In this document: positions 1-47,068 of the stretch, piece by piece
Position numbering within the stretch: the first letter of the stretch is position 1
Layout: each line of letters begins with the position of its first letter
DNA from: a virus
Reading direction: 5' to 3' (one strand)
IMG/VR virus record: IMGVR_UViG_3300046817_000437
Coordinates: 1-47,068 of that record
DNA length: 47,068 nt
The notes under the pieces: model-generated
Told to the model about the DNA's origin: nothing
The model's database searches: none
Seen by the model: the letters and a program-made list of their open reading frames with translations, nothing else
Translations under genes and position numbers: made by a program

Positions 1-127
1 TCCGACGCCGGGACATGCTCCGGGCGAAGGAACACTTGCGGAGGGCGCTGGGATGCAGCCGGGAGACGGCGGAGAGCCTGTCGCTGACTGAACTCGTCGA
101 CACGTATATCGAAGTCGTGGAGGACAA
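1..127. repeat. 127-bp terminal direct repeat, left copy
   Basis: Bases 1-127 are identical to 46942-47068. Joining the two ends at this repeat makes a circle of 46,941 bp and restores an open reading frame that crosses the junction. The length 127 equals a common maximum k-mer of short-read assemblers, so this is most simply an assembly overlap of a circular or circularly permuted molecule. A genuine short terminal repeat is not excluded. Confidence 0.97.
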
Positions 128-245
128 GCGTGTTGCAAACGTTCAGACCGAGAAGCGGTTGGCTGGTCGTCCTGCCCGACAGCGACGAGCAGCGGTCGAG
201 GACTGGAATTTGGTTCCCTGCGGAGAGACGAAGAAAAGCCACTAG
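3..245 (+). CDS. Hypothetical protein, 3' part of a gene crossing the circle junction
   Basis: This is the downstream part of a 90-residue frame that starts at ATG 46914 and continues here after the ends are joined. The N-terminal half is a plausible helical, charged protein (residues RRRDMLRAKEHLRRAL, then TELVDTYIEVVEDK). The last 38 residues are arginine-rich and overlap the GroES-like gene in another frame by 116 nt. A good AAGGAG site precedes ATG 46914, which favours translation. The long overlaps on both sides leave the true C-terminus doubtful. No family recognised. Confidence 0.4.
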   Translation, partial: RRRDMLRAKEHLRRALGCSRETAESLSLTELVDTYIEVVEDKRVANVQTEKRLAGRPARQRRAAVEDWNLVPCGETKKSH

Positions 246-612
246 TGGCCGGGTGCTCTGGCACACGGGACCCCTGCAAGGCAAGCACATCGTTTTCGAG
301 CGGTGGGCTTGGAAGCAGATCGACCTTGGTAACCTCGGCACGCTCTATCTAATTCCAGAGGGATGCGTGCTCGGGGTCTTGTACAACGTAGGAGAGAAGA
401 CCATGAACAAAGCAGAAGTTCTCGACCGCCTCACCACCTGGATCAAGTCCGAAGTCGAAAGCGCGATCCCGGGCAAGGGCGATTCCGAAGCCTCGGTCGA
501 CGCACTCACGGAACTCGCCGAGTCCATCGCCGCGACTGACGAGGACGCAGTCTTCGAGATGCTGGGGATCTCGGACGAGGACGAGCCCGGCAACGAATCC
601 GAAGGGGACTAA
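130..612 (+). CDS. GroES-like co-chaperonin with in-frame acidic C-terminal extension
   Basis: Residues about 8-88 follow the GroES (Cpn10) pattern: a WLVVLPD first strand, a mobile-loop-like TGIWFPA segment, a GRVLWHTG strand, GKHIVFERW, and a LIPEGCVLGVL final strand. Phage co-chaperonins cap host GroEL for capsid folding; that role is inferred here. The start is GTG 130, six bases after GGAGG (119-123). Host GroES ends at about 95 residues, but this frame continues without a stop into a 69-residue acidic tail beginning at Met 92. That tail has its own ribosome site and ATG at 403, so a separate 69-residue product is also possible. Next gene starts one base after the stop. Confidence 0.65.
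   Translation: MLQTFRPRSGWLVVLPDSDEQRSRTGIWFPAERRRKATSGRVLWHTGPLQGKHIVFERWAWKQIDLGNLGTLYLIPEGCVLGVLYNVGEKTMNKAEVLDRLTTWIKSEVESAIPGKGDSEASVDALTELAESIAATDEDAVFEMLGISDEDEPGNESEGD
390..405 (+). promoter_or_regulatory. Internal ribosome binding site and in-frame ATG inside the GroES-like gene
   Basis: AGGAGAGA (390-397) lies eight bases before ATG 403, which is in frame with the upstream GroES-like domain. Translation from here gives a 69-residue acidic protein ending at 612. The site suggests two neighbouring genes that fused in frame, or one gene making two products. Confidence 0.5.
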
Positions 613-613
613 C

Positions 614-901
614 TTGCCGAAGATCATCTACCCGTTGGAAGGGGACTCCCAGGTCGAGGAAGTCCGGTTCTACCTGTATGACGGGTACGCGCGGACAGCG
701 TGGGGCCAGGTGAGAGTGCGCCGGGAGAAGAACCCCGACGTACTCGTCCTGGAAGGGAATATGATCGGCCAGGACGTCTGGTCCCACATGCTGACACTCG
801 TCCCCGTTGGAGATCGTCTCGCAATCAAGCACTCGTTCATAGGAGGAGGACCGGATGATCGTGCTACCGAAGGTAAAGAGGACGAAGGACATCCGGGCTG
901 A
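614..901 (+). CDS. Hypothetical protein, 95 aa
   Basis: Starts at TTG 614, preceded by GAAGGGG. The first 75 residues look like a small beta-rich fold (EEVRFYLYDGYARTAWGQVRV, then VLVLEGNMIG). The last 16 residues overlap the start of the Sak4-like ATPase by 47 nt. No family recognised. Its place between the GroES-like and recombination genes says only that it belongs to the early transcription unit. Confidence 0.6.
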   Translation: MPKIIYPLEGDSQVEEVRFYLYDGYARTAWGQVRVRREKNPDVLVLEGNMIGQDVWSHMLTLVPVGDRLAIKHSFIGGGPDDRATEGKEDEGHPG

Positions 902-1709
902 GTTTGCCACGATCCTCGTCTACGCGGTGCCCAGGTGGGGCAAGACGAATTCGATCCGGACGTTGCTAACCCACGGGTTCAAGCCGATCATCATCGGCAC
1001 AGACCAGGGGGCTGCAATGGGCCAACAGACCCTCGCGGACGTGGATGTCCCGATTATCCCTGTTCGGAATTGGGATGAGGCCGTACTTGTCTTCGCCGAA
1101 CTGAGTAAGAAAGAAGGCAAGTGCCAGTACGCGGGAGAGTTCTACGACACGATCGTTCTCGACTCGCTCTCCGGAATGGGTGACATCTGGATGGCGAAGG
1201 GCATGGAGGTCATGAACTGGACGGAAGTGGGAGTAGCCCACCCAGGACATGATCCGAGGAGGATCTACGCGTATGTCCCGGAGAAGGGACGCCAGACCGT
1301 GAAGGCGTTGACGAACCAAAAGGCCCACTTGATTCTCCTGTGTCGCGAGACCATGCAGGAGGAGACGGTGAACGACGTTCGGAACACGTACCCAGCTCCC
1401 GAGCTCCCAGGGGCCAAGCTCCCACGGGAACTCCCGGGCTGGATCGACGGCGTCTTGTTCGGCAAGTTCATGAACCAGCAACGGGTCATGATGACGGAGG
1501 CAGAAGGGAAGATCGTAGCGGGGATCCGTGCGCCACTGGGCCAACGGTTCCCGAAGTACATCGTCCCGGACTACGGCCTCCTGATCAAGGCAATGATGGG
1601 CGACGCCCAAGCGCTTGCACAGTGCAAGGCTGAGGTCGGACCCAAGATGAAAGTCGGGGCGAGTGCCCCGGCACCGGTCGTTAACAGCAAGCCAACCGTA
1701 GGAGTATAG
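855..1709 (+). CDS. Sak4-like RecA-fold ATPase, phage recombination
   Basis: A 284-residue single-domain NTPase. A P-loop-like segment is seen at residues 24-31 (AVPRWGKT); the usual first glycine is replaced, as is common in this phage family. A Walker B strand with Asp lies near residue 103 (YDTIVLDSLSG). The length and pattern fit Sak4-type proteins, RecA/Rad51-core ATPases that help anneal single strands in phage recombination. A strong AGGAGGAG precedes ATG 855. It sits between the exonuclease (across the junction) and an SSB-like gene, the usual exonuclease, annealase and SSB trio. The tail after residue 255 is Ala/Pro-rich and probably disordered. Confidence 0.72.
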   Translation: MIVLPKVKRTKDIRAEFATILVYAVPRWGKTNSIRTLLTHGFKPIIIGTDQGAAMGQQTLADVDVPIIPVRNWDEAVLVFAELSKKEGKCQYAGEFYDTIVLDSLSGMGDIWMAKGMEVMNWTEVGVAHPGHDPRRIYAYVPEKGRQTVKALTNQKAHLILLCRETMQEETVNDVRNTYPAPELPGAKLPRELPGWIDGVLFGKFMNQQRVMMTEAEGKIVAGIRAPLGQRFPKYIVPDYGLLIKAMMGDAQALAQCKAEVGPKMKVGASAPAPVVNSKPTVGV

Positions 1710-1710
1710 C

Positions 1711-2151
1711 ATGCCAACCGTAGAAGGTCTCCGTCTCGGAGACATGAGCAAGGGTGAGCCCGTCCCGGAAGGAATCTACCACGTCCGCATCGCGAAGATC
1801 ACGATGAAGACGCCGGAGCCGAAGGAGAAGAACCCGGATCCGTGGCCGTACTTCAACTTGGACTTCGTGATCGCCGCGGATCCCCGGACTCCCGAGGAAC
1901 TCCAGGGCCGGCACGTGTTCGACATCAACACGCTGGAGCCGGGCAAGAACTTCGCTGCCAGGCAGCTGGCCGTGGCCGTGTTCGGGGACGCGGATGACGA
2001 ACTCGACGTCATCGAGAAGTTCACAGAGGGTGCCTTCCAGGACGCGGAGCTCCAGATCGCCGTCAAGGTGCAGAAGGAAGGGAAGGGCGCCGACGGCAAG
2101 TGGTACGATGCGCGGAACCAGGTTGCCAAGCGGATGGCGATCCAGTCCTAG
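1711..2151 (+). CDS. SSB-like / DUF669-type protein, 146 aa
   Basis: Starts at ATG 1711, eight bases after AGGAG and one base after the ATPase stop. Features: VPEGIYHVRIAKI near the N-terminus, an internal WPYFNLDFVI strand, LQGRHVFDINTL, and a C-terminal IAVKVQKEGK strand. This layout is typical of DUF669-type proteins encoded next to Sak4 ATPases, thought to act as single-strand DNA binding partners. It lacks the acidic tail of cellular SSBs. Function is assigned mostly by family resemblance and neighbour. Confidence 0.6.
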   Translation: MPTVEGLRLGDMSKGEPVPEGIYHVRIAKITMKTPEPKEKNPDPWPYFNLDFVIAADPRTPEELQGRHVFDINTLEPGKNFAARQLAVAVFGDADDELDVIEKFTEGAFQDAELQIAVKVQKEGKGADGKWYDARNQVAKRMAIQS

Positions 2152-2156
2152 GGACT

Positions 2157-2188
2157 ACGTCACTGGGTAGCACCCCTACTAGTGACGT
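2157..2188 (+). promoter_or_regulatory. Inverted repeat downstream of the SSB-like gene
   Basis: ACGTCACT (2157-2164) pairs with AGTGACGT (2181-2188), and an inner GTAG/CTAC pairing extends the stem after a small internal loop. It lies six bases after the SSB-like stop codon in a 125-bp gap. No T-run follows, so an operator or RNA processing site is as likely as a terminator. Confidence 0.45.
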
Positions 2189-2224
2189 CGAGACGGGCGA
2201 GTAACCTCTCGTGGGCAGTGTTAA

Positions 2225-2261
2225 GCTCCACCGCACTCCGTCGAAGTGTGGAGCATCTTTT
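2225..2261 (+). terminator. Weak terminator-like hairpin before the MazZ-like gene
   Basis: GCTCCA (2225-2230) pairs with TGGAGC (2249-2254), with an inner CACT/AGTG pairing and a short bulge, followed by CTTTT (2257-2261). It sits 15 bases upstream of ATG 2277. It could be a weak terminator, attenuator or RNA stabiliser between the recombination genes and the nucleotide genes. Confidence 0.4.
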
Positions 2262-2276
2262 AGAACGGAGGCCAAC

Positions 2277-2651
2277 ATGTTCAGTGCGAAAGCGGCTTCG
2301 CTCGACCAGATCAGAGCGACGAACAAGGTACCAGAAGCTGAAGACATGCATGTTTTCGAAGCCGGTGCACGGCGGTCAGAGATCAAACCACGGTACGACC
2401 TCATTCCGTCACTAGCGCTCGAACGGCTCGCTAGGAGGTATGCTCTGGGGGCGAGTAAGTACGGGGAGCACAACTGGCAGAAAGGTCTGCCACTGTCCGA
2501 CACGTACAACCACGCCATCGAGCACTTGCTGAAGGCGAAAGAGATCATGTTATCCGGGGAGTTGTTCCCTGGGGAGACTCCCGACGATGATCTTGCGGCG
2601 GCAATGTGGGGGTTGTGCACGTTGATGTGGTACCAGGAGCGTGCGAAGTGA
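2277..2651 (+). CDS. MazZ-like dATP/dGTP diphosphohydrolase (DUF5664)
   Basis: A 124-residue protein matching the phage dATP/dGTP diphosphohydrolase (DUF5664/MazZ) pattern: KPRYDLIPSLALERLARRYA, then KYGEHNW, HAIEHLLKA and the acidic DDDLAAAMW motif that with the glutamates would bind Mg2+. Such enzymes cut dNTPs to dNMPs and pyrophosphate; MazZ of Z-genome phages works with PurZ. Start ATG 2277 was chosen because GGAGG lies just upstream; the frame is open back to GTG 2211 but that stretch holds the hairpin. It stands directly ahead of the queuosine-type genes. No PurZ was found in the window. Confidence 0.72.
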   Translation: MFSAKAASLDQIRATNKVPEAEDMHVFEAGARRSEIKPRYDLIPSLALERLARRYALGASKYGEHNWQKGLPLSDTYNHAIEHLLKAKEIMLSGELFPGETPDDDLAAAMWGLCTLMWYQERAK

Positions 2652-3052
2652 ACGATCCGATTTCCTTCGTTCTCCGGGGTCTCCGCTTCGAAATCAAACT
2701 AAACCCCCAAGACCGAGTGTCCCACGACTTCCTCGTTCGACACCAGCAGGAATTGCACACGGCGGTGCACGAAGCCGTCATGAACGTAACCACGGCGTGG
2801 AGAGGCGAATCCTATGAAGATTACCGTGACGCACGAAACGTCGACCGGACACAGACTGATGAATTACGCGGGCAAGTGCCGGCACCCGCACGGACACAAT
2901 TACCTCTGGCAGGTCTCGATCGAGGGGCGGATGGACGACGTACAGCAGGGACTCCTGGTGGACTTCTCCGATCTGAAGGGCGCGGTGCGCGAGGTGCTAA
3001 ACAAGTTCGACCACGCGTTCGTCCTGCGAAGCGACGACTACGCTCTCGCTAA
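2648..3052 (+). CDS. Hypothetical protein overlapping queD
   Basis: GTG 2648 overlaps the stop of the MazZ-like gene, as expected for a coupled start. The first 55 residues (NDPISFVLRGLRFEIKL to VTTAWRGESYEDY) look like real protein and fill the gap before QueD. The frame then runs 239 nt into queD, where its translation becomes Arg/Pro-rich and looks like a shadow. Either a genuine long overlap exists, or the gene ended near 2820 and lost its stop. No family recognised. Confidence 0.4.
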   Translation: MNDPISFVLRGLRFEIKLNPQDRVSHDFLVRHQQELHTAVHEAVMNVTTAWRGESYEDYRDARNVDRTQTDELRGQVPAPARTQLPLAGLDRGADGRRTAGTPGGLLRSEGRGARGAKQVRPRVRPAKRRLRSR

Positions 3053-3272
3053 CTGGCTAGTAGACAACGATCACGCACTCGTCGTCCTGAACGTGAATCC
3101 GACCGCCGAGAACCTCGCTCAGCTCGTCGCAGACGAACTCCGTGGGTTCCTGGGACTTCGGTTCGACGTCCACGTCACAGTGTGGGAGACGTCCAAGAAC
3201 TCGGCTGAGGCCTACGGACAAGTGGACCGAGTCATCCAGGTGATCGAGGTGCGTAATGTCCCAGTCATTTGA
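2814..3272 (+). CDS. queD: 6-carboxy-5,6,7,8-tetrahydropterin synthase QueD
   Basis: Converts 7,8-dihydroneopterin triphosphate to 6-carboxytetrahydropterin, the second step from GTP to preQ0. The 152-residue T-fold protein shows the zinc histidines H13, H26 and H28, the catalytic Cys22 in the CRHPHGHNY motif, an LVDFSDLK strand, the DHAF segment of the catalytic relay, PTAENLAQ, and a WET glutamate that would bind the pterin. It overlaps queE by 17 nt, implying coupled translation. The homologous PTPS family is excluded by the Cys-x3-His-x-His pattern. With FolE, QueE and QueC it completes a phage-encoded preQ0 route. Confidence 0.92.
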   Translation: MKITVTHETSTGHRLMNYAGKCRHPHGHNYLWQVSIEGRMDDVQQGLLVDFSDLKGAVREVLNKFDHAFVLRSDDYALANWLVDNDHALVVLNVNPTAENLAQLVADELRGFLGLRFDVHVTVWETSKNSAEAYGQVDRVIQVIEVRNVPVI

Positions 3273-3909
3273 TCCGACGTATGACGTCGTCGAAATCTTC
3301 CACAGCGTGCAAGGTGAAGGCCTCTACGCAGGCACCCCGATGACCTTCATCCGCTTTGTCGGGTGTAGCGTCGGCAAGAAGATCTGCCACCACTGCGATA
3401 CGGACTTTGACACGGCCCTGAACTGGAAGGGTGGGGGCCGGTTCTCCGTTGAGGAACTCGCAGGGAAGGTTCCGGAAGCGATGCAGCACGTGTGTTTCAC
3501 GGGAGGTGAGCCCCTAAACCAGACTCTCTTTCCTCTCGTAGACGCACTGCTCCAGAGGGGCAAATCCCTGCACATGGAGACGTCGGGAACTGTCCACTCG
3601 GAGGAGCTCAGAACACTTGCGCCGAACGTCTACATCTGCGTGAGTCCGAAGCCTGGGTTCTTGGACACGGTGATCCGGCTCGCCGACGAGATCAAGGTCA
3701 TCGTCCCAGGGCTCGGGAATGGCCCCGGTTGGCCGTCCTTAAAAGACGCCATAGACTGGGCGGAAGGCGGGAAGCTCGTGTACATCCAACCACGGAACGC
3801 AAAGCACGACGTCGACCAGTTGAACTTGCGCACGTGCCTCGACCTCGTACAAGCGTACCCGAGCCTTCGCCTAAGCGTGCAACTCCACAAGTTCCTGGTG
3901 GTGCAGTGA
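3256..3909 (+). CDS. queE: 7-carboxy-7-deazaguanine synthase QueE (radical SAM)
   Basis: Radical SAM enzyme that contracts 6-carboxytetrahydropterin to 7-carboxy-7-deazaguanine. Residues 14-37 carry the QueE signature HSVQGEGLYAGTPMTFIRFVG ending at the first cluster cysteine. The 4Fe-4S ligands are C37, C44 and C47 (C-x6-C-x2-C), followed by TGGEP (82-86), which contacts the SAM amino group. At 217 residues it is a normal length. ATG 3256 lies inside the end of queD, and the stop overlaps the next start (TGATG). The C-x6-C spacing is one of several accepted variants in QueE. Confidence 0.92.
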   Translation: MSQSFDPTYDVVEIFHSVQGEGLYAGTPMTFIRFVGCSVGKKICHHCDTDFDTALNWKGGGRFSVEELAGKVPEAMQHVCFTGGEPLNQTLFPLVDALLQRGKSLHMETSGTVHSEELRTLAPNVYICVSPKPGFLDTVIRLADEIKVIVPGLGNGPGWPSLKDAIDWAEGGKLVYIQPRNAKHDVDQLNLRTCLDLVQAYPSLRLSVQLHKFLVVQ

Positions 3910-4241
3910 TGCGACCCGTCCACGACATCGCTCGTGCCGTGCTTCGGATCCAGGGGCAAGTGAAGCACGTGCTCGTCGCATTCATCCAGCACGGCCATTC
4001 GGACTCCGGGTACCGGTACGAGGGCGTCTGTCCCATGTGTGCGGCTACGCTCGGGTACTTCGAAGAGGCAATCGATGCTATGGGCATGCCGGAGGAAATC
4101 CACCTCACGGAACTGCTCAACTCGCTCATGCAGCAGCGCATGCAACATTTCGAAGCATGCCCCCGTAAGGGAGCGTTCCGGCTCTCCGTGTTCCGGACCG
4201 ACAAGCCACTACAAACTGAGCAGAAGGACGTGACCCTATGA
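3909..4241 (+). CDS. Hypothetical protein between queE and folE, 110 aa
   Basis: ATG 3909 overlaps the queE stop, and the stop overlaps the folE start (ATGA), so it is translated inside the preQ0 operon. Visible features: an N-terminal helix (DIARAVLRIQGQVKHVLVAF), a CPMC pair near residue 40, and a C-terminal half rich in Met and charged residues (LMQQRMQHFEACPRKGAF). The Cys pair plus nearby His could bind zinc. No family recognised; a role in base modification is possible from position only. Confidence 0.7.
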   Translation: MRPVHDIARAVLRIQGQVKHVLVAFIQHGHSDSGYRYEGVCPMCAATLGYFEEAIDAMGMPEEIHLTELLNSLMQQRMQHFEACPRKGAFRLSVFRTDKPLQTEQKDVTL

Positions 4242-4795
4242 ATGCGAAGAAAATGCAGGCTGGTGTCAAGCTCTTGCTCGACGGGATGGGTGTTCCACTG
4301 ACAGACCCGGATTTCAAGGACACTCCACGCCGCGTCGCCCGGATGTACACGGAGATGTTCAAGCAGGAGAAGCTCCGGACGAAGGAAGTGAGTTTTCCAG
4401 CCACATACACCGAGATGATCGTGCTGCGGAACCACCACGTCTTCACGATGTGCCCACACCACCTCATGCCGGTCGAACTCGTCGTCACGATTGGATACGT
4501 CCCACGGAAGACAGTACTCGGCCTGAGCAAGCTTGGCCGGGTTGCCCAGTTCCCGCTCACCAAGCCCTTGAAACAAGAAGAATACACGGACTCCGTCGCC
4601 TGGAAGCTTCACCAGATCTGTGATCCGCTCGGGGTCGGCGTCTACGTAGTCGGCCAACACGGGTGCATGCGGTACCGCGGGTTGAAAACAACGGGGGACG
4701 TGGTCACGCAGAGGCTGCGGGGACAGTTCCTGCATAACGTCGCCATGCGGCAGGAGTTCACGGACATCATTCGGCACGGAAACGGTGGTCACTGA
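4238..4795 (+). CDS. folE: GTP cyclohydrolase I FolE
   Basis: Opens the GTP ring to make 7,8-dihydroneopterin triphosphate, the first step to preQ0. At 185 residues it is shorter than E. coli FolE, lacking most of the N-terminal extension. The zinc site is intact: C72 and H75 in the CPHHLMP motif and C143 in HGCMRYRGLK. GLSKLGR (94-101) and TPRRVARMY (29-38) are diagnostic. It overlaps both neighbours by 1-4 nt, in an operon with queD and queE and followed by the DNA polymerase. Supplying this committed step would free the phage from host folate regulation. Confidence 0.93.
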   Translation: MNAKKMQAGVKLLLDGMGVPLTDPDFKDTPRRVARMYTEMFKQEKLRTKEVSFPATYTEMIVLRNHHVFTMCPHHLMPVELVVTIGYVPRKTVLGLSKLGRVAQFPLTKPLKQEEYTDSVAWKLHQICDPLGVGVYVVGQHGCMRYRGLKTTGDVVTQRLRGQFLHNVAMRQEFTDIIRHGNGGH

Positions 4796-7212
4796 TGGAC
4801 AAGGTTAAGGAGAAACCTACCCACTGCATCGGGTGTCCGTTGTACGATGCTCCTGGGCCAGTGCCCGGACACGGCCCGCCGAAGGCTTCCGTGATGGCGG
4901 TGGGCGAGGCCCCTGGGCATGATGAGGTTACGTATACGGGACGGCCGTTTACCGGAGGCAGTGGCCGGCTCCTGAAAGGTCTCATGGGCAAGTCGGGGCT
5001 CAAGCCGGACGGTGTGTACTTTACGAACACGGTGAAGTGCAGGCCCCTGCTAAAGAACGTGGACGGGACCCTAGCCCTGAACAAGGAGGGGAAGCCCCAG
5101 GACCGAGCCCCTACGAAGGAAGAGATCGCCCACTGCTCGTGCTTCTTGCAGGAAGAACTCACGATCCAAAGGCCGAACCTCGTCCTCGCCCTAGGAGCGA
5201 GTGCACTCTATGCGTTCAAAGACACTAACCAGATCGGTAAATTCCGAGGAGTTCCGTTCAAAACACCCACTGGACAAAAGGTTCTCGCAACCTTCCACCC
5301 AGCCGCCCTCATGCGACAGCAGCACATGTTCCCCGCCGTCATCACCGACTTACAAACAGCGGCTGCTGAAGCAAAGAGTCCAAACCTGCACGTCGCTAAC
5401 GTCCAGTATCGGATCGACGCTCGCCCGGACACTTTTGGTCCAGATGTTCTCCTCGCTGCCAGGCAAGCTGGGTACCTCGTCTTTGACTGGGAGACCACTG
5501 GACTCCGAGCGGACACGAGTACATATCAGTGTGTGGGACTTACCTCGAAATCACACGAGGCTGCGTGTTTCCCTTGGTCCCCTGGTACTCAGCGGCTCAT
5601 GGAGGAACTCTTTGCTGACCCTCGTATCGAAATCGTCGGGCAGAATTCGGAGGACTTCGACTTGCGGTACTGGGAAGAGAAAGGGAACCCGACGCCGGTA
5701 GGCCGCACGTTCGACACGATGCTTGGGTTCCACTTGGTCAACCCGGACCTGCCGAAGAAACTCGAAGCCATCGGCTCCTACCACGCACGGGACGTGCAGC
5801 CGTGGAAGGGCCCGAACATGTACAAGGGTTCGTTCGAAGACCTGCAGAAAGGGTGTTGCACGGATGTGGACGTCACTTGTCGAGCGTATCTCGACCTGCA
5901 GAAGGAGATGGCGTTGATCGGGGTGAAGGACCTGTACTACAACTCCGTCATGCCCCTGCAGCCCGTGCTCCGCAGGATGACCAGAGGCGGGATCAAGAAG
6001 GACATAGTCCGCGCGGCGAAGATCGGAATGGGGCTGTTAGCGGTTGCGGAACGTAAGGAGAAGCTTCTCCGAGACGGCCTGGGTAAGCCCTACCTGAACT
6101 TGAACTCACCCAAGCAACTTATGGAGCTGCTCTACGAGGACCTTGGGTTGCCCGTGCAATACGCCAAGTCCGGGAAGCACGAGATGAGGCCCACAGCCAA
6201 CGCGGAGGCAATGGACAAGCTGGCCGAGCTCACGGACAACCCAATCTTCCACCTGGTGAACGAGGTGCGGACTGCTCGCAAGTGGAAGTCGACGTTTGCG
6301 GACGTCGAAACGGACGACGATGACTACGCACACCCCCACTTCGGCTGTGCGAAGGCAGCTAATGGCCGTTTGAACTCCTGGGACTTCAACGCACAGAACG
6401 TTCCGAATGACATGCGAGTCATTTGGATCCCGGACTCTCCCGACCACGTGTTCATAAGCACCGACTGGTCCCAGATCGAGTGGCGCATCGCCATGGCCTT
6501 GGCAGGTGATGAAGCCGGCCTCCGCATGTTCGCGTCCGGCATCGACATGCATACGGGCGTTGCGGCTGAGGTCGACGGCCTGCGGATAGAAGACGTCACG
6601 CCGCAGTTGCGACATATGGCGAAGTTCATCGTCTACGGCCTGGCCTACGGACGGGAAGCCCGCAGCATCGCGAAGGCACGAAAGATCGACTTGTCCGTCG
6701 CCCAAGACTTCGTGACGAAGTTCTTCGGCAAGTTCCACCGGTATAAGGCCCACCGGGACCTCCAGTCCAAGTTCGTAGAGAAGAACTCGTACTTGCGGAA
6801 CCCGTTCTCCCGCCGCAGGTGGTGGTACACTCGCACTCCGACAGAAGAATACAACTTCAACCCGTCTTCGTCCGCTGCCGACATGATGTACCTTGTCATG
6901 CCGAAGGTCGAGCAGCAGCTGCCTGCGGGCGCACGTATGGTCTTGACCGTGCATGATGAACTCGTTACCTGTGCACATCGGAACGTAGCCGCGCAAGCGG
7001 CCGAATGCATGAAGCAGTGTATGCAGCGGGTCTTCGACCAGATCACGGAGGCAAGTCTCTACCCGGACGTCGTCCGCCAGTACTACCCGAACGGGTGGTG
7101 GGCTCCGGTGGAAGTGTCCTTCGGGACGAACTGGTCCCAGTGCAAGGAGAAGACTCCGGTTGATAAGGCAGCAAGTAAACAGATCGCTAAGGAGGTTGGT
7201 TATGCCCACTAG
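4795..7212 (+). CDS. Uracil-DNA glycosylase / 3'-5' exonuclease / DNA polymerase A fusion
   Basis: An 805-residue replicative polymerase with an extra N-terminal domain. Residues 1-190 match a family 4-type uracil-DNA glycosylase: C11 and C14, C82 and C114/C116 as likely 4Fe-4S ligands, the GEAPG loop at 37-41 followed by GRPFTGGSG, and HPAAL at 168-172. Residues 225-390 hold a DEDD exonuclease, starting with D231-W-E233. The polymerase follows: motif A with D557 (TDWSQIEWR), motif B R606-x3-K610-x3-Y614-G, motif C H720-D721-E722. All catalytic residues appear present. The fusion would put uracil excision at the fork. Start ATG 4795 overlaps the folE stop. Confidence 0.92.
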   Translation: MDKVKEKPTHCIGCPLYDAPGPVPGHGPPKASVMAVGEAPGHDEVTYTGRPFTGGSGRLLKGLMGKSGLKPDGVYFTNTVKCRPLLKNVDGTLALNKEGKPQDRAPTKEEIAHCSCFLQEELTIQRPNLVLALGASALYAFKDTNQIGKFRGVPFKTPTGQKVLATFHPAALMRQQHMFPAVITDLQTAAAEAKSPNLHVANVQYRIDARPDTFGPDVLLAARQAGYLVFDWETTGLRADTSTYQCVGLTSKSHEAACFPWSPGTQRLMEELFADPRIEIVGQNSEDFDLRYWEEKGNPTPVGRTFDTMLGFHLVNPDLPKKLEAIGSYHARDVQPWKGPNMYKGSFEDLQKGCCTDVDVTCRAYLDLQKEMALIGVKDLYYNSVMPLQPVLRRMTRGGIKKDIVRAAKIGMGLLAVAERKEKLLRDGLGKPYLNLNSPKQLMELLYEDLGLPVQYAKSGKHEMRPTANAEAMDKLAELTDNPIFHLVNEVRTARKWKSTFADVETDDDDYAHPHFGCAKAANGRLNSWDFNAQNVPNDMRVIWIPDSPDHVFISTDWSQIEWRIAMALAGDEAGLRMFASGIDMHTGVAAEVDGLRIEDVTPQLRHMAKFIVYGLAYGREARSIAKARKIDLSVAQDFVTKFFGKFHRYKAHRDLQSKFVEKNSYLRNPFSRRRWWYTRTPTEEYNFNPSSSAADMMYLVMPKVEQQLPAGARMVLTVHDELVTCAHRNVAAQAAECMKQCMQRVFDQITEASLYPDVVRQYYPNGWWAPVEVSFGTNWSQCKEKTPVDKAASKQIAKEVGYAH

Positions 7213-7639
7213 GTTTAACGAAGAAACGCTTTCCTACCACCGGGAAATGGACATTAGGGTCGTCGCGGGGTCCCTGGCAAGTTGTGGGAGCCCGGTCGAC
7301 GTCTACCTGCCGAGGGAGACCGACTTGTTCCTCGACTTGGACTCCGCCAGTTCTCAGACGAAGTTCCTCGAGATGAAGGCGTTTATCGAGAGATCGCACT
7401 CGCCACTTGTGATCGTGTACTGGGGACAATCCCGGCATAACGGGCACCATGTGATCGTCCGGTTGGATCACCACATCACACCGTTAGAACGGATCACGTT
7501 CCAAGCCGTGTTAGGGTCGGATCCCCGCCGGGAAGCCCTCGCGCTGATCGACTACATGACTCCGAGCATCCACCCACTCACTTGCTTTTTTGAGAAGCCG
7601 GGAACCGTGATCCCGGGATACGAGAAGGAGACGCTGTGA
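7202..7639 (+). CDS. Small AEP-primase-like (PrimPol-fold) protein, 145 aa
   Basis: ATG 7202 lies inside the end of the polymerase gene, after AAGGAGG. It resembles the catalytic half of archaeo-eukaryotic primases: an acidic D45-x-D47 pair (LFLDLDS), a downstream strand with SRHNGHHVIVRL (residues 77-88) matching the sxH metal-site motif, then LTPLERI-type helix and VLGSDPRRE. It lacks a recognisable zinc or helicase domain. A separate DUF3987-like ATPase lies two genes on, so the two could form a split primase-helicase. Assignment is by motif reading only. Confidence 0.5.
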   Translation: MPTRFNEETLSYHREMDIRVVAGSLASCGSPVDVYLPRETDLFLDLDSASSQTKFLEMKAFIERSHSPLVIVYWGQSRHNGHHVIVRLDHHITPLERITFQAVLGSDPRREALALIDYMTPSIHPLTCFFEKPGTVIPGYEKETL

Positions 7640-8385
7640 AACTCGCAATGGAGATTCCGACACATCACCTCGAGGAAGTGTCACATGTTTGTGACGTGGA
7701 CTTTGCCCTCGCCCATATGGTCCTGAACAACAAGGACTACGAACACTTCTACCGGGACCAGCGAGCGAAGGGTCGCTTCGTCCTCCTGGACAACGGGATG
7801 TATGAGATGGGCGAGCCCCTCTCATGCACGGAGATCTACGAGGCAGCAGACCGGATCAACGCAAGCGTCGTGTGCCCGCCCGACAAGCTCGGCGACGCGA
7901 AATTCACGTATGACAAGTTCGAGGAGATGCGGGTGCACCCGAAACGGTACAACAAGGACCTTATGCTAGTCCTGCAGGGGAGTACGAGCGACGACCGCCT
8001 GAAGCTCTTCATGCACAGCATGGCCCACGTCAAGATGCTGGCGTTGCCGTTCCGAGAGCCTCGGCTCCAGTGGTTCACGGACTTGCTCCGGGCGGTCCCG
8101 GCCCACGTGCGGTGGCCTGGGCGCTTGCACTTGATGGGCGTGAATGAGCTCGACGAGCTCAAGGCCTTTGCCGGGCTCTTGAACGAACCTTCGGTTGCCT
8201 GGAACCCGGCTCTCGTCACGGTCGACACGGCCAAAGCCGTGAAGCACGCCATCGCCGGCAAGTACTTGTGGGAAGTCGAGAACATGCGGACAGGGGCCAA
8301 GTTGGACCACGAGGCGAAACTAGACGGCGCCCAGCTCAAGCGCGTCTTCGCAAATACCGCATACCTCCGTACCTGGATGGTCTAG
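7636..8385 (+). CDS. dpdA: DpdA-like DNA 7-deazaguanine transglycosylase
   Basis: A TGT-like barrel of 249 residues, the expected size for phage DpdA and far shorter than cellular TGT. Matching features: VLLDNGMYE with D52 at the position of the TGT substrate-binding aspartate, CPPDKLGD (80-87), LVLQG (111-115), RLHLMGVNELDEL (163-173), and VTVDTAKAV with D197 at the place of the TGT nucleophile. It would exchange guanine in DNA for preQ0 made by FolE, QueD, QueE and QueC. The TGT zinc site is not obvious. Start GTG 7636 and stop overlap both neighbours. Exact base delivered is inferred from absent partner enzymes. Confidence 0.8.
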   Translation: MKLAMEIPTHHLEEVSHVCDVDFALAHMVLNNKDYEHFYRDQRAKGRFVLLDNGMYEMGEPLSCTEIYEAADRINASVVCPPDKLGDAKFTYDKFEEMRVHPKRYNKDLMLVLQGSTSDDRLKLFMHSMAHVKMLALPFREPRLQWFTDLLRAVPAHVRWPGRLHLMGVNELDELKAFAGLLNEPSVAWNPALVTVDTAKAVKHAIAGKYLWEVENMRTGAKLDHEAKLDGAQLKRVFANTAYLRTWMV

Positions 8386-9773
8386 TGCCGAGGCCGGAGA
8401 ACAAGTCCACGGTTCCCCTTGGGCGGCAGGTCGCACAACTGGTCATGGGGCTGGAGCGCATCGATGCCCAGCCCGATGACCCTCGTCTGCCGAACATAAT
8501 CACTTGGGTCAAGGACCTTCCGATACACGTCCGGAGCGAAGAACTCTACGCGCGGATCGCGAAGGCTTTCAAGTTGGAGGTGGAGGACCTGAAGAGGCAG
8601 ACGAACCCGAAGGTCATCGTTGAGGACTTCGAAACGCTTTTGCCCCGTCACGGGTTTCTCCGAGACTATGTCGAGTATACGAGAAGCACTGAACCACCTA
8701 CGGTGTTCCATTTCTTCGTCGGGGCAACTATCCTGGGCGCCACGTTGCGTCGTCACGTTCACTTACCGCGGGGTGACAAAAACATCTACCCGAACCTTTG
8801 CATTATATTGGTCGCTCCTTCCGGCAAGTGCAGGAAGACTACCGCTTGCGAGCTTGGGGTCTCAATCTTCCGGGACGGCGGCGGGGAAGTCTTTGCTGAT
8901 AAGGTTACCCCTGAGTCGCTGGTTGATGTTGATCCAGACCACACGTCTGTCACAGGGCTCATCTACTCAGGAGAGTTGAAGCAGTTTCTCGGGAGCCAGA
9001 AATACATGGAGGGGATGATCCCCCTTTTGACCCGGTTGTTTGACTGCCCAGACATCTGGCAGGTTAAGACTATTGGGAGGGGGACAATCACGTTGAATAA
9101 CATTGCCATGTCCATGCTTGCCGCCAGCACGATGGACTGGATGAAGATGCTGCCGGGGGACACGTTCGGCGGTGGGTTCATGTCCAGGTTCTTACTGATC
9201 GTGCAGGAGGACTCGCCCCGGAGGTTCCCTCTCCCCGAACGGCTCCCGGACTCCCTGCGGATCAGACTCTTGAACAGGCTGCGCGACCTCACACTCCTAC
9301 GGGCGAAGTTCTCTATGACCCCGAATACCCGTGCCTGGTACGTGGACTGGTACAACGCGTTGATGGATGGGCGGAACGCGGAGAAGATGTTTTCCGGGTA
9401 CTATGAGAGGAAACCCACCCACTTGCTCCGTCTCGCCATGCTCCTGAGCATCTCCGAGGACGACAGCACAGTCCTCGAAATGAAACACATGTCCCATGCG
9501 GTGAAGATCCTTGACTGGGTCGAGAAGCTGCTGCCTGCGGCCTTTGACGAGTTGAACAGCACCGCGATTGGTGAGGACCAGCAGCGCATGCTGTCCCAGC
9601 TCCGGAGGAAGGGCGGGACCATTAACAAGAGTGATTGGATGCGGATGAACGGCGGCCGCATGGACTCTCGCCGGTTCAACGAATACGTGAATACCCTCCG
9701 GATCTCGAAACTCGTGGACTTCGACCAGACCTCGGGATCTTACTACTTGACGACGGAAGGTTGGAGACAATGA
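8385..9773 (+). CDS. DUF3987-like replication ATPase/helicase, 462 aa
   Basis: GTG 8385 overlaps the dpdA stop (TAGTG). Residues about 85-160 read like the DUF3987 family: FHFFVGATILGATL, then NLCIILVAPSGKCRKTTA, a degenerate P-loop with Arg in place of the glycine before Lys, typical of this family. Later LIYSGELKQFLG and a MLAASTMDWM segment correspond to the ATPase core. The C-terminal 90 residues look like a winged helix (QQRMLSQLRRKGGTINKSDW). Together with the AEP-like protein upstream it probably unwinds or loads at the phage origin. Confidence 0.62.
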   Translation: MPRPENKSTVPLGRQVAQLVMGLERIDAQPDDPRLPNIITWVKDLPIHVRSEELYARIAKAFKLEVEDLKRQTNPKVIVEDFETLLPRHGFLRDYVEYTRSTEPPTVFHFFVGATILGATLRRHVHLPRGDKNIYPNLCIILVAPSGKCRKTTACELGVSIFRDGGGEVFADKVTPESLVDVDPDHTSVTGLIYSGELKQFLGSQKYMEGMIPLLTRLFDCPDIWQVKTIGRGTITLNNIAMSMLAASTMDWMKMLPGDTFGGGFMSRFLLIVQEDSPRRFPLPERLPDSLRIRLLNRLRDLTLLRAKFSMTPNTRAWYVDWYNALMDGRNAEKMFSGYYERKPTHLLRLAMLLSISEDDSTVLEMKHMSHAVKILDWVEKLLPAAFDELNSTAIGEDQQRMLSQLRRKGGTINKSDWMRMNGGRMDSRRFNEYVNTLRISKLVDFDQTSGSYYLTTEGWRQ

Positions 9774-10192
9774 CGACTTGGGAACGTTTTTACAAGCAGC
9801 TCGGGTACGAGTCGGAGAAGGCGATGTGGGAGGAGATGTACACGCAATACACGATGAAGGAGCTAGCGGATCAGTTCAACGTCTCCGTCGGGCTCGTACG
9901 AAACAGGCTCTTGTACGCCGGGATCACTCCGAGGAAGCGGGGCGGGCCGCAATCAAGCCTCGTGGACTTCGGGATGTCGGATGAGCTCGTTCTCCGGATC
10001 AAGACCGAAGGCTTGGCCGCCATCGCCAAGGAACTTGGACTGAGCAAATACGCAGTGATGACCCGCCGGAAGAAATTCCTCCGCAGCAAGGGCGAGGGGG
10101 CTAAAAGCCCTTCGGCTGAGGTCCCTGAGACGGCTGCAGACCCATTATCGCCGCCCCTGCTCCCTGGAGATCCCCCTGAAACAGGTGACTAG
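9770..10192 (+). CDS. Helix-turn-helix protein, last gene of the rightward unit
   Basis: ATG 9770 overlaps the preceding stop. Residues 28-50 (TMKELADQFNVSVGLVRNRL) form a clear HTH, and a second HTH-like segment lies near 85-105 (GLAAIAKELGLSKYAVMTRR). Two HTH units in 140 residues suggest a DNA-binding regulator or a small-terminase-like protein. The last 30 residues are Pro-rich and overlap the end of the leftward ejection-protein gene by 92 bp. Specific target unknown. Confidence 0.7.
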   Translation: MTTWERFYKQLGYESEKAMWEEMYTQYTMKELADQFNVSVGLVRNRLLYAGITPRKRGGPQSSLVDFGMSDELVLRIKTEGLAAIAKELGLSKYAVMTRRKKFLRSKGEGAKSPSAEVPETAADPLSPPLLPGDPPETGD

Positions 10193-12152
10193 CGGCACCG
10201 TAATAGTGTTCGATCGCGGCTTCGTAGGGAATCGAGAACTTGAATGCGAAACGCTCGAGGCGGTCTTTGGCGAGGGCTGCTTCGGGCGTGTCCGCGTTCC
10301 CCTGGGCCATAGCACTTGCGACGGTCATGGCGTCCATACCCGCGTGCATGTAGGGCCCACCATCCCACCACCCAGCCTGCCAGACGGACCACCGGCTAGC
10401 GTTCGCTCCGAACAACGCACTCGTTGCACTGAGCATTGCGTAGTTTAAGGCCGCGACCGTCCCGAAGGCTTTGACTTTGTTCTTCGTCAGGATCTTGTCC
10501 CCGGAGAAGGCCAATTGGCCCCAGCTGCTGGCGAAGGACAGGGGCCACGTGCCGAAGCGCCCCAAGAACCTGCCCATGGTTCCCGAGAGGATACTAGGGA
10601 CGGATCCCCGCTTGTACGAGAACTGACTGGTGATCTGGAACGCATCCGCCGCTTTGTGCGCTGCGGTCCGCACGTCCCCCTGATCCAACAGGTTCTTCAC
10701 GAGCAGGGTGGTAGGCCCATCCTTCTCATCTTGCAGATCCAACATCGTGTTCTCTCGGAACTGTTGGAACGAGATCTTGCCGTCGACGTACGCCGGCGCC
10801 TCCTTCATCACGGCTTCGTGCATACCCATGTACGCGCTTACGCGGGTGAAGTTATCCGCGAAGGTTATGCCTTTCAGGCCCTTTTGGTTTAGTTCCGTGA
10901 CCTTGTTCATTGCGCGGCCCATCCGCGTATTCGTGCTCTGCGTGATGTCTTCTCCCAGACCCAAAGGCTGGCCCGTGATGTGCCGCAGCGCCATGTCCTT
11001 TTGCAAGTCCTCGTCCTTCAGCCACTTAACCGCATAGCGGAGACCTGCCGCCGTATACTTCATCCCGAGCCGCGGAGCCGTCGTCTGCAAGATCTGCATC
11101 ATCTGCATGGGGACTTGGGCCGGGTTGTAGGTCATCCGGCTTATGTACCCCCAGCTGGCGATCGCTCCGAGGACGTCGAACGTGTCCTTGTTCGTCAAGT
11201 TCGGTTTGAGTCCGAATTTGCCACGGGTGATTGTTTGCATCGCCCCGTCCAAGTTCTCGATGATCTTCTTCCCCAGGGCCATGCTCTGGATAAGCGTGTC
11301 ATCAGGACTGTGCTTCACTTCCGTGAGGTAGTCTCGCCACCGATTCCGGATGTCCTGGGGCACCTGCACGACGCGGAAGTAGTCCTCCATCTTCTTCTGG
11401 GTGTCGTTCCAGAACGGGGTAAGTTCCTTCTCATACGCCATCATCCGACCGAGCCGCAGGCCGATGGTTTGAAAGTTTGTTTCTCGTTCGTCGATCCGGA
11501 GCGGACTCAGTCCCTGTTCCATTTGCTGCCGCACGAGCGAGACCATTCGGGGAAGGTAGCTCCGGGAACCGACGTACGACTTGAAGTTCCCGTCCATCTT
11601 CCGGAGAGTCGGGAAATCGTGGAAGAGTTCGGAGACGTCTTGTTCGTTAAACCCTAGGCTTGTTGCGTAGTCGTTCCACGCCTTCTTCAACGCGTCGACA
11701 ACCGGCTGCTGCTTCAACGGGATCAGCTTCCGGTAGGCTTCCGCATTTGCGGTGTCCCCGGACACCTCATGTTCGAAGGCGAGCTGGATGTTGGTTCGGG
11801 CTGCGGGATCTTTGATCCCCTTCGCAAGCGCGTTGATCCGGTCGGCAAACGGATTGACCTTGTTCACTGCGTTCGTCTGCTTGCTTTCCAACAGGTCGTA
11901 GTTCGTGCGGAACGGGATCTTGCTGCGGGTCTCCCAATCCTGGAAGAGCTGCGGTGCGGGGACAAGCCTATCGAGTAACCGCATCGCCCGGAATTCCGGC
12001 GGGACCTCGGGGAGCAGGTCGGCCACCGCCGTCTCCATGATGGGAGGGGGTGTATGCGGATCCATGCCCTCGAAACTGAAGTCCTCGGGGAGATCGAAGT
12101 GATCTTCCAGCTCGGTGTGGTGGTCGTATTGATCGGGATCGCAGGGTTCCAC
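10101..12152 (-). CDS. Large virion protein, putative ejection protein, 683 aa
   Basis: Last gene of the leftward virion operon. GTG 12152 follows AAAGGAG. Long helical stretches dominate (residues 85-300), then a region of hydrophobic and Trp-rich segments (TFDVLGAIASWGYISRMTYNPAQVPMQMM; KAFGTVAALNYAMLSATSALFG) resembling the LPD38-like C-terminal domains of large phage proteins. Size, composition and position after two other big proteins match internal virion proteins of podoviruses that form a trans-envelope channel. No enzymatic motif was seen. Confidence 0.6.
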   Translation of the reverse strand: MEPCDPDQYDHHTELEDHFDLPEDFSFEGMDPHTPPPIMETAVADLLPEVPPEFRAMRLLDRLVPAPQLFQDWETRSKIPFRTNYDLLESKQTNAVNKVNPFADRINALAKGIKDPAARTNIQLAFEHEVSGDTANAEAYRKLIPLKQQPVVDALKKAWNDYATSLGFNEQDVSELFHDFPTLRKMDGNFKSYVGSRSYLPRMVSLVRQQMEQGLSPLRIDERETNFQTIGLRLGRMMAYEKELTPFWNDTQKKMEDYFRVVQVPQDIRNRWRDYLTEVKHSPDDTLIQSMALGKKIIENLDGAMQTITRGKFGLKPNLTNKDTFDVLGAIASWGYISRMTYNPAQVPMQMMQILQTTAPRLGMKYTAAGLRYAVKWLKDEDLQKDMALRHITGQPLGLGEDITQSTNTRMGRAMNKVTELNQKGLKGITFADNFTRVSAYMGMHEAVMKEAPAYVDGKISFQQFRENTMLDLQDEKDGPTTLLVKNLLDQGDVRTAAHKAADAFQITSQFSYKRGSVPSILSGTMGRFLGRFGTWPLSFASSWGQLAFSGDKILTKNKVKAFGTVAALNYAMLSATSALFGANASRWSVWQAGWWDGGPYMHAGMDAMTVASAMAQGNADTPEAALAKDRLERFAFKFSIPYEAAIEHYYGAASHLFQGDLQGAGAAIMGLQPSQGPQPKGF

Positions 12153-12164
12153 TTCGTGCTCCTT

Positions 12165-15100
12165 TTAACCGAGGAAGTTGCAAGGGGAGAAGCCCGGCTT
12201 GTTAAGCGTGTTCTGCTTGACTTCATCCGGGTAGATTCGATACGTGCGTCCGGTGACCGGATCGGCCGTGGGCTTCCCAGCCTCCATCAGTGACCGGTTG
12301 TTCACGTTCTTCGCCGCCGCGTAGAGAATCGAGGACTCGGGGTCGGGACTCGACAGGATCTCGAGGCCGGCATCCCGCTTCGCGAGGCCATCGATCATCT
12401 GCTCCGCGCTCTGCGCACGGACTTTCAAGTGCCGGTCGATGATCTCTCCGTATTGCTGCCGGAGTCTCTCGACTGTGTTCGGATTGTAAATTGCTACTAG
12501 AGACTTGTCCCCTTGGGTGATGCCGAGGTCCCGTGCCCGGAACGTGTTGGGGGTAACCCCCATACGGTCTTCGAGGCTCCGGAGACTCTTGCCAAGGCCC
12601 GAGTTATCCATTGCTTCACGGGAGAGGATTTCGGCCACTCCGGTCTTGCCGGCTGCCGCCGCAGCCTCCGCTCGGCTCCGAACCTTGTTCAGGGACTCTT
12701 CGCTAGCGACCCACACTTTTATTAGAGACCGTTGGTTCTGGATCAGGGAACCCAGGGCCACGTGCTGCACGTCCGAAGGGACGAAGTCTCCACCGTCCAC
12801 GGCCGGGTCGAATGACTTGATCCACCCGAGCTTCAAAACGTCATTCGCCTGCTGCTCAATCTTCGGTCCAAGAGTCTGCATGTTTTGTTTGGACAGAAAG
12901 CTAGCGGCTTCGAGTCGAGTCGGAAACTTAAGATCTCCTCCGTTAACGGTGTCTCGAAGTAGTACACCGACGCCGTCTGGAATCGCCCGGTATCCGCGTC
13001 GTACGGCGGCCACGCGCAACTGCGGCAGGTCAAACAATCCGGGCTCGGCGTGAGCAAGTTCTTCCAACGTCCAGGTCGGGGCACTACCTGCAGGATTCGA
13101 TCCATGGTGGTAGGTTTCTGTGACCACTACGTGAGCTGGGGTTTTCGGATCCATGTTCTTGCTCAGGAGCAAGCGAGCGGCTTTCTGCGCATCGGAGAAC
13201 GCGGGGTCGTCGATATTCAAGGACTTGTCGAGGGAGTACCGTTCCGGGTACTCCGTATACAAGTACGGACTGGGAGCCTTCGTTACTCTCGTGGTCTGTA
13301 GGCGACGACCGGCGAAGTCCTCGCCTTCGGTGCTCGCGGTGTATTCGCGACCACGAGCAGCAGCGGTTATTTCACCGACGGGCCCCGGCTGGTTCTCGTC
13401 GAATTCTCCTGGGGTTGTAACCCGCTCAAGGGGCTTGTATGCGCGGGAGCCCCGCCGCCACTCACCGCTTTGCGGGTCTCGGATCCAAGGCCTCTCCTGC
13501 ATTGCTTGAGGGACAAAGCCAGCCTGACGTTGGAAAGGAGCTTGCACAGTCCGCGTGGGGACCTGTTCCAGCGGGTCAGGCAGTCCATAGACCGTAGGCA
13601 TGTCTGGCCGGGGAACCCGCCGCATCACTGTACCGGAGGTAGTGGTCGGTGCAACGTCCCCAATGCCTTCATTATGTGCACTGCGTTCTGCGTAAGTACG
13701 GTAACTGCTTGGCGGGGTCCTTCCCGCATCCACAGAATCCAGGGGCCCTGCCTCAGCTTGCAACCCCCGGTCAGGGTAGGTCAGGAGCCTAGTGCCCTTG
13801 GTAACGGACAAGGTTACGGAGCCGTCCGGATGGATAAAGCCCCTGGGATCGTTGTTCAAGGGGCCGTCGTGGTCCACCATCGCGTACTGCGGACTGCGGA
13901 ACCAGTTGTTGGGCTGGTTGTTTCCATCCACTGCTTCGAACTCGACGGTCTTCGAAGCTAGGTTGAAAGCGATCCTGCGGTCGTCTCCGTCCGGGTGGGC
14001 TACGAACGTCTGCGGCGGTTGCTTCTCTTGTAGCCACACGCGCATGTTCTTCATTTCGACTGGGGCGGTTACTCCCGTCGTCCCATGGGTCACATCGACC
14101 TGGGTTCCCGACCCCCGCATGTTCTCCGGAGTCTGCGCAGCCTTCGCGACTTTCGGGTACGTGCGGGGCTTCGGCTTCGCCTCGAGAGCTTGTTGGGTTT
14201 CTTCCGTCGGCGGCGCGACGACCCCTACATACGGGGCTTTGTTCGGCTCACTAACCGTGACCTTGGTTCCCGCCTGCGGGACTACACCAGACTCCGCGAT
14301 GGTGCCGGCTGGAGCTGCCTGCCCGAGACTCTGTTCAAACGCGGTCTGCGTACGTGCGTCCATCTTCCCGAACTGGGCAGGTTCACCCTTTAGGCGTCTC
14401 GAGAACCGTTGCCAGGTGCCGACGCCGGCTACGGTGACGTTGTCAATGCGGACGCTCTTCCCGCCCTGGGACAACTGCGTGAGACGGTTTGCTACGAGAT
14501 CCGTGGTCTTGGCGAACTGTTGTTCGTTACCCGGACCTCCGCGAGTGATCTTGAACGGTTGGTCAGTCACTTTCTTGTTGTCGACGAAGACGTCGAACGA
14601 GATCCCGTATTGCGGGTCTAGGTCCCCGTTTACGGTTATGTTCTTAGGGACCACGTTATTCCAGTACTGGCTTACGGCGGCCTTCGCTTGGTAGCCTAGT
14701 GGGGTCTTTGCCAGGTCCGGGCGCTTCACTAGGGACTCAGCGAGGGCCGGTTCCATTACGCCGCCACCGCCCCGGATCTCCGCAAGCTTCGCTTCGACGG
14801 TTCCTGGGTCCTTACCCGTTTGTTCAGCAACGTCTGCGACTACCGACTTCGCGACCCTCGGGCCGACTTCTTCCTTCCACGCCTTGCTTAGGGGCATCCC
14901 CACGAACTCGAGACCTGCATTGACTGCGATGTCCTTCGCAACGTCCATCCAGTTGCTAACCCCGTCCTTGATCCGGAGCAGGTACGATTGAGTGCCGACG
15001 GCTAGGGAACTCGACGCCAGATGCGAGGTTAGCTTGGTTGCACCGTCTCCGACAACGGCTACTGCTTTCTTTGCAAGGCCTTTGCCCGCAGCGGTCTCTC

Positions 15101-15824
15101 CCAGTGCACTGATGAGCTCACCACTCGCCTTGAATGATACTGTATTCAGCGGGAGCTGACCGATTGTGTTGCCGACAAAGCCAGGTGTGCCGACTGATAT
15201 GTCCGGTAGGTTACGGGTATACGCTCCCGCAGCCTTCTGTGCGATCCACTGTTCCCAGGAACCGCTTGGGGCACTGCTTATCATGTCCCCGGACTCCGCC
15301 AGACGCTTCTGGGTTTCAGTGCTGAAGATGCCGGTCTTCAGTTGGACTTCGAGCTCTGCGATTTTCGGCTCTGCCCAGTCGCGGATTCCCTGCGCAGCCT
15401 TTGCCATGCCTAGGGGATCGAAGACCGCGTCCATGCCTGCCCGATTCATGAAGTCGCCGACTCCGGCTGGGATGCTAGCGACTCCTTGCATGATGCCGAG
15501 ACCCGCGAGTTTTGCTACGCGCAGCGCGATCCCGGTACCCGACATGGTCCCGCCGACGTCTGGGGGGCTGCCTCCTACTGCATCTTCGAGTTTGGTCCCG
15601 CTTACATGCACACTTCGGAGGGGAGTACTCTGGTCCTTGGGCTTCGGAGGCGGGGCCGCCGGATTCTTCGTTAAGAAGTCGTCGACGCTTTGCCCCATTG
15701 TGGGCCCGGCACTGGGCTTCGGCGCACCCTGCTCTTGCGAAGCAAGGAACTTGTCGACGTCATCAGCAACGGAGTACTTGTTCGGGCTCTGTTGCCCTGG
15801 GTCGGTCGGATCGAAAGTGTCCAC
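12165..15824 (-). CDS. Giant virion protein, putative ejection protein, 1219 aa
   Basis: Longest gene in the genome, starting at GTG 15824 one base after the upstream stop. Residues 15-60 hold two similar acidic segments (VADDVDKFLA and QSVDDFLTKN), a small internal repeat often found at the N-terminus of phage ejection or polyvalent proteins. Residues 85-130 and 240-300 are amphipathic and glycine-rich and could touch membranes. The middle (570-800) is Pro/Arg-rich. The C-terminal 300 residues are mixed alpha/beta. No transglycosylase or protease motif was found. Role inferred from size and from lying between the two other large proteins. Confidence 0.6.
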   Translation of the reverse strand: MDTFDPTDPGQQSPNKYSVADDVDKFLASQEQGAPKPSAGPTMGQSVDDFLTKNPAAPPPKPKDQSTPLRSVHVSGTKLEDAVGGSPPDVGGTMSGTGIALRVAKLAGLGIMQGVASIPAGVGDFMNRAGMDAVFDPLGMAKAAQGIRDWAEPKIAELEVQLKTGIFSTETQKRLAESGDMISSAPSGSWEQWIAQKAAGAYTRNLPDISVGTPGFVGNTIGQLPLNTVSFKASGELISALGETAAGKGLAKKAVAVVGDGATKLTSHLASSSLAVGTQSYLLRIKDGVSNWMDVAKDIAVNAGLEFVGMPLSKAWKEEVGPRVAKSVVADVAEQTGKDPGTVEAKLAEIRGGGGVMEPALAESLVKRPDLAKTPLGYQAKAAVSQYWNNVVPKNITVNGDLDPQYGISFDVFVDNKKVTDQPFKITRGGPGNEQQFAKTTDLVANRLTQLSQGGKSVRIDNVTVAGVGTWQRFSRRLKGEPAQFGKMDARTQTAFEQSLGQAAPAGTIAESGVVPQAGTKVTVSEPNKAPYVGVVAPPTEETQQALEAKPKPRTYPKVAKAAQTPENMRGSGTQVDVTHGTTGVTAPVEMKNMRVWLQEKQPPQTFVAHPDGDDRRIAFNLASKTVEFEAVDGNNQPNNWFRSPQYAMVDHDGPLNNDPRGFIHPDGSVTLSVTKGTRLLTYPDRGLQAEAGPLDSVDAGRTPPSSYRTYAERSAHNEGIGDVAPTTTSGTVMRRVPRPDMPTVYGLPDPLEQVPTRTVQAPFQRQAGFVPQAMQERPWIRDPQSGEWRRGSRAYKPLERVTTPGEFDENQPGPVGEITAAARGREYTASTEGEDFAGRRLQTTRVTKAPSPYLYTEYPERYSLDKSLNIDDPAFSDAQKAARLLLSKNMDPKTPAHVVVTETYHHGSNPAGSAPTWTLEELAHAEPGLFDLPQLRVAAVRRGYRAIPDGVGVLLRDTVNGGDLKFPTRLEAASFLSKQNMQTLGPKIEQQANDVLKLGWIKSFDPAVDGGDFVPSDVQHVALGSLIQNQRSLIKVWVASEESLNKVRSRAEAAAAAGKTGVAEILSREAMDNSGLGKSLRSLEDRMGVTPNTFRARDLGITQGDKSLVAIYNPNTVERLRQQYGEIIDRHLKVRAQSAEQMIDGLAKRDAGLEILSSPDPESSILYAAAKNVNNRSLMEAGKPTADPVTGRTYRIYPDEVKQNTLNKPGFSPCNFLG

Positions 15825-15825
15825 G

Positions 15826-17589
15826 CTAACCCCCGTATCCCTTCACGCCTCTGCCGACGGCGCTCACGCGAATGATCTCTTGCAAGTCGGTGATTGCCTT
15901 GGCAAGGGCAGCGCCATCGTTATTATCCTGGGCCGCGGCGGCCGCTTTCATCGCCGCACTTAGCTTGCCTCGGGTACTCGCATCGGTTTGCATGTACTCG
16001 GACTTCGCTAGTTCGATCGTGGTGCCTGCCCAGCCAGCTTGCTCGGGAGAGACTTTTCCCTTTGGAGGTGGAGCTACTGCTGTAGGGGCGATTGGTCTGC
16101 TGGGGCCGGAGGCAGTAGCTGTGCCAGCCGGAGCAGTGCCCTTGCCCGTGACGAGCTTAGTACCTACGGCTTTGAAGTAGTTCGTGAACATGTCGACCCA
16201 CCCAGGATCACTTGCGGGCATTGCATGCACGATCCCCTTCTGCACCATCAGCTGCTTGATTTGCGTCAACAACGGAGAGCCTGTCCTGTCCTTCTCCGGG
16301 CTCTGTTCCAAGACCTTGAACATCGAGTTGATTTCAGGGTCGTTTGCCCGCAGGTTCGTGATCTCAAGGTTGAGCTTGTCCACTTGCAGCTGACGGAGTT
16401 GCTCCTGCTGATCCTTGAACTTGGTCATGTCGAGGTTTGCGGGCAGCGGTCCTCCTTTTAGATACGAATCAGCCAGTTGCAGGGCTTGCATGGGGTCTAC
16501 GCCCGCCGCCATGAAATGCTCGCTTGCGGAAAGCGTATCCCGCTTCACACCGAGAGCGTACTGTGCTTGGGACAACCCGAACTCTTGCCGCCGGAGAGCT
16601 TCGCCCCGCACACTCATGTCGTATTCGAGACCCTTGTATGTGCTGGGCATCTGCGTTGGACGGTCTGGACGAAGGCCCGCTTCGAAGTCCGCCATCGCCT
16701 GCACCCGTTGCTGGTCGGTGACATCGGTGATGTGGTACACGTTGTTGATCATGTCCGTAGCCATCGCCCGTGCCTGCGTCTGCTTCCACTCCGTGGTTCC
16801 CGGGGTCTGCTCCAGGAGTTGGGTCGGAGTCAGCAGTGCTGGTTGGACCTCAGCCAGTGTGGCCGGGCGCCCCGTCAGCCCCATAATGTTGTCGAGGATG
16901 CTGTTGGAGTCGAGGCCCTTTTTCCGCATGTCTGTGATCTTCTGCTGTAGGTCCAGGGCAGAGATCTGCGCGGTGTCGGTCTTCTCCTGCAGCGGAGACT
17001 TCTGCATGCGGGGGAGAGGATTCTTCGTGCTTTGCCCGGGGACTACGATGTCGGAGCCCGTACCGTAGGTACTAGGCATGCCTCCGGAGGGACCGGTTGC
17101 CCCCGTCGTGATTCCTGTTGATGCGCTGGCTGCGCTGGTGATCCCGGCACTGGGAATGAGTGGGGGCATGCCCCCAGCTCTCGGCGGCTGCGCCGTGTCC
17201 CCTTCCCCAGGTGTCGGTTGCATCGGGCCGGTGCCAGGCGTAGCCTGCGGCGCGCCCCGCTGCTGGAGCTTCTGGTACAGGAACTTGGCAAACGGGTCCA
17301 AGGTCTGCGTGGCCTCCGCATCGCCTCTCCCCGGATCCATGAACCTCCGAACATTTGGATCATCAATCAACAGGTTGTACGTGTCCGGGTCCTTCATCCC
17401 GATCTGCGACAGCATGATGCGGAAGTCCGTTTGCTCCTTCTGCGTCTGCTGCGCTTTGAGCGTGGCGTCCTTCGCCTCCTGGGTCTTCTGCTGGATGATT
17501 TGACCCGTTTGGTTCAGGGCCTGGGCGAACATGTCCCAGCCGGACGGGCTGACAACCGTGTACCCGCCCTTACTTGTGATCTTAGGCAT
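15826..17589 (-). CDS. Virion protein, putative ejection protein, 587 aa
   Basis: Residues 15-60 form a strongly predicted helix rich in Gln and Ala (ALNQTGQIIQQKTQEAKD). Residues 110-200 are Pro/Gly/Thr-rich and probably disordered. Residues 260-460 are helical with many Gln and Leu. The N-terminal start ATG 17589 overlaps the end of the S74-type gene by 8 bp. Similar helical, Gln-rich proteins occupy this position in podovirus genomes as internal core proteins. No signature domain recognised. Confidence 0.6.
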   Translation of the reverse strand: MPKITSKGGYTVVSPSGWDMFAQALNQTGQIIQQKTQEAKDATLKAQQTQKEQTDFRIMLSQIGMKDPDTYNLLIDDPNVRRFMDPGRGDAEATQTLDPFAKFLYQKLQQRGAPQATPGTGPMQPTPGEGDTAQPPRAGGMPPLIPSAGITSAASASTGITTGATGPSGGMPSTYGTGSDIVVPGQSTKNPLPRMQKSPLQEKTDTAQISALDLQQKITDMRKKGLDSNSILDNIMGLTGRPATLAEVQPALLTPTQLLEQTPGTTEWKQTQARAMATDMINNVYHITDVTDQQRVQAMADFEAGLRPDRPTQMPSTYKGLEYDMSVRGEALRRQEFGLSQAQYALGVKRDTLSASEHFMAAGVDPMQALQLADSYLKGGPLPANLDMTKFKDQQEQLRQLQVDKLNLEITNLRANDPEINSMFKVLEQSPEKDRTGSPLLTQIKQLMVQKGIVHAMPASDPGWVDMFTNYFKAVGTKLVTGKGTAPAGTATASGPSRPIAPTAVAPPPKGKVSPEQAGWAGTTIELAKSEYMQTDASTRGKLSAAMKAAAAAQDNNDGAALAKAITDLQEIIRVSAVGRGVKGYGG

Positions 17590-19288
17590 TGGCGGACATC
17601 TCCTTCACGGTGCTCAGCATCACGCCGAATAGGTCTACCGGGTTCAGGGTGATTCCGTCTCCGACTCCAAACAAGTCCCGGAACTGCTCGGCCATGGGAC
17701 CGATGTGCTTGGTGTTAGAGCCCTTATACTTCCAGGTGAAGATTGGGAGCTTGTCTAGGGTGCTGCGTACCTTGCCCGTGTCTACTGGGACGATGTCCTC
17801 TTTCAGCGAACTGTGGGACATGATCAGGAAGGGCAGGATCGCTGAGAGCACGCTTGCGGCCCCGCCGATTAAGGACGAGCCCGTGTTACTCTGCACGACG
17901 GGCGGCGCCCCTGGGTACGAAGTTCCAAAGCCGAGGGCTGCCGACAAGTACGGGTTCAACTCATTACTGATTTGGTTCTGGAGTTGTCCCGCACCAAGGT
18001 TCAACTGGCCTCCGCCTACCTGTCCACCCGTAATCCCCTGCATGATGTTCGGGATCAAGCCCAACAGGTTCGTCTGGATCCCTGCGGGTGCAGTTTGCGA
18101 ACTGAGCAAGGTCGAGAGGAGAGGAGAGAGGCCCGAGGTCGTCTGCTGCTGGCTTTGCAGGGCAAGATTGCCCGCGCTGCCCGCGGCCCCCGTCCTCTGG
18201 GACAGGAGCTGAGGGAGGAGTTGGGCGATCATCGAAGACTGGGTCTGGGCGATGTTCGCTCGGCCCTGTGCGGAGCCCGTTGCCAGGGCTTGGGCGATGT
18301 CCGAACTCTGACCCAAGCCCATCTGGCCGAACTGCTCCTTGATGTTGGCCTGGTCCTGGTTGATCCCGACTTGTCCGGCGGTTGCGATATCGGAGAGGGA
18401 CTTGTTGACTTGGTCGGTACCCGTCTGCCCGCTCAGACCGAGCAGCTGCATGATAGCGGAGCTCGCATCACCAGACTGCGTCCCTCCCCGGCCCAGGAGC
18501 TGAGTGATCAAGTCACTTGTGCCACTTGTGGACCCGCCCACTTGGTTGAACAAGTCCATGATCGAGTTCATGCCGATGTTGCCCATCCCGAAGGATGTGT
18601 CGGCCGCGCGGGTCCCGAGCCCGCCCGCGATGTTCGCCGCGTCGATCCCGTACTGGTTCCCGCCGGAACCTAGGTTCTGCCCGCCGAACAGCGCCGCAAG
18701 TTGTGCACGCACTCCGAGCGTGTCGGCCATGACGTTCGCGTTGGGACTGGAGCCGAAGGACGAGCTACCAGTGCCGTTGGGGTTGTACGGCGTGTTGGGT
18801 GTACCGCTTCTCCACGTGAGAGCGTAGTTCCCGCTAGAGTCCGGAGCAGCGTAGGAATTCGGGAGACCGTAGATTTGGTTCTCCGGGTAGTACTGAACTC
18901 CGTTGATCCCCTGGCTTGCGAGGTAGTCTACAAGATTCTGGCCGGAGTACCCTTTGCTAAGGGCGTCGTGCAACGCATATTCCATCGACCCCTGCTGTAG
19001 GTCACCCCAACCGTCCCCAAGACCAATTGGGCTGTGGGAGTTCCCAGCACTGCCATCCGGGTTCGTGAGCGACGGGATTTTCGGCGGGGCTGCGGGCGCT
19101 GGGGCTGATCCCTGCCGGGCTCCCGCAGTTATGTTATTCCGGACTACGTCAGTTACTCCCGCGAGCGGGTCATCGGGAGTGTTGCCCCCATCCATCGGGA
19201 TAGGAGCAGTGCTCCGGCCGGTATCCGGAGGTTGTCCTCCGTCCAGTCCTAGAGTACTTTGTCCGAAGAAATCGTCGGCAGCTGCCAT
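17582..19288 (-). CDS. Tail/virion protein with C-terminal S74-type intramolecular chaperone
   Basis: 568 residues. The N-terminal half is Gly/Ser/Asn-rich; the central 200-430 region is a Gln/Gly/Leu-rich low-complexity array (repeating QLLG, GLSG and GQ motifs). The last 80 residues carry the peptidase S74 signature: SHSSLKEDIVPVDTGKV, then LPIFTWKYKG, KHIGPMAEQF, and a final helix. In tail spikes this domain trimerises the protein and then cuts itself off using a Ser/Lys dyad; SSLKED is the matching site. Self-cleavage would leave a protein of about 490 residues (inference). ATG 19288 overlaps the GNAT-like gene by 40 bp. Confidence 0.7.
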   Translation of the reverse strand: MAAADDFFGQSTLGLDGGQPPDTGRSTAPIPMDGGNTPDDPLAGVTDVVRNNITAGARQGSAPAPAAPPKIPSLTNPDGSAGNSHSPIGLGDGWGDLQQGSMEYALHDALSKGYSGQNLVDYLASQGINGVQYYPENQIYGLPNSYAAPDSSGNYALTWRSGTPNTPYNPNGTGSSSFGSSPNANVMADTLGVRAQLAALFGGQNLGSGGNQYGIDAANIAGGLGTRAADTSFGMGNIGMNSIMDLFNQVGGSTSGTSDLITQLLGRGGTQSGDASSAIMQLLGLSGQTGTDQVNKSLSDIATAGQVGINQDQANIKEQFGQMGLGQSSDIAQALATGSAQGRANIAQTQSSMIAQLLPQLLSQRTGAAGSAGNLALQSQQQTTSGLSPLLSTLLSSQTAPAGIQTNLLGLIPNIMQGITGGQVGGGQLNLGAGQLQNQISNELNPYLSAALGFGTSYPGAPPVVQSNTGSSLIGGAASVLSAILPFLIMSHSSLKEDIVPVDTGKVRSTLDKLPIFTWKYKGSNTKHIGPMAEQFRDLFGVGDGITLNPVDLFGVMLSTVKEMSANA

Positions 19289-19854
19289 GGAGAGGCCTCG
19301 TCAGCGATCAACCCGAGTAAGGTCATGTTCACGGGTCGGTTGTCTACAACCTGTGCATGTCGCACAAGGCCTTCGGGTTTGAATCCGACCCTCATCAGAA
19401 ACCTGCGCAATGCGCTTGAGGAGGCTCGGTTCTCGGTGTCGAGGAGAACGGCGTTTATGCGGAGAAGTTGGAACGCAGCGAACGCGTGCTTGAGTACGGC
19501 TCGGACTTGCGTTGTGCGGTAGGGACTCAGCTTCCGGTCCCAGAACACGACGTTTAGCGTAGCCGTTCCGAAGGGCCTTACGTCCGTCAGGTAAATGAGA
19601 CCTTCATCCCCAGCTTCTACGAAGTACGAGTCATGTCGGAAGACAAGCTGGTTGATGAACGAGTCCCCGTTTTCCCGGGGTACGTTTGTATCCTTGTACT
19701 GCATGAGCAGGTGCTGAAAGTCTTCGAGCCGATCGAACTTCAGCTCTCGGAGCTCGGCGAGCTTGTCTAGTACGTCAACGGGCTCCCCAGTACGAAGAAC
19801 GTTGCTTTCTGGTTCGCGGTCGAGCACCGGAGGAATATCTGGGACTTGGTCCAT
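19249..19854 (-). CDS. GNAT-fold acetyltransferase-like virion protein, 201 aa
   Basis: Start ATG 19854 begins MDQVPDIPPVLDREPE; the frame is open further upstream, but that stretch overlaps the neighbouring gene. The order FVEAGDEGLIYLTDV, ATLNVVFWDRKLSP, a helix ending in the FAAFQLLRINAVLLDTENRAS segment, then RRFLMRVGFKPEGLVRHA, matches the GNAT fold with its strand-4/helix-3 cofactor region and Asn. GNAT-like proteins of this kind are common in tail modules of podoviruses, where they are structural or modify a partner; activity is not proven. It sits between a fibre-like small protein and the S74-type protein. Confidence 0.6.
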   Translation of the reverse strand: MDQVPDIPPVLDREPESNVLRTGEPVDVLDKLAELRELKFDRLEDFQHLLMQYKDTNVPRENGDSFINQLVFRHDSYFVEAGDEGLIYLTDVRPFGTATLNVVFWDRKLSPYRTTQVRAVLKHAFAAFQLLRINAVLLDTENRASSSALRRFLMRVGFKPEGLVRHAQVVDNRPVNMTLLGLIADEASPWQLPTISSDKVL

Positions 19855-20165
19855 GGGGTTACTCCGAGGTTTATCGCACCGGTAACCGGTGGGATCATTA
19901 AGAGGAATCCGGGCGGAATTTGCCCGAGGTTGTGCGTAACGGCAAAGTCGGTGTTGGCGGCGCCCGTGTCCGCCACCGTGACCCACGCTCCCAGAATGTT
20001 GTCCTGGGTCAAGCCGTCTCCAAAGGTCAAAAGGCCGTTGATTACTTGGTCGAGACCCTTGAAGATGGTCGAGAGCCGGTGCATCATATTCACGCGCCAG
20101 TTCTCCACCTGCTTCTCGTCCTTAGGTCGGGCCGCTAGTTCCGTGACTTGCAGGTCGATGCGCAT
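19767..20165 (-). CDS. Small fibre-like virion protein, 132 aa
   Basis: Begins at ATG 20165, sharing TAATG with the tail hub stop. Residues 1-55 are helical (LAARPKDEKQVENWRVNMMH). Residues 70-132 form a beta domain with the pattern FAVTHNLGQIPPGFLLMI, W-rich turn, then IFLRCS and ATFFVLG. This is the H-x-L-x2-x-P motif seen in small beta domains of phage fibre or tail accessory proteins. Its end overlaps the GNAT-like gene by 88 bp. Likely structural. Confidence 0.6.
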   Translation of the reverse strand: MRIDLQVTELAARPKDEKQVENWRVNMMHRLSTIFKGLDQVINGLLTFGDGLTQDNILGAWVTVADTGAANTDFAVTHNLGQIPPGFLLMIPPVTGAINLGVTPWTKSQIFLRCSTANQKATFFVLGSPLTY

Positions 20166-21733
20166 TACGTTGTCTGCGTCTGGTGGAGTTCGAAGGTTGC
20201 GTTGAACTCGGCGATTTGAAAGGTTTCGGTGGTTGTGTCGTTTTCGAACTTGAACCGGATCTGGTTGCCTACGCACAACGTGTCTACGTGGAGAGTCTTG
20301 AATCCGGAACTTAGAGAGTTTCCCATGACTGAGTAGGGACCCTGCCAAGAACCACCACCGTCTACGGACGTGTAGAACCGCAGGGTGAATGGAACACCGA
20401 TTGCCTTGTATGTGATGTAGATTCTCCGGAGCGAGATCTGCTTACCGGGCATCTGGAAGAGTTTTTCCGACGTGAAGTCACTAGAGGTCCAGCGGCACGG
20501 GATGCTAGCGCCGTCGTCCGACAGGAACTGAGGTCCCCACTTGTAGACCTTGCCGGACTGGTTCCCGGTGAGGAACACAGGAGCTACGGAACTGAGTACG
20601 TGGGAATCCCATTCGTAGGCCGATGTGTCCCAGTCACCAGTGGCCGTGTCCCAAGTGGCCGTTTGGTCCAGTGGGTAGAGAGTACTTGCTCGCATGCCAG
20701 AGGTGGACCAGGGGTACCAGATCCCTCTGGCGAAGTTGAAGACCCACGGGGCATCCGGGGTTACTTGATCCGAGCCCATCGCTAAGAACACGATGTATTC
20801 TTGGGTGTCGGGGAGTACATCCGCAAACATGATGTCGAGTTTTGCGGGGTTGAGGGAGGCGAAGATTGCCTCGCGAACCTGCGGCGCGATCTCGGTCGGA
20901 GTGGTCCCATCGAACTGGTAGAACGCGTCGGTGCCCAGGAAATAGTGGATTTGGTTTCGTCCGTGCAACGTGAATGGGGCTAAGAGTCCGATGTCTGCTA
21001 CGCGGGTTTCGTATCGGAACGGGGCTAAGGCCGTAGGCTGGGGGATCGCCACCTCGATCAAGTTCGTGTAGTACAAGGCCATGTTTAGGCCGAGCTTGCG
21101 GATCCCCTGCATCGTTACGGGACTTTCCACCTGGTCTCGGAACCCGGAGCCAAGTCCGACCCAGTCCGTGTGATCCAGGGCCACTGGCCACCGGTGTCGA
21201 AATGGCAGCGGGTTCCCCCCTTCGACCGTGCTTCCGAGATTCAACCGCTGGTTGAACCGTTCGAGGAACCGCGCGGCGGGGGCGTTCGCATTCAGACTTG
21301 CGTAGGTATCGACTCCGAAAGTCACGACCTTCACAGGGTCCACACCCTGGCAGAAGACCATCTTGTTTTGGGACGTAGCGAAGGAAAAGAGCTTCTGGTC
21401 GGTTCCGGTTAGCCCCGCCCCAGTAACCTCAACCCAGTGGAGAGTTGCTGGGTCAAACCGGTAGATTTTAGTCGTGCCGGTCGCGAAGAGGTACGAATTT
21501 CCCTCGAGATCACGGGTTCCGTACAAGCCCGTGATTGCCTGGCCGATGCCTCCGTCGGTTTCGAGTTCGGCGTAGCCGTACCGCTTGCACAGGAGACCGG
21601 ATCGCACCCGGAGATTCAACATGTCGGGGCTTGCGCCGATAGGAATCTCCCGTTCCGGGTCTGCGTTCCACTGGCCGAGAGTTGGCCGGATGGGAACCGA
21701 AAGTTTGAGGTTCCCTTGTTCCTTAACCTGCAC
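20165..21733 (-). CDS. Tail hub / nozzle-like protein, beta-rich, 522 aa
   Basis: A long beta-strand protein with repeated strand-turn motifs: PDMLNLRVRSGLLCKRYGY, GLYGTRDLEGNSYLFATGTTKIYRF, NKMVFCQGVDPVKVVTF, HYFLGTDAFYQFDG, then WVFNFARGIWYPWS. These read like blades of a beta-propeller, as in podovirus tail hub or stabilisation proteins that close the short tail. GTG 21733 was preferred because a start at TTG 21769 would lengthen the overlap with the upstream gene; the choice is uncertain. Its place between the fibre and ejection genes agrees with a tail role. Confidence 0.62.
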   Translation of the reverse strand: MQVKEQGNLKLSVPIRPTLGQWNADPEREIPIGASPDMLNLRVRSGLLCKRYGYAELETDGGIGQAITGLYGTRDLEGNSYLFATGTTKIYRFDPATLHWVEVTGAGLTGTDQKLFSFATSQNKMVFCQGVDPVKVVTFGVDTYASLNANAPAARFLERFNQRLNLGSTVEGGNPLPFRHRWPVALDHTDWVGLGSGFRDQVESPVTMQGIRKLGLNMALYYTNLIEVAIPQPTALAPFRYETRVADIGLLAPFTLHGRNQIHYFLGTDAFYQFDGTTPTEIAPQVREAIFASLNPAKLDIMFADVLPDTQEYIVFLAMGSDQVTPDAPWVFNFARGIWYPWSTSGMRASTLYPLDQTATWDTATGDWDTSAYEWDSHVLSSVAPVFLTGNQSGKVYKWGPQFLSDDGASIPCRWTSSDFTSEKLFQMPGKQISLRRIYITYKAIGVPFTLRFYTSVDGGGSWQGPYSVMGNSLSSGFKTLHVDTLCVGNQIRFKFENDTTTETFQIAEFNATFELHQTQTT

Positions 21734-21947
21734 GGAAGTCCTGTTCGCGCCTGGCAGTCCAGCCCGCAAACGTCCTTTCGAGTACCCCGAGAGAGCCCCG
21801 GAGCTCGGAGATCGTGTTGGTCAAGTTAGCTACGCTCTTCTCCAAGTTGTCTACGCGTTGGGAGTAGCGTCCCAACTGGTAGGTGCTAGTAAAGAGTGCA
21901 ATCAAGATACCTCCTCCGAGGAGCGAAGCCCAGAGCGTTGGGTCCAT
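21723..21947 (-). CDS. Small membrane protein with coiled coil, holin/XhlA-like, 74 aa
   Basis: One N-terminal membrane segment (residues 4-22, WASLLGGGILIALFTSTY) followed by a heptad-like coil (VDNLEKSVANLTNTISELRG). This is the layout of XhlA or holin-associated proteins, though in XhlA the membrane segment is C-terminal. ATG 21947 is used; GTG 21953 is an alternative. It lies between the collar fibre and the tail hub, near another small hydrophobic protein, and is one of the few candidate lysis genes. Confidence 0.5.
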   Translation of the reverse strand: MDPTLWASLLGGGILIALFTSTYQLGRYSQRVDNLEKSVANLTNTISELRGSLGVLERTFAGWTARREQDFRAG

Positions 21948-21953
21948 GTGCAC

Positions 21954-22967
21954 CTACTGCGCGATGATGTAGTTCGTGACGAGGTACGGCGGGTTGTTCG
22001 CGCTTGTGGCACCGGCGCCCGCACTTGCTGTTGTACCGGTTGCAACGGCTCCCGCAGGAGAGGCGGCTGCCGCTGTGATGCCGGTTGCCGCGGGTCCGGG
22101 GGAAATATAATCCCCAGCGTTATCCGCCCATACGAAGTTATGGGGTGTCCCACCTGAAGCGAAGGGAGCGACAAACTCGGACTGCGCTGGGATCCCGTGT
22201 ACCAAGTGCTCGTGGGTTGGGTCCGTAATTCCGATTGCGTGCGTGTGGTCGATGACGTCAGTGTACGTGTGGGTGTGCGCTGCACCTGTGTGCGTGTGGT
22301 CGATCGCACCGCCCGCAGCTCCAAGTGTGCTTCCAGTTCCCGCAGCAGCCTTGCCCAGGGGGAACTTCTGCCGCATGTCGGGGACGTTGAAAGTCCCGAC
22401 ACCGTCACCAGCTCCGTAGGCGGTGCCGATTACGCCGAAGAGTGCAGCGTATGTGGTACGGGAGACGGCGGCCCCGTTACACATGAGGAACCCGGTGGGC
22501 GCCGCGGACCCCGCGAAGGCGAGGACACTGCCGGTCGGAGTAGCTGCTCCTCCTCCACCGCCTCCCCCGCCGATGACGATGTTCCCGTTCATGTCGATCG
22601 CGAACTTGGTTACGCCGTTCACGACGAGTTTCACCAGCAAGCTGCTTGCGTCACTGGCCGTGTTAGTGATTGCGGCGTAGATAGCAGCGCAGATGCCGGT
22701 TGTGTTCCAGGTCTGGATGAGTTGGATTAAGCCGCCGGCGATCGACCCGGTTAAGCTGTTCCCAGCGTCACTCGTGATCGGGGTGATGTCGTTCGCCGGG
22801 CGCAACCGCACCTGAGTGTGCTTCCCGTCGTTCGCATCATTTGCGAAACTGTGGTCGACGGCAATCCGGTCCTGCACCCCAGCCTTGAGCTCACGGATCC
22901 GGTTGTCTCCGTTGCTTAGGGCTTCAGATCCAGCCGGCGTCGTGAGGTCCCAAGGTGTGAGGGGCAT
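21954..22967 (-). CDS. Tail fibre protein with phage tail collar domain, 337 aa
   Basis: Residues 135-200 carry a classic tail collar domain: PTGSVLAFAGSAAPTGFLMC, AVSRTTYAALFGVIGTAYG, and FNVPDMRQKFPLG. A Gly-rich hinge (eight Gly in a row near residue 130) separates it from the N-terminal virion-anchoring part. Downstream are His-x-His pairs (DHTHTGAAHTHTY, IDHTHAIG, THEHLVHG), which in such fibres bind iron and lock trimers. It ends in PPYLVTNYIIAQ, typical of these fibres. It likely helps receptor recognition. Confidence 0.85.
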   Translation of the reverse strand: MPLTPWDLTTPAGSEALSNGDNRIRELKAGVQDRIAVDHSFANDANDGKHTQVRLRPANDITPITSDAGNSLTGSIAGGLIQLIQTWNTTGICAAIYAAITNTASDASSLLVKLVVNGVTKFAIDMNGNIVIGGGGGGGGAATPTGSVLAFAGSAAPTGFLMCNGAAVSRTTYAALFGVIGTAYGAGDGVGTFNVPDMRQKFPLGKAAAGTGSTLGAAGGAIDHTHTGAAHTHTYTDVIDHTHAIGITDPTHEHLVHGIPAQSEFVAPFASGGTPHNFVWADNAGDYISPGPAATGITAAAASPAGAVATGTTASAGAGATSANNPPYLVTNYIIAQ

Positions 22968-22979
22968 TTTGCTTCTCTT

Positions 22980-23279
22980 TTACTTGACGACGGGGTGAAC
23001 GATGTTCGTTGCGTCGACGACAGCAGAGATCGCAGCGCCTGCTGTGGCAGTGACGGATGCGACGTCGATCAACGGCTTGCCGGCGGCAACGTTGATTCCG
23101 TTCGCAGCGGCCGTTGCCAGGTTCACGACGTGGTCGAGCTTCTGTGCGCCGGTGGCCCCGGAGATGCCTTCCGCCTCGGTGATGCCGGCAGTGATCACGG
23201 GAGCGAGTGCACCGAGGTGCGGATTGATAGTGCCGAGGATGATCGGTGCGAGAATCTTCACAAGGTCAAGCCACTTCAT
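22980..23279 (-). CDS. Small hydrophobic protein, holin-like, 99 aa
   Basis: ATG 23279 follows AAGGAG. The sequence starts MKWLDLVKILAPIILGTINP and is Ala/Val/Thr-rich throughout, with hydrophobic stretches at residues 5-30 and 55-90 but almost no charged clusters. Comparable small Ala-rich proteins in podovirus tail modules are annotated as holins or minor virion proteins. Membrane insertion is plausible, not certain. Confidence 0.5.
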   Translation of the reverse strand: MKWLDLVKILAPIILGTINPHLGALAPVITAGITEAEGISGATGAQKLDHVVNLATAAANGINVAAGKPLIDVASVTATAGAAISAVVDATNIVHPVVK

Positions 23280-23289
23280 GCTGTACTCC

Positions 23290-23904
23290 TTAGCGGGTCC
23301 GTACCCGCATCTGTTGTCTACGATCGTTGCGGTTGCTCTCGTACTTCGGGAACCGTTCACGTGCTACGTATTGTGCGTATTCGTTCTCTTGCAGGGCAGC
23401 CGCGGTTTGGTCTCCTACGGTGCTCAAGGCGATCTGTGCCGCACGCATGGGGACGAGTGGGTCATAGATCGCTCGGAAGAGAGGGCTCCCACTTGTGAAG
23501 TCCGGGACTGTTTTCTTGTACCAGATCCGAATGTTCACGTTTACGGCGGCGGATCTGTCAAACCAGAACTGGTTGTTGAACCAGTAGTACCGGGTTATGG
23601 GGCCAGCGACCCTCCGCATCGCCTCAATCACTTGCTGTGGTTGTAGGTCGATGGGCCGTTCATTATCCAGGTCTTTGACGAAACTCGGCCACCAGATATC
23701 CGTTGCTGCGCTGGAGAAGACGCTCAGGCCCGCGACCACAATGTCGTCGAAGTTCTTCTCGAACTCCGGATGCGGGAACTCGTTGCTGATCATCTGCGCA
23801 GCGTCGTTGAGGAAGAACCCGCGCTGCGTGCTGGTGATGTCCGTCCGGTTCTGCAACCGCTGTTGGAGTTCTGTGTCGAAGTCGGCGTAGATGCGTCTCG
23901 CCAT
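23290..23904 (-). CDS. Head-tail adaptor (tail tubular A-like), 204 aa
   Basis: Mostly helical: RRIYADFDTELQQRLQN at the start, then LNDAAQMISNEFPHPEF, a central WWPSFVKDLDNERPIDLQPQ beta-containing part with YYWFNNQFWF, and a helical end (MRAAQIALSTVGDQTAA). This is the pattern of the gp4/gp11-type adaptor ring under the portal in short-tailed phages. The C-terminal tail is Arg-rich. Placement before the tail hub supports the call; it is by pattern only. Confidence 0.6.
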   Translation of the reverse strand: MARRIYADFDTELQQRLQNRTDITSTQRGFFLNDAAQMISNEFPHPEFEKNFDDIVVAGLSVFSSAATDIWWPSFVKDLDNERPIDLQPQQVIEAMRRVAGPITRYYWFNNQFWFDRSAAVNVNIRIWYKKTVPDFTSGSPLFRAIYDPLVPMRAAQIALSTVGDQTAAALQENEYAQYVARERFPKYESNRNDRRQQMRVRTR

Positions 23905-23919
23905 TTTTATCCACTCTGC

Positions 23920-24162
23920 CTAAAGGTCGTCCCAGGGAACGTCGGGAGGGTTGTCGGGAACCTTCTCATACGGAGTCTCAAGCCTCGAGAGGTAGAATTC
24001 GTGTCCGTAGTGGTCTTCCCCGCACTTGTTCGTGCTTTCCCCCGTGCAGAGGATAAGGCCGCGCCGGGTCACCACTTTTGACTCGTTGTACGGAAATCCG
24101 CAGCGGTCACACGTCCACCAACGTTGGGCGACTCTGTGGTTCGTCTGCCGGTTGTTTTGCAC
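23920..24162 (-). CDS. Zinc-ribbon-like virion-module protein, 80 aa
   Basis: GTG 24162 start. WTCDRCGFPYNESKVVTRRG followed by LILCTGESTNKC gives a C-x2-C and C-x8-C set, as in the small zinc-binding head-neck proteins of podoviruses. The last 30 residues are acidic and Pro-rich (YEKVPDNPPDVPWDDL). It lies between the adaptor and a repeat-containing small protein, so a structural or assembly role is likely. Confidence 0.6.
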   Translation of the reverse strand: MQNNRQTNHRVAQRWWTCDRCGFPYNESKVVTRRGLILCTGESTNKCGEDHYGHEFYLSRLETPYEKVPDNPPDVPWDDL

Positions 24163-24166
24163 TTGC

Positions 24167-24529
24167 TTAACCTACGCCCATGGAAGCGAGACCGCCCTTG
24201 ACAACGGGGTCTTGAGACCAGTGGAGCCGGACACTAGAACCCGTAATTACATAGGCTCCTGGATCCGCCACAAGCACCGCGTTGCACCTTAAGGTTGCTG
24301 TAGCGCCGGTTACAACGTAGGCGCCTGGATCCGCGACGAGCGTCGAGCTCCCTCCGCCGCTAGCCGCCCCCACACCTTGCAGGCGTTTCGCGAAGGGTTC
24401 GGCGAAGGCTCCGAAGACCTTCCGCCACCGGGGAGTTGCGGTTGTGCCGCCGGGTCCCGCAGGACTTCCGACGCCCGGTAGGACTGTATCGCGGTTTGGG
24501 GTCCGGCCGAATTGGGAGTAGCGTCTCAT
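24167..24529 (-). CDS. Small virion protein with two ADPGAY repeats, 120 aa
   Basis: Residues 65-105 hold two near-identical 12-residue units, VADPGAYVVTGATATL and VADPGAYVITGSSVRL, a short beta repeat frequent in phage structural proteins. The N-terminal part is Gly/Pro/Arg-rich. It overlaps the SGNH hydrolase start by 4 nt. Likely a minor head or tail protein. Confidence 0.6.
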   Translation of the reverse strand: MRRYSQFGRTPNRDTVLPGVGSPAGPGGTTATPRWRKVFGAFAEPFAKRLQGVGAASGGGSSTLVADPGAYVVTGATATLRCNAVLVADPGAYVITGSSVRLHWSQDPVVKGGLASMGVG

Positions 24530-25845
24530 ATCTTGTTCACCGAAGTCTGCGGCGCACGATCTGCTTCCGGTTCCGCCGGGAGGAAGAGCTGGCTTCCCCC
24601 GGGCACTATGATCGCGGGAATGATTGGGAGCGTCGAGCCGGTGGCGTCGTTACCACTGGCGATGCTCACCAGGACCGCGCCGCTTACAGCACTGTGGAGA
24701 GTGAGCTGGACTTGGTTGTCGCCGGGCCCGAGATCCGCAAAGTCCACGGTGATGGGCGTGCCTCCGTCGGTCACGCGGAACGCCGTCGTCGTGGGACTGT
24801 TCGCCCATAGGTCCTGGTCAAACGTGATCACCGCGAGGGTTGACGTCTTCATGTAGACGTTGGTGATGCGGGGGCCACGGCGGGGACTGTTTCCGTAGAC
24901 TCCACCGGAGATCGCTGCCCACCAACGCTGCGCCAGCCGGTCAGCCTCGGAATTGTCTGGGTGGGTACCGTCTGCCTCGTTCATGTCGATGAGCATTGCA
25001 CCGGGATGGGTGATCCCTGCGAAGACCGCGTCGAGGATTCCGGCTCTTACTTGGTCTTCGACGGTGCGAAGGGTTCCCGTGCTCGAGGGACAGTTTCCGA
25101 AGACCCCGTGCAAGTGGATTGTGGGAGCGGGGAGGTGAGCGTTCACATACGCCGTTGCGGCAGCCAGACTTGCTTTCACGGCGCTGCGTGTTTGGTTCCC
25201 GCCGCTAATGACATCGTTCGATCCTAAGTGCCAGAGGACGAAGCGTACACGGTTTAGAAACGCACTTGCGGCTGCGGCTACTGCGTTGTCGGGGAGGGTA
25301 CCGGATTCCCATTGGGCAGTGTGCGTGCCACTGGACGCTGAGTTCATGTAGGCGACAGGAACACCTTGTTCCGCTGCGATGAGCCCTACGAGCTTCGCCC
25401 AAGCTCCAGCATCCGGGGTAAGGTCTGCACGGACCCATTCAAATCCGTTGTGTGAGTAGCGATTACGTGGACTTGCCGTCGCAGACGCTGAGGACGTGAT
25501 GTTTTGACCCGCCGCGATCGAATCCCCGCAGATGAGGAAGAAGTCGCCGAGCATGAGCTCGGCCGTCGCAGTCTGCGCGTGATCGTTGGACATTCGGATC
25601 ACGAGTACTCGGCTGCCGGAGGTGACTGCGGGCAGGGTCCCAGTCCACGCTCCCGATCCGATGGTTTGGGCGCTTAGGGTTACGAACGCACCGGAGTCAA
25701 GTTGGGCTTCGACAGAGACCGGGGTAGTAGTGGCGTAGGTTCCGCTGAGCACGACGTCCGTGGCAGACCCATCGTTGTTCCGCTGCCACGAGACGATCGT
25801 GCCGCCCGTATCGAAGTCGACGTAGGTGTTGAGCGCGATGGACAT
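24526..25845 (-). CDS. SGNH-fold (GDSL-type) esterase in the tail module, 439 aa
   Basis: The catalytic set is complete: block I G107-D108-S109 (LICGDSIAAGQ), block III GSND at 208-211, and block V D292-x2-H295 (ADGTHPDNSEADRLAQ). The first 95 residues form a beta-sandwich-like domain and the last 110 a second beta domain, so it resembles two-domain carbohydrate esterases. In a virion operon it probably deacetylates or cleaves ester groups on host surface polysaccharide. It shares TAATG with the preceding gene. Substrate unknown. Confidence 0.82.
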   Translation of the reverse strand: MSIALNTYVDFDTGGTIVSWQRNNDGSATDVVLSGTYATTTPVSVEAQLDSGAFVTLSAQTIGSGAWTGTLPAVTSGSRVLVIRMSNDHAQTATAELMLGDFFLICGDSIAAGQNITSSASATASPRNRYSHNGFEWVRADLTPDAGAWAKLVGLIAAEQGVPVAYMNSASSGTHTAQWESGTLPDNAVAAAASAFLNRVRFVLWHLGSNDVISGGNQTRSAVKASLAAATAYVNAHLPAPTIHLHGVFGNCPSSTGTLRTVEDQVRAGILDAVFAGITHPGAMLIDMNEADGTHPDNSEADRLAQRWWAAISGGVYGNSPRRGPRITNVYMKTSTLAVITFDQDLWANSPTTTAFRVTDGGTPITVDFADLGPGDNQVQLTLHSAVSGAVLVSIASGNDATGSTLPIIPAIIVPGGSQLFLPAEPEADRAPQTSVNKI

Positions 25846-26543
25846 TAGAGAAGCGTTACCACGCGTTCGAAGGTGTCATCGCAACTGGTTGCTGTTGCGC
25901 GGAGGACGACCACGTTCCCGTTCAGATCCGCCGCGAGGAAGTCGACGGTATAGATGCCGTTGGCAACCTCAGTTACGTTCGCGAGGGTACCTGCGGCGAA
26001 GGCTGCTCCGTCAATGCTCCGGGTGCACGTGACCGTTTTGCCGGTAGCCGGGTTGTGGTTCGTGGAGTCCGTCATCATGAACGCGAACTTGGAGAGCGCC
26101 GTGTTCTTCTTCGCATTGCCCGCCGAGAGCACACTGGCGCCGATGTCCCGCGCGGTCTGGGCCGTGCCCGAGCCGGTCGGACCCATCTTCACCATGTTCG
26201 CGTCCGACAGCCCTGCACCATCGATAACCGTCTTGTTGAAGTTCGGCGCGGTGGTGAACACCGTCGCCGGGACTGCGATGACGACAATGCTCCCAGTGAC
26301 TGACTTCGCACTGAAGAACAAGATGTCCGCATTCGTCTCGGCCTGTGTCAGGTCGAATTGGTAGTAGCCCTTCGCGTTGGTCGAGTCCATTTCTGTCGCG
26401 GAGGTGTCCCCCAGCACGGTGACGCCACCGAAGTCCTTGTCGACGTAGGCCGTGATGTTTCCTGCGTCACCGGTCTTGGGGAGGTTCGTCGTAGCATCGA
26501 ACGCGAAGACGATGAGTTTTTGAGAGGCGACGTTCTTCTGCAT
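25845..26543 (-). CDS. Virion structural protein, 232 aa
   Basis: Starts at ATG 26543 sharing TAATG with its neighbour. Beta-rich, Thr/Ala/Val-rich: KLIVFAFDATTNLPKTGDAG, ITAYVDKDFGGVTVLGDTSA, GYYQFDLTQAETNADILFF, and a C-terminal IYTVDFLAADLNGNVVVLRA. These look like repeated Ig-like or jelly-roll strands of neck or tail accessory proteins. No enzyme motif. Exact part unknown. Confidence 0.6.
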   Translation of the reverse strand: MQKNVASQKLIVFAFDATTNLPKTGDAGNITAYVDKDFGGVTVLGDTSATEMDSTNAKGYYQFDLTQAETNADILFFSAKSVTGSIVVIAVPATVFTTAPNFNKTVIDGAGLSDANMVKMGPTGSGTAQTARDIGASVLSAGNAKKNTALSKFAFMMTDSTNHNPATGKTVTCTRSIDGAAFAAGTLANVTEVANGIYTVDFLAADLNGNVVVLRATATSCDDTFERVVTLL

Positions 26544-27253
26544 TAGAGTGAACTCCCGTTACCGAGAAGACGAGCGAAGAAGGGGGTTGGGATCGTGCCG
26601 CCGCCACCACCCGTGGGTTTGAGCGAGAAGGAAATGGTCAGCCAGAAGGACGGACTACCCGTGTCCATAACGGCTGCAGTGGGCACGCCGGATGTAGACA
26701 AAGGACATGTGAACAATGCTGCTCCGGGATCAAGCGCAGACTCGATGATCCGCGTGCAACCGGACGTGGCTGAGATACTCGGGCCATTTCCCCACGTGGC
26801 GATGATCGGCAGGGCATTGGTGATGCCAGGAGTAATGGGTGCCGGTGTATATGCAGGAGCCGAAGCCGTTTCAGAACTAACGGTTGGGGAGACGTCCAAC
26901 GTGGCTGCGTCTAGATCCCCGTTACCCGAGATCACTTGGAAGTCGAGATTCCCGCCACCGGGCCACTGGATGTTGAATGTGTGGTTGCCGGCATTGGCCC
27001 CGAGGTTCATCCACGCAACGCCCATGTTATCCGTACCGTTATGGCCTGTGACGCCAGTGGTGGTAAGGTTTGCGAGGAAACTCACCCCGTTGTAGGTGAG
27101 AGCCGTAATTCCAGCGACGGTGGCCGGAGCGTTGAAATTATTGATGATTAACACCAGCCAGGTGTCGCCAGTCGTGTCATAGGCGGGAGTTGTGAAGTTT
27201 CCCGACGAGTCGAAACTGAAATCGTGGGAGTGCGTTTGGGCTAGAGCTGCCAT
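26543..27253 (-). CDS. Virion structural protein, 236 aa
   Basis: Beta-rich with many Gly, Asn and Thr (TWLVLIINNFNAPATVAG, LTYNGVSFLANLTTTG, NHTFNIQWPGGGN). The last 35 residues are Gly-rich then hydrophobic (GGGGGTIPTPFFARLLGNG). Part of a run of four similar-sized structural genes after the 28-kb terminator. No family recognised. Confidence 0.6.
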   Translation of the reverse strand: MAALAQTHSHDFSFDSSGNFTTPAYDTTGDTWLVLIINNFNAPATVAGITALTYNGVSFLANLTTTGVTGHNGTDNMGVAWMNLGANAGNHTFNIQWPGGGNLDFQVISGNGDLDAATLDVSPTVSSETASAPAYTPAPITPGITNALPIIATWGNGPSISATSGCTRIIESALDPGAALFTCPLSTSGVPTAAVMDTGSPSFWLTISFSLKPTGGGGGTIPTPFFARLLGNGSSL

Positions 27254-27265
27254 TAGCGCACCGCC

Positions 27266-27703
27266 TTACACATGTGCCACCGTGAAGATGTTTGCGCCGA
27301 AGTCCACGGTGAACGTGTCCGGGGTATCCATCGTCATCGGTGAGGGACGAGCCCACCACGCGATGAGTGCGCCACCCGCTACCGTCGCGTTGTAGAGGAC
27401 TGCGTATTGGAACGGGCCGACAGGACCGCTCGCGGTGAAGACGACGTCGGTTCCAGCGAGGGTGAACGTTCCGGAGGCCCCGCTCCCAACATTTGCAACA
27501 CTCGCACCTCCGGCTGAGTACCCGTTGCCGGCGGCGATCTCGACGATGTCTGCGAGGACCGCGTCGGTTGCCTGGACAGGTGCCCGGTTGGTCAGCGCGA
27601 TTTTCAACGTGTCGGAGGTGCTACCGGCTGTCCCGAACAAGTCCTGGATCTTGTTTAACAGGTCCTTCTGCGCGAAGCAGTCGTAGTAGTTATAGGCTGC
27701 CAT
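27266..27703 (-). CDS. Virion structural protein, 145 aa
   Basis: Begins MAAYNYYDCFAQKDLLNKIQ with a short helix, then a beta domain (TLKIALTNRAPVQATDAVLA, FTLAGTDVVFTASGPVGPFQ, YAVLYNATVAGGALIAWWAR). The TLKIALTN and YAVLYN segments match a family of small phage head or neck proteins often found between capsid and tail genes. Role unproven. Confidence 0.6.
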   Translation of the reverse strand: MAAYNYYDCFAQKDLLNKIQDLFGTAGSTSDTLKIALTNRAPVQATDAVLADIVEIAAGNGYSAGGASVANVGSGASGTFTLAGTDVVFTASGPVGPFQYAVLYNATVAGGALIAWWARPSPMTMDTPDTFTVDFGANIFTVAHV

Positions 27704-27708
27704 GGCGG

Positions 27709-28041
27709 TTACCTGTATCCGAAGTTAGCGTTGGCGGGAGCCCCAGGCGCACCAGCACCAGTTTCGGTTGCGGTGCACGCAACTTGGATTCCGTCGCTGA
27801 ACTGGAGCTTGAGGCGGGAGACGTTCGCGGCTTGCCCTCCCGGAATCCCGATGCTCCACTTGGGGACAGTTGTTCCAAGGGTCACGTCAGTAGTTTTAGC
27901 AGCGTCGAAGAACTGGATGAAGATGACGTTCGTGTCCGAGTTGTAGAGGTAGTACGCGTTCAACAACCCGCCGCCAGTTCCTTTGATTGTGCGGACGGCG
28001 TTCGTCAACGCACTTAGTCTAAGTGGGAGATCATTGAACAT
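27709..28041 (-). CDS. Virion structural protein, 110 aa
   Basis: Small beta protein: NAYYLYNSDTNVIFIQFFDA, then VPKWSIGIPGGQAANVSRLK and IQVACTATETGAG. It is the first gene after the intrinsic terminator at 28066-28106. The Gly/Pro-rich C-terminus is short. No family recognised. Confidence 0.6.
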   Translation of the reverse strand: MFNDLPLRLSALTNAVRTIKGTGGGLLNAYYLYNSDTNVIFIQFFDAAKTTDVTLGTTVPKWSIGIPGGQAANVSRLKLQFSDGIQVACTATETGAGAPGAPANANFGYR

Positions 28042-28065
28042 TTTGCGTACTCTCCGGAAAGGGGG

Positions 28066-28106
28066 AAAAACGCGGTTGGGTACCGCTGGGACTAGTACCC
28101 AACCGC
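28066..28106 (-). terminator. Intrinsic terminator between capsid and tail genes
   Basis: On the minus strand GCGGTTGGGTAC (28106-28095) and GTACCCAACCGC (28083-28072) form a perfect 12-bp stem with an 11-nt loop, followed by a T5 run (28070-28066). The preceding gene stops at 28114. This would end or thin transcripts after the capsid block, letting head proteins be made in excess of tail proteins. Confidence 0.85.
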
Positions 28107-28113
28107 CGCATCG

Positions 28114-28374
28114 CTAGGACTGGGTACCCACGATCGTGCCACCGCTGTTCCAGTTGAAGCCCGGGGCCTCAGCCGTTGCAGCGTCGGTTGTGCGGAGGCG
28201 GCCCGACGTATCGAACCACAGATAGTAGTCGAATCCGCCGCTGTCCTGGCCGATCCAACCACCGGGTGAGGTTGCGGTGCTGGTGAACCCGACTGCCAAC
28301 GCACCACCCGGACCGATTCGACGGGTGAACCCAGCAACGATCGGGTTCGCTGCGCCGCTTCTCGTCTGAGCCAT
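28114..28374 (-). CDS. Small head-module protein after the capsid gene, 86 aa
   Basis: Start ATG 28374 (MAQTRSGAANPIVAGFTRRI) directly follows the capsid stop at 28377. Gly/Thr-rich beta protein with YYLWFDTSGRLRTTDA. Its coupling to the capsid gene and its position just before the terminator suggest a head decoration or completion role. No family recognised. Confidence 0.55.
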   Translation of the reverse strand: MAQTRSGAANPIVAGFTRRIGPGGALAVGFTSTATSPGGWIGQDSGGFDYYLWFDTSGRLRTTDAATAEAPGFNWNSGGTIVGTQS

Positions 28375-28376
28375 GG

Positions 28377-29318
28377 TTAGCCTCCAGAGCTCCCGTACGC
28401 TCCACGCCACTCACCGTGACCTGTGGAGTACCGGGCGAAGACCTTGAACAGCGCATCGCCGCTCAGGAAGTCGTCGGCGTCCGAGGTCTCGGGACGCGTA
28501 CGCCACATGAACTTGGCGTCGTGACCCTGGGACTTCTTCGTGCCTTGGCGCCGGGGCTTGCTCAAGACGAACCACGCGTCGTTGTCCGTCAAGTACCTGC
28601 AGGCGAGATACCCGTTCTCGTCGATCGTACCCTTGAGCGGGTTGATTTCGTTGTTCTCCGTGTACGGCTTGTACTCGGACTGCAGGATTTCTTTCGCAGC
28701 CCACATGAAGGGTGGGTTCACAACGCACAGGGCCGGCTTCAGCATGAGCGGCCGTCCGCGATCATCAACCAGCAAGTTGAAGTTGTCCAGAGCGGCCTGA
28801 TAGGCCGTGTAGGAGAAGTCAACGTCGACGCTGGGCTTGTTCGCGTAGGTCGCACCGCCGTCGAGGCGAGTGTGTGCGGTGGAGAACAGGGCGAGACCGT
28901 CGAAGCCCTGATCGGGCACGAGCGTGGAGACGAAGCCCCGGTTTAGGAGCGACCACGCGTCGACTTCGATCTTGTAGGCAGCGGCCCTGCCGAGCTCGGC
29001 TGCCATCCCGTGCATGATGTCGTAGAGGTCGTCGTCCCACATTTCTCGGGTGATTCGGAATCCGAGTCCGAACGAGTTGTGGGTGTAACGTACGGTCGTG
29101 CCCTGGATGGGGTCATCGAACGACGTGTTGGTGCCTTCGGGCTTCGGGAGCATGGCTCCGAGACCCGCGACCTTGAGGTCTTCCTCGTACGCACGGACGC
29201 TATCGAAAGTGCTGAAGACCGGCGGCCACTGTGGGACCTGCTCGTCGATCTCGTTGAACAACACTTCGTAAAGCCCGGGCGCGAGGAGGCTTGAAAATCC
29301 GCCTGTGTTGGTGGACAT
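28377..29318 (-). CDS. Major capsid protein, HK97-fold, Mu gpT-like
   Basis: 313 residues. Features of the Mu gpT-type capsid family: acidic helix EDLKVAGLGAMLPKPEG, YTHNSFGLGFRITREMWDDD, the spine-helix-like LGRAAAYKIEVDAWSLLNRG, then FDGLALFSTAHTRLDGGATY, and the P-domain segment RPLMLKPALCVVNPPFMWAA. The run DNDAWFVLSKPRRQG with ALFKVFARYSTGHGEW closes the fold. Expected to be the most abundant virion protein. Confidence 0.85.
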   Translation of the reverse strand: MSTNTGGFSSLLAPGLYEVLFNEIDEQVPQWPPVFSTFDSVRAYEEDLKVAGLGAMLPKPEGTNTSFDDPIQGTTVRYTHNSFGLGFRITREMWDDDLYDIMHGMAAELGRAAAYKIEVDAWSLLNRGFVSTLVPDQGFDGLALFSTAHTRLDGGATYANKPSVDVDFSYTAYQAALDNFNLLVDDRGRPLMLKPALCVVNPPFMWAAKEILQSEYKPYTENNEINPLKGTIDENGYLACRYLTDNDAWFVLSKPRRQGTKKSQGHDAKFMWRTRPETSDADDFLSGDALFKVFARYSTGHGEWRGAYGSSGG

Positions 29319-29328
29319 GGTCTCCTCG

Positions 29329-29844
29329 TTACACTACGTGAGCGCCCTGGAAGTACGTGGCGTCGAAGGCAAAGAAGATCTGTCCGAGGGTATCACCCAC
29401 GGCAGCCTGCACTCCGTCGCATACGCCCAACCAGAAGCCCCAGACGACGACACGCTTCGCGGTCGTTTCCGTCTTGTCGACGTACCAGGTACCTGTTCCC
29501 GAGTGCTTCGCGATACCGTAGGACAAGCCCCGATCGGTTGCCGCAGTCTGCACGCCAGCCGCACCATCGTCCAGGTTTCCCTGGAACAAGTTGCCGAAGC
29601 CGGCGAGATACACGCTCTGCTGCACGAGGTTCACCGAGGCCTTGTTGTGGCCCGGTCCGCTCGCGATGCCCATGACGACTGTGGGATCGGCTCCCGCTTC
29701 CTGCAAATAGCCGGAGGCGAGAACGACACACGCGCCCTGTTTGAACGTCTGCGTGGCTGCTTCGGGAAACGCTTCCTGAGCAACCGAGTACCCGATCAAG
29801 TTCTTGGCTACGGTCATCGCAACGCGTGGTTGCGTGATTGCCAT
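29329..29844 (-). CDS. Head decoration-like protein, 171 aa
   Basis: Lies immediately before the capsid gene in transcription order, ten bases upstream. Beta-rich: QTFKQGACVVLASGYLQEAG, VNLVQQSVYLAGFGNLFQGN, then TGTWYVDKTETTAKRVVVWG. A capsid-adjacent gene of this size is usually a decoration or capsid-stabilising protein; no direct signature was seen. Confidence 0.55.
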   Translation of the reverse strand: MAITQPRVAMTVAKNLIGYSVAQEAFPEAATQTFKQGACVVLASGYLQEAGADPTVVMGIASGPGHNKASVNLVQQSVYLAGFGNLFQGNLDDGAAGVQTAATDRGLSYGIAKHSGTGTWYVDKTETTAKRVVVWGFWLGVCDGVQAAVGDTLGQIFFAFDATYFQGAHVV

Positions 29845-29871
29845 CTTCGTACTCCTTTGGTCCTAGGGAAA

Positions 29872-30336
29872 TTACTTCGAGGACAAGCTGGAGACTTCCT
29901 CCGCGGTGTATCCCGCGTCGGAGGTCTGAAAGGCGAGTCCGCGCTTCGCGTACCGGTTACCGTAGCGACCGTGCAAAGCCCGGCTCGCGTTTTCGTTCGT
30001 GCGCTCGACAGCATCGTCGAGGAGTCCTTCGTGCTGCGCTTGCAGCGTCTTGCGACGGGCGCCAACAGTCGCTTCCCAGCGTGCGCGGGGAATCCGCATC
30101 AGCAGGAGGTCGCGACCGCGGCGTCTCGTGTTCTCGGACACTGCGGGTGTTTCACCCGGCCGGCCCGGAATGTGCACTTCCGGCTTTTCGAAGTGGACGA
30201 CTTCGTAGCCTTCTTCCTGGTGCTTGAGCATGGCGCGATCGTCCGTGTTGCACCAGCGGTATACGAAGTTCGGGTCTCGGTCCTTGTCGGGAACCGTGAA
30301 CTGGTCAGTGACGCCTGGGGCGAATCGCTCAGCCAT
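29872..30336 (-). CDS. Head-assembly-module protein, 154 aa
   Basis: Start ATG 30336 (MAERFAPGVTDQFTV); the frame is open further up, but that region belongs to the preceding gene. Residues 20-55 have FVYRWCNTDDRAMLKHQEEG, then a basic helical C-terminus (RRKTLQAQHEGLLDDAVERT). Similar proteins precede decoration and capsid genes in other podovirus-like genomes. Unknown exact role. Confidence 0.55.
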   Translation of the reverse strand: MAERFAPGVTDQFTVPDKDRDPNFVYRWCNTDDRAMLKHQEEGYEVVHFEKPEVHIPGRPGETPAVSENTRRRGRDLLLMRIPRARWEATVGARRKTLQAQHEGLLDDAVERTNENASRALHGRYGNRYAKRGLAFQTSDAGYTAEEVSSLSSK

Positions 30337-31126
30337 AGATCCTGCTCTTGGGACGGTTGGGGTTCTGGCCGGCGGCAGCAGTGCCAGCGTTGAGCTCTTC
30401 TTGCGTGGTCCCACGGCCCACAAGCTGCTCGAGGTATTTGTCATGGGAGATGCCCATGCTTGCTGCGATGCGTTCCGTTTTCAAGTTCCCCTTCAGGCCC
30501 ACGGGTCCCGGCGGCGTAGGCTTCCCGGCTGGTTGCCTTGCTCCGGGGCTTGCGGCGGCGCTGGCCGGGGGCACCGCGCGGGGCTTCGCCACCGGAGCGG
30601 GAACCGGGGCCGCAGGCGCGGCAGGAGGCGTCGGAATGATTCCTGCGGAATCGGGCGCGGGTTCGGGTTCGGGTTCCGGCTCTTCGAACTCCTGCCCGAG
30701 TAGTCTCGCCTGTTCCCGCGGCTCCTGGGACTTGAGAAAGATGTACATCTGCCGGTGCAGATCCCGCATCGTCTTCTGCTGCGGCTGCATGTTGGCTTTC
30801 GCCTTCTTGATTGCTTCGCGGTACTTGTCGTAGTCGGGGACGGTCTTCGCAAAGCCTTCTTCGTCGTCCTGTTCCAGCCGGTTAGCGGAACTCACGAGCA
30901 AGTTCGTTAGCGAGTCCGTACGAGCCTTCGCGGCTTCGTCGAGTGCTTCCTGCGGGGTCTTCGGCTTCGGAGCTTCCGCGGGCTTTGCAGGCGGTGTCCC
31001 AGCGGGAGCAGTCGCCTGCGCTTCGAGGTGTTCGAGATATTCCATGACTTCGTCGACGTGTCTCCCGGCAAAGCGGGCGGGGGCTGTGATGATGCCGTCG
31101 CTCCCGTATTCCAGTTTCATCGCCAT
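30329..31126 (-). CDS. Putative scaffold / head-assembly protein, 265 aa
   Basis: Start ATG 31126 (MAMKLEYGSDGIITAPARFA). Acidic helical parts (QEALDEAAKARTDSLTNLLV; LRxQEPREQARLLGQEFEE-type segment) flank a long Pro/Ala-rich linker (residues 155-215). High charge, helical content and disorder just ahead of the capsid gene fit a scaffolding protein. The start is preceded by GGATACTAAC, the same junction as at 33520. Overlaps the next gene by 8 bp. Confidence 0.5.
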   Translation of the reverse strand: MAMKLEYGSDGIITAPARFAGRHVDEVMEYLEHLEAQATAPAGTPPAKPAEAPKPKTPQEALDEAAKARTDSLTNLLVSSANRLEQDDEEGFAKTVPDYDKYREAIKKAKANMQPQQKTMRDLHRQMYIFLKSQEPREQARLLGQEFEEPEPEPEPAPDSAGIIPTPPAAPAAPVPAPVAKPRAVPPASAAASPGARQPAGKPTPPGPVGLKGNLKTERIAASMGISHDKYLEQLVGRGTTQEELNAGTAAAGQNPNRPKSRIYG

Positions 31127-31127
31127 G

Positions 31128-31364
31128 TTAGTATCCTGTAGCAAGGTTCCGAGTGCGGATCGCAACCGGCCGTTCTTCCTGCATCGCTCGCAAGGTCTCG
31201 AGCTTCTTCGAGATGTATTGGACTTGACCCTGCAAGCGCATTAGCTCGTCCTGTGACTTACATCCCACTAATACGACGTGGGAACTGAGGAGCTCCCCCT
31301 CCAGGTCCTGGAGCACCAGGTCCCGGGTTCCCTGGGGGAGGGCCTGCCATCGGACTTGGTCCAC
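31128..31364 (-). CDS. Hypothetical protein overlapping the portal end, 78 aa
   Basis: Helical protein (LMRLQGQVQYISKKLETLRA) whose N-terminus overlaps the 3' end of the portal gene by 107 bp. It ends one base before the scaffold-like gene with a stop inside GGATACTAAC. Coiled-coil-like character suggests an assembly helper. No family recognised. Confidence 0.5.
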   Translation of the reverse strand: MDQVRWQALPQGTRDLVLQDLEGELLSSHVVLVGCKSQDELMRLQGQVQYISKKLETLRAMQEERPVAIRTRNLATGY

Positions 31365-33297
31365 CTGGTCCTCCTGGGCCTATGGCCCCTTGTGGGCCGG
31401 CTGGCGGCTGCCCGCCTCCCATGCTTTGCCCGGCTTGCATGATCTGCATGACTTGCTGGATGCCGGGAACCAGCTCGTTGATGTTGTCGACGTCGAAGCG
31501 TTCTACGAACTTGACCATCATCTTGTTCGCGGCGTCCATGACTGCCATGGCCAGCATCTTTTGCTGGGGTGGGAACTGGGGGTTTAGGAGCACTCCACCC
31601 AGCTGCATAAGCCTCGCGTAGTAGTCGTTGAGGATGGTGATCAAGACTTGGAAGTTCTGGACCTCGATATCCCGGTTTACTTTCTCCGAGGACATTTGGA
31701 GTCTGAGGCCGAAGATCTCGCGGAGGTCCCCCTGCGGCAGTTGGAGCATCCGCGTGGCGGTGATTGGGGTCCCTTCCGGCCGGATCTGCTGCTCGAGCTG
31801 GAGAGTCAAGTAGAGCAGCGAGACGATGGAGTCCCGCATGTCGTCGATACTGACCCAGTAGCGGAGGTTCCCTTCGTTCAACAGGGCAGTAGTGCCGGTG
31901 GCTGTGGCCCGGCTTCCAGCCACAGGACTCTCCACGCCCATCGAGTAGCTGTTGACGCCGCTGCGTTTCTCGGCCCAGAAAGCGGAACTTTGTTCGACAC
32001 TCGGTAGGGTACTGTTACCCATGGACAAGTGGACGATTGCGACGTCTTCTCGGGGGTTGTCGGTGACGATCTTCTTCCCGGGGTAGATGTCCGAGTCAAC
32101 GTCGGCGCCGGGACGGACAACCACAATCCCAGCGATGGCAGCCGTAGCCGCGTCAATCGTCTGGTTGTGAGCGGTGCCGGCTTCTTCCTGGAATGAGATC
32201 ACCTGTTCAGCTACCCCAAGTGCGTCGATCTGATGGGGCATGTGGAGAAACGGGATCCGCACGATGTGGATGGGCCGACCGAAGAACGGATTGTAGATCT
32301 TCCGGACGAATTTCCGGGCCGCCCGCGAATAGGTCAAGATCATCTGTTCGAATTGTGGCGGCGTGTCGACGGGTGCAGTGGCCGTCTTCGGCACTTCGAA
32401 CGTGCCCCAGATTTCGTAGAGCTCGTAGATTGGGATCGTGTTCTCTCCCTTGACCTTGTTCACTTCCTGGGCCGTAGTGAACGCAGGGTCCTGCCGAACT
32501 CCGCCAGTAGCTTTGAATGAATCATCGATCCCGCTGTACATCCCATCCGCCTGAGTCTTGCACAACTCTTGCCAGGTGAACCGGATGCGGTTCGCAACCC
32601 ACGGGAGCTTGCTCCACTCGTCGAAGCCTTCTGGGAATATGCAATCGGGAGAGGATATCTCATCCCAGACGGGACCTTCGTAATCCACGACCTGGGTCTC
32701 GACGATTTCACCACCGCCACCGCCGTACGCGTGGACGACCCGCGTTTTCGAGTCCCACCGGACCTTCATGTAGATCGTACCGTCGACCGACATGTCGTGG
32801 AAGCCGGTGCGGAGCCGGTCCCGCGCTCCGGACTTATCAAAGAACATCGTAGCCCAGTCCCGGAAGTCCTTTTCGAGGCTACCACCCGCAGAGGCGGGGT
32901 TTGGCTGAGCGAGCTGTGGGTCGAGAATCGTACACTCGACCAGGTCCTGGGTGCCCATGAACGCCCGCATCAACCGTGCTACGACATTGTCGACTGTGAT
33001 CCCGACGATAGGGATTACCACGTTCGACGCACCGTCCCACGGGAAGTTCTTCTTCTCGTGTTCGGGTAACGCCCGGTACGCCCGCCGTAAGTTCATGATC
33101 TTGCGTTCACGTTGAACGTGCGTAGCCAGAGCTGCGCTCAGCTGCTGCTCGATCTCGTTCACGAGCGCGGCTTCTTGATCCGGGTCGAGGTCTATGTCGG
33201 TTGCTTCTACTTGTGGCACTGGGGAGTTAGTGTGCTCGGCGGGATACGCCGGTGAGTGCGTCGCGGATGGCGTCCTGGGTCTTGCTCTCGAGGGCAC
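31258..33297 (-). CDS. Portal protein, podovirus type, 679 aa
   Basis: Position after TerL and length fit a portal. Diagnostic-looking segments: FPWDGASNVVIPIVGITVDN near residue 85, DLVECTILDPQLAQ, WDSKTRVVHAYGGGGGEIVE, ISSPDCIFPEGFDEWSKLPW, then a helical stem part (IISFQEEAGTAHNQTIDA) and DNPREDVAIVHLS. The last 60 residues are Gly/Pro/Met-rich. GTG 33297 is an open start that overlaps the previous gene by 71 bp; the next in-frame candidate is the GTG at VPQVEATDI. It should form the 12-fold ring through which DNA passes. Confidence 0.82.
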   Translation of the reverse strand: MPSRARPRTPSATHSPAYPAEHTNSPVPQVEATDIDLDPDQEAALVNEIEQQLSAALATHVQRERKIMNLRRAYRALPEHEKKNFPWDGASNVVIPIVGITVDNVVARLMRAFMGTQDLVECTILDPQLAQPNPASAGGSLEKDFRDWATMFFDKSGARDRLRTGFHDMSVDGTIYMKVRWDSKTRVVHAYGGGGGEIVETQVVDYEGPVWDEISSPDCIFPEGFDEWSKLPWVANRIRFTWQELCKTQADGMYSGIDDSFKATGGVRQDPAFTTAQEVNKVKGENTIPIYELYEIWGTFEVPKTATAPVDTPPQFEQMILTYSRAARKFVRKIYNPFFGRPIHIVRIPFLHMPHQIDALGVAEQVISFQEEAGTAHNQTIDAATAAIAGIVVVRPGADVDSDIYPGKKIVTDNPREDVAIVHLSMGNSTLPSVEQSSAFWAEKRSGVNSYSMGVESPVAGSRATATGTTALLNEGNLRYWVSIDDMRDSIVSLLYLTLQLEQQIRPEGTPITATRMLQLPQGDLREIFGLRLQMSSEKVNRDIEVQNFQVLITILNDYYARLMQLGGVLLNPQFPPQQKMLAMAVMDAANKMMVKFVERFDVDNINELVPGIQQVMQIMQAGQSMGGGQPPAGPQGAIGPGGPGGPSPMAGPPPGNPGPGAPGPGGGAPQFPRRISGM

Positions 33298-33520
33298 GAC
33301 CCTGCGGGTTCAGTATGCACCGCCCTTGGAACCCTGGGGTTTCCTTGGCGACTGGGGCCGTTGGCTTCCGGCGTGAGTACGCACGGCTGGGGCTCGAGGT
33401 AAGGTTACGCGCTTTGACGGGCCGCTGTTCATTACCAGCCCGCCCACCATCTTTCGGTTTCCGCCGGGTTTGAAGTTCACGCTTCAGCTCCTCGGGCATG
33501 CTGCGCTTGGGCTTTGCCAC
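33227..33520 (-). CDS. Hypothetical basic protein between TerL and portal, 97 aa
   Basis: GTG 33520 lies one base after the TerL stop, with GGATACTAAC at the junction. Very basic and Pro-rich (PKRSMPEELKRELQTRRKPK; SPSRAYSRRKPTAPVAKE), so probably disordered and nucleic-acid binding. It overlaps the portal start region. No family recognised. Confidence 0.5.
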   Translation of the reverse strand: MAKPKRSMPEELKRELQTRRKPKDGGRAGNEQRPVKARNLTSSPSRAYSRRKPTAPVAKETPGFQGRCILNPQGRALESKTQDAIRDALTGVSRRAH

Positions 33521-33521
33521 G

Positions 33522-35198
33522 TTAGTATCCTGTTAGAGTCGAGCGACTCGCAAGACGCGAGTTCGCGTTCGTTGCGGACTTCAGCTTCTGGTTGTAGGAT
33601 TGAACGGAACCGAGACCGAAGAGCGGAAGGCAGGCAGCTGCGGCGTCCACCAAGTCCTTGGTCTTGAAGACGGGGAACGCCTTGAGCTCTTCTAGGAAGT
33701 CGAGTAGACCCCGCCGGATGAAGAGCTGGTGGGTTTCCACGTAGGGGATCAGGCTCCGAATGCGAGCATCCTTGCTGCCGATCGGTCTCTGTTCTTCCAC
33801 GTGGAACACGTCGCCGACCCGTTTCATTTCCGCGAAGAGCGGGAACTTCAGAGTCCGTTGGAACCCGACGTCTTCAATCGCAGCCGTGCGGATGTTGTAG
33901 CGTTTGTGGAAGGAGATGAACCGCGAGAACAAAAGAGTCGGGTTCTGCCACTCGGCCCAGGCATCCAGGATGAACAACCGATCCTTCGGATCCTTGCCCA
34001 TCACGACCATCGCGTTCCGCGAGTTCTTCTTCCTCTCCTGCTCGGACATCGCAGGATCCCAAAAGAGCACTGTTACGAGGACGTCCAACGGAACGGCTTC
34101 ACGGGATCCATCTCCATGTTCCAGGAGGATGTTTCGCTCGTCATCGAACGTGAAGTACCGGAGATCGTCCGACTTGAACTCGGCGAGTGCGGGGTCCTTG
34201 GGATTGTTCAAGTAGAGCATTGAGTACATGAAGGACCCTTGCTTGTCGCGGATCCTCTTACATGACTCAGCGGGGAAAAGTTCCGGGAAGAAGTAGTAGG
34301 TTTTACCTGCTAGGGGAGCGTGTGTGTCTGGGTCCATGCCCCAGACTGGGGGACGTTTCGTCTCCTTAGCTTCTTGCAGGTCAGCTACTAGCTCTTCCCG
34401 AGTCCAGTGGAGCGGGCGCGTGTAGAACTCGTAGTGCTCGCTCTCGTTCTTGATGATCTCCGAGTACAGGTCGTCGTGGCCCCATCGGGTCCCGATCAGG
34501 AGGTCGTATGCACTCCGCTCGTCGACGAACAAGGCCTCAGCCGACTTGTACGAGTCGATGACTTTCGCACGGACGGAAGGCTGTTCATAACTCGCCTTGT
34601 CCTCCATGTCGTCCTTGATCTGGATCGTGTAGTGTCGGGAGACGAGGTGCGTGTCGAGCCCCGCAGCCTCAATCGTGTCCTCGCCGTAACCGCCTTCACG
34701 GGGAAACAGCAAGTTGCTCGTGGTCCAGGTGGTCCGGGAGAGGTCGGGAACCAGCTCCGGGAACAACCAGGCGAAGATCTGGTTACGCTCGACAACCTGT
34801 TGGATTGCTTTGATCTGTTTCTTCGCGTTTTCCGACGAGTGCGACCAAAGCAGGATGCGGTGTTCTCGACCGGGCAAGCCCAGGAAGTCGTCCTGGGTCA
34901 GGATCCAGAGGGGAAGGGACTTGCTCCCGACCGTAGACTTGTACGTGTCCCGGGGGATCAGTACGACCTTCCGCTGTTTGTGCGGGGCCTTGACCTGCTG
35001 GATGAAGTCACAGACTTCTTTGTGCGGATTCACCTGGAGCTTGGTCCAGGAGAGAACGGCGGTCGTGAAGAAGTACAGAGAGGCCTGCGCGTTGCTCCGT
35101 TGCGTAGCCCGCATGATGTCGACGGTCGTCTCCGACGGCACCCGCATGCCCATCTGGGCAAAGATCTCCGTTTGCTTAGGCTTCAGCAGCAGGTCCAT
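33522..35198 (-). CDS. terL: Terminase large subunit
   Basis: 558 residues. ATPase part: RKVVLIPRDTYKSTVGSKSL holds a variant Walker A (PRDTYKST, arginine early as in many terminases); HRILLWSHSSENAKKQIKAI follows; IQIKDDMED lies near the Walker B place. Nuclease part: an early acidic FWDPAMSE segment, AIEDVGFQRTL, and a late DLVDAAAA. Its order after a small HTH protein and before a portal is standard. It pumps DNA into proheads and cuts it. Confidence 0.88.
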   Translation of the reverse strand: MDLLLKPKQTEIFAQMGMRVPSETTVDIMRATQRSNAQASLYFFTTAVLSWTKLQVNPHKEVCDFIQQVKAPHKQRKVVLIPRDTYKSTVGSKSLPLWILTQDDFLGLPGREHRILLWSHSSENAKKQIKAIQQVVERNQIFAWLFPELVPDLSRTTWTTSNLLFPREGGYGEDTIEAAGLDTHLVSRHYTIQIKDDMEDKASYEQPSVRAKVIDSYKSAEALFVDERSAYDLLIGTRWGHDDLYSEIIKNESEHYEFYTRPLHWTREELVADLQEAKETKRPPVWGMDPDTHAPLAGKTYYFFPELFPAESCKRIRDKQGSFMYSMLYLNNPKDPALAEFKSDDLRYFTFDDERNILLEHGDGSREAVPLDVLVTVLFWDPAMSEQERKKNSRNAMVVMGKDPKDRLFILDAWAEWQNPTLLFSRFISFHKRYNIRTAAIEDVGFQRTLKFPLFAEMKRVGDVFHVEEQRPIGSKDARIRSLIPYVETHQLFIRRGLLDFLEELKAFPVFKTKDLVDAAAACLPLFGLGSVQSYNQKLKSATNANSRLASRSTLTGY

Positions 35199-35809
35199 TA
35201 GGTTCCCTGCTCCGCAGGATCCACGGCCGCAGCGACTTCCACGAAAACGCCTTCCAAACTTCCATTGATCACTTCGCGGGATCCGGGATCCTGGACCGCA
35301 GGGAGCAAACCTGCTTCCTGTGCCCGCGTGAAAAACCTCTGCATGACTTCGTCGGACACTACGACCGCGAGGGCCCGGGTCGCAGTTCGGTTCGGAGCTC
35401 CAGCTCCGGCCCGGTCCAACCAGTCCTGAGCGATCTCCTTGATGATCTTCGGGTCGTCCACGGTCTCGAGGATCGTGAGCAACCGCCCTTGCATCTCCTC
35501 CGCGTGGGTCTCGTACGTAGTCCGGACCTTATCCAGGACACTCCGTTGTTCAGCCTCAAGGGCCAAAGGCACCAGCGGCGCATTCTGGTTAAACACCCAG
35601 TTCTCGTACCGCTGGTAGTCCATCCGGCGGACCCAGAACAAGACCGTGTTATACGAGTACCCGATGGACTTGGCAATGTCCGGGAGCGAGAGCCCGGGGC
35701 TCTTGACCCTGTACGCAGCCAAGTACTTCCAGCCGATCGGAACGGGCCTATCGTACCCGGTTTCCGGCGGAAGTTGCAGTGGACTGTGAGCAAGGGCTGT
35801 GGCCCCCAT
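35198..35809 (-). CDS. terS: Terminase small subunit, HTH DNA-binding
   Basis: 203 residues from ATG 35809; TTG 35812 is also in frame. Residues 40-65 form an HTH (LSLPDIAKSIGYSYNTVLFWVRR), the DNA-recognition part. A long helix follows (LEAEQRSVLDKVRTTYETHA), fitting the oligomer core. The stop overlaps the TerL start. A perfect minus-strand TATAAT ends just seven bases before ATG 35809, so the transcript may begin at or near the start codon, without a ribosome site. Confidence 0.75.
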   Translation of the reverse strand: MGATALAHSPLQLPPETGYDRPVPIGWKYLAAYRVKSPGLSLPDIAKSIGYSYNTVLFWVRRMDYQRYENWVFNQNAPLVPLALEAEQRSVLDKVRTTYETHAEEMQGRLLTILETVDDPKIIKEIAQDWLDRAGAGAPNRTATRALAVVVSDEVMQRFFTRAQEAGLLPAVQDPGSREVINGSLEGVFVEVAAAVDPAEQGT

Positions 35810-35816
35810 CAAATGT

Positions 35817-35822
35817 ATTATA
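35817..35822 (-). promoter_or_regulatory. Minus-strand TATAAT box ahead of terS
   Basis: The minus strand reads TATAAT at 35822-35817, then seven bases, then ATG 35809. No good -35 box lies 16-18 bp upstream (TGATTT or GATTTG are poor), so an activator or other sigma contact may be needed. It is the only promoter-like site seen ahead of the virion operon. Confidence 0.55.
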
Positions 35823-36026
35823 CCCCGGAAGTGCGTGGCAAATCACAGGCCGAGGGGGGCCGGAGCACATGCACTTGCTTGCACCGCAAAAACCGGGCTG
35901 GAATAAGTGAGGCCGTGTCATAGAGTATGTTGGGTCTGGGTTTGGGGGTCTGGGGGTCCACAGATACAGCTGAAGCTCCTGAAGCTTAGTGAGCAAGGAA
36001 GGGAGTTGTTGTGGAGGAGATAGAAC
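35823..36026. other. Divergent intergenic region, about 200 bp
   Basis: Separates the leftward virion operon from the rightward small genes. It holds the terS promoter at its left edge, a rightward promoter (35879-35907), then an untranslated stretch rich in G and T (TCTGGGTTTGGGGGTCTGGG near 35934-35953) before the first small gene. No other gene seen. Confidence 0.7.
35879..35907 (+). promoter_or_regulatory. Rightward promoter P35.9
   Basis: TTGCAC (35879-35884), 17-bp spacer, AATAAG (35902-35907). The upstream half CTTGCACCGC matches CTTGAACCGC of the 38.2- and 42.8-kb promoters with the same 14-bp distance to the -10 box. The -10 box is poor, so confidence rests on this shared layout. 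Confidence 0.45.
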
Positions 36027-36104
36027 ATGAAGGTAGTGAGAATGAACTTGGTCAAGGACGGGAAGATCGTCAAGTCGATCGTTGTCGTGGAGGAGCAGCC
36101 GTGA
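36027..36104 (+). CDS. Small hypothetical protein, 25 aa
   Basis: ATG 36027 is preceded by GTGGAGGAG at suitable spacing. The peptide MKVVRMNLVKDGKIVKSIVV is short, basic and beta-prone, ending VEEQP. Its stop overlaps the next GTG start (GTGAG), a coupled arrangement that supports expression. No family. Confidence 0.5.
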   Translation: MKVVRMNLVKDGKIVKSIVVVEEQP

Positions 36105-36199
36105 GCGCGCTCTTCATCGTCATCGCAAGCGTGTACGTCGCGTGGCTCGTCTCCGAGTTCTGCGCGTGGGTCGATCGAGACAAGGAGGACGACGTATGA
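36101..36199 (+). CDS. Single-pass membrane peptide, 32 aa
   Basis: GTG 36101 start overlaps the previous stop. Residues 3-22 (ALFIVIASVYVAWLVSEFCA) form one membrane segment followed by an acidic tail (DRDKEDDV). The stop overlaps the next ATG. One of several tiny membrane proteins in the rightward early unit; effect on the host envelope is only a guess. Confidence 0.55.
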   Translation: MSALFIVIASVYVAWLVSEFCAWVDRDKEDDV

Positions 36200-36402
36200 A
36201 GCTCGGCACAGCAAGGATCGTCGTGCAGTTCGAGATGGATACGTACGCAGAACCTCGGTACTACTCGACGCAGTACGGAGAGGTCAACTTCTCCGAGAAG
36301 ATCGACGATGCCGAGATCATGCCGTATCGAATCGCAGTGCAGGTTGCTGCGTTCTTTCCGCACACGTACATTGCGTACGTGAATGGAGCGAGGAGCAAGT
36401 AA
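36196..36402 (+). CDS. Hypothetical protein, 68 aa
   Basis: ATG 36196 overlaps the previous stop (ATGA). Contains TARIVVQFEMDTYAEPRYYS and IMPYRIAVQVAAFFPHTYIA, a mixed alpha/beta small protein. Coupled to neighbours on both sides. No family recognised. Confidence 0.6.
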   Translation: MKLGTARIVVQFEMDTYAEPRYYSTQYGEVNFSEKIDDAEIMPYRIAVQVAAFFPHTYIAYVNGARSK

Positions 36403-36593
36403 TGACTCTGGAAGAGATCGAAGTTCACTTGCGTCGACTCGTCAAGGAGAACAAGATCAGTCGCTACGCGTTCGACGGGTACCTCGCCGACGTCGAGGAC
36501 TACGTAGAGGAGGAGCAGTACGTGACGATGACCGTAGAGGAGCTCGAGAAGGACGTGATCCGCTACGACAAGGCGTTGGGAGAGGAGGAGTAG
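36402..36593 (+). CDS. Acidic hypothetical protein, 63 aa
   Basis: ATG 36402 shares its A with the previous stop (TAATG). Highly acidic and helical: EEIEVHLRRLVKENKISRYA then VEDYVEEEQYVTMTVEELEK. Such small acidic early proteins often bind host proteins or mimic DNA; nothing specific can be assigned. Confidence 0.6.
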   Translation: MTLEEIEVHLRRLVKENKISRYAFDGYLADVEDYVEEEQYVTMTVEELEKDVIRYDKALGEEE

Positions 36594-36595
36594 CC

Positions 36596-36790
36596 GTGAA
36601 GACGTACACGATCGTGCTGGACGAGGACGACATGCAACAGCTTCAGTCGATCCTCGAAGACTACGAGGATCTCATCGCGAGCGCACGTAAGTGGGTGCAG
36701 GGCCCGGAGGAGCTGGCACAAGCTGAGGAGGAGGCGAAAGCGTACGAGAAGATGGTCCGGAACGTCCTGAACGCTGAAGCGAAGGGCTAG
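36596..36790 (+). CDS. Acidic hypothetical protein, 64 aa
   Basis: GTG 36596 follows GGAGGAG and starts two bases after the previous stop. Acidic and helical (VLDEDDMQQLQSILEDYEDL; AQAEEEAKAYEKMVRNVLNA). Last of the five-gene small cluster. No family. Confidence 0.6.
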   Translation: MKTYTIVLDEDDMQQLQSILEDYEDLIASARKWVQGPEELAQAEEEAKAYEKMVRNVLNAEAKG

Positions 36791-36803
36791 GGAACAAGAG
36801 CAC

Positions 36804-36833
36804 TTGCTTAGTGGCCGTGGAAAGTGGTGTAAG
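36804..36833 (+). promoter_or_regulatory. Rightward promoter P36.8 (weak)
   Basis: TTGCTT (36804-36809), 18-bp spacer, TGTAAG (36828-36833). The layout copies the stronger promoter at 40.75 kb (TTGCTT, 18 bp, TATAAT, preceded by GG), but the -10 box is only 4/6. It would drive the 91-residue gene at 36901. Confidence 0.4.
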
Positions 36834-36857
36834 GTGTTATGTGGATGGTCCATGTAA

Positions 36858-36873
36858 CAGGTTCTTTAACCTG
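36858..36873. promoter_or_regulatory. Inverted repeat in the 5' leader of the 36901 gene
   Basis: CAGGTT (36858-36863), loop CTTT, AACCTG (36868-36873). Located about 25 bases downstream of the P36.8 -10 box and 28 bases before ATG 36901, so it may be an operator or an RNA hairpin. Confidence 0.45.
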
Positions 36874-36900
36874 GGTAAGTAGAACTAAGAGGGTAGATAC

Positions 36901-37176
36901 ATGCCGATGTATGCGTTTCCGGTGTCGAGCGAGATGTTCCGTCGTGCGATCAAGGCGGAGGAGATCAAGAGCCTGGCGAAGGCGTTGGGCGTCGATGAGC
37001 CTGGTGCCTTCGACTTCGTCTACGGCTGCCTGAGGCAGGGGTGGATGAACAAGCAGTACCATAAGAACAAGCAGCAGAACGACCAGCAGCAGCTGCGGGA
37101 GATCAAGAAGCGGCTGGAAGCGGATCCTGAGCTGCGGCGTCGGGTCCTTGGGGACATGAAGACCAAGGGCGTGTAA
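36901..37176 (+). CDS. Hypothetical basic protein, 91 aa
   Basis: ATG 36901 after AGAGGG. N-terminal half has FPVSSEMFRRAIKAEEIKSL and ALGVDEPGAFDFVYGCLRQG; C-terminal half is Gln/Lys-rich and helical (KNKQQNDQQQLREIKKRLEA). The strong terminator 9 bases downstream makes this the last gene of its own short transcript. No family recognised. Confidence 0.65.
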   Translation: MPMYAFPVSSEMFRRAIKAEEIKSLAKALGVDEPGAFDFVYGCLRQGWMNKQYHKNKQQNDQQQLREIKKRLEADPELRRRVLGDMKTKGV

Positions 37177-37184
37177 CGGTTGCA

Positions 37185-37232
37185 TCGGCAGGGGTTAGGT
37201 GCCTGAGACCTTTCCCCTGCCGAGCTTTTTTT
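37185..37232 (+). terminator. Strong intrinsic terminator
   Basis: TCGGCAGGGG (37185-37194) pairs perfectly with CCCCTGCCGA (37214-37223), with an inner AGGT/ACCT pairing, and a T7 run at 37226-37232. It closes the 36.0-37.2 kb transcript. Confidence 0.92.
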
Positions 37233-37775
37233 GCCCATTGGTCCAGTCGGCCACAGGAGCGCTGAAGCGGTTGTTTAGATCTGCCCGCGGTTCCCGCACG
37301 CTCCGCCTGCGAATCGAGGGCACCCTCGTCCAGCACCACCATGGCCACTGGGCTTGGGTGCAGGACCCTCCTACATGCATACAGTGGCGGAATCTGTGGA
37401 CATTAGGGCAAAGTCCTTTGTGCTTGTTCCGTCTTTGCTATGCAACAACGCGTTGACCGTTGTAAACATTGAGTGCAAGCAAGTTCAACGATGTACGACC
37501 TGTGCACACTTGATCAGGAAATGTCCACTGAATCTTGCTTGCACCCAATGTTCACTAGGGTGCTCGCAAGTTTTTCGTAGGGCAATTCGCAATATGTGGT
37601 TTCTCTTATATAGCCTTTTTTAATAATTCTCTACTACCAGAGACAGACGAACGGGGTTTGTTCGCAGTTTTCAAGCTCGGTTGCTCGGGACTCTGCGAAC
37701 TCGATAGAAGTCTTTGGGAACAATGGGGTTACAGTTGTTCAGTGTTTGTGGGCACTTGTGTGACTCCATAGGCTC
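37233..37775. other. 540-bp gene-free region, candidate replication origin
   Basis: The largest gap in the genome. It contains a perfect palindrome CAACGCGTTG (37446-37455), a 22-bp near-perfect inverted repeat (37465-37552), a second pair GTGGACATT/AATGTCCAC around it, and an AT-rich stretch near 37600-37635 (TTATATAG then TTTTTTAATAATT). Palindromes next to an AT-rich segment are typical of origins. An 89-residue frame here (37354-37623) has no ribosome site and looks random. Confidence 0.5.
37465..37552. repeat. 22-bp inverted repeat carrying CTTGCTTGCAC
   Basis: Left arm 37465-37487 and right arm 37529-37552 are reverse complements apart from one mismatch and one extra base. Each arm contains CTTGCTTGCAC (the left arm on the minus strand). 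The same word lies in promoter P35.9 at 35875. The 41-bp centre is not itself symmetric. Likely a protein-binding site or a foldable origin structure. Confidence 0.75.
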
Positions 37776-37804
37776 TTGCTTTGCTACGCATTCCATGCTA
37801 TAAT
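37776..37804 (+). promoter_or_regulatory. Rightward promoter P37.8
   Basis: TTGCTT (37776-37781), 17-bp spacer, perfect TATAAT (37799-37804). The ATG of the next gene is at 37811, only six bases on, so transcription should start at or next to the start codon. Confidence 0.8.
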
Positions 37805-37810
37805 GGTACC

Positions 37811-38137
37811 ATGAACGCTACTTCGGATCTTGCTGCTTCACATGGGAAAACGTCGGACATAGCTGCGCCGGAAACCCGCGTAGAAGTCCTGTTCCAGGCG
37901 ATCGACGACCTGGCGGACGCGTGGGTTACGGTGCGTGCTGAGTTCTTCCCACTGGGCTCGGAAGAACGGATCGTGGCAGAGCGGCCGCCAGAGACCCGAA
38001 GGATCAAGGCGAGGCTCGTGCACTTGCGGGGCAGGCCTGCCCTGTTCAAGGTTATCTGGCATAGGGAGGACGGGCTGCCCGAACTCCCCGTGGATCCGCT
38101 TTGCAGAATTTCGACTCGGCGGCTGCACTCTGCCTAA
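37811..38137 (+). CDS. Hypothetical protein with probable leaderless start, 108 aa
   Basis: ATG 37811 lies six bases after a perfect TATAAT, with no ribosome site, so the mRNA is predicted to be leaderless. The protein is acidic then basic: VEVLFQAIDDLADAWVTVRA, FFPLGSEERIVAERPPETRR, ALFKVIWHREDGLPELPVDP. Transcribed alone after the origin-like region. No family recognised. Confidence 0.6.
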   Translation: MNATSDLAASHGKTSDIAAPETRVEVLFQAIDDLADAWVTVRAEFFPLGSEERIVAERPPETRRIKARLVHLRGRPALFKVIWHREDGLPELPVDPLCRISTRRLHSA

Positions 38138-38166
38138 CGGCGCCTTCGGATCCCTTGCAGGCAATT

Positions 38167-38196
38167 GCGTACGTGGCCCCAGGGGGATACGTACGC
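38167..38196. promoter_or_regulatory. Palindromic operator-like site next to P38.2
   Basis: GCGTACGT (38167-38174) and ACGTACGC (38189-38196) are perfect reverse complements. The right arm ends two bases before the -35 box of P38.2, the usual place for an activator or repressor site. No T-run follows it. Confidence 0.5.
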
Positions 38197-38198
38197 CC

Positions 38199-38227
38199 TT
38201 GAACCGCCACTTGTTCTGTAGTATAAT
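38199..38227 (+). promoter_or_regulatory. Rightward promoter P38.2
   Basis: TTGAAC (38199-38204), 17-bp spacer, TATAAT (38222-38227). Shares CTTGAACCGC and spacing with the promoter at 42.77 kb. ATG 38234 is six bases downstream. Confidence 0.8.
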
Positions 38228-38233
38228 GGTAAT

Positions 38234-38287
38234 ATGAAAATTTGGCCAAAATACTACACTTCACCACTGGGAGGGTTACCCGTATGA
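38234..38287 (+). CDS. 17-residue leader peptide, probable leaderless start
   Basis: ATG 38234 begins six bases after the -10 box and encodes MKIWPKYYTSPLGGLPV. Its stop overlaps the ATG of the next gene (ATGA at 38284). The coding sequence also supplies the GGGAGG ribosome site of that gene. It may couple or tune translation of the downstream gene. Confidence 0.45.
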   Translation: MKIWPKYYTSPLGGLPV

Positions 38288-38517
38288 ACCAGTTTCGCCT
38301 GCAAGCAGTAGAAGCCCTGATGATCGCAGAACTCCGCCAACGCGCTGCGGACACCGCCCAGCGGACTGCGGACGCAGCCTACTGCCCCGCGTTCCGGTCG
38401 GTTGACCGGTTTCGGCAGTGGCAGGAGCTGGAGGCTCAGGCCAAGGTGCTCAGGCGTAAGGCGCAAGCGGATGCCTGGAAGGCTGGTCACTTGTATCTCG
38501 AGTTCCACAAACCGTAG
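38284..38517 (+). CDS. Hypothetical helical protein, 77 aa
   Basis: ATG 38284 with GGGAGGG upstream. Almost fully helical and Ala/Arg/Gln-rich: QAVEALMIAELRQRAADTAQ, then FRQWQELEAQAKVLRRKAQA. First full-length gene of the P38.2 transcript. No family recognised. Confidence 0.6.
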   Translation: MNQFRLQAVEALMIAELRQRAADTAQRTADAAYCPAFRSVDRFRQWQELEAQAKVLRRKAQADAWKAGHLYLEFHKP

Positions 38518-38551
38518 GTTCCCGGTTCCCAAGGACTAAGAGGAGAACACA

Positions 38552-38893
38552 ATGTCCCGTATGTTCATCGTCACCCACAAGTACTACGTCGAAGTCCCGG
38601 AAACCGGAGGCTTCGTCCCTCATGATGACTTCGTCGACTCGCTCAGTTCCACGTTCGACGACCTACAAGACTCCTTGCAGGAAACGTCCGACCAACGTTG
38701 GGAGTACTACCCACGGGAAACTCTGTCTCTGCAGATCGAGTCCTCGCACACACGCCTGCGGGATGATGAACTGTCGGATGCGATCTCCAAGGTTTTGCAA
38801 GCGCAGGCTGAAGGGACTCTCCCACACACAGACGGCGCCGACGACGACTTACACGTTGCCTTGTTCCAGGCGGTACGGAGGTTCCTGAAATGA
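38552..38893 (+). CDS. Hypothetical acidic protein, 113 aa
   Basis: ATG 38552 after AAGAGGAGAAC. Starts MFIVTHKYYVEVPETGGFVP, then an acidic helical part (FVDSLSSTFDDLQDSLQETS) and a closing DDDLHVALFQAVRRFLK. The stop overlaps the next ATG. No family recognised. Confidence 0.6.
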   Translation: MSRMFIVTHKYYVEVPETGGFVPHDDFVDSLSSTFDDLQDSLQETSDQRWEYYPRETLSLQIESSHTRLRDDELSDAISKVLQAQAEGTLPHTDGADDDLHVALFQAVRRFLK

Positions 38894-39423
38894 GTAACGC
38901 ACATTGGATGTCTGTCGAGGACCAAGCAGTGCACGTTCAAAATCTTCAGAGCGAGGTCAAACGGCAGCAGGAGGCGATCGCGCGGCTGACGGCAGCCTTG
39001 ACGGCAGCTCAGTTCGACCGCGATGAGGCCGTCAAGGACTTTCGGTTCGGCGTGCATCACGATTGCCGCCCCAATCGGAAGCAGGCTGAATCGTGGCGCG
39101 ACCAACTGCGAGACGAGACAGACCGCCACGCAGATACGAAAGCCGCCCTCGCCGATCGGGACGCGACGATCGCACGGCTGCGGGAGGCGCAGGCGTGGCA
39201 GCCGATTGAGACGGCGCCGAAGGATGGGACGTTCGTTCTGGTGAGTGGCGACAGCGGCTACGTCTCGACGCCACGCTACGTCGAAGTCGGCCGGTTCATT
39301 CCAGCCTACCGCGATTACTTCGTGGACATCAGCGGCGACAGTTTCACCGATGCGTGGCCAGAGCATCCGACCCACTGGATGCCGCTCCCACCGCCGCCCG
39401 CGAAGGAGGCCGACCGTGGCTAA
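38890..39423 (+). CDS. DUF551-type protein with N-terminal coiled coil, 177 aa
   Basis: Residues 15-95 form a coiled coil (QNLQSEVKRQQEAIARLTAA, later ADTKAALADRDATIARLREA). The C-terminal part has the DUF551 pattern, WQPIETAPKDGTFVLVSGDS ending in THWMPLPPPP, common in phage and prophage early genes with unknown function. The final residues (AKEADRG) overlap the next start by 8 nt. Confidence 0.7.
   Translation: MSNAHWMSVEDQAVHVQNLQSEVKRQQEAIARLTAALTAAQFDRDEAVKDFRFGVHHDCRPNRKQAESWRDQLRDETDRHADTKAALADRDATIARLREAQAWQPIETAPKDGTFVLVSGDSGYVSTPRYVEVGRFIPAYRDYFVDISGDSFTDAWPEHPTHWMPLPPPPAKEADRG
39403..39423. repeat. 21-nt gene-junction repeat, copy 1
   Basis: A 21-base block beginning AAGGAGGCCGACC and ending GTGGCTAA recurs exactly at 39596-39616. 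It encodes the last residues of one gene, its stop, and the ribosome site and start of the next. Confidence 0.9.
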
Positions 39424-39616
39424 CTGTCGGATGTGCGGCGACCCGCTGAACGCCCACAACAGCGAAGGGCTGCAAGACTGCCTCAACCTCGTCATTGGTG
39501 GCTGGTATCGCAACGCGCAAGGGTCGTGGTCGAAGAACCGGCATGAGGCAAAGAAGCGCGAAGCGGCCGAACGCAAGCGTGTGACGGCACTGCTCAAGGA
39601 GGCCGACCGTGGCTAA
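39416..39616 (+). CDS. Small zinc-finger-like protein, 66 aa
   Basis: GTG 39416 overlaps the DUF551 stop by 8 nt. CRMCGDPLNAHNSEGLQDC near the N-terminus gives C-x2-C plus His and a further Cys, a possible zinc site. The rest is basic and helical (NRHEAKKREAAERKRVTALL), ending KEADRG like its upstream neighbour. No family recognised. Confidence 0.6.
   Translation: MANCRMCGDPLNAHNSEGLQDCLNLVIGGWYRNAQGSWSKNRHEAKKREAAERKRVTALLKEADRG
39596..39616. repeat. 21-nt gene-junction repeat, copy 2
   Basis: Exact second copy of 39403-39423, again joining the end of one gene to the start of the next. Suggests insertion or duplication of gene units at this junction. Confidence 0.9.
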
Positions 39617-39782
39617 GCCCAGGTATTTCGAGTTGTTGAAAGACGGTCCATTCCGTGTCTCGGGCGACCTGCACGTCGTGGGCTGGCACGGCACAGTGGC
39701 CACGGCTAAAACGGCAGACGCATCCGCGCTGATACGTGACGCGCTGAACGCGTTGGCAGAACAGGAAAAGGCCAATGGCTAA
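39609..39782 (+). CDS. Hypothetical protein, 57 aa
   Basis: GTG 39609 within the second junction repeat. Sequence MAKPRYFELLKDGPFRVSGD then VVGWHGTVATAKTADASALI. Its end GGCTAA again overlaps the next start. Coupled small gene, no family recognised. Confidence 0.5.
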   Translation: MAKPRYFELLKDGPFRVSGDLHVVGWHGTVATAKTADASALIRDALNALAEQEKANG

Positions 39783-39948
39783 GCCCGACACGCAGACCGT
39801 GGCGCAGATGGCGGCGACGATTGCGAGTGGGCTGGCAGCCCAAGACGACAGTCAACTGACCGAGGAAGGCATCGCCGTCGTGTCCGTCCGCATCGCCCGC
39901 GCCATCGTCGCGGAAGTCCAGCGTGCTGAGACGGAGGAGCAGCCATGA
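39775..39948 (+). CDS. Hypothetical protein, 57 aa
   Basis: ATG 39775 starts ATGGCTAAGCCC, echoing the GTGGCTAAGCCC start of the upstream gene. MAKPDTQTVAQMAATIASGL is followed by an acidic helical part ending AEVQRAETEEQP. The stop overlaps the next ATG (ATGA). No family recognised. Confidence 0.5.
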   Translation: MAKPDTQTVAQMAATIASGLAAQDDSQLTEEGIAVVSVRIARAIVAEVQRAETEEQP

Positions 39949-40208
39949 CGGACACGCGCTACTCGGCGGATGAACTGCGGCAGAATGCGATTATCATCCA
40001 ACGCGGAACACCGCAAGACACCGCCGCGCACGTCGCGGCCATGCTTCGCCAAGCCGCCCGAGACGCCGAGACGCTGGCGGGGATTCGGGCGTGGCTGGAA
40101 CGTGAAAGCAAGCAATCGGTGACCGATGACAGCATCGCTAACGCATGGGGCAATTGTGCAAGGTGGGCACTGGAACAACTCGACCGACTCTCCCGAGGTG
40201 ACGCATGA
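39945..40208 (+). CDS. Hypothetical protein, 87 aa
   Basis: ATG 39945 after GGAGGAG. Helical and Ala-rich (AAHVAAMLRQAARDAETLAG; ANAWGNCARWALEQLDRLSR). Overlaps the next gene by 4 nt. Similar composition to its neighbours, suggesting a shared origin. No family recognised. Confidence 0.55.
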   Translation: MTDTRYSADELRQNAIIIQRGTPQDTAAHVAAMLRQAARDAETLAGIRAWLERESKQSVTDDSIANAWGNCARWALEQLDRLSRGDA

Positions 40209-40453
40209 CTGACCTGACGCTCTCGACGGCGGAGTTGGACGCGCTGGCGAACCGCACCGAAGACGGCTTGCTCTACGCACACGGCTTAAGAGGCGTGGTG
40301 ATGGACGGAGAAGACGTGGCCCGCCTCGTCGCGATGGCCCGACGCACCGAGGCCGCCGAGCGGAAGCTGGCCGCCGTTGACGCGGTGCTGACGGCGTTCC
40401 CTGCCGAGTGGACCGTGTTCAAGCGCGACATCCAACGTGCCCTCCAGGAGTGA
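40205..40453 (+). CDS. Hypothetical protein, 82 aa
   Basis: ATG 40205 (ATGA overlap). Starts MTDLTLSTAELDALANRTED, which echoes the MTDTRYSADELRQNA start of the gene before it. Helical throughout. No family recognised. Confidence 0.55.
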   Translation: MTDLTLSTAELDALANRTEDGLLYAHGLRGVVMDGEDVARLVAMARRTEAAERKLAAVDAVLTAFPAEWTVFKRDIQRALQE

Positions 40454-40480
40454 ACAAGATTCCCCAGCAGGGAGAGTTCC

Positions 40481-40585
40481 ATGATCCACGACCTGCTTCT
40501 CGTACTAACCGGCGCAGTCATCGGCTGGTTCACAGTGATCGTCGTCTACGCCATCGCCAACCGAAAGGACAAAGATGTCCACTAA
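40481..40585 (+). CDS. Single-pass membrane peptide, 34 aa
   Basis: ATG 40481 after GGGAGAG. MIHDLLLVLTGAVIGWFTVI and VVYAIA form one membrane helix with a short charged tail (NRKDKDVH). It overlaps the next start by 11 nt. Function unknown. Confidence 0.55.
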   Translation: MIHDLLLVLTGAVIGWFTVIVVYAIANRKDKDVH

Positions 40586-40748
40586 GGACTACAGACCGCA
40601 GGACTGGGAGGAAGTCTACACCCTGCAACGGGAGATGACTTCGATGAATGCGAGGCTGGATGTGATCGAAGACCGGCTTAAATACCTACGGGCACTCGCC
40701 CGCGAACGGCAAGCAGTGAACGGGATGCGTGAGGGGGCTACTCGATAG
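40575..40748 (+). CDS. Helical hypothetical protein, 57 aa
   Basis: ATG 40575 lies inside the end of the membrane peptide gene, after AAAGGAC. Coiled-coil-like (LQREMTSMNARLDVIEDRLK then YLRALARERQAV). The membrane peptide plus coil pair resembles small two-gene lysis or envelope units but no proof is seen. Confidence 0.5.
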   Translation: MSTKDYRPQDWEEVYTLQREMTSMNARLDVIEDRLKYLRALARERQAVNGMREGATR

Positions 40749-40751
40749 AAC

Positions 40752-40781
40752 TTGCTTTGCAACACATTTCCATGGTATAAT
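40752..40781 (+). promoter_or_regulatory. Rightward promoter P40.75
   Basis: TTGCTT (40752-40757), 18-bp spacer, TATAAT (40776-40781). The -10 box sits in an odd palindrome GGTATAATACC. Resembles P37.8 (both CTTGCTTTGC and CATTTCCATG-like spacer). A normal 5' leader with GAGG precedes ATG 40806. Confidence 0.8.
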
Positions 40782-40805
40782 ACCCATACACTGAGGAGCT
40801 CGTAC

Positions 40806-41366
40806 ATGCGTCAACGAACTCTGCACCCGTCCGAACTGACCAAGCCTACGGCGAAGGAATCTCCTTTGACGGAGGCTCTCGTGTTGTCCCAGTTTCTCGA
40901 GATCATGCTCCCGCTTACGCGAACAAAACGCTGGACGACGTCGAGGATTGGGCTCCTCCCGGACAGGTCCCTGCGGCCGATCCTCGACACACTGGCCCTA
41001 GAGAAATACGGGCACTACGACCGGGATACGTGGCAAGCGTATTACCGGGACAAGAACTGGGCGAACGAAGTCTACGCCAATGTGGACTTGATGTTGAAGC
41101 GGGGAAGCATCTACACGAAGCACTCCATGTTTCCAGGGGTCCCATCGGGTACCCCGGAATACTGGCGACGTTACCGCGAGTTGAACCGGGAGACCGTAAA
41201 CAAGTACCATAAGGCGGCGGCTGCAAGACACCGGAGCAAGATGAAGCGGATCGAAGAACAAACGGAAGCGGACGTAGCGGCCCTTCTGAACGGGACTGCG
41301 GATGTGGTCCAGGATCCCGGGGGCACGCCTCTGGAAGTCGAAGACCTTCTCAAGGATCTAGGGTAG
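40806..41366 (+). CDS. Hypothetical protein, 186 aa
   Basis: First gene behind P40.75. Mixed helical protein (LSQFLEIMLPLTRTKRWTTS; YGHYDRDTWQAYYRDKNWAN; YWRRYRELNRETVNKYHKAA), with a basic middle and an acidic end. It could bind DNA or be an early regulator. No family recognised. Confidence 0.6.
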   Translation: MRQRTLHPSELTKPTAKESPLTEALVLSQFLEIMLPLTRTKRWTTSRIGLLPDRSLRPILDTLALEKYGHYDRDTWQAYYRDKNWANEVYANVDLMLKRGSIYTKHSMFPGVPSGTPEYWRRYRELNRETVNKYHKAAAARHRSKMKRIEEQTEADVAALLNGTADVVQDPGGTPLEVEDLLKDLG

Positions 41367-41389
41367 GAACAGGAACACAGGAGCACAGT

Positions 41390-41728
41390 ATGCAGGACAT
41401 GCACATGGAGTTCGAGCGGGTTCCCACGAACTCGTTGAAGCTGGTGAATTTCAAGGGGGGTGGCGGGTGCCAGTGGCATCAGATGCCAGGGCAGCCGGAG
41501 GGGTGGGGCTACATCGATGATTTTGACGGTGGGATGGCCGCCTTCGACAATGACGGGATTCCGTCCACAGTTCCCAACGGAGCCCCCGGTGCTGCCAACT
41601 ACGTCATCTGCGATGGGACGAAGCTCCTGACAAAGCCGAACTTTGACTGGGTCAAGGGCTCGATTGTCAACCCCTCTCTCCCCACGCCCTCGTTCTTCTA
41701 CCTCTACATGAAGACGAGCAATGCGTAA
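41390..41728 (+). CDS. Hypothetical protein, 112 aa
   Basis: ATG 41390 after ACAGGAGC. Gly/Pro-rich with aromatic residues (FKGGGGCQWHQMPGQPEGWG; YIDDFDGGMAAFDNDG; FFYLYMKTSNA). Likely beta-rich. Its end overlaps the 333-residue gene, so they may act together. No family recognised. Confidence 0.55.
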   Translation: MQDMHMEFERVPTNSLKLVNFKGGGGCQWHQMPGQPEGWGYIDDFDGGMAAFDNDGIPSTVPNGAPGAANYVICDGTKLLTKPNFDWVKGSIVNPSLPTPSFFYLYMKTSNA

Positions 41729-42722
41729 CGCTGCCGCTAACAGCCTCTTGTTCAGTGGGGCCTCATCCGGTGGGCGGGTGGACCCGTACTCATTCTCCCT
41801 CGAACAGCTCGCGCGCGTGCGTGCCGCAATCTGGACGAACCGAGCTCCGCTTTCCCTCGGCCCCCGGCCCAACCAGGCCAACAACGTCAACGCGCTGGAT
41901 TACTACGAGCACTTTTCACCCTCGGACAAGCGGACAGCGCTCCGGTTTTACAAGCACTCGGGCGTGTACACCCACGCGCCAACCGGTCCCTTTGTCGACG
42001 CTGGGTATCACGGGATTTATCCCGCCCAGCCAACAGTGCCCACATCCAGTCAGGTATCTGACTACGTCGCCTGCATGCAGTCCTGGTGGGATGCGGGGCT
42101 CATACCCGTGCACTTTGTGCACCCGGACGGCTGGTCCCTCGAAGACATGGATGCGCTTGCGGACATCTACCGGCGGGACGACGTCCAGCGCGTGTGCCGC
42201 GTGGTCGTCCCGACCGGCTGGGAACCGACCCAGTACGGCTGGAAGGCCCAGTACTGGGCCGACATCGTCCAGAAGGTGCAGGGGTGGTTCGGAGCGAACG
42301 CCGACAGGACCCTTTGGGCTCTGCATACGGCAGCGGATACGGACGCCCCGACCGGCGACGGCGATGACTTCCCGAATGGGAATGCCGGGGCGTGGCAGAT
42401 CGTAGCCCCGCACATCCACGTGTGGCTGGCGCAGCACGGGCCGTATTCTTCCAGTCCGCAGGACAACCCGACGCTCGCGGGAGAGTTCGGGGACTTGTGG
42501 GATCCAAGTGTCCGTGGTTCCTACCCCAACCGACTCCAGTACGGCTATGCTGGGTGGCCCACGTACTCCAAGTGGCCGACTGGTGGGGTCCGTGCTTGTG
42601 CGTGGGAGCAAACGTCGTTCACTGCGTTTAATGACGGAGACTGGCCGGAATCGAACTCGATCGCGTGGGGCCATTTGGCCCTGGAGCGGGGCTCCGCAGG
42701 GGCCGGAGACTCGTGCGACTAA
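41721..42722 (+). CDS. Putative TIM-barrel hydrolase-like protein, 333 aa
   Basis: A Trp/Tyr/His-rich globular protein with alternating strands and helices: YHGIYPAQPTVPTSSQ, WWDAGLIPVHFVHPDGWSLE, VCRVVVPTGWEPTQYGWKAQ, TLWALHTAADTDAPTGDGDD, HIHVWLAQHGPYSSSP and LAGEFGDLWDP. The acidic strand ends (HPDGW, AGEFGD) resemble glycoside hydrolase barrels acting on polysaccharide. It is transcribed with early-side genes, not with the virion. It is the best, still weak, candidate for a cell-wall or capsule-degrading enzyme. Confidence 0.4.
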   Translation: MRNAAANSLLFSGASSGGRVDPYSFSLEQLARVRAAIWTNRAPLSLGPRPNQANNVNALDYYEHFSPSDKRTALRFYKHSGVYTHAPTGPFVDAGYHGIYPAQPTVPTSSQVSDYVACMQSWWDAGLIPVHFVHPDGWSLEDMDALADIYRRDDVQRVCRVVVPTGWEPTQYGWKAQYWADIVQKVQGWFGANADRTLWALHTAADTDAPTGDGDDFPNGNAGAWQIVAPHIHVWLAQHGPYSSSPQDNPTLAGEFGDLWDPSVRGSYPNRLQYGYAGWPTYSKWPTGGVRACAWEQTSFTAFNDGDWPESNSIAWGHLALERGSAGAGDSCD

Positions 42723-42767
42723 CTCCGTCCGAGTCCCCGAAGGCCTCGAATGGGGCCACATCTGCAC

Positions 42768-42796
42768 TTGAACCGCACTTTGAAGTGTGGTATAAT
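42768..42796 (+). promoter_or_regulatory. Rightward promoter P42.8
   Basis: TTGAAC (42768-42773), 17-bp spacer, TATAAT (42791-42796). The spacer holds a small palindrome CACTTTGAAGTG. The shared CTTGAACCGC block links it to P38.2. Confidence 0.82.
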
Positions 42797-42802
42797 TACT
42801 TA

Positions 42803-42912
42803 ACAATTGAGCACGCCGTGCGTTCCGCATGTGTGCGGCGTGTTCCGAAGGCGTTGGTTGGGAATTTTCCCACCCACGAAGCGGCAGGAAGACGCCGCGA
42901 GAGGACAGCAAC
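42803..42912 (+). promoter_or_regulatory. Structured 5' leader, about 110 nt
   Basis: Between P42.8 and ATG 42913. CACGCCG (42812-42818) pairs with CGGCGTG (42836-42842), and TGGGAA (42859-42864) pairs with TTCCCA (42867-42872). GAGAGGAC precedes the start. Could stabilise the mRNA or control translation. Confidence 0.5.
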
Positions 42913-43242
42913 ATGTCACTGATGGACGAAGTCAACAACGAAGTCTCGTCGATGAACGAAGAGCAGATCCGTGCCGCCCTGGCCAAGTTCAAGGAGCAGG
43001 CGGATCTCCGCAAGGCCAAGCAGACGGAGCGCAACAAGAACCTGACTCCCGAGCAGAAGGCCGAGCGCTCCGCGCGTGCCGAGGCCTACCGCCTCAAGAA
43101 CCCCGACAAGTTCAAGGCGCAGCGCGAGGCGTACAACAAGAAGCCCGAAGTCATCGAAAAGCGCAAGGCGTACATGAAGAACCGCAACGCCAAGCAGAAG
43201 GCGATCTTGGCGAAGGCCAAGGAGCTCGGGATCATCAGCTAG
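42913..43242 (+). CDS. Highly basic helical protein, 109 aa
   Basis: Lys/Arg/Ala/Glu-rich almost throughout: LAKFKEQADLRKAKQTERNK, ERSARAEAYRLKNPDKFKAQ, YNKKPEVIEKRKAYMKNRNA. One continuous charged helix is likely, with repeated spacing of Lys and Tyr. It looks like a nucleic-acid-binding protein. Flanked by a strong promoter and a long hairpin, so probably well expressed. Its link to QueC, two genes on, is positional only. Confidence 0.65.
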   Translation: MSLMDEVNNEVSSMNEEQIRAALAKFKEQADLRKAKQTERNKNLTPEQKAERSARAEAYRLKNPDKFKAQREAYNKKPEVIEKRKAYMKNRNAKQKAILAKAKELGIIS

Positions 43243-43252
43243 CGCGGCGCAA

Positions 43253-43315
43253 GGCAACCTTTGGACCGGGACACTGTGGTAGATGCTAGACACAGTGACC
43301 GGTCCTTTCGTTGCC
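43253..43315 (+). terminator. Long hairpin after the basic protein gene
   Basis: GGCAAC/GTTGCC, GGACCGG/CCGGTCC and CACTGTG/CACAGTG pair in one 20-bp interrupted stem with a 12-nt loop. The inner part is followed by TTTC. Only short T-runs follow, so partial termination or RNA processing is as likely as full termination before the queC transcript. Confidence 0.6.
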
Positions 43316-43371
43316 GCTGTGCGGGACCTTGCACTGCAAGTTTTCGTTCCACTACCACAAGGAAGGTACCA

Positions 43372-43611
43372 ATGAGCCTGAAGAATCCGAAGACGGGGGA
43401 GTCCGCTCCGTTCACTCTCCGTCAAGCCGCCGCGTACGACCACGCAACCGAAGCACGTTCGCGCCTGAGCGCGTGGGGCATCGTGTCCCGAGACCGTCAC
43501 ACGCGTGGAGTCTCCCGGAAGCAGACGCGCCTGCGGCGTAACGCCGGCGTCTCTCTCCAGCGTTGGCAGGAGATGAAGGCAGAGATGGCAGCAGCCGAGG
43601 CCACGAAGTGA
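43372..43611 (+). CDS. Hypothetical basic protein before queC, 79 aa
   Basis: ATG 43372 after AAGGAAGG. Starts MSLKNPKTGESAPFTLRQAA, then a basic helical part (RHTRGVSRKQTRLRRNAGVS; LQRWQEMKAEMAAAEATK). The stop overlaps the queC GTG start, implying coupled translation. No family recognised. Confidence 0.6.
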   Translation: MSLKNPKTGESAPFTLRQAAAYDHATEARSRLSAWGIVSRDRHTRGVSRKQTRLRRNAGVSLQRWQEMKAEMAAAEATK

Positions 43612-44297
43612 GCGGCCGCGCTGTCGTTCTCGTGTCCGGAGGCCTCGACTCGTGCGTCTCGCTCGCACTCGCCCACCGAGCTTACGGAGTAGGGTGCATC
43701 CCAGTGAACTTCGCCTACGGCCAGAGGCACTCGCGGGAGATCGTCGCAAGTACTCGGATCTGCGAGCACTACAACTTGGCGTATCCGATCACGTTCAACC
43801 TGGCTCAGGCGTTTCGGATGACGGGTGGGTCCAGTCTGACAAGCGGAGTCAACGAGGGGAATCCGTCGGAGGAACACGTCCTACGTACTGCGGACGCACT
43901 GCCGTCGACGTTCGTTCCCGGCCGCAACATCATCATGTTGAGCTTCGCCGCAGCCCTCGCCTACACGGAACGAGCGCAGGCGATCTACGGGGGATGGAAC
44001 CAACTCGACTACTCCGGCTATCCTGACTGCCGAACGGAGTTCCTCCTATCGATGGAGGACGCACTCGCCCACGGTCTTGATCTGCCACCTGGTGCACTTG
44101 CCATCCGTGCTCCGTTGGTCTCCATGTCCAAGGCGGAGATCATCCAACTGGGACAGGTGATCAACGCTCCTCTTCACCTAACCTGGTCGTGCTACGCGGG
44201 GGGATCGGCCCCGTGCGGTGAGTGCGACAGCTGCAAGATTCGCATCGCGGGATTTGCTACGCTCGGGGTCCCCGACCCCGCACTGGAGGCACTGTGA
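43608..44297 (+). CDS. queC: 7-cyano-7-deazaguanine synthase QueC
   Basis: Converts 7-carboxy-7-deazaguanine to preQ0 with ATP and ammonia. The PP-loop SGGLDS is at residues 10-15; YGQRHSREI and FVPGRNIIMLSFAAALA are typical; the C-terminal zinc site is C195, C203, C206 and C209 (C-x7-C-x2-C-x2-C). GTG 43608 overlaps the preceding stop; the frame's earlier ATG 43563 lies inside that gene. There is no fused amidotransferase domain, so it is a plain QueC making preQ0. It lies about 5.5 kb from queD across the circle junction. Confidence 0.93.
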   Translation: MSGRAVVLVSGGLDSCVSLALAHRAYGVGCIPVNFAYGQRHSREIVASTRICEHYNLAYPITFNLAQAFRMTGGSSLTSGVNEGNPSEEHVLRTADALPSTFVPGRNIIMLSFAAALAYTERAQAIYGGWNQLDYSGYPDCRTEFLLSMEDALAHGLDLPPGALAIRAPLVSMSKAEIIQLGQVINAPLHLTWSCYAGGSAPCGECDSCKIRIAGFATLGVPDPALEAL

Positions 44298-44464
44298 GAG
44301 TCATCTATCGACGGGACGAAGAGAAGAAGCACAGCGTGACCTACGTCCCAGACGTCGCCAAGAACGAAAACGACCCTCTGGGCAAGATCTACGTGAGGAA
44401 GATCACCGGTCTCACGACTTCGGAATACCTCGTCATAACCGTGGAGGAGCACACCCGTGCCTAA
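44294..44464 (+). CDS. Hypothetical protein, 56 aa
   Basis: GTG 44294 overlaps the queC stop. Basic then mixed: VIYRRDEEKKHSVTYVPDVA, GKIYVRKITGLTTSEYLVIT. It looks like a small beta protein. Overlaps the next gene by 8 nt. No family recognised. Confidence 0.6.
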   Translation: MRVIYRRDEEKKHSVTYVPDVAKNENDPLGKIYVRKITGLTTSEYLVITVEEHTRA

Positions 44465-44702
44465 CCCTCTCCGTTTCGACATCCGTAGGAAGATCACGAC
44501 CCAGGGTCCCAAGCCCTTCTGGGCACCGGTGGGCTCTTTGACCCTCTGGAACAACCCCGACAAAGTCAGTGGCCGGCTCCGGCTATTCATGCTCGAAGGA
44601 GAAGAGCTGTATGTTTTCGAAGCGAAGGAACGCGGAGCTCAGTCCGAAGCACCACCTGCGGAGCAGAACACCGACGTGGCCAAAGGCGACATTCCGTTCT
44701 AA
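44457..44702 (+). CDS. Hypothetical protein, 81 aa
   Basis: GTG 44457 after GGAGG. Beta-rich core (LRFDIRRKITTQGPKPFWAP; RLRLFMLEGEELYVFEAKER) and an acidic, Pro-containing tail ending KGDIPF, a pattern reminiscent of the SSB C-terminal peptide (D-I-P-F). A single-strand-binding or protein-docking role is possible but unproven. Confidence 0.6.
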   Translation: MPNPLRFDIRRKITTQGPKPFWAPVGSLTLWNNPDKVSGRLRLFMLEGEELYVFEAKERGAQSEAPPAEQNTDVAKGDIPF

Positions 44703-44778
44703 ACACCCGCGGCTCTCAGGCGCTGTGATCATAGGCGCAGCAATCCTGTTTGGCTACCTGCTCAGTTACCTGTTCTAA
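44611..44778 (+). CDS. Small membrane protein overlapping the previous gene, 55 aa
   Basis: ATG 44611 has AAGGAGAAG at good spacing and lies in another frame of the upstream gene. The N-terminal part is basic (MFSKRRNAELSPKHHLRSRT), and the end is one membrane helix (GAVIIGAAILFGYLLSYLF). The hydrophobic part lies outside the overlap, which supports expression. No family recognised. Confidence 0.45.
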   Translation: MFSKRRNAELSPKHHLRSRTPTWPKATFRSKHPRLSGAVIIGAAILFGYLLSYLF

Positions 44779-44789
44779 GAGGAGATAAC

Positions 44790-45143
44790 ATGCCCCGTAT
44801 CCACTCCCACTTGAAGGCAAGTTCCCGTGCGATCTACTCCACTCTCATCCCGTCGGACTCCACCATGCTCTCGGCTCTCGAAACCGACCTCGCTGGACGG
44901 GTTCCCCAAGACCTACTTGGCGAGGCCGACCGCGTTACGATTTCTTACTGCATGCTGGCGCAACTACTCCTCGAACGCATCGCTTGCACAAACACGGCGC
45001 TAGCCGCCGACGTCCTCGAAGCTGCTACGGAATTCGCACAGTGCGAGCAACGGATGGTGGCACTCCGGCAGTCTTCTCCAAACATGTCTGCGCTTGTCGA
45101 CCGGTTGCTCGAGCATATGGAGGAGCGGGAGCAAGAGCAGTGA
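44790..45143 (+). CDS. Hypothetical helical protein, 117 aa
   Basis: ATG 44790 after AAGAGGAG. Helical, with Leu-rich centre (VTISYCMLAQLLLERIACTN; AADVLEAATEFAQCEQRMVA) and an acidic end (LLEHMEEREQEQ). Overlaps the next GTG start. No family recognised. Confidence 0.6.
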   Translation: MPRIHSHLKASSRAIYSTLIPSDSTMLSALETDLAGRVPQDLLGEADRVTISYCMLAQLLLERIACTNTALAADVLEAATEFAQCEQRMVALRQSSPNMSALVDRLLEHMEEREQEQ

Positions 45144-45811
45144 ACTTGCAACTTGCTTGGTGGGAAGCCGAGGAACTCCTCGAACACTTCACTGCGCGGC
45201 CGGACATCTGGGCACAGGATGTGGATAACCCAGCCCTTTGGCTGCGCACGCAGGACTCGGTCGAGCGGGAACCCCTCCTCATGCTGCAGGTTGTGCCGCC
45301 CACGTCCACAGCGAGGTTTCGCCAGTACCTAGTACAGGTCACGCCCCTGACAGACCCCGCCTGGGCCTTTGAATACGTGACGGGGATGCTTGCCGGGTGG
45401 ACCTCGTACGCGGACCGCCTTGACCTCGAACGGCTGTACCAAGCTGACCTGGGCCTACCGGAGAAAGAAGCCAAGGTGGCAGCGCTGGCGGCTGCCCACA
45501 CGTTTCTCGTCGGAACGTTGTCCTCCGAACTCCGGCAGGACTCCGAACAATGGAAGGCTGAACCTCGGGCTCTTCCACAAGCGCAAGAGATCCTGGGCCA
45601 ATGGCCAGTGGGACACAACCAGGGTTGGGTCAGGCTCATGGTGGGACCACACGGCTTCGTCCTCTGCAACCTCTCGATCCACGGCCCGCAATCGCACGAA
45701 ATGGGCTTCAACGTCACGGAGTTCACGGGGCACCTAGTCCCTCGGCAAGGCCGCAGTGTCTCGTGGTTGGACCGGCTACGCAATACTCTTTTCGGAGACT
45801 CCCTAGTATGA
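45140..45811 (+). CDS. Hypothetical protein, 223 aa
   Basis: GTG 45140 overlaps the previous stop. Contains many Trp residues (LQLAWWEAEELLEHFTARPD; WAFEYVTGMLAGWTSYADRL; EILGQWPVGHNQGWVRLMVG). Mixed alpha/beta, soluble. Located between queC and the exonuclease, so it belongs to the DNA-metabolism transcript. No family recognised. Confidence 0.6.
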   Translation: MNLQLAWWEAEELLEHFTARPDIWAQDVDNPALWLRTQDSVEREPLLMLQVVPPTSTARFRQYLVQVTPLTDPAWAFEYVTGMLAGWTSYADRLDLERLYQADLGLPEKEAKVAALAAAHTFLVGTLSSELRQDSEQWKAEPRALPQAQEILGQWPVGHNQGWVRLMVGPHGFVLCNLSIHGPQSHEMGFNVTEFTGHLVPRQGRSVSWLDRLRNTLFGDSLV

Positions 45812-46005
45812 CCCAAGTGCTCGCATTCTGCAACGAATGTGGGAGCAAGCTCACACCCACTTCGTCCGTTCAAACACGGGAAGACTCGACCACCCGAACC
45901 GGCTACATGTACTATTGTCGGGAGGACGGGAACTCCTTCCGCGTTGAAATCGTCCAAACGCCCACCGTAAGAGAGGAGGCTCCAAGTGAAAGATCTACAG
46001 GTTGA
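45808..46005 (+). CDS. Zinc-ribbon protein, 65 aa
   Basis: ATG 45808 (ATGA overlap). FCNECGSKLTPTSSV has the first C-x2-C of a zinc ribbon, and YMYYCREDGNSFRVEI the second half with one Cys, as in transcription-factor-like RpoB/TFIIS ribbons. The second ribbon has only one clear Cys, so zinc binding may be partial. It overlaps the exonuclease start by 20 nt. Confidence 0.65.
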   Translation: MTQVLAFCNECGSKLTPTSSVQTREDSTTRTGYMYYCREDGNSFRVEIVQTPTVREEAPSERSTG

Positions 46006-47032
46006 AGTAGACGGACTGCAACTCGTCCTGAACAGTGAGTTCAACGGGAGGCAGTCCTCGGTGCAAGAATACGTGGACTGCCACCGCAAGTACGGCTGGC
46101 GGCGGATCGAGAACCTCGAACCGGACAAGCCCTCCTGGGCTCTTGAATTCGGCTCAGCCACCCACATCTTCCTCATGGAGCAGAAGCGGGGCACGCCCCT
46201 CGCGGAAAGCATAGACAAGGGACTGGTGCGGCTGACCTCGAAATTCCCCAAGTCCATGTTCCCGGGGGACGACGAACTCCTGTACGAGCACCGGGAGATG
46301 GCCAAGAACATGTGGCCCGCGTACACTGCGTACTACGCGGACGAAGATGACATGACTCCGCTGGGCCTGGAGATCAAGGGGCGAGTGGAAGTCGGACAGG
46401 GTACCAACGTCTTCCTCGTCTTCACAATCGACTCGCTGGCGAAGCAGCTCGACCAGTTCTGGATCGTCGACCACAAGACCATGGCGAAGAACGACGATAG
46501 GAATTTCGAGAAGCATGCGTTCTCCATGCAGCTGACGGCGTATACGTACGGGGCTTCGAAAGTCCTCGGAGCCAGGATCGCAGGCGCCATGATCAACGGC
46601 TTGATCAAGACAAAGTCCCCACAGTTCCGGCGGGAGTTCTACATGCGGACGGACGCCGAGCTGCTCGAGTTCGAGAACGAGTTCCCGGAGATCGTTCGGG
46701 AAATCGCATGGCGCCATGCACGGGTCGCCGCTGGCGAGGACTGGAAGACAGTGTTCTACAAGAACACGGACCAGTGCATGTCGTATTACAAGTGCCCGTT
46801 CTTCGACCTCTGTGGGCATGACTCGGAAATGAACCGGACGATGTTCAAGAAGCGCGAACCGGACTACATGGACGATCCGAACATCCTGCTGAATCCCCCG
46901 AAGGAGCAAGCCGATGCTAGCACTGAGGTACGAGTTGGCGATCCGACGCCGGGACATGCTCCGGGCGAAGGAACACTTGCGGAGGGCGCTGGGATGCAGC
47001 CGGGAGACGGCGGAGAGCCTGTCGCTGACTGA
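45986..47032 (+). CDS. PD-(D/E)XK exonuclease with Fe-S cysteines (Cas4/AddB-like)
   Basis: 348 residues from GTG 45986. The nuclease core is WIVDHKTMAK with D162 and K164, then MQLTAYTYGASKV, the helix carrying the Q-x3-Y motif. Cys32 (YVDCHRKYGWRR) and C264, C270 and C276 (QCMSYYKCPFFDLCG) match the four ligands of a 4Fe-4S cluster in Cas4 and AddB-type nucleases. The C-terminal 45 residues are Gly/Pro/Glu-rich. With the Sak4-like ATPase and SSB-like protein downstream it forms a phage recombination set, likely resecting ends for annealing. Confidence 0.85.
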   Translation: MKDLQVEVDGLQLVLNSEFNGRQSSVQEYVDCHRKYGWRRIENLEPDKPSWALEFGSATHIFLMEQKRGTPLAESIDKGLVRLTSKFPKSMFPGDDELLYEHREMAKNMWPAYTAYYADEDDMTPLGLEIKGRVEVGQGTNVFLVFTIDSLAKQLDQFWIVDHKTMAKNDDRNFEKHAFSMQLTAYTYGASKVLGARIAGAMINGLIKTKSPQFRREFYMRTDAELLEFENEFPEIVREIAWRHARVAAGEDWKTVFYKNTDQCMSYYKCPFFDLCGHDSEMNRTMFKKREPDYMDDPNILLNPPKEQADASTEVRVGDPTPGHAPGEGTLAEGAGMQPGDGGEPVAD

Positions 47033-47068
47033 ACTCGTCGACACGTATATCGAAGTCGTGGAGGACAA
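46914..47068 (+). CDS. Hypothetical protein, 5' part of the junction-crossing gene
   Basis: ATG 46914 follows AAGGAG at good spacing and overlaps the last 119 nt of the exonuclease in another frame. It reads MLALRYELAIRRRDMLRAKE and continues at base 128 after the circle is closed, ending at 245 for a total of 90 residues. Confidence 0.45.
   Translation, partial: MLALRYELAIRRRDMLRAKEHLRRALGCSRETAESLSLTELVDTYIEVVED
46942..47068. repeat. 127-bp terminal direct repeat, right copy
   Basis: Identical to bases 1-127. See the left copy; the pair shows that the window is a closed circle with 127 redundant bases. Confidence 0.97.

Follow-up and report, generated by a model that had tools for sequence, protein, structure and literature searches.

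The window, meaning the whole 47,068-bp stretch of IMG/VR virus record IMGVR_UViG_3300046817_000437 (59.5% GC), encodes FolE, QueD, QueE, and QueC, together with a 249-aa DpdA-like protein (Table 1). The first and last 127 bp of the record proved identical in an exact comparison, which makes the genome a closed circle of 46,941 bp (46.9 kb); we read the terminal repeat as the assembly overlap of a circular phage genome. Genes for DNA metabolism run rightward and flank the circle junction on both sides, and leftward terminase, portal-type, head, and tail genes occupy ~10 to 35 kb. All five ORFs point rightward, with QueC located 5,458 bp (~5.5 kb) upstream of QueD across the junction. The coordinates and the identical ends thus bear out the arrangement described in an earlier note on this DNA, which had placed the genes at 2.8 to 8.4 kb and QueC at 43.6 to 44.3 kb, joined across the circle. 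The gene list needs a small correction: QueE and FolE are separated by a 110-aa ORF, and the transglycosylase gene follows FolE only after a UDG-DNA polymerase gene and a 159-aa ORF.

Table 1. Positions of the features in the window and the basis of each assignment
Feature	Position	Strand	Basis
Direct terminal repeat, copy 1	1..127	none	exact 127-bp end identity
dATP/dGTP diphosphohydrolase-like N-terminal domain protein, 146 aa	2211..2651	+	PF18909 (E 2.6e-16); phrog_801
QueD, 6-carboxytetrahydropterin synthase	2814..3272	+	PF01242 (E 6e-28); TIGR03367 (E 8.7e-24, just under its cut-off)
QueE, radical SAM 7-carboxy-7-deazaguanine synthase	3256..3909	+	TIGR04508 (E 1.5e-29, below cut-off); Radical_SAM (5.7e-6); phrog_2076 (E 1.7e-25)
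110-aa ORF	3909..4241	+	ATG overlaps QueE stop, stop overlaps FolE start (frame reading)
FolE, GTP cyclohydrolase I	4238..4795	+	PF01227 (E 8.4e-41)
Family A DNA polymerase with N-terminal uracil-DNA glycosylase (UDG) domain	4795..7212	+	PF03167 (E 4e-31); PF00476 (E 3.4e-58)
159-aa ORF, start uncertain	7160..7639	+	between polymerase and DpdA-like gene
DpdA-like DNA-guanine transglycosylase (predicted), 249 aa, GTG start	7636..8385	+	AlphaFold2 model, Foldseek, hhalign
QueC, 7-cyano-7-deazaguanine synthase	43563..44297	+	PF06508 (E 1.8e-58); TIGR00364 (above its cut-off)
Direct terminal repeat, copy 2	46942..47068	none	exact 127-bp end identity

A search with the first 20 kb found no nucleotide-level similarity to known phage records, so the virus represents an undescribed phage lineage. 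Weak portal-type matches are the sole basis for assigning it a short-tailed morphology. At positions 10101 to 19986, where internal virion or tail proteins are expected, five large ORFs (245 to 1219 aa) run leftward and have no PHROG match, and a 333-aa ORF upstream of queC (41721 to 42722) has no Pfam or PHROG match.

Profile searches identified all four preQ0 genes in the window genome. FolE, QueD, and QueC gave strong matches to curated models, and QueE fell under the QueE-model cut-offs with the right architecture. Consistent with the claim of the earlier note that catalytic residues are present, the active-site motifs of these pathway enzymes are intact, with variant spacing in QueE and QueC. 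The motifs CxxPHGH and the ETSKNSAEA segment are readable in QueD, the zinc-site motifs CPHH and QHGCMRYRG in FolE, and SGGLDS and CxxCxxC in QueC, where the full cysteine spacing, C(x)7CxxCxxC, is a variant of the textbook one. The radical SAM loop of QueE reads CX6CX2C, a three-residue insertion relative to the textbook CX3CX2C; in the alignment, this loop is common to the relatives L007, L009, and L011 but not to L012 and L013. QueC has no fused amidotransferase, and its start is uncertain, as the domain begins at about residue 19. Searches with working controls found no QueF, no GATase_6 (the amidotransferase domain of Gat-QueC), and no ArcS-type DUF5591 in the window genome, so the absences already pointed out in that note are real at the level of these domains.

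Directly upstream of queD lies the dATP/dGTP diphosphohydrolase-like ORF, possibly encoding an accessory nucleotide-pool enzyme; of the nine related phages or contigs that were tested, G001 alone has its domain. The UDG domain of the polymerase carries CxxC, GEAPG, and HPAA motifs, and near-full-length matches to the UDG-polymerase occur in L007, L009, L011 to L013, Microcystis phage Mel-JY34, and Pseudomonas phages. In its longer TTG form, the 110-aa ORF matched no Pfam or PHROG family. The 159-aa ORF has no Pfam, PHROG, or NCBIfam match and a partial match in the relative L011; comparison led us to reject it as a homologue of the ORF at the same position in Bacillus phage BSP7 or Weizmannia phage Youna2.

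No model of Pfam or NCBIfam matches the 249-aa protein, which belongs to two PHROG families listed without function. On its own it does not match the TGT model PF01702, which is matched weakly by 6 of 44 relatives (best E 0.0011) and is the most frequent Pfam match in the family. An AlphaFold2 model built from a 44-row alignment (mean pLDDT, 92.7; pTM, 0.89) was compared with the PDB using Foldseek. The top five matches were all TGT or DpdA, as were 12 of the 13 best, the remaining one being a designed TIM barrel; they include TGT 2pwu (E 9.3e-7) and the DNA preQ0 insertase DpdA 7ui4 (E 4.3e-6). The TM-scores are moderate (0.50 to 0.63), as expected for a minimal barrel. Among viral proteins, fold matches were obtained to R9TGF0 of Vibrio phage nt-1 (E 6.8e-7), which we take to be DpdA2 and whose gene lies outside the nt-1 segment that was retrieved, and to phage proteins named queuine tRNA-ribosyltransferase.

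Sequence comparisons lead to the same superfamily once family profiles are used. A PDB search with the single 249-aa sequence found nothing, and the family profile returned DpdA 7ui4 as the top chain, weakly (E 0.028 and 0.14). BLAST detected no similarity between the 249-aa protein and CAjan DpdA, and hhalign against single TGT or CAjan sequences gave probabilities of 2 to 8%. The clear result came only from an alignment of nine DpdA1-type proteins, including those of CAjan, 9g, and Rosebushvirus Arbiter (E 2.4e-5, 75.5% probability, 165 columns), in which the LDN/LDSG, PD/LD, HxxG, and DT/DS motifs of the window family and DpdA1 are collinear. Residues D52, D83, H165, G168, D197, and N240 are invariant in the 44 relatives and the cultured-phage members, and the catalytic aspartates D52, D83, and D197 are collinear with those of the TGT/DpdA superfamily. 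The protein is ~120 aa shorter than TGT and has only three cysteines, all in its N-terminal third; the C-terminal half contains no cysteine cluster corresponding to the C-terminal zinc site of TGT. Given the fold model, the profile homology to validated DpdA1, and the neighborhood of preQ0 genes (see below), we conclude that the 249-aa protein is a TGT-fold transglycosylase. The non-TGT fold, which the earlier note had named as the outcome that would count against its DpdA-like protein, did not turn up in either the HMM comparison or the fold prediction.

Relatives with 24 to 27% identity are present in Campylobacter phages CP220 and CPt10, Flavobacterium phage immuto, Youna2, and Bacillus phages such as BSP7, and a degenerate search of viral contigs yielded at least 543 candidate loci for the family. 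Among the 79 best distinct viral-contig loci of these, the query's own copy left out, 65 carry at least one preQ0 gene (FolE, QueD, QueE, or QueC) within the flanks that were retrieved, and all four are present at 32; reversed sequences, used as a control, gave none. The order QueD-QueE-FolE-PolA-DpdA is kept in distant contigs, and Youna2 and BSP7 have the same order except that PolA follows the transglycosylase, which argues that the clustering is not due to chance. In the tree, the window groups with 34- to 47-kb contigs that carry the UDG-polymerase fusion, on a branch distinct from those of CP220/immuto and BSP7/Youna2. As judged from the sequences, the window enzyme family is separate from DpdA1 and includes the homologues of CP220, immuto, Youna2, and BSP7.

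This family is probably the published DpdA3. A 2023 article by Cui et al. (NAR 51:9214) is said to have named DpdA3 as a subfamily of phages with complete guanine replacement, and it reportedly also arrived at a TGT-fold homologue in Campylobacter phages of the CP220 type. Full replacement of guanine fits CP220, whereas the window clade is a separate branch, though homologous to the CP220 enzyme (25% identity). The family member in CP220 is CPT_0056 (L004:6001-6774), annotated as hypothetical. Among Campylobacter phages, only CP220/CP21-like records carry the CP220-type gene (95 to 100% identity), and CC_R7 has one distant copy.

Several known systems resemble that of the window. BSP7 and Youna2 also possess QueD-QueE-FolE genes with a homologous transglycosylase of 256 to 262 aa, annotated as hypothetical. 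Their order is QueC-QueD-QueE-FolE-transglycosylase-PolA, with QueC inside the cluster, unlike in the window; moreover, they belong to another tree branch, share 24 to 25% identity with the window enzyme, and showed no UDG match in the alignment of their polymerase. Immuto (annotated DpdA, QQO91982) has QueD, QueE, FolE, and a transglycosylase of the same family in one operon, but QueF and a formyltransferase-like gene adjoin, so its final base is probably another. CAjan-type dPreQ0 systems likewise comprise FolE, QueD, QueE, QueC, and a transglycosylase, with no amidotransferase fusion or QueF (PMC6884629), although CAjan DpdA belongs to a different subfamily that is linked to the window enzyme by profile and fold only. 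A 2019 survey reported 25 plus 40 phages with DpdA and a preQ0 set, the 40 being those without an amidotransferase, almost all of them complete; two phages of the latter class were shown to carry dPreQ0, and three in the survey were Podoviridae (PMC6884629). The notion that a full set in a short-tailed phage is unusual, put forward in the earlier note, therefore applies to the rarity of the short-tailed host and not to the complete set.

Gene identities, fold, DpdA1 homology, and synteny all support a GTP-to-preQ0 set combined with a DNA-guanine transglycosylase, as proposed before, and we consider it very likely that this set and the TGT-fold enzyme modify the phage DNA and make it resistant to restriction. 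The phage's own FolE, QueD, QueE, and QueC would produce preQ0 from GTP, and the 249-aa enzyme would exchange guanine already present in the phage DNA, presumably after replication, for the 7-deazaguanine base, using D197 as the aspartate nucleophile predicted by alignment. DNA modified in this way would be expected to withstand host restriction enzymes.

The diphosphohydrolase-like ORF just upstream and the polymerase gene within the operon could also be accommodated by entry at the nucleotide level, in which the base is swapped on a free deoxynucleotide, dGTP is removed by the diphosphohydrolase-like protein, and 7-deaza-dGTP is inserted by the phage polymerase. Entry of this kind was formerly proposed for Campylobacter phages, which the survey treated as lacking DpdA and for which it suggested a DpdA-independent route (PMC6884629). 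Those phages carry a homologue of the window enzyme, however, and since the CP220-type phages encode this TGT-fold homologue, a DpdA-independent route is no longer needed. With the diphosphohydrolase domain absent in eight of the nine related phages or contigs and the 249-aa protein matching enzymes that exchange bases in polymeric nucleic acid, nucleotide-level entry seems very improbable. We give still less credence to the idea that the genes serve to raise host tRNA queuosine. Although the tRNA pathway also uses preQ0 and no cellular enzyme is nearer than TGT in the Foldseek search, the 249-aa protein differs from TGT in its missing Pfam match, its length, and the restriction of its cysteines to the N-terminal third, and QueF, which is needed for preQ1, is absent from the genome.

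DNA modification by the transglycosylase being the preferred reading, the identity of the final base is the next question. FolE, QueD, QueE, QueC, and DpdA without an amidotransferase result in dPreQ0 in Rosebush (28% of G) and CAjan (32%), and deletion of dpdA in CAjan abolishes dPreQ0 (PMC6884629). We infer that dPreQ0 is the most likely base in the window phage and favor it with some reserve. The earlier note had derived dPreQ0 from the gene set; it remains the best guess, but it cannot be deduced in this way. CP220 has the homologous transglycosylase, FolE, and QueC, and no GATase_6, QueF, or ArcS DUF5591 domain was found in it, yet 100% dADG has been reported for its DNA (PMC8306585), so the base cannot be read from gene content alone. 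Apparent QueF matches in Youna2, BSP7, and G001 were rejected, as they lie inside FolE genes, which have the same T-fold. By analogy with CP220, the same machinery in the window phage may end in the amide dADG, if a nitrile hydratase step has escaped recognition or the transglycosylase takes another substrate. We regard dADG as the main alternative but unlikely: CP220 is distant (177-kb genome, scattered preQ0 genes, other tree branch) and may encode a converting enzyme, and Rosebush and CAjan, which match the window phage in gene content, carry dPreQ0.

The extent of replacement is a separate matter. If the window protein belongs to DpdA3, near-complete replacement becomes a real possibility, and we tentatively entertain, as the less probable case, that essentially all guanines are replaced by preQ0 or ADG through a minimal 249-aa enzyme that is not motif limited. 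The nearest measured relative, CP220, is reported to be 100% substituted (PMC8306585).

Protection of phage DNA by 7-deazaguanines is already established as an anti-restriction trick. Of interest here are the distant, poorly annotated branch of transglycosylases, the identity of the base, and the extent of replacement. The present assignment gives a function to a family that PHROGs lists without one and that is spread over hundreds of viral contigs. Moreover, the operon is short and self-contained and would lend itself to expression in a laboratory host, to probe the replacement of some versus all guanines and the choice between dPreQ0 and dADG. If full replacement proves true, the 46.9-kb phage would represent a compact full-replacement system with a minimal 249-aa transglycosylase.
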